In this document: piece by piece, positions 1 to 64,000 of the stretch | How the letters are laid out: each line of letters opens with the position of its first letter | Numbering within the stretch: the first letter of the stretch is position 1 | Assembly (NCBI RefSeq): GCF_002999335.1 | Contig: NW_020312107.1 | Location: forward strand, 1 to 64,000 | DNA: 64,000 nt | Origin: Cyclospora cayetanensis | Taxonomy: Eukaryota; Apicomplexa; Conoidasida; Eucoccidiorida; Eimeriidae | Reading direction: 5' to 3' | Position numbers and translations under genes: made by a program | The notes under the pieces: generated by a model | The model's input: only the letters and a program-made list of their open reading frames with translations | Database searches by the model: none | Told to the model about the DNA's origin: nothing

Positions 1-396
1 TTTGTATGTTTGTTTGTTTGTTTATGTATGTTTATGTGTATGTGTATGTGTATGTGTATGTATTTGTATGTGTATGTGTGTATATGTGTATGTATGTGTA
101 TTTGTTTATGTATGTGTATGTGTATGTATGTATGTGTATGTATATATGTGTGTGTATATATGTATGTATGTGTATGTATGTGTATGTGTATGTATGTATG
201 TATGTATGTATGTGTATGTGTATGTATGTGTATGTGTATGTGTATGTGTATGTATGTGTATGTGTATGTGTATGTGCATGTATGTGTATGTGTATGTATG
301 TATGTGTATGTATGTATGTGTATGTATATGTGTATGTATGTGTATGTATGTGTATGTGTATGTATGTATGTATGTATGTATGTGTATGTGTATGTA

Positions 397-433
<37 letters not shown>

Positions 434-592
434 GTATGTATATGTGTATGTATGTATGTGTATGTATGTATGTGTATGTATATGTAGGTATGTGTATGTG
501 TATGTGTATGTGTATGTATGTATGTGTGTGTATGTAGGTATGTGTATGTATGTATGTGTGTGTATGTAGGTATGTGTATGTATGTATATGTG
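1..592. repeat. TG-rich satellite, (TGTATG)n and variants
   Basis: Almost pure alternation of TGTATG, TGTG and TATG units fills the left edge. All three forward frames are open through it because the repeat has no stop on this strand, giving MYVYVCVC-type translations that are not genes. It is followed at about 600-645 by short AGCTAGC/GGCTGGCC palindromic sequence. It may be an intron or the upstream spacer of the large gene that follows. Confidence 0.95.
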
Positions 593-984
593 TTCGAGTG
601 CTAGCTTGGTAGCTAGCTAGCTGGCTGGCCAGCTAGCTAGCCAGTGTGTGTCGATTTGCGCGTGCTGGAGCCTCTGCAACATGGGGAGGAGTCTTTTAGG
701 GGTGTGGCTGATTTCTTTGTACCTACGAGCAATGCGCTGAAACGCGGATACAGTGTGCGCTGCGGGCTAATGAGGAGGGGAAGGGGGCGTGGGAGCGATT
801 GGTAATACCAGTTGCGTCTCCTTTCCTTTTTTCCGATGCGTGTTGCGACGGGGGATAAATATTCAACCGTCTTGTCTCGGCAGTCTAGAGGGTTGTGTGT
901 GTGTGTGTGGTGGGGCTATGCTTCTAAGGGGCATGCTTCTCGGCCAGACTTGTTCATCGCATCATCGCGTTTTCGCATGCATGC

Positions 985-990
985 ATGCAA

Positions 991-1022
<32 letters not shown>

Positions 1023-1285
1023 GTGTATGTATGTACATGTGTATGTATGTACATGTGTATGTATGTACATGTGTATGTTTGTACATGTATGTGTATATAT
1101 ATGTACATATGTATATGTGTATGTATGCATCTATATATATGTGTGCATCTATACATATGTGTGCATCTATACATATGTGTGCATCTATATATATGTGCAC
1201 CTATACATATGTGTGCATCTATACATATGTGTGCATCTATATATATGTGTGCATCTATACATGTACATGTATGTGTGTATATATC
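985..1285. repeat. Compound tandem repeat (TATGTATGTACATGTG, then CATCTATACATATGTGTG)
   Basis: Two successive arrays are visible. The first has a roughly 16-bp unit with ACATGTG cores (about 1015-1100). The second has an 18-bp unit of the form GTGCATCTATACATATGT (about 1128-1265). The second array stays open in several frames, giving CIYTYV-type peptides, which are rejected as genes. The array ends just before the first convincing exon, so it probably lies in an intron or the 5' flank of that gene. Confidence 0.9.
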
Positions 1286-1346
1286 TGATGTGCGCAGGGC
1301 CTGCCCTTCTTGCCACCCAGCGAAAGGACGGTCGGTCTCCTTTTAG

Positions 1347-2166
1347 GGTGATATCTTTGGATTTTGGATCGAGCGACGGCGAGAAAATAAGAATGGCTAC
1401 AAGTGTGGCGTTTACGAATGACAGCTCCACGTCGGTGTCTTCCCTAGGGCATGTCGAGTTCGAGATGAGCTATGAGGGAGTTCCCTTGGGCCGCATGCGT
1501 TCAGAGGTTCCCCTGCGGATGGCGCGAGGCAGCAACGTGTACACCTTTCAGGGGGAGTTGCGCCCTCTGCAACTTGCTCTCACGCAGACGGAGAGCACTC
1601 AGCAGACGGAGGAGGCGCAGCAGCACACGCAGATCTTCCTCGACACCTTGGGCTCTATGATGGCGAAGTCGCTCTCTGGACTGCCCGTCGTGATGGATGC
1701 TCGGGGAGTAGACTGCTCTGAACCCGTCTTCCTGCCCGCTGTGCTGGCATCTGCTTTCATCACTCCTGTTCAAGGGCTCTCAGTTGCGGCTCGCGACGGT
1801 GCAGCGAAAGAGGTCAGCGCTGGAATTCTCTCCGAGGCTCCCAACGCCGCTGCAAGGCCTAAAAGGGCCCCCCAACCCAGAGGCGACTCCCCTCTGACTG
1901 CAATGGTGGAAGCGCTTCGGCTCTCCGACGTGCGCATCGAAGAAGATCCAGAAGCAGAAGACTCCGTCCGCGTCGAGGCACTTCTCAAGGCCAGGATTGC
2001 AAACCCTCTTGGACCGAACTCCCCAGTCATCGTCGATCAGGTGCGACCAACAAGGCCTGAAGAGAGAGAAAGGAGAGAGGGAGAGAGAGAGAGAGAAGGG
2101 AGAGAAGGGAGAGACAGAGAGAGAGAGAAGGGAGAGAGGGAGAGACAGATATATATATATATATAT

Positions 2167-2206
<40 letters not shown>

Positions 2207-5097
2207 GTAGAGAGATATAAAGAGAGAGATGTATAAAGAGAGAGAGATATAAAGAGAGAGATATATAAAGAGAGAGATATAAAGAGACAGATAAAGAGAG
2301 AGATATATATAAAGAAAGAGAGATAAAGAGAGAGAGAGATAGATAAAGAGAGAGAGAGCGCTTTCGGTTTGCCGTCTGTCTCCACAGTATTATGAGAATC
2401 TCGTGCTCCTAAGGCCTCCTGCTTCCTCCCGTAGCTTGCTCGTGCAAGTTCTCTTTTTAGCCTTGTGCATCGCTCATCGGAGGGGATTATTGATAGGCCT
2501 TTTAAAATGTGTCTTGCGTGGGCAGCTGCATGCACCCCCAGTTTCTGCCTCTGCGCTCTCCCCCGAACAGTAGCTCTTCCCCAATCTGCGGAGCTGCTGC
2601 TTGCTGCGTTCTCTTGAGGGGCTTGCATGCGTTTCGCAGGGAGCTCCCTCCTTCCCTTTTTTTCTCACTGGCTTTGACGCCTTTTCTGCCCGTCTGCATG
2701 CTTTGTTCAGCTCACCTTCGAAGCCACAATGCATGTGGACTCCCCCGAGGGGCCTCGTATTGGAGTCATCACTGCGTCTATGGTTTCAGTGGCCCCTCCT
2801 CAGAGTGTCTCGGCAGATGCGCCTTGTATGGATGCTGACGACGAGGAGCCGCGAGACTCGGCTCTGGGGTTCCCCTTCTCTTCTCCGCAGACTGCATCCT
2901 CCGTCGGGGGCAGTGCTGCTGCTGCGTCTCCTGCTTCTGCTCCTCCCGTCGTTCGCTTGGTGGGAGGCCCCTCGGATGGAGGAGCTAGTATGGTGAAGCA
3001 CTTGGAAGTTTCGGGGGGATCGCGGAGACGACTCGCCGCAGCGCCAGAAGGCAAGGCACCGGGCCCTTCCTTGCGGACAGAGGCGTGGCTAGACACGTTT
3101 TTTGAGCTGCGTGGGTCGTTGCGTCTCGCTGAGGACGGGAAGGCTTTTGTGGAGCTCGTGAGGCGACTTGCGACAGAGGCTGAGGTGCCTCTCGTGTTCA
3201 CGGATAGCCAGTTGGATGTGGAGGCGCAGTTCGCGCTGGGGAGGCTGTTCCTGCCGAAGATGCAGCTGGATCACGAGCTTCCCATGGCAGGCATGGGAGT
3301 CGTGGAGGCTGTCGAGGTCTCTTCCTTCTCGCTGTTGGGGGAGAAGGCTGGCGGCTGGCTGTTTGCGTCTACCGCAGTGCTTCCTGCGCGCGTTCCCGCC
3401 ACCGTCGCTTTAGGCGCTGTCTCCATGTACCTCTCCTTCGAGGGTCTGCCTCTCGGCTTCCTAGCCACTCAGAGCCTCGTCGTTCGGGAAGGCCTCAACG
3501 ATGTGTTTGTGGTGGGGTTGTTGAGGCCCGAGGGGCTCAGGAGTGAGGTCCTAGAGACACTCTCGAAGTTTTTCTCCGCTGCAGTCGCGTCGCCGTCGCG
3601 CGCTTCTTCCGGCAGACCCCACATGCAGCTCACTCTGTCGACAGAGCAACAAGGCGCAGCCATGGAGATGCTGCGAACCTACATGACGCAGCCCCCTCCC
3701 GCTTCCCCTTCCTCCTTCTCCTCCTCCGCTGCGTCTCCCGAGGCTCGCGGCGCCTCGACGGGAGCGCCCGCCAAGTGGCTGAGGGCAGCCATGGAGGGCC
3801 TGACGCTGCAGCTGCCCGTCCCTTCGCTGGGGGATGTCTCTTCCCGCGTGCAAGGCGTCGATATGGAGGCTTTGCATATCAACTGGCCCCTCGTCTCAGA
3901 CTATACAGTCCCCCTGATGGGTTTGTCGCTCTTGAGACTCTCGAACCCCCTAGGACCGCGCGTGCCGATGCACCTGCGACACCTCTCTCTGGAAGCGAAG
4001 GTGGCAGCTCTGGTCGAAGCAGAGGCCCCCTTGGTGCCCACCCCGGGGGGGCCCCTCGTGCCGCTGACGGGGGCGCCATCTGCGGCTCCCAAGATCCTCG
4101 TGCCGCTGGGAGCGATGCGCGCCGAATTGACGGACCTGACGTGCAAAGCCGTCGGCAGCGGCGCGTCGAACGCGCTTCAGGAGGGGCACCCCCTCCTGGG
4201 ACCCATAGGCGATCTTCCAGCCGTCACTGAAGACGCAGGAATGATCGAGATCAGAGCTCCGCTGCAGACTGCCATCGAGATCACGGAAGGCTCCCTTGGC
4301 CCACACAACTTTGGCATGTTTGCTGCTGCATTTGTGGAGCAACAAACAGTGCGCCTCGAGTTCATGGGCACGGCTGACTGCCTCGTCGAGACTCCTTTCG
4401 GAGTTGTCAAAGTCTCGCAAGTGGAGCTCCACAATGCTATGGACATCCCTGGCTTAGGCGGTCTTCACAATATCACCTACGCGGATTTCAAAGTCTTGGG
4501 GATTGGAGATGTTGAGGCGCACCTCTCCAGAGCCACGGCATCCGAAGAGGAAGAAGAAGAGGCTCCAGAAGAGCCACAGCAAAACGCTGCCTCAGACGCG
4601 ACAGCCTCAACAGTACAGGGTATCCTCATGGACCTTACAGTGCTCGTTCAGAGCTCAGCAGACACCTCCGCGCAACTCGGGGAAACAGAGCTGCTCCTCT
4701 CCTTCATGGGTTCCCCTATAGGCCGCATGCGGACAGCCAAGGCTGCCTTCGAAAAAGGCGCAAATCGCTTGAGACTTCAAGGTGTGTGTGTGTGTGTGCT
4801 GCTCAACGCCAGTGCTGACCACGTACAGATACATAGGTGTGGGTATATGTGGGTGTGTGCCAACGCACGGCGACTTTCCTTCCTTCCCCTCCCCCCTCTC
4901 CTTCCCTCCCCCCTCTCCTTCCCTCCCCCCGTCTGGTGCTGTGGAGGAGGCTACATGCAAAGGGGGATGCTCGTGGTAGTTCTACTGCTGGAATTCGCAG
5001 CACATCGTTTCGGGTAAAATACTTTTAAGACAGCTTTGGCATGCGCTCAGTCGGTCTGTTTTTGTGTGGCCCTCTCACTATATATATATATATACAC

Positions 5098-5138
<41 letters not shown>

Positions 5139-8100
5139 TTGATGTGTGTCTGTGTGTGATATTTTTTTAGGCGCGCTGCTGCTGACCAAGGGAAGTGAGG
5201 CGAGTCTGTCGCAGATGTTTTCAGCTGTGGTAGCTGAGATGCCTGTGGCTCTTGAAGTATCCATCGTGAAGGTGTTCTTGCCGTCGGGGGATGAAGCGCC
5301 TCTGTGGCTATCGGAGGGTTTGAGCCTTGTGCGTTTGAGGCCCTTAGTGCCTCCTCTGTCGGCGTTGTTCCCAGGACTGGATCCGCGGCATTTGCTGCGG
5401 GAGTTGCAGGTTGGCACGGTGTCTGTACACCTCGATGCAGCGCAGGCGGATCGCTTCACAATTACGGCGAACGTGCAGGCTACGGCGATATGCCCCTTCG
5501 GCGCTGTGGTTCCTCTTGCAGTTCGGGGAGCAGCTTTCGAGTTGCAGCTGCTGGGGGGAGATGGGCTGGAGATCGGATCAGTCACATCGACAACGCCTGC
5601 TGCGGCGGAAGCAGCGGAGGCACCCGAGATCACAACGCAGCTGGAGGTGCAGCCGGGAGGGGAGGAGACGCTCTTGGTGATTAGCATGAGGACGGAGGCA
5701 GTCATCGAGCTCGCAGGGGGGGGTGCTCCTCTTGGACGGTGGATTCGAGAGGCTCTGCATGGATCAGGCAGTCTTGAGCCATTTTTGGCACGAGGCTCTG
5801 CAGCAGTGGTGTTGGACGTTGGAGGCTTCTCGCAGCTCCTTGTTCGAGGACTGCAAATCGACAGTTCCTTCTCCTTCGGATCCGAGGCTTCCGCCGATGC
5901 GTCCTCTGTTATGGTGGCTGCCGATACACCCGATGCGGCCGTGGGTGTATCGACAGCCGCAGCTGCTGCGGAAGCGAGAGGCGCAGCGGCACCCTATGGA
6001 GGCTCAGCGCTCCTGCCGCAGGTCGATTTTCTGCGTATTTTAGGCCCAGTTTCTTCGGAGGGGGGGAAGAAAGGAGGCCTTGCATTTGAAGGGGAGGCGT
6101 CGTTCTCGATGCCCGTTCCTGTGCGCATGCTTTTGCCCCCCCTGCACCTGAAGGCGAGGTACGGAAGCACACTCATTGCGGAGCTAGAAACGGAGTCGAT
6201 AAGCCTCCAGCCCAGGCCCAGTAGAACCGCTGCGCGCTTTTCGGGAACGCTGCTCCAACAGACTACCTCCGAAGGTCTTCAAGATCTCAATGCCTTAGCT
6301 GCGGAGACTGTGAAGGGCCTTATCCTCGGCGAAGCTGCCAGCGAAATTGCAGGCGGGGGAGCCGCTTCTCCCCAGCAAAAGCAGCTAGGCCCCGTGCTGC
6401 AGATAGAGGCAACGGTGCAGTCTTCGCAGTCTTCAGCTTCTGCGCCACGGTGGTTGCTGGACGCCATTCAAGGAACCATTCTGGAAGCTCCTGTCATGGG
6501 TTCGCAGCTGCTGTCTCCGACGACAGTCCGAGAAGTGCAGCTGCGAGACACGGAGATCGACGCAACAGGATCTGGCGTCTCGGGGTCTCTCTCGGTGACT
6601 TCTAGAGTCTCTCTCGTCTTGGAGGCTTTCTTTGGGGAGGGAGCTCCTCTCGTGGTCGAGGGGCTGAGAGTGGAAGCTGCAATTTTGGATCCGAAGAGTG
6701 GTGTGGCATTAGCAGTCGTGAAGAGCGTGCACTCTATGGCGGGAGCAGCGCGTGTGAAGGACGGCGATGTGGCTCTGGATCCCCCGGCGACGATAAGGGC
6801 TTTGCCGAACGGGCTGCTTTCTGCAGATCTCTCCATGAAGCTGCTGATGGACGTTTTAGACGAGGAAGCCTTTGCAGACTTTGCCGTGACTGCCATCCAG
6901 GGAACGGCGGCGACACAGATCCTGCTGGAGGGCACGGTGTCGATAAATTTGCAAACTCCTCTGGGCTTGCTTTCCTTGGAGGGGCTGCATGTGCGGCAGA
7001 GTGTGCCTATAGACGGCCTCAGTGCAACTGTGGGAGCCTTGACTGACGACAGCCTGCGGGTGCTCTCCTTCTCCGTAGAAGACGTGACGCTAGATGGCAG
7101 TGGGGGGCGAGACAGCTTGTCTTTTGTTGTGGATGTCATTGTGGGAAAAAATGCATCGCCAGGAGGATCTGACGACATGCAGATACGCACTGGGGCGCTC
7201 AGCTTCTCCCTCGTGGATGCCACTGACGGCCGCATTGTTGGGGAGGGGTCTGTGCCTGCGGCAGTTCTCGGAGGGGGTGACAGTCATCCTATGCGCATCT
7301 CTGGCATGCTTTATGCTCCGAGCGAGGATCGGCGGCGTGGAAAATCTCGCCTGGCGACGTTCATGAGCAAGGCCATCAACGGGGAGCCTCTTGGGGTGTA
7401 CGTACACTGGAGAGACGACCCTTCAAATCCGAGACCCTCTTGGATGGGCCGAGTCGTGGATAGCCTGCACCTCAATCCAAGTATTGCAGGGTATGCGTCT
7501 TAACCCGATGCAGTTGCATCGCGTAGAGCCTTAGTGTCAGGGGTAAAGGCAGAGAGGGTGGCAAAGAAATTGCACGAAGTCTTAAAAGAAAGCAGCGGAT
7601 GGGTAGCTCCAGTGTGGCTGCTGTTGCGTGTGCTGGGATACTTTTGACTCTCGGGTGTTGCGAAGAGGGGACATAAGTTGTTCGGCACAAAGCGTTGCTA
7701 GTTGGAGATTGGGGGGATGTAGCTCATCAGGAGGATGTCAAAAATAGGGTGTGTCGTGGTTTGCTGTGTAATTTGCTGTGTAGTTTGCTGTATAATTTGC
7801 TGTGTAATTTGCTGTGTAGTGTGCTGTATAGTTTGCTATGTAGTTTGCTATGTAGTTTGCTGTGTAGTTTGCTGTGTAGTTTGCTGTATAGTTTGCTATG
7901 TAGTTTGCTGTGTAGTTTGCTGTGCAGTTTGCTGTGCAGTTTGCTGTGTAGTTTGCTGTGTAGTGTGCTATGTATTGTGCTATGTAGTTTGCTGTGCAGT
8001 TTGCTGTGTAGTTTGCTGTGCAGTTTGCTGCGTAGTGTGACGTAGTGTTCTAAGTAGGTTGCTGTATTTTTTGCTGTGTCGCTTGCAGCTGTTGTTGGTT

Positions 8101-11100
8101 TTTGGAGGTTGCGTGTTTTGGCGTGTGTAATGTGGAGTCTCTGCTGGGGCGAATGGATGCGATGGGTTGCGCAGGCTTGAAACGTCTTTGAGTTTGTTGG
8201 AGAGTTTAGGATTTAGGGGGCTGAGGATAAACACGGAGACACCTGATGCGGTTGGGGTGTCTGCGCTCGTGGACGTGACGTTGAGGAGTCCATTGGGTTC
8301 TCAAGTGCCTTTGCATTTGGATAAGGTGTCGGGGATTGTCGAGCTTTTTGGTTTGGAAGGAGAGGGTTCCCCGATGGCGGCTTTGGCGATGGAATCGCGC
8401 AGCCCTTTGGCACAGGTTCAGGAAGGGGATGTGTTGCATGTGACGCTACAGCTGGATCAGACTCGAGATTCTCTGCGGTTATCGGACGAGGGTCGTGCCT
8501 TTGCAGACTTTGTGTCGCATCAAATAAACGTTGGACCCTCGCTGCTCATGTATAAGGCTCGCGTTTCGGCTGTTGTGCAGTCTCCCTTTGGCATCCTTGC
8601 AGTCTCCGATTTCGAGGTGAAGGGTCACAGCAGTTTGCTGGAGGGAGGTTCTGTGGATGCGAATGGCAGTGCTCTGTCTGATATCGAGTTTACCGTCGAC
8701 GGGATTGAGTTCGAGCCTCCTCCGGATGGCAGGAAAGCCTTGGGTTTTTCTGTCAGCGTGGAGCTCCGCATTCCATTGGATTTGAGCATGCATCTTGGTC
8801 CAGTCGCCTTCCAGCTGCTCTTTGATGCGACTGCTGCTGACCTTGTTGGAGACGCGACGCAGGAAGGAGAAGATCCTGCGACGTCGCAGTCTCTTCGAGA
8901 GGAGTTGTTGTTGTCGCCAGGCGTGGTCTCCTTGGGAGTCTTAGAGGTTCCTGAGTTGAAGCTGCAGGGCGGGGAAGCGCGTCTGACGGCTCGTGGGTAT
9001 ATACAGCCTGCGCAGGAGGATCTTCCCTACGTCTCGGCGTTTATTTCTCGCTTGCTGAGCAGCGCATCTCCGGACGTGGTGCTGAAGGGGCTGAGTGCTT
9101 CTCTTCCTGGGGGGCAGCCCGCTCCTGAATGGCTGCAGTCTGCCGTGCGAGGGATCATTGTGTCTGCGCCTTTGCCTCCCGTGAGCTCCTTGGTAGCTTC
9201 GACTTTCTCCGACTTGCGGCTTGAAAACATGAGGCTCAAGGCGCTTCCTGCAGGAGAAGGCGAAAGCGGGGTTCAGCTGGGAGCCACCATCGAGACTACC
9301 GTCAAGAATCCGCTGGGGGAAGGTTCTCCGATCAATATCAAGCGCATCGGTGTGGACATACAGCTGTTCGAAACGGAGCAGTCGTCTGGAGAGGCAGAGG
9401 AGGAGGGGGAGCAACAGCAGCAGGAGCAACCGCAGCAGGAGCAGCAGCAGCAGCAAGAGATGCTTGGAGAGGAAAACGGGGGGGGTTCTCCAGCGCGGCG
9501 TCTGCAGGAGAGGCCTTTGACAACAAGTTCTTCTGGGGAAGCCTTCGCTCTCGCCTCGAGACGTCTGATTGGACGCTTGGTGGTGCAAGAGAAGGCTGTG
9601 CAGCAGCGGGGGTCTGTAGTCGCCATTGAAGTGTCTGAGACGCTTGCGTTCACGGATAGCGGAGAGGCCTTCTCCTCACTAGCCCTTGAAATGATGCAGC
9701 ACACAACTGCGATTCGTGTGGGGGTTCTAGGCACTGCGTCGGTGCAGCTGGAGTCGATCATTGGCGAGCTGCACCTTCACGGAGTGCCGCTGCACTCCGT
9801 GGTGTCTATACAGGGCCTAGGCCTCTTCCAGGCTGACACTCTCAGAGCGCTTGCGAAGTCAGCGCTCGAGAACCTCCGCATCTTCGATCTGCCGCCCAGC
9901 ACTGCGCGAGCGGGTGGAACGGAGGACGTGCTTGTGGCTAGCAGCAGCAGTTGGAGCAGGAGCAGCAGTGACATTCCTTTCGGCAGTAGCGTGGGCGCAG
10001 GAGCACTGACTTCCCCGCGGCTCCCCAGAGCGTTAGCCTTGGAAACAGTGGTGCAAATGCCAGCCTCGAAGGTGGCAGTAGATCTGAGCAGCCTGGTGTT
10101 CACAGTTGGATTTGAAGGCGAGGCGCTAGCTGCAGTCGTGGTGCCTTCCATGCAGCTGAAGGGGGGCGGGGGGGACGGCGAGTTGGTTGGGCTCACGGGG
10201 GTTGTTAAACCGACGAGCAACGCCTCTTTTTCGCGCCTGGCTTCGAGCTTTTTCAAGGGGAGCAGCTACGCAGTGCAGATCGTGGGAGCTCCAGAGGCGT
10301 TTGAAGCCTCCGCGAGCTCAACGCACGGACTGGCACTGACGTTCTCAGGCATGAGGAGCACTGCCATGCCTCCGCTGTGGGTTCGAAGGGTTCTCGCGGG
10401 AGTCTCCTTCGAGGTTCCCGTGGCGCGTGCTGTGGAGGGGGGCCCCTCTCAGGCGCAGAACCTCATGAGAGAAGTTCAGGTGCTAGGCGTGGATGTCGAT
10501 ATGTCTGGCTCAAGGAATCCGTTCGTGGAAGTCGACTTCGTGGCGTCATACACGTTCCCTCCTCAGTTCAACGTCAGACACAAGGTATGAGGGAGAGACA
10601 GCGGGAAGAGGGGGGGGGAAGGAGAGCTCGCTCTGTATTCTGAGGAGGAGGGAGGTTCGATGGAGGGGTTCGGACTGTGCAGCCTCGCGTAGTAGACGCA
10701 TGACGAAGAGCGTGGTGTGGCTGCTGTAGTCTTGAAGGAAGCAGTTGGGGAGACGTAGTGGCGAGTCGGCAGCACAGGAGGAGGGAGAGGGGGGTAGGGG
10801 CAGGGGCTTTGCGATTTTTGCTTTTCCCCCAGATTTCAACTGGCTCGGAGGGTGAACTCGATGATTTTTTAGAGGAAGGGGGGTAGAGGAGAGGGAAGCT
10901 TGCTGCAGCGGTGTCGGTGTATGAATTGTTGTAGAAATGCGCGTGCGTGTGGTTTAAGCCAGTGGTGTCGAGAGGGGTCGCGTTCTCGTAAAAAGGTGCA
11001 AGACTGGCGAAATGTAGCGTCTTTTTCGTGGTTTTTCTGCCCTCCGCATGCAGGTGCAGTCCATGGAGGGAGAGCTGCTGCTGCATACCCCTGGATCGAC

Positions 11101-11835
11101 AGAACCTGTCGCTCAGTTGGTGGTAAAAGACTTGGTAGTGCTTGGGCAGGAGCCCTCTGCGGCAGACTCGCGTCTTCACGTGGAGTTGAGACCTACGGAG
11201 CTTGTGGTGTTTTCTGGTAGAGAGAAGACTTTCTCGCAGCTCGTGCAGGATACAGTCAACTCTTCAGATAGCCTCTCTGTTGATGTAATGGGAGACATAC
11301 GTGTCAGTGTCGAGACTGCTGTCGGCTTGCTCACCGTTGCCATGCCAGTGCAAGTCACGCAGACGATTCAAGGTACGCCTTGGTGCTTTGCTCCCAACTG
11401 GATAGGATACGATGGATTTAGATAGAATACGATGGATTTAGATAGAATAGGATTTGGGGGGAAGGCATCTGAATCATCTAATTGCTTCCTTTTTTGTCTT
11501 TTTGCCTCCCTTGCCTCCTTCTCTTTCTCCTCCACCGTCCCTCGCCCTCCGTGCCCTCCAGTCTGTCTTTACACTGCAGCAGCAGCAGACTGCTGGAGGT
11601 GTATGGCCTCTGCAGCCTGCTGGGCATTAGAGTGAATTTGTGTATTTAGTGGGGTACCCTGTTCGCCACGGCGTGTATGTATGTGTATGTGTATATGTGT
11701 ATGTGTATATGTGTATGTGTATATGTGTATGTATGTATATGTGTATGTACATATGTGTATGTATGTATATGTATGTATGTGAATGTGTATGTATATAATA
11801 TATATATATATATATATATGTATATACATATATAC

Positions 11836-11905
<70 letters not shown>

Positions 11906-14147
11906 CATCTTCTCCTGTGTATATGTGTGTTTGTATCTACATATATATATATATATATATTTGTTTGTTTGTGGTGTTTGTACACTTTCAGGTCTAGGGG
12001 GCCTTTCGGGGTCAAGCGTGTCTTCCTTCTTCGAGCTGTCGGAAATGACGGTTGTTGGAGCAGACACTGAATTTCTGGATGCCATGGCGAAGCTGCGGCT
12101 GCAGATGCCGGGGGACGATTGCATCTTGGGAGTCAACTTGGGCCCTATCATCCTCGACGTTGATCTGCCCATTCCTGCAGACGAGGTGTCTCTCCTGGAG
12201 GATCTGGATGAGGAGTTCAGGAAGCACAACGTAGTCAAGTCAGACAGTCTCGGGCCGCTTGTTACCACTGGCCTTGTGAAGCTGCCTCGACTGATGATCC
12301 CCTCCCCTGCCAAACGGCGCAAACAGCTGCAGCAGATGAAGGAACAGGGTCTAACAGGCGAACTCCCCGCAGACACAGTTGCAGCTTTCCTCTTTCCCCC
12401 CGTCAAAATTGAGGGTCTTGAACTGAGAATGGGCACTCCGCAGCTCATGTCCAACTATCTCAATGGTGTTCCTACTACGCTGGTTGTGAAGAGCAACGCC
12501 AGCACCACAAAAAACGAGCTCCTTATTCCTTTTTTCGACACTTTTCGAGTAGAAACTGTTATTCAAGGCACTGATAGGGCCTTCATCAAAGAGGTCCTGA
12601 TAAGCGTCAAGGTAGGTCGGTGGACCTATCGCGCCATGCCACGTCGTCTTGCTGCAAAATATGCGTGTACATATGTGAATATGTGTACATGCGCATGTGT
12701 ATGTACATGTATGTGTACATGTGCATGCATGTGTTTGTGTTTGTGGGTTTTGTGTGCGTTTGCCCTTGATAAGCCTCTTTTTGGAGCGTTTTTTCTCACC
12801 ATGGAGAGGGGCCTTTTTAGGACGCAGGAGGCGTCTGTCTGTCTGTGAGGGGGGAGAGGCGGATGAGCAGTCGAGGGATGTTCTTCATAGAGTGTATCTT
12901 CGACCGTCATAGCGTGTGCATGTTGCGTCTATTTTCTGTGTGGCTGCAGCTCCGCAATTTCCAGCCTGCCTTTGAGGCCATAGCGGTCTTTGAGAATCCC
13001 ACGGGCGCGACGGTGAAATTCAAGTTTGCTAAACTGGAGACGTTCTATAATGGGAGGTGTGTGAAGCCTGTCGCGAGCAGATGTGGCTGCCTCAGCGGAG
13101 TTGCATCTGAGTCGGAGGGGTGGGGGGCGAGAGACAGAGACAGGGAAGGGGGCTTGTTGCAAGAGGACGAGAGTGTAGCAAGGTGGCTTTCAAAAAAACA
13201 AAAGTGCTAGTTGCTATATATATGTATATGTATATGTATATTGAGAGAGAGAGACTGAGACGTTTGTGTGTGGGGGAAGCACCTGCCTCCAGGCAGGCAG
13301 ATGGTGTCTTCTTTCATGTGCCCCTGAATAGCTGTCCAGTTGAGAATTTCGATGGGCAGAGGAGGGGGAGGAAGGGGAGAGGATGCATGTCGCTCCCCAT
13401 ATTTTAATTTGGCAGAAAGCGGAGGAGGGGTGTTGGGGAGGGGGCAGAAGGGGGAATTTGTGTCTTGGTAGGGATCGACGCGACGACGGTTTGGGACTGC
13501 TGAACTTTTCTTGCAGGGGGTTTGTGTGTATTTGCTGCATGCGCCTGTCTCGCATGGTGGTGGTTGTGTCTGTACAGCTCGTTGGGTCCTATGGTGATCG
13601 ACAAGCGCGCGCATCCAGACATCATTGAACCTAACAAGATCAGCAAATCTTCCCCAGTCCCAGTCCAGCCGCAGCTTAAGGGTGGCACCTTCGCTCTTGT
13701 CCACAATATTCTCAAGAGGTTGGCAACTAACAGCACAGAGAAGCCGACTGTTCAGGTGAGAAGGCGCTCCTGAAATCCCTCTCTTGAGGGTGTGCGCTTC
13801 TCCACGTTTAGGGTCTGTTGTCTCTCATGTATTCTGCCCGCACCCCTGCAGTCAGTCTCTCTTTTGCCGCCGCCTTCGCCAGCCGCTTCGCGCGGGGAAG
13901 TCTGCTGCCGCTCTCCTCTCGACCATCTCGTAGCTCAGGAAAGAAAGGAGGGAGACAAGTGTCGGGGGGGCAGGGAGGGGGAATCTTGCTGACGGCATGA
14001 GACCTCCCTCCGATGGTTCTGGGATTTCTGCTGGGTGTGCCGTGCATGCAGGCCCGAGGCGAAGTGCACATAGAAATAGGGGATTTTGCTTGTCGCTTAG
14101 ATGTAGACATAAAGAACATTCCCTTGACCATTCCCCGCTTACGGTAG
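1347..14147 (+). CDS. Giant modular protein, LEA-2/DUF3712-like tandem modules (5' end probably missing)
   Basis: Nine exons join with matching phases: 1347-2040, 2711-4781, 5171-7490, 8175-10584, 11054-11372, 11992-12611, 12950-13056, 13578-13755, 14052-14147. They give 2,937 aa and end at TAG 14145. The first exon follows a good pyrimidine tract but enters in phase 2, so upstream exons are expected. Repeated motifs recur along the chain. One is W-x(3)-[AV]-x-[EQR]-G followed by a Pro-containing strand, as in [18 protein letters not shown] (nt ~9123), with copies at ~3765, ~6447 and ~10372. The second is NPLGPxxP (nt ~2001, ~3940; variants ~8287, ~9305, ~12995). The third is a TPxGLLxxxxLxV strand ending in IxGLG. 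NPxGxxxP followed by alternating hydrophobics resembles LEA-2/WHy and fungal DUF3712 domains, but that is inference. No signal peptide or membrane segment is visible in the part present. Function is unknown. Confidence 0.7.
2050..2365. repeat. Intronic GAGA / (AT)n / AAAGAGAG polypurine repeat
   Basis: This lies in the first visible intron (2041-2710) of the giant gene. A GA-rich polypurine run is followed by (AT)n at about 2149-2203, then AAAGAGAGAGATATA repeats. The flanking exons join in phase 0 across it, which supports intronic status. Confidence 0.9.
4784..5145. repeat. Intron 2 microsatellites (GT)n, CCCTCTCCTT, (AT)n
   Basis: The intron at 4782-5170 begins with GTGTGTGTG at the donor. 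It contains CCTTCCCTCCCCCC pyrimidine repeats at about 4878-4931 and (AT)n at about 5080-5140, and ends with ATATTTTTTTAG. The phase 1 join across it restores the reading [10 protein letters not shown]. Confidence 0.85.
7755..8040 (+). repeat. 12-bp intronic tandem repeat, consensus GTTTGCTGTGTA
   Basis: About 24 tandem copies of a 12-bp unit with TGTGTA/TGTGCA/TATGTA variants lie in the intron at 7491-8174 of the giant gene. Two forward frames are open through the array, giving VCCVVCC and LLCSLLCS peptides. The flanking exons join exactly in phase 2 (IAG-LETSLS) when the array is spliced out, so it is not coding. Confidence 0.92.
11670..11965. repeat. Intronic (TGTATG)n plus long (AT)n
   Basis: This lies in the intron 11373-11991 of the giant gene. 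GTATGTGTATATGT repeats are followed by about 110 bp of nearly pure AT from about 11795 to 11900, and a second (AT)n at 11939-11960. Reverse-frame ORFs rich in IYIYIY arise from it and are artefacts. Confidence 0.92.
12660..12750. repeat. Short GTACATGTG repeat in an intron
   Basis: Degenerate ACATATGTG/ACATGCGCATGTGTATGTACATG units lie in the intron 12612-12949 of the giant gene. They are related in sequence to the array near 1015-1100. Confidence 0.7.
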
Positions 14148-14149
14148 TA

Positions 14150-17100
14150 GCGCACTTCATGGCGAGAGCTGCGTCCCCTGCTGCCTTCGCTTCTTCATAG
14201 TAGGGCAGCGTTTTCTGAGCTCAGGCTGGATGTTAGGGTGTTTTTCTGTGTGTTGCTTCTGACTGTTGCGTTCTCTGGCGCGGTCTGACACGAGTGAGCG
14301 GGCGCTTTTCCTCTTGCTTCCTCGGGATGCGCATACGTCGTCGTACCTACTGCCCTCTTCGTTCGTCTGCATGCTTCCCTACTTGTTTATCGCCTAGCTA
14401 GTCCTACGGGGCTGGGCTTGTTTGTTCATACCCCAGGTCGATTGCATGCGTTGGCTCCCGAAGGCAGTGAATCCGCTTTCTAGGGTCGCGCCGGAGGGGG
14501 AGGGGAAAACGCTTATCTCGGTTGGATGTGACACGCGAGCTACATGCCCCCTGCACTCTATCTAGTGGATTTTAGGGGATCTCGCGACACAGGGTTCCTG
14601 CTGCTGAGCAAGTGCTGTATTCACAGGACCCCGTGTTCCCCAGGAATGCTCACTAATCGCTCCGCCCCCTCCCCAAAGCCGAATACCAGCGGCCACACCT
14701 TGTTGGCCACTGACGGCAGCTGTTTGCACTTTGTTTTAGAGTAGCAGTCTTCCATGTGCCAGGCTCTGCGCAGTAGGCGCAGAAGAAGGGGTTCTTGTGA
14801 GGCCCTGCTGCGCTCCTCTCGTGAGCAGCGTATCATGGATACGCTGCAGTCAGCACCCCTCAGCTCTTTCTTGATCCCTACTGATACAGCTTCCCAGTTG
14901 ATTAGCAGCCGCCATCCCTCTGTTTACGAACAGGCCCACGGGGATCTGCTGCGTCTCGAGTTGCAGTGACGTCAACAGAACAAGCTGCACGGAACGTGTG
15001 CACCGAAGATATTTCTACCATGCTCGAGTCAGAATATAGGCATCTACATACATATATATATATATATATGGCAGTACCGCTCTTTAGGTCTTGGCCGCCG
15101 TAGGGAACAAGTATCATTCACAGGGTTTTTATTTGGGAAATAGTCAATTATTTAGAGAAAAATTGCCTCTAGATCGTAGCGCTGCAGGGCGCTTGCGTCA
15201 TGCAAGGAACGATGCAACAGCGGTGCCAGCAGGGAGCCCGTCCCCCGTAGAGACAGCGCGCTGCAACCCACTGCCCCTTCTACCTCTACCACGGGATATT
15301 TGCACTGGACGGAAAAGGGGGCAGCGCAGCTGCAAATCCTGGGGGCAGGAACAGCACATCAAAGCTCAGAGGCCCTCTAGGGTCGAATGGTGGTGCGCTT
15401 GCTCGTGGTGTGCGTACACCCACAGTGACACTAACGCCAGTCGCTTTTAACGTCCAGTTCGAGTATTTTCTGGGGATCTTCAAAAGCAGTGTGCCCCTTG
15501 TCAAGGCTGGGGAGTGGGGCTATTTGCTTTGCAGGCTACCACACAGGCGTGCCTTGACTCAAAAATCCTGGTGTCTGGCGTTCTCCCTCCAGGGGAGCGT
15601 AGTGGCGCGGCTGTACAGAACGCTTGGCCCATCTCCTCGAGAGAACCGACGCAGTGCTTTTTCGGAAGAGCACACCAGAACGCATCTTTCTGCAGAGCCT
15701 GGTGTTCTCCTAACATCCCTCCTGCCCTGTACCGATGACCGATACTCAAGATTGGCTACAGAGCGATAGTGTGTACACTGCAATCTGAAATTTTTGTAGG
15801 GAGACATTTGACTTCGGATTCGCACACTGACTACTGTAGAAACTACTTGAGTTTTGATGAATTAGAATTCTCTCTTTTCCTGCCGGCGCTCCTCAGACTT
15901 CCTGTCAGGAGGGGAGACGCGTAGCTTGGGTGTGCGTATTTGCACTCTGGTCTGAGCGTTCACATTCCACTAGTTGCCCAGAACAGCAAGCAAAGAATGC
16001 GCGAAACCTTGCACCTTGTATCAAACAGGAATGAGAGAAATCGATTACTCAATGTTGTACCGATTCTAGGCTAGACACAAGCAGTGGACCAGGAAGCGCG
16101 CAAGTGTAGGCTGTCCCGCTACAAGCAGGGGTGTAAATAAGGTAAAGCTTCCATCCTGAAAATCGCAGCAGGGAGCCGCATCCTGCCACGTTTTTGTGCA
16201 CCAACTCTACCTGCGCGCCGTGTGTGGCCTCACGGTGTAGCCTCGCCACTGCCAACGCGTGCAATTATTACCTTCATCTCCGTCGCTTGCATGCATGCCA
16301 CCTATGCTTCACATGTCAGAGAGAAAGGGTCACTAGCGGTCTTCTACTCCCTGTCAAAGGGGGCCACTGGCGGCGTGCATCAGCCGCGCCCCTCTAAACC
16401 GGCTACTTGCTGCGCAGGAAGCTAGGGATATAAGAGGAACGGAGAGAGAGCCAGCGACAACGATGTGCTTCAAATGAAAACTCTAGCGCAAAAGTGAACA
16501 CAAAACGAACCCCACCGATGACCGATGGCTCCTCTCTCTCTCTCTCTGCAGTTGTTGCCATACGTGTCTGAGAGCACCGATCCGCAACAGCATCCATGGC
16601 CCACGAACGCCAAGCCGATTTCTTTACACACTAGTCCCTACATAAAACTGCTACCAACGACACGAGCAGCAGCATATTACCCAGACACAGGAAGCGACAG
16701 CCGCCAGTTGTACGGCGGCGTTTCCCATTTAGCCACAAGGGAGGGCACTGCCCTTCTCAAGCGTTTCTGCGACGAGAGGCACCTGTCAGGCCGATATCTA
16801 GGTACTTTCGTCGCCTAAAACGAGCTACCACCAACACCTTGGCACAGGTGAGCTCGCAGCGCGTTCATGTTTTGTAGGTGCCTTGGTTCCTAGGTCACCT
16901 GCGGCTTGGAAGGAGGAGCAAGCCTGCTGTAGGCCTCCTCTTCCCACGCCTGTCTGCGGAACACCTTTCAGACCAAACATGCAGCACTATATCTCTACGA
17001 AATATCCGTATTGTGCCTCTTCTCATGAGTCAAAAAACCCCCACTGAGTCACACTGGTTCCTCGCCGGCTGGCAGCCCTCCTTGGCTCACCCACACGGAC

Positions 17101-17433
17101 GCAGCTAGTATATGCAAATACAGCCGGTTGCGCGAGTCTCCAGCTTTTCCTCTATCTTTCGGCCATTGCGGAGTACAGACGCATCGGAGGCACCCGGGAG
17201 TTTCAAAAGCAGGGGATCGTTTCGGCAGTTTGAGTTTGTCGCTCTCCCTCTCGGGGAAACGCAGACGTGGCCGTTCTCGCTGCCGTGGCTCTCCTCGCAT
17301 GAACGGGGGGTGGCAATTTTAGACGGCAGAGGCCTTGTTAACTCGCCGGCGCGCGTTAAAGGGAGCAAAAGTGCTTTCCAGTACAGCTGCTCATGCCGCG
17401 AAGTGTACAGACAGCCCAATGAGCGCCTCCTGA
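14150..17433. other. Gene-poor spacer between the giant gene and the TBC gene
   Basis: I see no convincing coding exon here. ORFs are short and lack consistent splice joins. The stretch should hold the 3' UTR of the upstream gene. It contains a small (AT)n at 15049-15070 and may include 5' exons of the TBC gene: a forward frame is open at 17112-17522 with reasonably protein-like composition, but I could not connect it. Confidence 0.6.
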
Positions 17434-17550
17434 GGACGCGCAGTCCGCTGCAGCCGCAGCGTGCACCGACCCCGCAAACTGCCATTGCTGCAGCTTCTTC
17501 GGCTGCAAATAGCGGCGCCTAGCGGCTGTCGGTGTAGCCGCTGCGACCAG

Positions 17551-25356
<7,806 letters not shown>

Positions 25357-25929
25357 GCAGTCCCCTTGGCCTCATCCGTTCCCTGTGTGCTTCCAGCCTT
25401 TCCACTATTCTGGCAAGCTCAAACGCGCTTCTGTTGACTGTGGGCTTTAAACCCGCGGCTAACGTGGCAGCTCTTGGCCTTTTTAGCTTGTGTTTGCACT
25501 CTGGGAGGCGGTCTCCCTGGCGTTTAGTTGTGGCGCTTGTGCATTCGTGGTGGGAATGAAGGCACTTGTAACTTCCATAGGGGGGAGATAGAAGAGACCA
25601 AGCCCTCCCTGTCAAGCCTCTACTGAGGCTTCATAATAAGAGAGGACACAGGAGCCGTGGCTTTGGCAGGAGGGCGCAAGAAAAGTCTTATTTAGGCGCT
25701 CACTCTACATTCTTTGGTAGTGGCAGGGAAACCTCTACAGCTCTTCCGTACGCTGCGCTTTTTATGCGCCCATCTAGACTCCTAAAGATAAAACACCCAC
25801 GAGCCCAACAGAGGGGGAGGAGAAGTGGAGGGGGAAGGGGGGCTAAGGGGTTCCCCCCCCTCCCTCTCCCCCCGCGTACATATAGCCTTCTTAGGTGCCT
25901 TTATGTCTGGGGTGCAGTACCCCTCCAAA
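25357..25929. other. Intergenic spacer between convergent TBC and WD40 genes
   Basis: The two genes converge here. I see no coding sequence. The stretch must hold both 3' UTRs, and includes a G-rich/C-rich segment at about 25810-25872. Confidence 0.6.
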
Positions 25930-28070
25930 TCAGCCGAGCTCAAGACATGCAAGGTGACCATCATCCCCCCCCGCAAGAATAGCCGACGTAGTGGCTATTC
26001 CGTCGCCGCCTTCAGACGGCATTTTCTCGACCGTTCTCACAGTCTGCACAGCTCCCCGACTGCTGCACCCGTACCCCCAGCATGCAGCTGCCCCCGAAGG
26101 CACCCGCTGGCGGGAAAGGGGGCCCCCTCCCTGTACACCCCGCTGGCCAGCCATCATGTCGAGCAGGTAGAGGGCCCCGTCTGCTGCACCTGCACAAACG
26201 AGGCCCGCGCAGTCATCCAGGGGGGCCCCACAGAGGAGGCCCCCCCTCCCTGCATTGACGGATGCCACCGGGCGGCAGCAGTCCGAAGGGGCCCCCCCTC
26301 CCGAAGGGGGGCCCCTGCGCCCCCCGTTCTTCGCTGCCTTGACGCACCGAAGGTCCCACAGCTTGCAGCACCCATCGGCTCCCAGAGTGCAGAGCGTGGA
26401 AGCAGCCAGAGCACCGCCTCCCCCTCCGAGGGGCAGGAGAGTGTTGATCGAGGCAGCATGCGCTTGCGCCGAAGACACGGGGGAGGGGAGACACCGCAGA
26501 TCGAACACGCATAGCCGTCCATCTGCCCTCCCGCCGGAAGCCAGAAGCGGAACAAAGCCTCCCCCGCAGCCGCTGATCGGCGCTTCTTCCCTTCTCGCCG
26601 CGAGGGGCAGGAGCAGCTGAAGATCCCCAACGGCTCCCCTGTGGGCGGAGGGAGTCTGCGCAACGATTTCCCCCGCGTTGAGATCCCACGCAGTGATCGC
26701 CCCCTTCTTGCTGCCAGCAGCGGCGAAGGCGTTCAGCCACACAACCTGGAGCAACGGGGAGAGGGCCCCTAGAGCACCCGGCTCCCCCACATCCACTGCG
26801 GGAAGCTCGAGCAGCTGCCTTCCCCTGACGAGACTCCACAGACGAAGCGTGCCATCGTAGCCGCAAGAGGCACCACGCATGCCGCGAACAAGCACCTGGC
26901 TTACACCTGCAAGATGCCCAGGAGCAAGTTCCTTGCAGCAGCGCGCAGGGTTTGTGCTCGCTTTGCAGACTGCCGTTGCTTCGGGAAGGCAAGCGGGGTA
27001 GGGGTTCTTCAAGGCAGCAGCAGCAGCAGCAGTAGCAGCAGCAGGTGTGGTCGGCTGCTCCTGGGAGGAGGCTGCGCGAGTGAGAAAAAGTGCTTTCCTC
27101 GAGGCGACTCCCCGGGAGGAGACAGCGCAAGGGCTCGTGCGAGCGCTTGCCTTCTGCTGCCACAAACAAACCTTCCCGTCCATGCCTCCCGAAAGCAACT
27201 GACCGTCCTCGCAATACGCACACGACGTCACCCAGTCAGAGTGACCACCCGAGGCACCGTACAGCTCACACACAAGCGACCCCTCCGCTTCCCCCCCCGG
27301 AAGAGCAAACACACGGATCCCCCCGTCTGCGCTGCCCGTAGCGCAGTACTTTTCTGAGAGATACACAGACACACAGCAGACAAAAAACAGCACACAAAAA
27401 TACAGCATACAAAAACCGGGAACAAAAAAACAGCAGACAAAAAAACAGCAGACAAAAACCGGGAACAAAAAAACAGCAGACAAAAAAACAGCATACAAAA
27501 AAACAGCATACAACACACACAAGCACGCAAAAAAGACGAATCCTCAAGAGCCAGAGGAGGATGCAAAAAGCTTAAAAACAGCAAAAAAGGCGCTGTACCC
27601 CCAGCCCTCAAAGACAGCTAGCTACGGGAGAATCCCTCTTCTTCTTCTCCCCGCCTCAAGAAAAGCGCCTCGCGAAGCACTGGGGAGAGGAGGGAGGAGG
27701 GTAGGAGGAAAAAAGATCACGAGAGAAGAAGGCACAAAGCGTCAGGACGGGTGGAGCGGGGGTGGGGGGAAGAAGCCTCACTTGAGGGGTGTACATCCAC
27801 GCAGAGGATCGACCTGTCATGCCCGTTGGGGAGAACGGCTGCAGCAGTTGGACCTGTCTGTACAGCTTGAACATTCGCCACTGCGCAGAGAGTGCGACAG
27901 GCAGGGACGAAGTCTGAAGGCGTCTCTCCCGGAGCTGCTGTGGGTTGGTCAGAAGGTCTGTGGGGAGTTGGCAAGCCAGGCTGTCGGCGCTGCTGCGTCG
28001 ACTTTGTGCTCGAGAGGGCAGCAGCAGCTGAGGCTTCTAGACAACGGGGTGTACCGGGGGGTGGCTGCAT
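25930..28070 (-). CDS. WD40 repeat protein
   Basis: Two minus-strand exons, 28070-27782 and 27353-25930, join in phase 1 across a 428-bp intron and give 570 aa. The join falls inside the first blade and reads GHDRSILCVDVHPS-KKYCATGSADG, a normal WD40 blade, which supports the splice. Further blades follow: GHSDWVTSCAY..MDGKVCLW, GASCGYDGTLRLWSL, GAITAWDL, ADGRLCVFDLR, GADGCCKLWDLR, AADGALYLLDM and GGDDGHLACLEL. That gives seven or eight blades, enough for a closed propeller acting as a protein-interaction scaffold. I do not recognise an orthologue group. The N-terminal ~70 residues are Pro/Ala/Ser-rich. The start ATG at 28070 is the first in its frame, but an AATGCAG acceptor-like sequence overlaps it, so an upstream exon is possible. 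Confidence 0.8.
27362..27525. repeat. Intronic AACAGCAGACAAAAA / ACCGGGAACAAAAA tandem repeat
   Basis: The intron of the WD40 gene contains repeated AACAGCAGACAAAA, AACAGCATACAAAA and ACCGGGAACAAAA units. The minus strand is open through it (VFLSAVFLFPVF-type peptide), but the phase-consistent splice removes it. Confidence 0.85.
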
Positions 28071-29128
28071 TGTTTCAGAGGGTACGCAGCTTTCCGTCCG
28101 GCAAAACGCAGCCAGAAAAACTCGGAAGTGAGAAGAGTCGGCCGTTTCTGTTTAGTAGAATGCAGACTTCCTGAGGGAGGAAGGGGGGAAGCGCAGCGAT
28201 GGAGACGTCGGAGGAGTAACAGGCGCTACTGCAACACGCCTTTGAGAGGGGAGCACTCGTGAAACGCGCAGAAGGGGGAAGGGTTGTTGCTGTTGTGGCT
28301 GTTTTTGTTGTTGTGCTTTCTCTTTTTTGCTGGAATGCAGTAGAAGAAAGGGAGGTGAGGAGGGGCGGTGCTGCTGCTGCGGTGAACTGCAGCTTTTCGC
28401 TCGTGGATTTCCAGTGCAGATAAACACGCAGAAGCGAGGCTTGCCTCCCCTCCAGAAGTTGCGAGAGAGGCTCAGGGGGGGAGTTCCCCGCTAATCTGGG
28501 TATGTATGTGGAGCATGAGAGAGAGAGAAGGAGAAAGAGAGATCGGGAGTACAAGGGATGCCGTGCCGCCCTTGTGTGTGTGTGTGTGTGTCTGTGTGTC
28601 TGTGTGTAAGAAAGATGTACAGAGAAAGGTATCTACCCACACTCCGCAGGAGAAACAAGGATCCTTTCATGCGCAGCTGACTCCCAAAGCACCGTCCAGT
28701 CGATGAAACAGAAGGGTTATTAAATATATTGGCAGGCAGTAGCGTTACAGGTTCAACACACACCCGCACGAATACATAAAAAACACCTGCACACACATAC
28801 TCATACGCATATACATGCTCATATACATGCTCATATGCATTCATATATACATATCTATACATACATGCGCTGAAACACCCCCAGGCACAATTAGCCCCCC
28901 CTAGACACAGAAAAAGAGACGCAAAGTTTCTTTCCTTGTTAGCTCGAAGTGCGGCATGCAAGAGAGGCGGGAAATGCGAGACTAGCTGCTAGCAGCCACA
29001 GCTAAGACTCCTTCTGGTTGTGTAATCCAGTGAACGGAGGGCCCCCAAAGGCGCAGGAAAGAAGGAGGGAGGGCCCCTTCAATGAAATTTTGCAGCTGCA
29101 TGCTGCACGCTGTTGCACCGCTGCCGCC

Positions 29129-29160
<32 letters not shown>

Positions 29161-29912
29161 CCCTGCAGCTTGCGCTTTGCTGCTGCTGCTGGAGGCGCAG
29201 CGGAAGCTTTGCAAGGCATGATAGATACACCCTCGCACATGGCATTAAAACATATTTACGAGGCAGCCTTGAGAGGAGAGCGCGACTGCGGGTAAGACGC
29301 CCTCTTACCTCTCTCTACAGATTGCAGCAGATCTCGCAGCTGCCGCTGCAGCAGTTGCAGGCGCGACGGCAGCAGCGCAGTAGAGAGGAACCACACAACG
29401 AGTGACAGTGGTAGCAGCGGCGAAAAGGGCTTTTTTCTGTCTCCGATCTTTCGCATTTCTTAGGCCGTGTTGGATTGTTTCGCTGTCTCGAGGGAGGAGG
29501 GAGAGCTCCTCTCATTAGTAGCGACTGCTGCTGGGGTAGCGGTCGGAACGCGGACGGAAGGGCCCCCTCTGTCTGCCGACGCCTCTCTCGTGCAATATTC
29601 AATCTTTTTGCTTTTTGTAGCGACCAGTAGCTCTCATCAGCGCTCCATTATTATTAGGGGGGCAGCAGCAGCTGCGCGCCATGCCCGTCCAAGCGAGAAC
29701 GACGACGAGCAGGAGCAGGGGGACTGACTGACTGTCTGACTGACTGTCTGACTGACCGTCTGACTGACCGTCTGACTGACTGTCTGTCATCTCATCATCC
29801 TGTCATCTCATCATCCTTTAAGGAATCTGCGCGCCTGTGCCGCAGGGCAAAACGCTGCACCGCAGCTTCGCATGCCACACTCCCGCCTCATGAGTCTCCT
29901 CAGCACCCAGCG
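28071..29912. other. Divergent intergenic region with several microsatellites
   Basis: This lies between the start of the WD40 gene (minus) and the CENP-C-like gene (plus), so it should hold both promoters. Visible repeats are (GT)n at 28572-28607, CATATACATGCT units at about 28800-28865, (CAG)n at 29130-29159 and GACTGACTGTCT units at 29725-29790. The CAG run and the short two-exon ORF at 29239-29405 may be 5' exons of the following gene. Otherwise I see no gene. Confidence 0.6.
29239..29405 (+). CDS. Possible small two-exon ORF (45 aa)
   Basis: ATG 29239 opens 29239-29291, which ends at a GGGTAAGA donor. A CTCTCTCTACAG acceptor leads to 29321-29405, ending in TGA, and the join is in phase 2. 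The product begins MALKHIYEAALRGERDCG and ends in a Gln/Arg-rich helix. It could be a leader exon of the gene at 29913, an upstream ORF, or chance. The support is splice grammar only. Confidence 0.2.
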
Positions 29913-32900
29913 ATGCCTCAGGCAGATCTCCTAGGGGGCAGCTTTTTGCGTCCCCTCGCCGAGCAGCTCCTGCTGCGGCAGCAGCAGCTGCTCCAGGAGG
30001 AAGAATCGGAAAGACGGGGAGGCGTTCAGACGGCAGAAAGTCTGAGAGAGCTTGTGCTGAGAGATGAGCGGCTCAGGCTGCAGCAGGCAGTGCAACAGCT
30101 GCGACACGAGCAGCAGCTGCTGCACGACCAGCAGCAAGCGCTGCAGCAGATTCACCGTCTGCAGCGGCAACAGCAACGCCTGCAGCAGCAGCAACAGAGT
30201 CTGTATTTGCAGCATCATCAGCATCAGCAGCATCAGTACCAACCACTCCGGCAGCAGCAGCAAAAAGACGCCTCTCCACGAGCGACAGTGCGATGGAAGT
30301 CTGCGGATAGCGCCTCAAACCTGGGAAAGAACGTCACCCCTTCCCCAATTGTAGCGACACCTACCTCCACAAGTCGCCAGCAGCAGCAGCTCGATCTGCA
30401 CAGTGGCAGCTTCCGCAGCGATTTTCGAGGGCACTACGACTCAGCAGGCCCCCTGCCAGCAGCAGCAGCTGCTGCTGCTGCTGCTGCGGAGGCTTCTCGC
30501 AGTGCTGGGGGGGAAAATGGAGCACCTGCAGATCCTTCTGCTGCTGCAGACGCAGGAAGCCTCTTGCAATCGCATGTAGGGAGGCAGTACTTTCCGCTCG
30601 ATAGCGCTTCGCCGCGATCTCTTTCTGCACGGAGAGCTGTCGCCTCCAGGGGGGAATCGACAGGCGCAGTCGCTGCTGGTGGTCTTACTTCGGATGCATC
30701 CCAGACAACAACAACAGCAGCAGCAGCAGCAGAAGCAGCGATTTCGGAGGGAAACAATGCAGCTGCGTCTTCAGAGGCAGCTGCTTTACGGCCTCCTCGA
30801 CTTCGCCTGCCTCTCGGAGGGGAGAGATCCTTCCACGACGTGTCGCTTGACAGCGACGGTTGGGCACTATGGAAGGAGGCAATAGGCTGGCAGCTGGGTT
30901 TGACGCCGAACAGTGCGGAGCTTGCAGAACGAATACTCAGGAGAAAGGGCTCTCATCCCCAGCAGCATTCGCAGCAGCAGCAGCAGCAGCAGCAGCAGCG
31001 TCAGCGACAAGAGGTTCCTCCTGGACGTGAGGCATTGCAGACAGCCACTTTTGTAGAGCATCAGCAATCGGGGAGAAGTTTGGGGGGGGGAGGGGGGGAC
31101 GGCAGTAGCGAAGAGGAGATGCGGAGATGTGATCTTCCAGCCTACAGGAGACAGCGTGTCGAGGAAGCTCGTCGCTTGCTCGCTGCGCTCTCTCCTTCTC
31201 GTGATTCAGAGTCTTCTGCAGCAGCAGCATCAGCAGCTGGAGCAGCTGCTGTTGCAGCTGCTGCGGCTGCTGTGGATCGGCACAGAGAAAAGGCGTCGCA
31301 ATTTTTCGCGGGTGGTGTTGCCGGTGGGGTTGCTGTCTCGCTGGCCGCTGCGGCGGGGGCTGCCGCTGCGGCAGCGGCTGCTGCTGCGCTGCATGCGAAT
31401 AGAAGAAACGCCACACGGGAAAGTGGTAATGCAATGGATGGGGGGCTTCTTCAGGAGGTCGAACTGGTGAGGCTGCGCGCATATATATGTATATATCAGC
31501 TCTGTTGGGAAAAAGCAAAAGGGGGGGGAAGGGGCAGATGGAGCGGCGACGGCATGCCGCTTCATCTGCGGTGTCTGTACACCTTCTGAGCAGGCCGCCT
31601 CGAGGCGGCCTGCACTCCCCTTTCGCCTTTTTTTCGAATGACTGCATGCAACATTTAAAGTGATTTCTATTCGTGCAACCGGGTGTTCTTGCTTGCCGCT
31701 CGCTTGGATCTGAATGCAAGCACTTTTCTGCTCGTGTGTCTCTGGAATGCGGTGAAATTCTCAGTCCTTGGCTCCACCCCTAGGGCTTCCTGTGCAGCCG
31801 CAACTCGTGGAAGTGCAAGAGCGAACGCCTCCTCCCTTGGGAGCTCCCCATCTCAGGCGCCCTTTCGACCTCTTTAAAGAATTCCGCCGAAGGCAGCTGG
31901 AGGCGTCCTCCAGACAATCACGAAGGGAGGCGGAAGGTATGCGGAGTATGGGAAAATTAGCAGTTGCTGTCATTATGCACTCTCGAGGGAAGTGCCGTTC
32001 TGCGGTGGAAGTACTCCGGTGACCAGTCGGGAGCTCCCTTGCGCTAAAACTCTTCCCCCCCTCCCCCCCTCACTTCTTCACCTCACTTCACTTCACTTCA
32101 CCATGCGCATGTGTTTGTGACGCGTCTACGTGCGTGGGGGCCCCATGGATCGTGATCCGTGCCCCTTTTCCGGGCGGAATGTGTCTCCTCCATAGAGCTT
32201 TTTTTCTGGATGCATGTTTTTGAGGCCTTTCTGGCACATACACGTAAACACCCACCCACACATGCATATATATGTATACACATACGTACATATATATATG
32301 TATAAGTACATACCTATAAATATACACATTGTATAGATTTATATACATATGTATATGCATCGACAGGTCTGTGTATTGTAGAGGCAACAGGGAGTCTGCC
32401 GTCCCCACCGATCACACATAGCACCCTTGAGAGAGTTGCGCTCGAAGTGTATCCGTTTCTGTGCGTTTTCTGCTGCTGTGCTGCTGCTGCGCTTTTCTTT
32501 CTGCCTCCACCAGAAGCTCTGCTAGGGCCCTGCCGTCTGCCAGAGGCCATTAGATCTCCCCAAACAGCCCGCCGAGCTGTTGTTACCGCCGCGCCAGCTG
32601 CTGCGCATTTTTCGCCTCTGCATGCGTCTGACACCGAAGTTTTTATGAGGTCTCGGCGTCGCAGCCGACTGTTTGCAAGGCGGGCAGCAGCAGCTGGCGA
32701 ACGCGAAGTGTCTGTTTTACCGAGTCGAGCGCAAGAGGCTGCTGCAGGAGCAGAGCCAGAATCAAGGAGCATAAGCAGGGCAGCTCTCCTGGAGGACGAA
32801 CGGCGTTCAACTCGCGGCTTGCCGCCTCCCCCGAAGAGCCGCAGGTCCAGGCTGTATCGACACCCCGCTCAACGCTGGGAAGCAGGAGGGGGCCCCCTCC

Positions 32901-35787
32901 CCTCCTTGGCCTTGCCCTTCCAGTCCTCTGGGCATAGAGACTCCCCGCAGCAGCGGCTGCCTCAGCAGCAGGAGACAGGAGACTCCGCCGAGACGGAGGC
33001 TGCGTCTTCCGACGGCGCAGTGTCGTATGAGGGCACCCCACAAAGTGTGCGACAGCAGCGACAGGAGCGACAGGAGCTTCGCCATCGCACGCATCCAGAA
33101 GAAGCAAGAAGGCGCAGGCAAAGGGGGACCCTCCCCGCTGTTTCGGATAGCGACGAATCTCTCGATACAAGTGCCGTGGTGACAAGTGGGGCAGCTAAGG
33201 GGCCCCCCCCCCACTTCGAAGCGACTGCATGCATCCGGCGAAGCGGCGTGACTGCTGCCGCGGCGGGGGATCCCGCCGAAGGCGCTGTTGTGTTCTTGCC
33301 GAGCGAAAGAAGGGGAAAGGCGCAAGCGGAGACAGGCGGAGACAGCCTCGAGTCTGCGGCGCATGTCAACTTGCTCGACAACAAGCCTCAAGGCCCTCTT
33401 TCTACTGGCGTGTTGCCTCCCGGAGCGGCTACAAGTCGATTGGAGGATCTTGCAGCCCAAAGCGCTCCTTCTCCTGCAGCAGAATCTCTCACGCCTCCCG
33501 ATGCAAGTCAGACGCTCGGCGTCTTCGAGGAATGGAGAGAGGCTGACGACGATGGGGTCCCACAGTTGGATGCTGCAGCTGAGGAGGCGTGGCGATCCGA
33601 CGCCGAGGCGCAGACTCCTCCGCAGCAGCTGCAGCAGGGGCAGCTCGAGGAGGGGGATCGGGATGCAGAAGGGGATCGCGATCAGCAGCAGTTGAGCGCG
33701 CAGAAGGAAGCGTCTCAGCCTGCGCTCGAGGCTGCGCGGGACGAAGAGAATCCAGCCGACACTGCGGTATCCACAGAAGACACCGACGGGAGGGGATATC
33801 AGACGGGATCAGTGACTTCGCCCGGTGGCGCAGCTCGCCGTCTAGACACTGGGGCCCTCGTGATTCCACCGCAGCCTCCGCATGCCTCTGATGCAGCCGC
33901 TGCAGTGGCAGCTTCGGAGGAGGTTGGGGAGACAGTTTCAACGCCACGCGCTGGAGGGGCCCAGCAGCAGCTCGTGGAAGTCGCAGTGTCTCCTGTTCGC
34001 AGCGTGCAGAGAGGCATCCAAACCTCGCCGGAGAGGGCGAAGCCGCGGCAGTCTCTCAGAAACACACGGGGGGCGTCAACGAGGACGCGTCGGGGAGTTC
34101 CTCCGACGCAGCTGGATCGCAGTTCGCCTCCCCAGTTGGCTCCAACTCCCCTACGACGCTACCCCCAGAGGACGCGTCTCAAACCCCTGCTGGGCTGGAT
34201 GGGGGAGAGGATAGACTACGACTGGCGAGGCATGGTGGAGGTTGTGCGCTGCAGCAACATTCTGGATCTGTATCTCCAAGCGAGGGACGTCGGCGCCTTG
34301 CCCGACGCTGCGCTGCACACAGCGGATCCAGAGAAGCTGATTCGAAGAATGCTCAAGCAGCAGCAACTGGTCGTTGCCTCGAAGGAGGCAAAAGCAGCCC
34401 TCGCGCTCGAGGATCAGCAACAGCAGCGCCAACACGGCCTGAAGGCTGTGGAGAAGGCGGCAGAGAGCAGCAGGAAGAGAAAAAGCAGCAAGGCCTCTCT
34501 GGGCTCCGCTGCTGGAAGCAGCAGCTCCCCCCGCATCCGGCCGAAGCAGAGGGCGCGGCGAGAAGACAGCTTTTCGAGGCAGGAGAGGGGGAATTCCAGG
34601 AAGAGCGGCAAGGCTCGCAAGGGAAAGGACCTCCTCAAAGGAAAGGCCTTCCTCAAGAAGAAGGAGGAGAAGAAAAAGGGGGGTAACAAGACACGTAAAT
34701 CGCTCCCTTCGACGCGCGCGGACAGCCAGAGGATTGCCGTCGAGGAGCCTTCCAGCAACAGCAGCCCAAGCAGCAAATCAATCCGCAGCGACCAAGTTGC
34801 TACGGGGGAAAGTGCCTCTCCGCAGCTGTCACCGTCCGAGGGTTCACGCAGCCGAGATACGACTCCTGAGCAGCCATCAGGCAGCGCTGAGAGGCCTAAG
34901 CTCGATGGGAGTAAGTCATTTCTTCTTCTTGCCCCACGAGTCTTAGCGGCTTCCTGCGAACGATGAACTGGGAGACATCGCTGTTGTTCACAAGCCCTTG
35001 CGGCCAGTGCAGTGTCTCCTGGTGAGATGCGCGTTGCGGGTGTGCTGCACAGAAACGCTCATTCGGCAAGAAGAGTGTTCTTGGAGGGGCATAGGACCTG
35101 GGGACGCTATGCAGGTCAGTCAGTGGAGAATCCTTCTGTCTGGCAAACTTCTTTCGTCCAGACGGTGCCTCAAAAAACACTCTCGCGGTGCACGTACATT
35201 CATGTGTCTACGCAAACATGCTCAGTACATACAAGTGCTCAGGCATGGCATCTGCGTAGCTGGCTCCTACATCTGTACAATCTTTTGAATCGTCGTAACG
35301 CATATGTGCGCGCTTCGAACGTGGCAGTTGCTCAGCGTCTCGTTTTATTGCGCTGTATAATGATGCGCAATCCTCTGTCCTCAGCTCGCCGTGGTCCGTC
35401 AAGGGCGGCGTTTGGTTTCATGCAAGTTGCGCCTGAAAGCGGGATTTGTTAAGGGCCCCGATAACACACAGAAGAAGGAAATCGTGAGAAGGCTTGCTGC
35501 TGTTTTTTCGCTCTCCATGTTGGCTTCTGCTCGGCCTTTTGTGTGGAGAGCCGTGGACGCGCGAATTTTTACTGCTGCCTGCCTGCGTCGTCGTTCTCGC
35601 CTATTTGTCTTAGCGGAGCCGTTGGATAGTTCTTTGCTGCTCTTGCCCCTTCCTGCAGTTCGGCGTGGTGCTCTCTGGAGGCCCCCTCGTGCTGACTGTA
35701 CAAGGGGAGGATTCCGACTTGCTTTGCGGTGCCTTCTTCCAAGTTGCCCCCCACGAAACATGGAGTCTACGGAATGACCAGCAGTGA
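29913..35787 (+). CDS. CENPC: CENP-C-like kinetochore protein (CENP-C motif plus cupin-like C-terminus)
   Basis: The diagnostic segment is RRYPQRTRLKPLLGW followed by MGERIDYDW (nt 34154-34225). It matches the CENP-C motif (R-R-x-x-R-x-R-x-K/x-P-x-x-x-W, then ERIDY) that binds the CENP-A nucleosome. The C-terminal exons 35385-35483 and 35659-35787 join in phase 0 and read as a cupin-like beta fold (FGVVLSGGPLVLTVQG .. AFFQVAPHETW). CENP-C ends in a dimerising cupin, so motif and order agree. The main exon is 32514-34910. It joins upstream exon 31784-31936 in phase 1, and that exon joins a long Gln/Ala-rich first exon from ATG 29913, ending near 31425 (phase 1) or 31466. A Lys/Arg-rich basic stretch follows the motif (34470-34700). 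Weak points are the donor used near 31425/31466 and the junction after 34910: exon 34947-35021 or -35114 is in frame with the cupin but not in phase with 34910, while an acceptor at 34974 would be. The N-terminal part could be a separate gene. Confidence 0.7.
30968..31000 (+). repeat. CAG run coding poly-Gln in the CENP-C-like first exon
   Basis: A (CAG)n run encodes about nine Gln. The same exon (29913-31466) carries many other CAG/GCT runs (for example 30457-30488 poly-Ala, 30716-30732, 31217-31274), so about a third of it is low-complexity Gln or Ala. Confidence 0.85.
32220..32365. repeat. TATGTATACACATACGTA intronic repeat
   Basis: Degenerate ATATATGTATA/CACATAC alternation lies in the intron 31937-32513 of the CENP-C-like gene. 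It ends before the pyrimidine-rich acceptor CTTTCTGCCTCCACCAG at 32513. Confidence 0.75.
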
Positions 35788-36848
35788 GCGTAAATGAGCG
35801 ATTTCGGGGCTTGTGGCGATGGGCTACTGCCGTTGCGTGGACGTTTGTGCCCTGAGAATGCCGTGGGTTAGACCCCCCCCCTACTGCACCTCTGTGTTTG
35901 CCTGCCGCAGGGACGGCGGTTATGCCGAAATCTACATTGCGTGTGTTCTGTTGGATGCGCCAACTGACTGATCAAGTTTGTTCGCTCGACTTGCTGTTTC
36001 GTCATTTCTAGAACTACGGGGTGTCGGGCCACAGATAGGCTCTCCGAAAGGCTCACTCGCCCCCTGCTCTACGAGCACCTAAAGCCTAAAAAACATTCTG
36101 GTACAGAAGAATAGACACATAGCGATTAAAGGACTCTTGGGTACTGCCTGGGGACGCACAGCGTGTTTCCGCTGCGCGGAGAGTCCGCAGGTGGAACTTC
36201 TGGCCATGGGGTGACATGCACAGCGTCAGTACCGGCAGCAGTCTTTGTATTATTGTTGACTTCTTCCAAATGCGTCTGCAATGGATACTTGACACTATGA
36301 AAACATGCGTAAAAAACAGGCCAAGGCACCGCAGGTGTGCAATACCAGCACCACACTCAAACACTCACCTGCCGAGTGCAGATCACTTCGGAGGCAGCAC
36401 AGCGCTAACATTGTTTCTTCTTCCGGCTCAGCACGAAAGCAAAAAGCAGGTTGCATGAAACTAGATTACGATGAATGGAAAACGGACCTGGATTCCATAA
36501 ATATGCTCATGCGAGCACATACCATCAAGAACTGCCCAAAACATTGATAACTCTAATGTGATTCCCTGTATAGAGGGTATTTGTGTTTCCGCAAAATTCG
36601 AAGCATGCATGTCTATCATTGAGTTTTTGTAGCGCAATCAACGGATGCATGTAGATACGTTTATGGATTCCAGGGCGTAATATCGAGGAATGGTTCATGG
36701 CGAATTAGCGGATCCGCATATTTCTTCGCGGCCGTTGTCAAAGTGCGTGGTGAAGACGTAATTGGGCGCTCCGTAGCTTGATTGACGGGCATCGTGCACC
36801 TCTGGTGTGGACCTCGAAGATAGCAGGTGATGGGGCCAACAAAGGTCC
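35788..36848. other. Intergenic spacer, no gene seen
   Basis: This lies between the convergent CENP-C-like and ISP-like genes. ORFs are short and unconvincing. The microsatellites that fill spacers to the left stop here. Confidence 0.6.
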
Positions 36849-37331
36849 TTATTCTGCCATTACGTCACTTGTCTTGTCTAGTTCATCCCTGGAATCCTCT
36901 ATTACCCTCTCTAGAAACCAAACAAATGATACGGCGCTGTCGACGTCATTGAATGCGACGGCGATGGCCCGACCAGGCGTTCGTTGCCTAAAGCCCACAA
37001 CTTTGGGATCTTTAAGCAGAGCAGCGTCTGATGAGTTCAGCTTGAGTGTAGACGATCCGTAAATCCACGAGTCGATGTCCTTATAGGGAATAGGGCGCAT
37101 TTTATCCTTGAAGCAGAGAGTAAGGACCTTCTTAGCTGAGTCCAGTGTGAGCTTGCATACTATGCGCTGTCCGTCAGGGAACAAAACCTCCACGCTGCCT
37201 CCTTCCTTGTATGTATTTAACCACGCATCGTAATTCTTTGGAGGCCCATCCTTTAAGCCTGCGAGGGCGAGCTGCTGCACAGTAATATCGGCCTTATCCT
37301 CCCCATCAACCGAGCAGCACGAGTTTCCCAT
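36849..37331 (-). CDS. IMC sub-compartment protein (ISP family), N-myristoylated PH-fold protein
   Basis: A single-exon minus-strand ORF of 160 aa. It starts MGNSCCS, which has Gly2 for N-myristoylation and a Cys pair for palmitoylation, the hallmark of apicomplexan ISP proteins that mark sub-compartments of the inner membrane complex. The rest fits a compact PH-like beta fold: GSVEVLFPDGQRIVCKLTLD, VLTLCFKDKMRPIPYKDI and VGFRQRTPGRAIAVAFND, followed by a C-terminal helix with W-F-L-E (AVSFVWFLERVIEDSRDEL). Toxoplasma ISP1-3 are of similar size, about 150-180 aa. Which ISP this is cannot be decided from sequence alone. The start is fixed by the acylation motif. Expected location is the cytosolic face of the alveolar sacs, with a role in daughter budding and polarity. 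A general PH-domain protein is the alternative. Confidence 0.8.
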   Translation of the reverse strand: MGNSCCSVDGEDKADITVQQLALAGLKDGPPKNYDAWLNTYKEGGSVEVLFPDGQRIVCKLTLDSAKKVLTLCFKDKMRPIPYKDIDSWIYGSSTLKLNSSDAALLKDPKVVGFRQRTPGRAIAVAFNDVDSAVSFVWFLERVIEDSRDELDKTSDVMAE

Positions 37332-39421
37332 GATATTCAGCGTCTTTGAACAATTATTAATTTAAGTAGCGCCGTGAGGAGTTTCTGTTATCGCATTCAC
37401 CCGGTCTTTCTGGACGCCAACAAAAACACAGGCTCGGAAGAAAGCAAGCTGCGCCTCCCGAGCAAACACTATGCCTTCTGAAAGATAGTCTCCCAATGCA
37501 TAAGTATTCAGATTTCCAGTTTCTAGGAAGAAGAATACGGGCTACCAAGGAAAAGCGAAATCGGAAATGGCCATATGGAGCCCTGCACAAGCCATAGCAA
37601 CAGCAATGCTTCAGGGCAGTGGTAATTCATGCAAACGGAAGGTTCTGCAAAAGAAGCAACAAGAAATCAAAAAATGTTCAAAGTTTTGCTTAAGAAGAGA
37701 AGAATATCCGGTGGTGAAGGAATGCACTAGTTCTACTCTTTGATTCGTCGAAGCGGCTTTCGATGGGTCAGGGAGCAGCTAGATAACACTCGCACGAACT
37801 CAAGGCAATTATTTCCATGGCTCCCTTCATTATTTTACTACCTTTTTTTGTGGCCCCAGATCTTGCAGAAGGATTCAAAATCTGCAAAGCACCTGCCATG
37901 CAGGGATGCACTCCAAGCATCGATTTTTCAGCACACGACCGCAAGTTTGCTATCGGATTTTGTTCTATGTATACTTCATGCTAGGCTTAAGCTCTCTGTT
38001 TAGAGCTCTCCCAAGCACGAAGCCTCTAGTTAGTAGATTTTGCCCGCATGAATTGCAGCTATTGTCCCCGCTGCGTATCGCTCTCTTGGCTAAGGACAAA
38101 TATGCTTCGTCACCTAGCATAACTGGACTGGAACTGGTGTACGTAGCTTGCAGAGTGATTTTTAAAAATTTCATTTGATCGCCGTAAGCTACTAGTGAGA
38201 GCTGATTGGCGCTGTGTAATGCTCCGCCAGCACGATGAAAATGGGATGTTAATAGATAGCATATTTACACAGATGACCAAACAGTTATCTGAAACCCACA
38301 ACGCAGTTGATTTCACTTGAAATATCACAATTAGGTGCATCATCTTTGCTTAGATGCTACCGAATGCCTGTGTCCTTTTGTTTCATCAATTGCCTCGAGA
38401 GCACCAAGGAGTGCATCGAGACAAAATTGAGTATGTTAAATAAAGCCGCTCATTACTTTACCAATCATATATTAGCATTCTACCGAAAGTGCATCTCGGG
38501 GTCGTTCAAGCCTGAAACTAACTGCGTCGACATCTTTCATCATTCTACCTCCTGGTGCGCTCGACCCGAGCTTTTTGTACGGTGGCATGTAGCTCTGGAC
38601 TCAATTCAAAAATTGATAGGCAGCTGACGAGTGTTTTTCTAAAAGAGCTCAACCCTCTTCATGTGCTTGCCTCACAACCTTACGACGTCAGCCGTGAGGG
38701 AAACAACTGTGATCCAAGTTGCAGCATCACCCAAGGGCTTTGAGCATTGCCACCCAGGCGCACATAGCATACAGTGTAATGTTCAATCGAAGGTGTGAGA
38801 AGGGATACATTTAACTCCGGCCCAGAGCAAACTTGATAGTTGGCTATTGAGTTCTCTCCAGAAGAAATTCCGTCCTTCTCGCCCATCAGAATCCCCCATT
38901 TTAGGGGACAGGGACAGCAGAGGAGCGCAGAGCTGCCCTTCAGCCTGATTCGAACAATCACAGTCAGTAGCACATGACACTTGGCGCGCACGGACACAGC
39001 GCTGCGTCATTTAGTGTCGAGTAAACAGTAGTCTGTATTAAATAAGATACATGGACAGGGCAACCAAGTAGTCCATTCACTACGAATGCTTGGTTTGATT
39101 TAGCCAACGTAGAAGAAAGAGTTCAAGCGTAGCTTGGCTGACTACCTCATCATTCATCCACAGGAGTTTTCCCCAAGACTATTTTGTTACAAGATGAGGC
39201 ATCGGCAGAAAAGCCCTACCCATGAAAGGTGACTAGTCTTTGTCGCCCAAAAGCATAGACCTGTTGAACTGAAAGTGAAAATAGCTAATCCTGGATAGAT
39301 TTGTTGGGTAAGTTCACAACCAAGGAGGGAAACACCACAATAGTACACGCCCAAGGGAGATAACACATAAAGCGCTGATCAAACAGATATACGGACATAT
39401 GGGAGCATTGCTGAGCTTCGT
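37332..39421. other. Long AT-richer spacer, no gene seen
   Basis: Upstream of the ISP-like gene. No ORF here shows convincing composition, splice grammar or family motif on either strand, and no microsatellite is prominent. Confidence 0.55.
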
Positions 39422-39748
39422 ATGCTCCAGGAAAGGGCGAAAACAGTTGTACATTCAACACGTGTTGCCTCCCGCAGTATGGGAAGGGCCCTCTTAGAAA
39501 TTGGCTTCTTGAAGGTATTGCAAAAGGTGCTCCCAAGGGGTTTATCATACATGAATGCCGTATCCAGAGTCCTACGCAGTCACAAAGGCGACTGCCCACT
39601 GAGAGTCAGCGAGCTTTGTTGTTTAGCCCATGCCCTGCATGTTTGGGAATACAATCAACTCTACACTGCAGGTCAACAACTCCTCATGCGAATACCCGTA
39701 GAGATATGGCGGCATCTTGACCCTTTTGCACTACCGTCAAAATGATTA
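39422..39748 (+). CDS. Orphan ORF, helical-repeat-like (RAP/FASTK-type?), possible exon or relic
   Basis: ATG 39422 to the TGA at 39743-39745 encodes 107 aa. The sequence has a helical-hairpin look: RALLEIGFLKVLQKVLPRGL, then VSELCCLAHALHVWEYNQLY. The spacing (x-E-L-x-x-L-A-x-A-L) resembles repeats of apicomplexan RAP/FAST-kinase-like organellar RNA proteins. This is inference from composition only. The final codons (HLDPFALPSK) lie inside the first copy of the 32-bp minisatellite, so the ORF end is part of the repeat. It could be the terminal exon of a gene with unrecognised upstream exons, or a truncated relic. Confidence 0.3.
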
Positions 39749-39985
39749 TTGACCCTTTTGCACTACCATCACAATGACTATTGACCCTTTTGCACTACCG
39801 TCACAATGACTATTGACCCTTTTGCACTACCATCACAATGACTATTGACCCTTTTGCACTACCGTCACAATGACTATTGACCCTTTTGCACTACCGTCAC
39901 AATGACTATTGACCCTTCTGCACTACCATCACAATGACTATTGACCCTTCTGCACTACCATCACAATGACTATTGACCCTTTTGC
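39717..39985 (+). repeat. 32-bp minisatellite, eight full copies plus a partial
   Basis: The unit begins TTGACCCTTTTGCACTACCR and continues TCACAATGACTA. Copies start at 39717, 39749, 39781 and every 32 bp to 39973. Variation is limited: G/A at one position, CTTTT versus CTTCT, and AAAATGATTA in the first copy. The low divergence suggests recent expansion. Confidence 0.97.
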
Positions 39986-40742
39986 ATGCATAGCAAAAGA
40001 GCTAAATCCGAGTGGTGCATTGTTCGCACTGAATGGTCTGAAGCTAAGTCGTTCACGTGCCACTCGGCGCTCAGAGCTAACGGGTGTCTTAGAAATTCAG
40101 CTGGCGTATTTTGGTTCAGCCATGGCGTCCTGATCGCATCCTCTGTAGGGTGTGAGGCGAAGGAACATCGGGGCTTTGGAAACGAGCAAGCTACACCAAG
40201 CAGTCTTCTAACCGAAGCTCGCTGGCGCCTGAATTGGAGTGAAATGCCCCTACAAGACTGAAGCTCCGGCAATTCTGTCACATTTTCCCGAGAGAATTCC
40301 GCCAGGCTCTCTGGGATGCTGGCACGGCCGCGGCCCCACACCAGAAACCCGCAGGGCCTCGTGGTCACTGCAGCAGGAGCTGTACGTACAGCCGGGACTT
40401 CTAGCCTTTCCAGTGTTTCCCCTTGTTCGCTGAGCTGCGTAGGCAGCACTCTCGGTGTTTTTAGGGGCCCTTTTGCGCAAAGGCCCCCTCAAGTTGCCAG
40501 CATGCCCTTTGTCGGCGGCTTTGAGGTCTCTGACGTCGTCATTGCCCATGACGCATGAATAGTGCATGACACATACCTAAAAGGCCACCCTGGAGGCCCC
40601 TTTTGCCCCGGGTAAGGGTTCCAGGATTTGTGCATCCCCTCTCGTCTCCTTTCTGGGAGCTGGGTGCCTTGAGCACGTGGCTCTGAGCCACGTGGGCCCT
40701 CACAATCGATTGGAAGTCTCGAGGAAAGCGCTCTCAGCAGTC
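39986..40742. other. Upstream region of the URB1-like gene
   Basis: No gene is recognised. ORFs here are short. The 5' UTR or a small 5' exon of the next gene may lie at its right end, since the frame of the next gene is open back to 40677 without an ATG before 40743. Confidence 0.5.
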
Positions 40743-43700
40743 ATGTCAGAGGCAGCGGTACTTGCGAAGCTGCTTGATGCAGCCGCCCGAGGGGCTCAGG
40801 CAGGCATTAGGGGTGGAGATTCTCCCCAAACCGCAATACGGGAGCTTTTGGCATGGCTGGATCCACTTCTCCCCGCGCTTTGCCACCCCGTTGCCCCTCT
40901 AGTGTCTCAGACTCGACTGGGGAAGAAGGCAGCGCTGCTGCGGGAGCAGCGGCAGCGGCAGCTGCTGCTGCAGGAGCAGCAGGATCTGCCAAAGCTGCGG
41001 CAGCAGCTTTGGCAGTTGCTGCAGGCATACGCATCCGCCTCCCCAGGCTGTATTGAGCTCCTGCAGCTTGTGGATGCAAGCACTGCGGCACTCTTGCGAC
41101 TGCTGGAAGAGGGCACCAAGGTCGCCCAGCGGGGCCTCCCCGAAGGAGCTAGTCCTGCTGCTGCTGCCCGTAAGAAGCTCCAGCAGCAGCAGCACATGCA
41201 ACGGGATGCAGAGACGGCTGCAGCCGAGGCACTAGCGCAAGCAGCACAAGCAGCAGCACTCCTTGCCTGTGCTGTGGTCAAAGAGGAGAGGCTGGACGCC
41301 GTTCCGTGTGCTGCTGCGACTCGACATGGACTGGCTGCAGCCCTCACGACTCCCACGAGACTCCTGTCTCTGGGGATGTTGATGCGTTCCCCTCCTCCTG
41401 CGTCCGCCCCCCCCACAGCGCAGCAGCAGCACGCTGTACTACAGCTGTGTCTCTGCCGTTTGGTTTCCTCTGCTGCTGCCTGCACGCCTGCAGCAGCCTG
41501 GCGAGTTGCGTGTGCAGTGCAGGGGACTGGAACGGCAGCAGCTGCAGCATCTTGCCAAGGAACCTCCGGTGGGGGGGGAGGCGAGCGAGAACCTGCGCAG
41601 CATCATCCGCTGAACACAGCGATGCATGCACTGTGCGAGGGGCCTTCAAGGCACCTGCTGGCAAGGCGGAGAAGAAGAAACAACAGCCAGCGAGCTGAGG
41701 GTACCCCAGATAGCGACCAGCGTCCACCTCCTCCTCCAGCTCAGGGATGCCTGTGTAGCTGCACCACTTGCGTCAAGGAGACAGCCGCGCAACCTGTGCA
41801 GGCAGGAGTGGCATCGGCTGGCGAGACTCAAGCGGCAGACGAAAGGGTTGCACAGACTTACCGTAAGACCAGCTGGAACCGTGCGTGGGGGTCTTTCTCA
41901 GTGCGCTGCTGCTGCCTTGCCTGCCGTGAGGAAATGGATCCTCTTGGCGTGAGCGCTCGTATCGGAGCGCAGCGTGAAGCAAGGCGAGGCGCACGCGATG
42001 GCGACTCAGCGAAGATCACACGGCCGCTGCTGGCGGAGGCTGCTGCTGCAGCAGCTGCTGCGACTGCGCATGTTCGCCTCGCCGTAAGTACACTGAGAGC
42101 TCGCGCTGCTCGGGAGGTCATAGGGGGATGCGGGCTTGTGCCCATTCGGTATGCTCTTCGGCAGGAGGCCTTGCGTCTGCTTCTGTTGCTTTTGCTGCAT
42201 TCGGATCTCATCGTTAGCGAGACTTTGCTGCAGCCACGGCGGCATCTCCAGCAGCTGCAGTCTCACGCAGCAGCGCGTGGGAGCCACAGGGATTCTGCGA
42301 ACAGCAGCAGCAGACTCGGAGATGATGTGACGTTGCTGCGTTCCGCCGTTCGTGGGCTGCCGCTGGATAGGGAGCTCGACGCCTTGTGTTTCTTAGCGGG
42401 GTTGTCAGAAGCGTTTTTGGCTGCAAGAGCAGCAGGCCGCTTCAGACTCTCTGAGAGCACAGCGAGACATCTTTGCTTCACCAACGGACCTGGAGGCTTT
42501 GCACTCCCTGGCCTGCTTCACGCCTTCACTGCGAGGGAAGATTTGAATCATTTGTTGCAGCCTCTCTTGTGGCGTCGTCCCCCCGAGGGCTCAGAGGCAG
42601 CTGCAGCCGTTTATGCAGGAGAAAGCCACCAGCAGGAGGTGCCTTCTTCCCGTGAAGCTGGGGGGAGCCAGTCTGGCGAGCGTTTCGCCTTCTTCAGCTC
42701 GTCCTGGGTAGCGCAGCGCTTCCTCGCGTTTCTGCTGCTGTTGGCAGCTGCTCGCAGCCTCCTGCGCAAGGGGCTGTCTGCTGAGGATCGTGGGGCGATC
42801 ACTGAGTCGGTAGCTCCCAGGAAGGATGGCATGGAGCACGAGCGGCCGCTGCTCTCTCTGGCTCTGGCGATTCGTCCTCTACAACTGCCTCCGCAGCAGG
42901 ACCTCTTGTTGCAGCTTTTCAAGTCTCAGCCAGCCCTCTTGCCGCCTTTCTTGGCTAGTGCTACTGGACTGTTGTTGAGCCCTCGCCAGTCGTCTACCTT
43001 TGCCCTTTCGTGTCTCTTTCTCTGCCGCGTTCTAGAGGCCCCTTGGGTATTGCCCGTCCAGCAGCAGCAGCAAATCCTTGAGGCACGGCGCCAACGTCTC
43101 CATCATGAGCGACAGCCGCAACTGCAGCCACTAGCAACTGCAGACGTACTGCCGGAGCCCTCCCGCCTCTACAGCGCCGCAGGCAGGGGCCTTCTGGGAT
43201 TGGCGCTTTGCGAGCACGACTTGAAGTTTTCGACTTCGGAGGCACCACGAGCAGAGTTTCAAGTCGTCTGCTCACAGGAGGCGGAGCAGATTCCGTACTT
43301 CGAAGACCTCGAAGCCAGGAGACTGCAACATGCGCAGATGCAGCACAAACGCCAGGATGTAGAACTGAGCAGACGACGTATCATTGCTGTTGCAGGGGCA
43401 TACGTAGCCTCCCCTGCCCTGCTGTTGCGTCAGCACCTGTCTCAGTGTCTTCTGCAACCGGATGTTCGAACAGCCTTCTGCGGCGTTGCTCTTCTGCGGG
43501 CATGCTGCAAGGCCCTACGCTGCATGCATGGAGCCCTCAGCGCACACCCCGATTTGCAGCGGCTTCTCTTGGCTGAAGTAGGCCCTCGCCTCCCAGACGC
43601 GAAGACTCTAGTCAACTCCTTGCTGCGGCTGCTCCAACAAGAGAAGCATGCGGGTACGCAGCAGCTTAGCGGCTCGAAGAAAGGAGGACATGCTCAAGCA

Positions 43701-46700
43701 ACTCCCCCCGCAGCCGCTCACCAGGAAGAACTCTGGTTATCGGACGAGGCCCTATCCAGAGCTGCAGCAGCCTCTGCAGCTGCTGCTGCCAAGGAGAAGC
43801 AGAAACAAGAAGTGGAGCGTGCCCGGCGAGGCTCCGGAGAGGCCGACGACAGTGAAAATGATGAACTAGAGATTCATGTTGATGGCATTGAGGAGGCTAC
43901 CGCAGATGCAGAGTGTGAGGATTCGTGTAGTGAAGAGGAGGACTCCCCTGAAGCGGATTCAACGACTTTGTGTGCAGCCTCCCGTGGTGTAGTCGCGGAG
44001 CACCTTATGCAGCTTTTCGCACAGTTGACATCGCTTAGGACCAGTGCAGGGGCTCCCCATGCAGACGCCGGAGGGCATAGCAGTGTGGCTGCCAAAGATG
44101 GTGTCTCTTCGACCTTCTTTCTGTTGCTCCTGGGGTAAGCATGCACCATGGGGAAGCCCGTGCTCCGTCCATTCTGTGCTCATAAATTTTTCTAGGCTAG
44201 GTCGACGGGCTCTTGACGCCTAGAAGTCTAGAACTACCTCTGTCGGCTCGTTTAGTTGAGGCATCCTCGTGGCTGCGCCTCGGATGGGGGGTAGAGTCAA
44301 CTTTTTACTGGCCGCTGCTTGTAGAGGCAGGCGGTGGGGGTTCGCTAGTTCTCGCAGTGCCTGCATACAAATCAAGCCTCATAGGATGATCAGAGGCTGC
44401 GTGGCCGGTCGTCTGCATAACAGTGAATTGCCACCCCCTTTCGCTTTGTTTGGATTGCTTTTTTCGCAGGTGGATGGAAGTTGCGGAAGCCTATCAGGAG
44501 CTGATGACTCCATCGTTTCCTCTTGATTGGGGCAAGTTGCTCTGCACGTGGAAGCCCGTAGATTCCGAAGATCAAAGGAGCACTCTCTGCTGCAGGTCAC
44601 GAAACATTGCAAAGTCCATCATCCGTCTGGGGGTACAGGCACGGGGAGGAGTAGGAGCATGGGGGCGCGAGATAGCTGCAGGTGGTGCTGTGTCAAAGCA
44701 GCAGCAGCTGGTACTTCTCCACCTCTTGCTGCAGTGGCATCGGGATGCACAGGGAAGCCGTCAGTGTCTCCTGAGTCCATGCCAGAAGAATGGGAGCCCA
44801 GACAATGACACTTCGGCTGCAGTCATTTCTGACGAGCCTCTTCAGAACCTGCTAGGGTGCGTATATATATATATATATGTATATATATATGTATATTATA
44901 TTCGCCTGTCATAGCAACTTTGCCACACCTCCACGTGGCTGCCTGCACCAGTGCATGGGACGGCGATGTGGTTTTTCTCCCCCACGCATCCTACCTGGGA
45001 TAAAGGCAGGAATTTGCGACGTGAGAGATTCCTTGTAGACTCGCTCTGCAAAGCCGACTTGTGCTGGTCCGTAACTGTGTTATGGGATCGTTTCTGCAGG
45101 TTTATGCACACGAGCGGCCTCTTCAGCCTCGATCCTGCTGGGGCTTTCGGAGTGGATGAAGCTGCTGTGTGGCTCACGGCGTTGGAAGAATCTTCCTGCT
45201 TTCGTTGCAGCGCGCTCTACTTTGTGGGGGTGTTGCGCCTCGCTAGTGAGCGTCGGTTGGCTCTGTTGCCCTATGTTGTTGCGCCCTACACCCGTGAAGG
45301 CGGAGACGAGACTGCGGCGCAGGAAGAAGCAGCGTGGCTTCTCTCACCCTTTTCTGCAGCCCTTCTGGCTCACCTCTCTGTGACCCCTCGTTGCAACAAT
45401 GGGCGAGCGCTCTTTATCGATTTGCCGTCCTTCGGCGTGTCGGCCCCTGCAGAGAGTTGTTGGGGATGCGCCTTTAAGCACTCGGCGGAACTTTGCGCTG
45501 AGGCAGTCGTGCAGTGGGCAGTCAGCGGACTCATGAAGTGCTGCATCTTACGTCCTGCAATGCGGCATCCGCTTCTCACGTGGCTGCAACAGGAGGGCTC
45601 CTGGCGTGTTATCGGCTGTGCACTGAACATGCCGCGCGAGCAGAATGCGGAGGGGGGAACGCAAGCCGATTCTGCGGCGTTTGTGGAGGCAGCCCGCGCT
45701 GCTGCTGCTCAGCATCCCCAGAGCAAAGCGGTCAATCGGCTTCGCAAGCGGCTCTTGCGGTTTCTTGCGGTGCGGCGTGCAGAGTGTTCTGTTGACACCA
45801 ATAAAGTCGCTGCGCACTCAGCCCCACAGACGACCCTCGAGGAGCAGTTGGAGCATCTTGCGGGATTGCATCAGCTGGCAACGAACTCGGCACCTCTCCT
45901 GGCCCCTCTCCATGAGGTAGCACCCGAGACTCTGCTCTGGGGATGTGCTGCCCGCTTGCCTGGCGCTGCGTCTCCAGCAAGAGACCACGTGGCTCTCGCA
46001 GAGAGGACGAATTTGCTAGGGCTCCTGGGGGCATTTACGCGGAACCTCGAGGAGCTGCAGGAGCTAGGAGGCCTTAAAGATTCGCAGCTACCACACGGTA
46101 ACCTTCAAGGAACCGATGCGCTGACCAGCGGCAGGTTGCCTGCCGTTCTGCGGCAAGTGGAAGCTGTGAGCTGGCAGCTCAGAAACAAGGCTCTACGGGA
46201 ACGTCGTTGTGTCTCAGATGCCGGTCTAGGTGCAGACAACCCGTGTGCAGCTGTGATTGCCAGTGCGGGGAGACCTCTAGGGCGATTACTTCGCCAAGCC
46301 ACCACGGCGCTTCAGCGTCTTGCATTGACCGCCTCACTGCCTCAGTGCGCCGATCATGCGGAACCCCCTGCATCGCACAGCACGCGTGAAACGGCCTTCC
46401 GAAAAACAGCAGCCGACGACGAGGCCCTCTTGCACTGGGGAGAGATAGGGGCTACCTTGTGTTGCCACATTGCAAGCCTCTGTGAAACATTTTCTGCTGG
46501 AGGGATCCCCGACTGCTCCGTACCTTCGAAACTGCGGCTGCTTCGTCGTATCGTGATGTTTTTTGTAGCCCTCGCCGGTGTGCAAGATGCAGTTGAACGG
46601 AAAGGCCGCCCTTCAGTCAGCTTCGCGGGCTGCATGCAACGCCTAAGGCTCTGCCCAGTATTTGCTGACACGCGCTCGCAAGCCTTACCACAGGTATCTG

Positions 46701-49700
46701 AGCTGCAACTGGAGAGGGAGTTCTGCGAGATGGACCCGGTTCAAGAACTCTTGCGCTGCCTTCTGAAGCGTGTTGCAGTGGCAACAAAGCAACTGGTGGA
46801 TGAAAAGGAGCGCCCTCTGTTGCTACTGGCTTGCGAGTCAGTGCTAGGCGGAAAGGACTCCCCCTGTCTATCAACAGTCGGCAGTCCATTGGGAGGCGCG
46901 TCAGATCAGGTACACCTGAGATGGCTGCTGCCCCTCCTCGAATTCTGGGCGCTCGCAGGTGTGTCTGACCAGTCAGTGGGATTAGAAGACGCGATCCAAG
47001 GCTTTACCAGGGCCGAAGGGGAGTGCGCCATCTCGCTGTTGGTAGGAGCGTGCGGCGAATCCCCAGAGCGTAACAACGGATCCATTTCGACAGCCACCCT
47101 TGTTCAGAGGCTGGAGGCGCTACACCCTCCCGACGCCGCTCTGCGTCTTTACGACTCTTTGAGTGTATTATCGGAACAGCTTCTTGCTGACCAGAAGGGT
47201 GCTAGAGTGAAGGAGACGCAACATTCAATCGACGCAAGCCCTTCCGTTCTCTTGCCATCAACGAGCGCCCTGCTCAGAGCGGCCACGCACGTGATGCTGT
47301 GTCTTGCCTTGCAGTGCAGTCCAGCGGCGAACTTGCGAAGTGGCGGTGAAGATGACACAAATTCAGAAGGACAGGGCATCTTGCTTGTATTTAGGCCTAG
47401 TCTCATCAATGCCTTCCGTGCTTCCTGGGAGCGGAATCGTAGCCTTCGTTCTGCATGCATGCGCATGCTAGCATCGGAGGATGTCAAGGGAGATCATGCC
47501 ACCAGTGTGTCGCTGCATCCAGCAGTACGTCTCGCTCTTCTGCTGCAGTGGCGGGAGCCACTGCAAAACTTGCCCTCCGCATTTTATCCTTCGCTAGTTT
47601 CTGAACTCCAGCAGTTTCAGGAGGAGGGGCCCCAGAAGCCTACAATCAGTGCTGCTCCGAAGCGACGCAAGAGGGCTGCCTCTGAACACCGAACAGAGAT
47701 TATTCCTGCCTCCAGAACGTGGGCTGCTGAAGTGCTGGAGGCACTCAAGCTTTCTGCGTATGCACGTGACAGTAGGGGAGCAGCCGGCAAGCGCATCAGA
47801 ACGAGGGCTTTGCAGTGGCAGATAGCGGCGGCGTTTTTGGTGGCTGGATGGGGAAACGAGGAGCCGAACGCTCTGACTGAAGATGCTCCAGGAAGATGGG
47901 CAGAGGGGGTGCAGCGATTTCTCGCTGGCCTCTGCATGCAGCAGCCATCAGGAAGCGACTGCGGGATGCGTCTTGGAATGCAATTGGCGCGCACTCTCGA
48001 GGAGCTTGCAGGGAGTCTTGAGGAGCCCTTCATGATTACAGATGGGTAAGCGGCTTGCTGCACGGATACCACCATAGGCGTTCCCTCGGGAAGGCGTATC
48101 ACGAGGTGCTCATGCAGACTATGAGCTCTTGATGCGCTTGTCGCAAGTGCCAGCCACTAGTCTTTTGCACATTTTTCCCGAACGAGAGCGTTGTGAACTG
48201 CACGTGGCAACAGTGCCGCGTGATCGAGTCTTGGGGGCATGTAGATATGTGTTCATCCTTCTCAAGGCTTGCGAGGGGGGTTGTTTACTCCCAGTTGATT
48301 GGCCTTGCTACTGGGACTTGCTGGATAATGTATTTGTTAGGGGCAGCATGTGCATGTGTGTTTCTCAGGTGGCCTGTAGATGGATGGGCTCGGTATCACG
48401 CGGCTGCCATCGCTCTGCATGCAGCACAGCGGGCTGGAGCCGATTCGTGCATATATACCCACTCCCTTGCAGCCGGCCGGACTGGGATAGGAGGGGTTCT
48501 AAAGGATCTCAAGACGGAACTTATGGAGCTGCAGGAAGCACTCCAAGGAATAGGCTCGTTGCATGACGCTGGGTATGGTGGAGGCGAGGAGGAGAGCGCA
48601 GTTGCGGCGGCTGCTGATTTGGCGTATTGTCTTGGAGTAATGAACCGCGCCGCTCAGCTAGGTCGAGTTGTGGTAGCTGCGATACAAATGGGGGTTGCTT
48701 CAGAGGCTGGCCTGACGAAGGACCAACGGCAGTGTTTTAAGGCTCTAAGGCCTAAGGCTCAAGCGGTTATGTGCGGCTTCTTAGATGCACTGGGCCAGTC
48801 TCCACCAACTGCCGCCGTTCACACCGGCGCTGAGGCACTTGGGAAATTCCCGCGAAGCGAAAGGACCGATGATTCCTCCCCGGCGAGTCTGAACGTCGAC
48901 ATCCTGATTGTGCAGTCATCAGTTGATCTTTTTCTCCCTGCTGTGCAGCTTGCAATGGCGGCAGCGGCTTTGGATCCTTCCCCTACCCAGGCAAAATCCA
49001 GCGGTAAACGGATCGCCAGGCAAGCGCTTTTATCGACGGCGCTCGCGGAAGTTGGACAAGCCGCAAACCTTGCGATTCGGCGAGCACTGTCCACTCCGAC
49101 TGGCGATGGTTCGAGTGCGACTGCAAGTATAACTGCGTCTATGATGCCTCTTCTGGAATATCTAGGTGCGTGTCTCCTTCCAGCCGCCAACGCACAGCTG
49201 GCGCAGGCGGAGGACCAGCATGCCGCGGATGCGCAACAAGCCGAAGAAGAGCCTTATTGCTTGCTCTCGGATGCATGCCCCGCGTTGTTTGAGGCTATCA
49301 CGAACTTATGCGGAGCGTCCACGTCTTACGCAGATAGCATTTTATGCCGCATACTCCTGCTGGATAGTGGTTTTGCCTACATGGGGGCGTCGAACGCGGA
49401 AGCAGACGACAGCGAAGGCCGGCAACTGCCTGCTGAGGCGGCAGGGGAATCTTCGGGCAGCTATGATGTTTTCTCGAACACCTACATGTGGATGACACAC
49501 TTGCCAGACTTCCTAGAGGTTGCAAGCGAGACACGCGCAGATATTTATTCCTCCACAGATAGTCCGACTGTTTTCTGCCGTCTGCGGGGTCCATGCGATT
49601 GGCTCGCCCTCGATCCGCGCCGCATGAATGATACACTCGATAACTTTGGCTTCCATACGAGGGCTCCAACTCGAGATTACCGGCCAGCTCGCTCTCTAAC

Positions 49701-52700
49701 ATTCGCGGCGACTTCAGAGCGACATCGGTTGCTGGAAGCAGCCCTCAAGGCGCGCTGCAGTGTTTCGGAATCTGGCGATGGCGATGAGGAGCAGTCGAGC
49801 AGCGCTGGGGGGAGCCAGCATGCAACGGTTCGGAAGGACCGCCTCCTGAGGAATCTGAACGGCTTAGCAAATGCATCCGAGGAGGACGTATTGCGGGGCA
49901 CGACGGCTGTCAGCAGTGCTTACGACGTGGTCTACGTTATTCCGTATCTTGCTGGACGCCTCATGAGGGCCTTTTTTGTGCTGTTGTGGCGATGGCAGAG
50001 GCAGCTTGAGGAGGAACAGGCACTGCAGCAGCAGGTGCACTCGCATCTGGGTGAAGAAGAATCAAGTGTCACACGTGCGGCTCGGATCGCCATGGAGCGT
50101 AAACGGCCAGTGTGCGTTGCCGAGCAGGCGCGAAGGGCCTGTGGTGTAGCGGGGGCGTGGCTGCGTTCACTGGAAGCGAACACGACAAATCACGATGCGA
50201 CAGAGTCTGCGAAGGAGGAGGAAGCAAGCCAAGCCAGTGGAGGTGCTGTCTGTGAATCTAGTCCGATTTGTGAGGGTCAAAGCTCGGAGGCGGTAGCGTC
50301 TGAGGGGCCTGCTACAAAGAGGCGTAGGGAAGACGTGTGGGAGATGAACGAATTTAGACCACAGGAGATTCAGCTTGCTGTCACGCGCGTGAGCACATTC
50401 TTGAAGGCTTCTAGACGTGTAGGGCGTTTGTGGAGGCCCTTCGATTCCGGTGCGAGTGGGACAGAAGAAGGGCATTCCACTGACGTAGAGCTAGCTAGGA
50501 GCCTCGACGCTTGGGGTTCTTGTATAGATGACGGGGATCAATGGCTCAGCAGTTTTGCCAGTGGCGGAGGCTTGCAACTGCTCGTTATGGCCCTAGGCTG
50601 CCCAGTAAGTCATGTGGCTTTGTCATGTGTCGAAGTTTGCAGAATTTTCTCGCTTGTAGAGAGGCAGAATATGTATACATATAGTTATATACGTGCACGT
50701 ATATAAATATACACATATATGTGTGCACACACATGTATACACATGAATATACAGATGTACACATATACACATACATCTGTATACATCTGTAAGGACACTA
50801 TCAAAAAATTTTGGTAGTTTGCGAAGCTCTGGTTGGTGTTGGCTGCAGGATAAATCCACACGCGAGGCAGCGGCGCATGGGCTTGCCATCTACACCCATT
50901 TACTGCAGCTATCGGCAGACCGGTCGCTGTTATCCTATTTTGCAGATGTCCATGAGTTCAATATGCAAAGCAGAAAGCGTTCTGGGAATAGTGCCGCACA
51001 TACACCGAAGAGGCGCGACTTGCAGCAGCGCCACAAGTCCGCAACGTTTGCTTTTCGAGAAGTAAAGCAGCTGCTAACACTTCTACGCTCTTTAATGTCG
51101 TCCATTCAGGTTCTCCAGCAGCAGGGAGATGCGGAGGGTGGAAGCATTCCACCACGAGAAACTGACGCAATCCAGGTCAGTTCAGTGCGTCGGGTCGTAC
51201 TAGCTCTGCCGAGATGCGTGGATTTTAAGGTCGCGACATGGGCATCTGCTGCTTGCGACGGAAAGCTCTTTGTTCTGTTCTTCAAACGTATGCTGGTTTG
51301 ATGTGTACAGGCTACCTCGCCGCTCGTATGCAGCTTCGCGGCATCAGTGGTGCCGTTTCTCTTTGTCCCAGATCATCCGTTGTACCCCATCCTGAACTAC
51401 GCCCTTCTAAAGCATTCGGCTCTGTCCTTGTTGGTGCACGAGCCATGCATGCCTTTAACGCTGGCAGCCCTGCGCCAACCGTTATTAGGATCGGACGGAA
51501 TCTTCTCACGGTTGATACTGTCTCCCTTGGCCGCAAGCTGTGCCCATCAAAGAGCCTTCTTACTAACTGTGCTTAAGAGGGCAATGGCAGTGTCTCAGTG
51601 CCTCGACGACGGTACCATCTCGCTAAGTGCTAGACTTAAGGCGCACAATACGACTCAGGCAGTCGTGCCGCCTCCTGCAGTACTGTCTCTTTCCGCGCTG
51701 CCCGTGCTGGCTTTGCCCACTCAGAAGTTGGCCTTGGGTTGGAGCGCGGTAGAGGCTCTCCTGATTGCAACAGCAGCACCACCGTGTCTTTCCGCATGCT
51801 GCTGGTGGTATCCGCATGCGGCCTTTAGAGCAATGGCCATGCAAGACGTCTCAAGTTTTCTTACATCTGAAAGCGAAGAAGGCACATGGAGTAACGGTGC
51901 CCATCTGCCGCTCGCCACAGTAAATGCCCAACATCTGCTGCAGCGCTTCGGTCTTTTAGAGTGGCTTGAGGCTCAAATTGAGGCAACCATGGAATGGTTC
52001 ATGACAGAGGCTGGACCCCAAAGTATGAAATCGACCTCAACGACAGCTCATTATTCAGAGTTCATGGGCCAGGCCGTACCTCCACCTCCACACAGATCAA
52101 AGGTGTTTCGCGACTACGGTTTCCCCCAATGTGAAGAGGAATGTATCAGTCCCGTGAAGCCCCCACGCAGTGCAAGCGCTGAACCCTATGATCGATTGGA
52201 TACAACAAAGTGGCTGCCAGTTTTGAAGAATTGCACCAGGCTCATGTGGTCTGTGCTTGCGGCTGCCACCTTGGCTCCACCGCTGCTTGATGTCACTGTG
52301 ACAGATGCTTGCCAGTGGGACAAAGTCGCCTGCTTTACTTCTCAGCAAGCTTTCGAGAGGGAAACACATGTCACGTGCAGATCTATAACGCCAACTGGCA
52401 CTGCGACAAGGGATGAGATGCCATTCATCGATCTACCAGGCCCTTGGGGTCTACTTTCGACTACAGCTTCGTGGCCGCCAAAAGACGACAAGGCAGAAAT
52501 TCGCTTGCTCAACGCAGCAATCATACGCGCGCGACATCAACTCTTCGGTTTGCGTCAACGGGCTGGTCGCAATCCAAGCGAAGATGCAGGCTCGTGTCGT
52601 GGAGGCGTTACAGGGTGTACTCGGGCAAGCAGCGCTTATGAGCCGCAATCCCAGGCTGCCCGCCAATTACAACTAAATCTATTGCAGGGGATACAGAGGC

Positions 52701-53266
52701 TTGCGCGTACGTGGTTTGCATTCGTAGCTGCAGCAGGTGTAATTGTACGGGAATATGACGGCATCAGCATAGCGGATGGGGCATGTAAAAGCAATCCGTC
52801 ATTGGTGGCAGACGTCCACCACGCGTCAGTAGCCTGTCTATCGGCACTGTGGGCTGTGGCTTCCTGTAGTCAATCCATCGGCCTGTTCTTCCATCCCTCA
52901 GGCTCTGGTGACTCTGCAGATTCCTTTGAGCAACTGCAGCGCCTGCAGGCCAGTGCGTGCTGCTCCGACGTCGTGCGACTTTGCGGGTGGGCAGCAACCC
53001 TGCAAGGCGCTACGCGGCGCAGGGACAGCTCGTGTGCAGGCTATCAAGAGTACATGAATGTGTCTGCATCCTATCTAGTGAGGAATCTAGTGCTGGATGC
53101 TTTGTGTCATGGTCCTTCGAGATCTAAGGATCCTGGCCGCCACTGGTCAGGGCATGACGCGGCAAGCAGGAGACGCTCTGTGCTGCTCGCGCTACTCCAG
53201 ATAAAGGAGTTTTGCGGAGCAGATGATGGCCTGCAAGATGTCATTTCAGTTGCAGCTGGTCTTTGA
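40743..53266 (+). CDS. URB1: URB1/Npa1-like nucleolar ribosome biogenesis protein (3,747 aa)
   Basis: Six exons join with exact phases: 40743-44134, 44470-44856, 45100-48045, 48369-50604, 50849-51175, 51311-53266. They total 11,244 nt and 3,747 aa, much longer than yeast Urb1 or human URB1 (about 1,760 and 2,270 aa). The fold is all-helical, HEAT/ARM-like. An N-terminal Npa1-type segment includes LLQLFKSQPALLPPFLAS, and the second/third exon join reads into FMHTSGLFSLDPAGAF. A middle WLALDPRRMNDTLDNFGF is followed by SAYDVVYVIPYLAGRL, corresponding to the URB1 LDP..TL..FP and YDP.F.LP elements. The C-terminal block TREAAAHGLAIYTHLL .. VVPFLFVPDHPLYPILNY matches the URB1 C-terminal region. In yeast the protein acts in early 60S particles with Npa2, Dbp6, Rsa3 and Nop8. 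Poly-Ala/Gln runs and an acidic stretch (about 43830-43960) inflate the N-terminal third. The assignment rests on motif reading, not a search. Confidence 0.75.
44862..44900. repeat. (AT)n/TATG microsatellite in URB1-like intron 2
   Basis: A short TATATATATG alternation lies just inside the intron 44857-45099. Confidence 0.85.
50668..50792. repeat. ACATATACAC/ATGTATACA repeat in URB1-like intron 4
   Basis: Alternating TATATACGTGCACGTATATA and CACATATA units lie within the intron 50605-50848. It includes a near-perfect inverted repeat around 50687-50705. Confidence 0.8.
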
Positions 53267-53789
53267 TTGCGGATCCAAGTATGTTTGAATCTGTTTTCTG
53301 TTCACGAAGTTGTTTTGCTTTAGCAGAACACAGATCTCCTTGATTTTTTCGCAAACCGTCACGAGAAGGGCGCTTAGTTTGAAATTGAAAACTAGCAGCG
53401 TCGCACTTCTTTCCGCAACGCCGCAGCGGTACATGTTTACTGCAAGTTGCCCTGCTTCATCAAGGGTAGACAGCCACAGCAGTGGATGCCTGCCTGCATT
53501 GGCTGCCTCCGCGCTCACAGGCTCACAAGATTGCTCTAAGCGCACGACCCTTGAACACACCTCCACCTTATACTACCCTCACAATCCTCCCAGTCAACAA
53601 AGAATCCGTCCTCAGCAAATCATCCTTTTCCTCACGAAGCTAAAACTCTCATCCGGCTTCCTGACGTTGCCAGCCAAAGTGCTTACTAGCGAGCAGCCGG
53701 ACAGCCTTCCACGATGAGGAACACTCTCGTGGGAGCAAATGTTTTTTCCTAGGTCATGGTGCTGTAGAATATTTCAAGAGCAGCAGTTA

Positions 53790-56700
53790 TTATGTGCCTG
53801 GAGGTGCTGTGCCCACCCGTTGATGCATAGGGAGTGACTCCTGTAAAAGGCGCAGTACGCCCTCCTCGTCGAACACCCAGAGTGAATTCTCTGATTGAAA
53901 GCCGGAGCAGATATCTTCTTTGCCAGAGGACGCGTTTGACAGACTCTGGGTTCCTGGGGGCTCACCTATAGTGTTGTGGAGTGCGCTACCCTCGGCTAGC
54001 GCATTCTCGTGAGGACTCTTGACGCTTGCTGCCTCCGCTGAACTTGCTGTTATGCCACTTGGCGTGAGATTACACCCCCAGCGAGATCGCGTTCTGGTTT
54101 GCAGCAACCGATATGCGGACGGTGAGCAGCGTGCAGCTAAGGTGGCAAATGGGAATGCACGTGGAGTTACTGTTTGGATAGTCATCTGCAGGAAGAGCAT
54201 CGATCACACGCACCAGATTGCACCGTGAGCCTTTATCCATAAAGCGCGCGCATGCTAAGGATTTCTCCTCAACAGCGTTTCTAAGTGTTAAAGGAATGGA
54301 GCTGGTATCATGCAGGCCGCATGCAGCCTTACCAATCTGTACGTTTCTTGACGCCACGGAAGCTGGCCAGCTGCGTGTGTTGTCTTGGTTCTAGAGGTCT
54401 CGGAGAATACTTTTGAGATTAAGTTACGCTGCTTTAACGCATCCACAGCGCTGCTGTGCAGCTGTCTCCGAATCGTTCGATACGCCTGCGAAACGTGGCC
54501 CCACTGTCGCTGTACCCACGCGATTTCCTCAGGTTTGGCACCTCTGCCGCCACAGCAAATGGCGTGGTCAAGGCTAGGAGGCAGGAGGCCTTCTTCAGTC
54601 CAACTGGGGAGGAGAGACACCTGCAACGCTAGTGAGATCAGTTTACAGTTGGAGCCACGGAAAATGCCTCCACCAAGAGACACGACAGGCCAGGCTGGGA
54701 GTTTACTAGGGAAGTCCTGTGCTGCACCGTGGAAGGTGTCAGGCAAATCCAAAGGCACTGAAGGCGTGAGATCTTTAGACCCCCTGAGATCCTGCTGCAC
54801 GAGCAAAAGCTGCTGCTGCCATTCATCAAACTCGGCAGTTTCCATCGGGGCACTAAAAGAGTCGGAATGCATAATGCAGGCCCTACTGAGATCAGTTGGG
54901 AAAAGCTTTGCTAGACGATTGTCCGCTTCAGACGGTAACCCACGAAACTTAGTGCCATTACGCATTACTGAAGCTGGAGGGGCCCAGGAGTCTTGACTGT
55001 TTCCAGGTAGTTGCTCCATGCCGCTGTTCAAAGCCGAGAGACGCTCACGGAGCGCCTGGGAGCTATCTATGAAGTAATCTTCAAAAAGAGTAGCTGCCGT
55101 GCGGCGTGTCACACCTGGCAGTCGGCTAAGATCTTGCACTGCCCCGTCCCGTAAAATGCTTCGACTGGGAAAACAATCACCGACCACAATCCAATGCATG
55201 ATGCATTGCGTTAAAGTCATACACGTGTATAACGCAACGGGCCTTTCTTACGCCTCCATGGAATTTCTCCGAGGATTCAACTACGAACTTGCTAGCGCCC
55301 TACGTATTGCACCTCCAGTTTCATGTAAAAGCCCCTTTTGCTCAAGCACCGTGATGTGCAGACCCTTGCGACAGACACAAGCGCGCAAACTAAACTCACG
55401 ACTGCCTCATAAGCTCTGTGATGCCGTGAGACAAGACCACGTGAATCTTCTGCAAGACTGCGGAACGGAAGGCTCCACGCTTCACCAAATTCGTCTCTTC
55501 CCCACGCAGAAGCAGGCCGCCATCTCGCAGCAACAAAAGTGCTTCAGCAACATTGTATATTGGAATCCGTGAACGGTGCAGAATTTCGTATGCCTGAAAG
55601 GGCGTCAAGCACAGTCAAAGCTCCAGTTTGGATACAAGCATAGCAAAGCCTCTGTGAAAGAAGGCACTAACTCAGAGCATTTCAGTAATTCCTGCTTGTA
55701 CATTTAGTAAGCACTTGTTTTCAGGCCGCTTTCCAGACCACCAGACAAAAGCCATCAACAGTCCAAACGTACCATCTTGTATGCACGCGCTCTGAAGGCA
55801 CTTCCACTTTTCTTCCCAACAATGGCTTCGTCAATGCTTCCGTAAAGTGGTGCCCGGACTCTTCCATCCAAATGTTGCTGCTGCTCTTCTTCCTGAAGCT
55901 GCTCCAAACGTCGCTGCCTCCACAGCAGGCCAAGGCTCTCTAGGATTTCCGCATTCCTGCATACAGAGTCGCGAACAAAGATATTCGAGATAGTTTACAG
56001 CACAAGCGAAAATTAGAGTGACGCCCTCTTGTATTTGGAACACCTGCTATAGTCAGAGGTGCATAGCGACTTGAACAAAATTGCAGCTCCCGCATCTGTC
56101 CATCAATCGTGCTCACTTGGGTGTCGGGGATGCTCTGTAAGATAAAACACAGAAGAAAATCGGTTTATTAAACAGGTCATTCCATCGTAAGAGTGTGAAA
56201 CGGAAAGCTCTGCGGTTCTATGTGTGCATCTACCTTGAAACTCGGTATTGTGTAGCACCTGAGTAAAGTGCATGCGGAGGGGCACTGCACAAACTTACGT
56301 TTCCTTTGCTATCTTCATGAAACGGCTATCCATGTGGCGCAGGGCTTGCTGAAAAGCCTCCAGGTCTTTAGGGTAATGCTCTTCTTCTCTCTTTGACAGA
56401 GTGCCACCCTGCATATTTTGCACCGAGACTTGCTCCCCCTCCGGGCACGCGTAGGTACCGCATAATCGTGAAAATCCTCTTTTGTAAGCATTGTACTGAC
56501 TTAATGATGTACCATTATCCTCGGTTCCACCGTATGAACGTTGAGACACCATCTCAGTGAAGGCAAAGGGCTTTCCCTCATGCTGTGACCTGCGGGTGTT
56601 TGTGCAACCGGAAGCCAGATTACTTTCAGTGTGCCCCAAGCTTCCCCAGCGCGCTCCTACTTGGCCATTTGCATCAGCTTTATATGTACTACACGCCGCT

Positions 56701-57035
56701 GGTTGTCCACTCCTTCGAAGATATGAAGCGCAGTTTCTGGCTGGCAATGGTTGGTGTCTGTCATGGCCTAATATGCCACTCGCCAGGTTGCACGGCTTAG
56801 CAGTGCCAAATCGAGTACCCCACGTTTTCATGGAGGGAACAAACGTCCCATTGAGCCCTACATTTGGTCCAGATAGAGATAGAGGCGATGGCTTTACGAA
56901 GCCGTAGCGCCCTAGGCATATCCTTTGTTTACTGGGAGGTCGCCGAAGAGTCACCGCCACCGTTGTACAGGTACATCCCGCAAGAAAAACCAACTCCACC
57001 AGAAAAAATATCCAGAGGCTCCTCAAAGCCTCCAT
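53790..57035 (-). CDS. Secreted/organellar 780-aa protein, possible degenerate DNA polymerase X fold
   Basis: Five minus-strand exons join with exact phases: 57035-56299, 55956-55773, 55593-55400, 55164-54333, 54185-53790. They total 2,343 nt and 780 aa. The N-terminus MEALRSLWIFFLVELVFLAG is a classic signal peptide, followed by an Arg/Ser/Thr/Pro-rich stretch. In apicomplexans this is compatible with apicoplast bipartite targeting, although simple secretion is possible. The middle reads FRARAYKMAYEILHRS, a helical segment, then LSRLPGVTRRTAATLFEDY, a helix-hairpin-helix like the second HhH of Pol beta. Later LGGGIFRGSN and a C-terminal DEEGVLRLL sit where Pol X has TGSxxFN and its final helix. 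I see no GDxD catalytic motif, so if it is a Pol X relative the palm has lost its catalytic Asp residues. A coiled, Gln/Glu-rich helix precedes the core. An unrelated HhH protein is a fair alternative. Confidence 0.65.
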
Positions 57036-57926
57036 GAGCGGAGAAAAAGCAATACTTCATCTCCGAATCAACAGAGGATGGACAGTAGAAGACAACAGAC
57101 ACTCAAACGGCAGTGCACCCCAGCTTTGCTCCATATCTTTTGAAGTAGAAGCCTATGCAATCCTTCATAAAAATAGAAAGAGTAAGTAGGCTTACGTCAT
57201 GCTGGAGGGGCAGTACCTCTACTGGGCTCGAGCAGCTGTACACATTTGACTAGTGACCGTGTTAACGTAGAGTAATGCGCTCATTCTAAAGATAGTATTG
57301 CATGGTACCACGGTCAAAATGGCCATAGATGGCATCCCAACCGGGTCCACTTCATATGCATACGTTTAAGGGACCTGGAAATGGGAGGTACACATCCTAT
57401 AAATCGAAGCTGAGGATCAGATCGGATGGTGATTGTTTGGCTCACCATGTAAAGCTGGGTAGTGGAATATACAACATGCTAATACTAGGTGTATTGTCAC
57501 TCCCGATATCTTGAGCCAACGAGCAAATTTGTACGCGTATGACCCTGTCCCCACCCGGACGGGGGGCCCCCCACTCGCATGCAGCAAAGGCATTGTTCTG
57601 TATTGGTCCAAAGTGGATACGGTGGGTTCAGCTGCTGTTCTTTTATTTTAAGCGGACAACCAGTAGGATCCTGATGGGTAGAAGACTAAGGCCCTGTGCA
57701 TATGTACCACGTATAGCTTGGCATGGCAGCCGACGGACGATGAAGGCAGAAAGGAAGAATTTGTAGAGTTTCCTAGCCTTATGATTAAAATCATGGCAGT
57801 CATTCATCAACGCAAACCTCAGAGCTTAAAAGGGTGAGAAGCCATTCAACTGAAGGATGGGCTCTCAGTTTACTCGTTTGACCCTTCCATCGACTCCAGC
57901 GGTGCAGGTCATATCAAGATGCTGCC
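57036..57926. other. Divergent spacer, no gene seen
   Basis: This lies between the starts of the minus-strand 780-aa gene and the plus-strand 570-aa gene, so it probably holds both promoters. No coding exon or repeat is evident. Confidence 0.55.
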
Positions 57927-60869
57927 ATGGGGAAGTACTCGAACTTAGTCTCGAGGCTTGTGAGCAACTCGCAACTAAAGATAACTCAGACAGCTAAAGT
58001 ATGTCCCAAGCAGCTGCTCGATGCAGCTCTGCTGGCACCAGTGGTACCGCCGCACACCTACTCCTCCGGCAGGGATCAGGCAGCCGCATGCCTAGCCACA
58101 TCTGGTGCATCTCCGTCCTATAAAAGACGCAGTTTAGAACTGATCGGACATGCAAGTGAGAAGCGCAATGACGTGGGCTCGACGATTTCCGGCGAGCCCA
58201 GTACAGAAGCATTCACCAAGGCAACTAGCATTTGGGCTACCTTGGAGACGCATGCCATGCTGGCTTTGCCTAGCCTCAGGTAAAGTCACACATGCTTTAT
58301 CTCCTGCGAAACATCTTTGAGCTTGGCTAGCTCCTTCTCACTGAATACTCGACGAAGTGCATTTGCGTATGCATTGTGTAGTCCGTCCGGGATCCTCCAA
58401 TTCATGTTCCTGGCACTGCGGGGAAACTACACGCCCGTGGATTTTATCCAAGAGGTTGGCTATCATAATCCGTTTGCTCCGCTGTTTTCTACTTGATTAC
58501 AAGGTTCACAATCGTCAACCCCGGCAGCTGTAGAGCGCAAGAGCTCCCCATACTAGCGACAATGTCTTGAACCCAATACACAGCTTAGCATCATCACCAA
58601 CAGTTTACATGTAATCGAGTTTTTTGGGGTGTCGGACTCAGCTGCACCAATACCTGCTTACTAGCGAGCCAGCGGCCCCCCCAGTTGAAGCATTCTGGCA
58701 GCTGTGGACTGCAAACGATATAGCGCTGTTGTGCAAATTGCTCGTTGGGTAAGCAAGTCGCCTGCGTTCCCTTCACAAGGGCCTCGAATTGCTTATATAG
58801 ACTGCATAAAATCCGTGTGTCCGTGGATCCCCCATGCCTGGATATTTCGTTTGCGCTGCGCATTGTCTTGCGTTATGCTGTGACCGACAGACACAGACTG
58901 TCTGAGGGGCCGCTTGTTCTTCTGGTTTGCGCTCGCATCGCCTGTTGTCTACCCCACTTTCTCCCGCAAGACTCGGCTATTGTTATAAATGCTATGGCCG
59001 CAGACCCTTCGTCCTATTTGACTAAGTGTTTGGTGCAACCATTGAACCAGCTGATAGAGACAGCCTCTCACAAGCCTGCTGCTGCGGCTGAGAAGGCACT
59101 CTTGATCGAACTGTCCCGCCATCTCCAGCAGTGTAATGGGCCTCATGAGGCAGCGGCACATACCCTGAATGGAGCTGATCCCACATGGTCTCTATTTCAG
59201 TGGCTGCTAACGGGCTTCACGAAACAGGCAGGTTCCCCGGATGTATGCGAATAGTGTAAAGCACCCGTAAGCCAAATCGGCAATGCATCTACATATATAT
59301 ATATATGCCCTCTGCGCATCTCTCTTGGTTGTGTCTTCAGTTGGATCAGGCCTACCTGAACGATTGTGTAAGGGTATTTCATTCTGCTGCATGGATCAAC
59401 GCTTCTATCGTACGCACTTGTCCTTGCGGATCTCTCGTCTTGTTTTTAGTCAACAATCTTCACTTCCTAGATCACACGGGACATGGGGCACGAGGCTGCG
59501 GGCAGCTTGCTAAGTCTGGTACACGTGTGCGTTGATGCATCCATGTGGCTTTCACTGGAATACTCCTTGTGCCGTGTCGCGCAGTCAACATGCCCCGAGC
59601 ACAACTCTGACGCAATTTGGGATTCTCTTAGGCCACTGGGTTGCTTGGCGCAGTATTTGCGGCGCAATGTTGCTGGTATATCTCCCCGCTCAAAATTACG
59701 GTAGGTGTTTGACATTTTTGCATAATGGTGTAGCTGTTTATCCGTTTGTGGTATATCAAGATTCAATACTCTATATTGTACTTCGTCATTATCCATTCTG
59801 TGTCGAAATTCTGATGCTGACATGCTATACGCAGCATCGTTGAAGGTGGCGTTATGTTGTGGCAAATATTAAGGAAGCCGATTGGATCGGCTTTCGTAAC
59901 CCTGAACGAAGCAAGTGCAACTGCAGCGGACATTGCAGGGACTCAGCTTGCAACCCACAATATGCCTGCGAAGGAAAGTCTACCTGAAGTGGATGGAAAA
60001 CAGAGGGGCAGCAGTGTGCCTCTCACGTGTAATCCCCACCAGGATGACTGCACCTTTCCTGCTTTGAGCCATCTTCTTTGCATCAATCAAAATGCCGTAT
60101 CCCCTGGAGGGGACGGCAATCAAAGGCCAGGAGATGAGCCTCTTTGCGCCACTCCTGAAGCGGCTCACTTCGAAGACGCTGTTCGCGACATGCTCATCTC
60201 CGCGATATCGCAGCTATGCGCGTAAGAAGAGATCCCAAAATGTAGTCAGCTAGCAATGGAGCGCGTGGAGGTGGCTAAATTCTCAGTCTGACGCAAGAAG
60301 GGAATGTTGATTCCTTGGGAGTGATGAGAGAGGGTTTTACGTTGTGCGCAGATCTCCTACAGAGCTTAGCCCGGTGGAGTCCATCAGTCTTCTAGATGCC
60401 CTATGGCAGCTCCGCGTGCTCCATGGTCTTGTTATCCCACTTTCGTGGATGGAAGGTAAGGTTAATTGTGGACTCTTATATATCATTCATGGAGGGCGTC
60501 GCATTTGGCACTAGCTGCACCAATTTGGCTTGTTGCGCATGGGTTTCGTAGGCCTTTTCTTCCACCTTGAAGCAAACCTTCATTTGTTATCCCCCCGCTG
60601 CGTGGTATCACTGGTAGCATGTCTCGAGTTATGGCAGTCCAGGGGTGACACAGTTCACAGGAGCTGTTCTACAGGGAAATCTGCAAGGCTTTTCGTCGAA
60701 GGCGCAAAAGACGAACATTACTGCAGAGAGATAGTGAGACTAAACACCTTTTGAGAAGTCTAAAACAACGCATCGAAGCTCTGGGGTAGAAGTTTTGCTT
60801 TGTTTTTGTTGCATAAATGCCCTGGACTAATTGCCTTTAGGTGTCTCGGCTTCGCATGCGGATTTATGA
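57927..60869 (+). CDS. Unrecognised nine-exon protein (about 570 aa), helical
   Basis: Nine exons join with matching phases: 57927-58279, 58382-58454, 58702-58748, 58780-59242, 59341-59367, 59471-59700, 59835-60221, 60352-60455, 60841-60869. They total 1,713 nt and 570 aa. Exon junctions give continuous helical sequence, for example FIQE-LWTANDIALLCKLLVG-ASNCLYRLHK and QLCA-SPTELSPVESISLLDAL. The composition is Leu/Ala-rich with alternating amphipathic helices, which suggests a HEAT/ARM-like scaffold. No motif allows a family call. The last junction is the least certain: another frame at 60841-60908 (VSRLRMRIYEKTKGEGIFLP) also looks coding and ends at a donor, so the true 3' end may lie further right, possibly with an exon near 61208-61278. 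Repeat content is very low compared with the genes on the left. Confidence 0.55.
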
Positions 60870-62853
60870 GAAGACCAAGGGTGAAGGCATCTTCCTGCCA
60901 GACAAGGTCGGGCTAGACAACACAAATCTATGCGGCCGTACACACCATCTTAAATGTGCCGTAATCTTACCCAGATAAATGTTTGGGTGTCAAAAAAGCA
61001 CGTATCTGAGGGCACTTCATACCTAATGATGGTTAGAAAACCACCAGCTCTAGAGACCTTGTACGCGTGAATATACGGACTGACTGTGGCACGAACGAAG
61101 CAATTCGCGCATATACTTTTGTCTTGCCCGCAGGAGAGGCTTTTGGTGAAACTTTTGGATGAGTGGTCCAGCAGAAAAACATGTCCCTGAGTATATATAT
61201 ATTGCAGGAGGCATTCCGCCAGCACCACCATGCCCAGAATCGCTATATTCTCCGTAAAGACTTCGTAGTAATTGTAGGAAAGCCTTTGCTCTATTTGACC
61301 ACAATGCCTTTTGAACGGCTACTCCAGACTCTAGTATATGTTTCTAGCAGTGTATGAAGCAGACACTGGCTCAAGAATTTCGTAGGGAATAGAAGAGTGG
61401 ACAAAGTTGAAGGTAGCTGCTAGATGTATTTTCAACATTTTTCTGTAGGTCGGGAACGTGGGTGGCTGACTGTCGTATCTGAACAGGCTTAATGTGTACA
61501 TTTCTTCAGAGCACAACAGAACTTTCCGTGTCTTCTGAACTTCTCCGCAACATCGCGGTGCTGTTTTCATGGGTCGCCTGTGCCCCAACCATGCCAAAAG
61601 TGTCAGCTTAACATAATACTCAGATTTCATTTTAGAGGGAATCAAGGTAATCTGCAGGATACGTCAGGTCTGTAGCCAGGAAATATTTGGCAGGTTCAAA
61701 GACTACAGGAAAAAGACACACCTCCAATTCGAGCTGCCGCAGCTATTTGCCCACTAAGCTGCAGTCTCATCAGGATACAATAAGAACTGCATGAGGAAAT
61801 TCGTGTTGTGGTTTTCTTGGGTTGATGCTGTGGCAAGTTGCTCCTTTGCATTACGCTGACCGCACGGTGCCATTGTTCCCCGTTTCCTGAAGCAGTGCCA
61901 CGGAAGGATCTATTAGAGCATCGGAATAGGACATATACAGGCACTATATAAACTCTAGGGTATGTTTTTCTGCAGCAATCCACCGAATATCCGTGGGAAC
62001 GTCGGTTATCATGATGTTGTAGGCGACGGCCCGCACATGACCGGACCGGTGGACTACGGAGCAACACAGTATGAATTCCCACATATTTGGTTGATAACTA
62101 ATCGTCAGCCGTGTTGTATACGCTTAACAACTTAAAATTTAGTATCAGTACTTGTGCATGCGTATTTGGTGACAACGGCAATTGGGAACTCGGCCTCCTG
62201 TCTGCAAAAGGAGCCCCTAAAAGTGCCTCCTTCCCCGCTGCTGATGCTCGAGGTTGCACTTTAGCCTGCCACTTCCGGTATCGGCAGGTGTGTCAATAAG
62301 TGCTCTGGATGTACCAAGTCTTATACTTTGAGTGAGGGGAGAGGTTTAAAAGTGTTGTTTTGAAGCTCCACTCTCGACTATGAGTAGATGCTAGGGTGGG
62401 GCACCGAGTCTCTCCAAGCTAATCACGTGCCACCTTTCAGGGCTAATATGCGAAGCAAATCCCCCTGTGTTTGTATGTACGAAAACAGAGGAAATAGTGC
62501 TTATTAGGGCTATGCGACTTCTTACCCCTCATCTTAGTTTGTAGACCTACCAGCTGTGCCATACCCGTCTTATCTGAGGTGTGTGAATGCGTTCTTTTTA
62601 CAGGCAGCAAGCCCCAGTTTTTACAAACAGTGTTCCGTTTCACGTTCTGTTTCTCTTGGTTAGACAGCTGTGAGCTTTTGGTTTTCTCAGAATATCGACT
62701 TTTGGGACACCCTAGACAAATGCGCATCCTTGCCAACACTCTGAAAGGGTCTTTATTATCCGGAAAGTATAAAGGGTAGCTACTGTGTTTGTTAGGACCT
62801 GATCGCAGGTCGTTCGTAGGCCTGCTTATGTTTGCCGTGAGACTTAATACCCA
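60870..62853. other. Spacer, possibly with 3' exons of the preceding gene
   Basis: No clear gene. Two short segments, 60841-60908 and 61208-61278 (after a TATATATATTGCAG acceptor), have protein-like readings in plus frames and could be alternative terminal exons of the 570-aa gene. The rest shows no coding signal. Confidence 0.45.
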
Positions 62854-64000
62854 ATGGCTCTTGCGCAGCATTCCGACTCGCCTACGTCCATAGTAGTTCA
62901 TTCAAGTAGTGAGGAATGCCCCGCTACGACGTCCTCAGCATATCCAGGAACAGTGGATCCATCTAGAGGTGAAGTTGGCGACTGGGACTTCCCCAGTATA
63001 TGTGCCCTGCCCCTCCGAGAAAGCCAAGCAATTCCACGGCGAACTTCGCGAGACAATCCTGCTGCAAGGACTGAAACCCATAGTCCTGACGGGGCGGAAC
63101 CACTACATAGCCCATGGTTTCATCTTTTCGCAAATGCTTCGTTTGATCTCCAAAAGGCATGCTGTTTTGGATCATATGCTGCTGGGCCAGGGAATGGGAT
63201 ACCTCCTGAAAGCCCACTTGCGCAGAATTCTTCCGTTCCAGTTGTCCAAGATCCTCCTTCATCAATCGTAGAAGACGGCGCAAACTACCAACAGCAGGCT
63301 TCCATTGCATACTGTATTCCTGTTGAAACACGCTATACCCCTGGAATCCCTATCGGAGCTTCATCAGCTGGGGCGCAAGGCCCCAATGCTGTCGTCACAA
63401 CAGTTCCCTCTAATTCTCTTTTCGAAGCCTTCCCTAGTGCTTTGCAACTACTAACAGCGGGCTACTCGCCGCTGACATGCCCAGACAAGAGGCAAGAAGG
63501 TCGGCTTCAATAACGCTATTCTGAAGTCCTTCCGTGCCTCTCAAGTCTGACGTGTCTGAGCGTAAACACGGGTCCTTTCTACTTGCCCTGCTCGCCTGTC
63601 CCTCTTTTGTTTCCAGGAGCCTTGCTACCATCTGCACGAGAGCCAGCATTCGAGGTGGGGAAAAGGTGCGATGGTGAATCTACCTGGCCAAGTGGACACT
63701 TCTTTATTTCGCAGTCCATAGGTTGCGCCGGCTTCGGACGGCGTATGAGCCCTGCAGCAACTGTGGCTCGTACGGGAGTACCTGTAACGAAGCACTTTGA
63801 CCCACTACGCCCATCACCTTTCGATATGTCTAAGTTCGACAGGCGAGACCCTTATTTTCACTTTTATATACCTGTGGACTGTCCGTTCGGCACCAGGTGA
63901 GATCCTTTTTAATTAAAGACGGTCATTAAGTTTTGAACCCAGTACCTAGCATTGTGCACCAAGAGGAGTGAAAGCACGGGCATATAAAAACAAGAATTTT
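62854..64000 (+). CDS. Unrecognised gene, first two exons (3' end outside window)
   Basis: ATG 62854 opens an exon to 63499 (donor GAAG-GTCGGC). It joins 63617-63896 in phase 1 across an intron ending TTTTGTTTCCAG. The second exon ends at CACCAG-GTGAGA in phase 2, so the gene continues past the right edge. The first exon is Ser/Pro/Thr-rich and probably disordered. The second contains the more structured HFDPLRPSPFDMSKFDRR, then DPYFHFYIPVDCPFG, rich in aromatic residues and Asp, which I cannot assign to a family. The alternative start would be an acceptor at the GCGCAG near 62870. Confidence 0.5.

What the first reader, a model, noticed from the sequence alone, without database searches (positions are those of the whole stretch)
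1347..14147. Giant coccidian protein built from repeated NPLGP / W..A..G modules
The spliced chain (at least 2,937 aa) repeats three motifs several times: a Trp-led amphipathic helix before a Pro-rich strand, an NPxGxxxP strand, and a GLLxxxxLxV..IxGLG strand pair. The NPxG signature followed by alternating hydrophobics resembles LEA-2/WHy and DUF3712 lipid-facing domains. A tandem array of such domains could make a long groove or tube, perhaps for lipid transfer or vacuolar/membrane contact, as suggested for other repeated beta-groove proteins. I know of no described coccidian protein with this architecture.
Basis: partly seen in the sequence, partly recalled or inferred. Interest (0 to 1): 0.75.

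Follow-up and report, generated by a model that had tools for sequence, protein, structure and literature searches.

The report
Giant Tag1-like LEA-2 array, Cyclospora
A gut parasite carries a giant membrane-anchored protein made of about fifteen tandem units, many of them like the domain of the human lysosome protein TMEM106B and the yeast vacuole protein Tag1, which makes it a candidate for an unstudied lipid-handling part of the parasite's digestive compartment.

Summary
The window matches Cyclospora cayetanensis. The gene runs off the contig: its first exon, with start codon and transmembrane segment, lies on contig C118, giving 3,234 aa. The first window exon starts at 1298, not 1347.

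Profile self-comparison gave 182 off-diagonal matches against 0 in each of three permuted controls. Two kinds of module alternate: A (odd 3-15) and B (even 2-14; 10 weak). In trees of four orthologues, 14 of 14 module positions group by position.

Pfam places the family with DUF3712, Tag1_C and LEA_2. VIA-align ranks LEA-2 folds (LEA14, TMEM106B lumenal domain, Af_0446) first to third for both low-confidence models; Foldseek alone ranks other beta-sandwich proteins higher.

So it is a greatly enlarged Tag1-type protein. Flanking charges put the array in a lumen in three of four proteins, against a cytosolic bridge. Most likely role (inferred): lipid binding or sensing at the lysosome-like vacuole. 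A locus-id search of the held library found no paper.

The parts
2711..4781 (+). exon 3; rest of module 3 (A), modules 4 (B), 5 (A), part of 6 (B); DUF3712 best stretch at 3134-3427
   Evidence: model
5171..7490 (+). exon 4; rest of module 6 (B), 7 (A), 8 (B), 9 (A), part of 10 (B); Tag1_C match below cut-off at 6847-7011
8175..10584 (+). exon 5; rest of module 10 (B), 11 (A), 12 (B), 13 (A), 14 (B), start of 15 (A); Tag1_C match below cut-off at 8419-8628
   Evidence: model
11054..11372 (+). exon 6; most of module 15 (A), with its IQGLG end
11992..12611 (+). exon 7; last residues of module 15, segments 16 and 17, which did not match modules A or B
12950..13056 (+). exon 8; start of C-terminal segment 18
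13578..13755 (+). exon 9; segment 18 continued
14052..14147 (+). exon 10; C-terminus and stop codon 14145-14147
1..590 (.). TATG/TGTA-type microsatellite at the contig end, inferred to lie in the intron that divides the gene between contigs C118 and C72 (exon 1 lies on C118: L005 484-1324, minus strand)

Best explanation
This is the Cyclospora member of a coccidian family that enlarges the Tag1 type of LEA-2 protein. SHOWN by sequence: a short N-terminal region, one transmembrane segment, a first LEA-2/DUF3712 domain, then seven B-A pairs (modules 2-15), then a C-terminal part conserved in the orthologues found. SHOWN by prediction, at moderate confidence: A modules have the LEA-2 beta-sandwich fold. 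INFERRED: the N-terminus is cytosolic and the roughly 3,070-residue array projects into the lumen of an acidic, lysosome-like vacuole (in Toxoplasma, the PLVAC). There each LEA-2 unit offers a hydrophobic surface to membrane lipid. The row of units picks up or senses lipid from material inside the vacuole (autophagic or endocytosed membrane), hands it along or reports it to the limiting membrane, and the cytosolic tail passes on the signal. My odds: family and architecture about 0.93, lumenal array about 0.8, lysosome-like vacuole about 0.5, lipid sensing or transfer about 0.45. The number below is for the statement as a whole.
Confidence: 0.42

Rival explanations
1. Structural or adhesive rod. 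The beta-sandwich array is a long stiff spacer in a lumen or at the cell surface (parasite surface, oocyst or sporocyst interior), working by length and protein contacts, with no lipid role.
For: Integrin, complement, transglutaminase and other beta-sandwich proteins fill much of the structure lists, and non-LEA proteins lead both Foldseek lists. Order of modules is conserved, as expected for a ruler.
Against: The first three rows of each VIA-align list are LEA-2 folds, and the Pfam matches above cut-off are DUF3712, Tag1_C and LEA_2 only. 8 cysteines in 3,072 lumenal residues, fewer than I would expect of a surface adhesin (recalled expectation).
Confidence: 0.25
2. Lipid bridge in the cytosol at a contact between two organelles, as for VPS13/ATG2.
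For: Long repeated array; apicomplexan VPS13 proteins are also very large, 13,455 aa in Toxoplasma (passage in PMC7613979). P0002 has equal charge on both sides of the membrane segment.
Against: Flank charges of three of the four proteins tested predict that the array is lumenal; no Chorein_N match in the Pfam scans; the closest VIA-align matches are LEA-2 folds.
Confidence: 0.1
3. Stress or desiccation protein of oocysts, as LEA proteins in general.
For: Shared name LEA; coccidia make resistant oocysts.
Against: The Toxoplasma LEA proteins with that role are disordered class 6 proteins of another locus cluster (PMC10128015 passages); this protein is membrane-anchored, 3,234 aa and, in the two exons modelled, predicted to be rich in beta strands.
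Confidence: 0.05
4. Gene-model artefact: separate small genes wrongly joined.
For: The NCBI model of the same species is only 1,942 aa and differs at several junctions.
Against: P0002 and the Toxoplasma protein cover 100% and 99% of the 2,937-aa query; 18 of 18 segments have their best Toxoplasma match in the same order; the splice phases are consistent.
Confidence: 0.03

Closest known systems
Tag1 (YLR173W, number recalled) of budding yeast, DUF3712/Tag1_C family
   Same: Pfam DUF3712 and Tag1_C above cut-off in four coccidian orthologues, LEA_2 in three of them; N-terminal membrane anchor before LEA-2 domains (yeast topology recalled).
   Different: Tag1 is reported to have three LEA-2 domains (PMC10340176 passage), here about fifteen modules in an A/B alternation; the Atg1-Atg13 link cannot be assumed. 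I did not compare the yeast sequence itself.
TMEM106B lumenal domain (human lysosome)
   Same: First or second VIA-align match of the two models; one LEA-2 domain in a lysosomal membrane protein (passages).
   Different: One domain in place of an array; 7% and 12% identity over the aligned parts; no TMEM106 family match in the own genome, but the control genomes were silent too.
LEA14-type proteins (1xo8, 1yyc) and Af_0446 (3but)
   Same: Same fold in the VIA-align comparison.
   Different: Short chains of 125-174 residues, without array.
Coccidian orthologues: T. gondii P0003, H. hammondi HHA_281440, B. besnoiti BESB_030960, unnamed P0002
   Same: Similar length (3,097-4,043 aa); same order of modules in Toxoplasma and in trees with P0002 and Besnoitia.
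   Different: 31-52% identity to Cyclospora over aligned columns; longer N-termini in the Sarcocystidae.
VPS13/ATG2 RBG bridges
   Same: Long repeated array, giant size in apicomplexans (PMC7613979 passage).
   Different: Predicted lumenal, LEA-2-like units, no Chorein_N match.

Membership tests
Tag1/DUF3712 family | DUF3712 match above curated cut-off (24.1 bits) | tested here: met
   window frame 37.3 bits, (24.8 in the genome search); C118 exon 31.9, P0002 87.9, P0003 161.8; P0005 146.9, P0004 154.9
Tag1/DUF3712 family | Tag1_C domain above curated cut-off (27 bits) | tested here: met
   met in orthologues: P0002 41 and P0003 43.7 bits, P0004 48 and P0005 36; the window's own frames stay below: 12.2, 15.2 and 19.5 bits, 18.4 in the genome search
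Tag1/DUF3712 family | single N-terminal transmembrane segment, N-terminus cytosolic (yeast topology recalled) | tested here: met
   one strong hydrophobic segment in CYC, P0002, P0003, P0005; N-flank more positive than C-flank in 3 of 4, equal in P0002; prediction only
Tag1/DUF3712 family | vacuolar location and role in ending autophagy with Atg1-Atg13 | not testable with these tools
   no expression or localisation data; ATG13 search of own genome gave nothing but its controls were silent too; ATG8 present
LEA-2 superfamily (LEA14, TMEM106B, WHy) | LEA-2 beta-sandwich fold in A modules | tested here: met
   first three VIA-align rows of two models are LEA-2 structures, over A modules 5, 11, 13; models of low overall confidence; not first in Foldseek's own order
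LEA-2 superfamily (LEA14, TMEM106B, WHy) | B modules also LEA-2 | tested here: inconclusive
   LEA_2 best stretch in B14 of Besnoitia (whole protein 32.5 bits, cut-off 25.4) and B6 of P0002 (18.5 bits, below cut-off); of six Toxoplasma B segments scanned alone, two match LEA_2 below cut-off and four match nothing; A and B profiles do not match each other
LEA-2 superfamily (LEA14, TMEM106B, WHy) | hydrophobic lipid-binding groove | not testable with these tools
   no model coordinates available; no lipid data
RBG/chorein lipid bridges | Chorein_N domain at the N-terminus | tested here: not met
   no Chorein_N in scans at E up to 5 of P0002-P0005 and the C118 exon or up to 1 of eight window frames; the N-terminus holds a transmembrane segment and DUF3712

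The most novel reading that the evidence does not exclude
The seven B-A pairs form one continuous lipid-binding rod, several tens of nanometres long, inside the lumen of the parasite's digestive vacuole: a lumenal lipid bridge or conveyor that moves lipid between ingested or autophagic membranes and the limiting membrane, made from LEA-2 units and not from the RBG fold of VPS13/ATG2. It would be a separate, lumenal class of bridge-like lipid transfer protein.
Probability: 0.15. Interest if true: 0.85.

Novelty: new variant of a known kind. Interest (0 to 1): 0.55.

Why it matters
Tag1, Vac7 and TMEM106B are reported to have three, one and one LEA-2 domains (PMC10340176 passage), and their lipid role is a prediction that is hard to test on one domain. 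A conserved array of about fifteen modules makes the idea testable: if the domains carry lipid, an array should do so over a distance. In Toxoplasma, known initiators or regulators of autophagy are described as absent (PMC11588310 passage), so a Tag1-type protein in the four named coccidian genera where the searches found it (Cyclospora, Toxoplasma, Hammondia, Besnoitia) is a concrete candidate. It also gives a family name to proteins now filed as 'transmembrane' or 'hypothetical'.

Tried and rejected
Chorein/RBG bridge: no Pfam match. Desiccation LEA protein: the Toxoplasma LEAs studied are disordered class 6 proteins at other loci (passages). Sequence search of PDB with A1 and with Toxoplasma module 1: 0 matches each.

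Paper searches, judged from listings and abstract starts: 'DUF3712' 0 papers; locus ids of T. gondii (inferred from the Hammondia number), Hammondia and Besnoitia 0 papers; '281440' alone 1,520 papers, the 20 listed unrelated; Toxoplasma/LEA-2/Tag1/TMEM106B, 16 papers with two terms, the 10 listed not about such a protein; 'late embryogenesis abundant' with Toxoplasma gondii 34 papers, 15 listed, one followed up. Supplementary tables were not searchable, so the gene may appear in proteome or screen tables.

Widening the family: 3 protein searches found 5 proteins. They work by shared words, and only the 7,984 and 7,978 candidates with most shared words were scored; one search returned only P0002 although P0003 was in the query. 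Absence from Plasmodium or Cryptosporidium is therefore not shown. Own-genome searches for ATG13 and TMEM106 gave nothing, with silent controls, so nothing follows. LEA_2 gave nothing in the own genome although this gene is there, so that search is not sensitive enough.

Module borders were set by eye and are approximate. Segment 10 matches B modules at 38% at best, segment 1 reaches 24%, segments 16-18 reach 12%; 1 is counted by its Pfam match, 10 by its position and W motif, 16-18 are not counted. Of 18 Toxoplasma segments, 10 were scanned alone against Pfam, some trimmed: four had no match, only module 1 passed a cut-off. Trees used 14 of 18 segments and four proteins; P0004, close to P0003 (89%), and P0001 were left out. 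Two of nine window exons were modelled. My first exon 1 end was two bases off and gave a broken frame; corrected.

Full report
WHAT WAS CHECKED. The finding describes a spliced chain of at least 2,937 aa at 1347-14147. Splicing at GT/AG sites with consistent phase gives exactly 2,937 aa and one terminal stop. Homology shows that the first exon starts earlier, at 1298 (acceptor read), and the window begins at base 1 of contig C72. A DUF3712 search of the own genome found two places, one in this gene (24.8 bits, just over the cut-off) and one at the end of contig C118 on the minus strand (35.3 bits). I take the second place as the missing 5' exon: ATG at L005 1324, end at 484, then a TATG microsatellite that runs off the contig, as the window itself begins with one. 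The joined chain is 3,234 aa, without internal stop, and by eye its N-terminus resembles that of the unnamed protein P0002. So the assembly most likely split this gene in a repeat-rich intron. DUF3712 hits no other gene in this genome, subject to the sensitivity of that search.

ORGANISM. The NCBI C. cayetanensis protein P0001 has five blocks, 1,853 aa together, identical to the chain; the rest differs as different exon models would. I take the window as C. cayetanensis (Eimeriidae). That database model is 1,942 aa and lacks the first 1,233 residues, transmembrane segment included.

RELATIVES. Three searches found five proteins: P0001; P0002 (3,097 aa, unnamed, 52% identical over aligned columns); T. 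gondii P0003 (3,689 aa), Hammondia P0004 and Besnoitia P0005 (31% each). Their precomputed Pfam domains already read DUF3712, Tag1_C and, in the three Sarcocystidae, LEA_2.

REPEATS. Sliding-window profile comparison of the five-protein alignment with itself gave 170 (Toxoplasma master) and 182 (Cyclospora master) off-diagonal matches; permuted controls gave 0 in one and 0 in three runs. With the chain cut by eye into 18 segments, an all-against-all profile matrix shows two classes. A: 3, 5, 7, 9, 11, 13 match each other at 84-98%, except 7 against 5 in one direction (8%); 15 joins through 11 and 13 (75-95%). B: 4, 6, 8, 12, 14 match each other at 52-97%; 2 joins through 4 and 6 (94-95%). A against B is 0-2%, apart from 7 with 10 (17-19%). 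Segment 10 is weakly B (38% at best), segment 1 reaches 24%, and 16-18 reach 12%. The W-led motif of the finding lies at the end of B modules (6 of 6), I.GLG at the end of A modules (3 of 3); of nine NPLG-like hits five are at A starts, three later in A modules, one in B6.

EVOLUTION. Each of 18 Cyclospora segments has its best BLASTP match in the same-numbered Toxoplasma segment. In trees of A and of B modules from four proteins (Cyclospora, P0002, Toxoplasma, Besnoitia), all 14 positions tested group orthologues together, support 0.849-1.0. I infer that the array was complete before Eimeriidae and Sarcocystidae separated, and that its order has been kept in these proteins.

FAMILY. Window frames: DUF3712 4e-9 above cut-off, Tag1_C below cut-off. 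Toxoplasma: DUF3712 1.2e-47, LEA_2 2.7e-11, Tag1_C 3.8e-11. Besnoitia: 4.6e-43, 1.2e-7, 9.6e-9. Best stretches: Tag1_C in A9, A13, A15; LEA_2 in module 1, B14 and B6 (the last below cut-off); DUF3712 across the 1/2 junction. Of ten single Toxoplasma segments scanned alone, only module 1 passes a cut-off.

TOPOLOGY. One strong hydrophobic segment near the N-terminus in all four proteins tested. N-side charge +5, +3, +8, +6; C-side 0, +3, +1, 0: N-terminus cytosolic in three, undecided in P0002. The array is then lumenal, with 8 cysteines and 9 sequons in Cyclospora; one sequon column is shared by all five.

MECHANISM. What I think most likely: a lumenal LEA-2 array on a lysosome-like vacuole that binds lipid and reports to or feeds the limiting membrane. 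This rests on the family: passages of three papers report Levine 2022, in which TMEM106B, Vac7 and Tag1 are predicted lipid transfer proteins, with Tag1 having three LEA-2 domains; the paper itself is not held. [quoted passage not shown] ATG13 and ATG17 are not found in many protists, parasitic ones in particular (PMC8161075 passages), so a link like that of yeast Tag1 with Atg1-Atg13 (title in a reference list) may not exist here. I could not test location, lipid binding or groove.

NOVELTY. The kind is known (Tag1/LEA-2). The variant is new as far as I could search: about fifteen modules in an A/B alternation, conserved in the coccidia found. The held library gave no paper for the locus ids or for DUF3712, but supplements and most subscription papers were not searched.

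Noticed in passing
window 40581-53266, + strand: Long open frames in a row; the first and last have weak Npa1 (E 0.0009) and NopRA1 (E 0.0036) matches, both below cut-off, and the two between have none: possibly one large Urb1/Npa1-type ribosome-biogenesis gene.
   Followed up: partly
window 25933-27543, - strand: WD40-repeat protein frame (Pfam WD40 3.1e-15).
   Followed up: no
window 17434-19860, + strand: Frame with a long glutamine run; its weak DDHD match (E 0.006, below cut-off) appears by eye to overlap that run and may be low complexity.
   Followed up: no
P0001 (NCBI, C. cayetanensis): The database gene model starts in the middle of the gene and appears to read into introns near its C-terminus; it lacks the transmembrane segment despite its name.
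   Followed up: partly
G000 C50 27436-28032: ATG8-family exon pair in the own genome.
   Followed up: no
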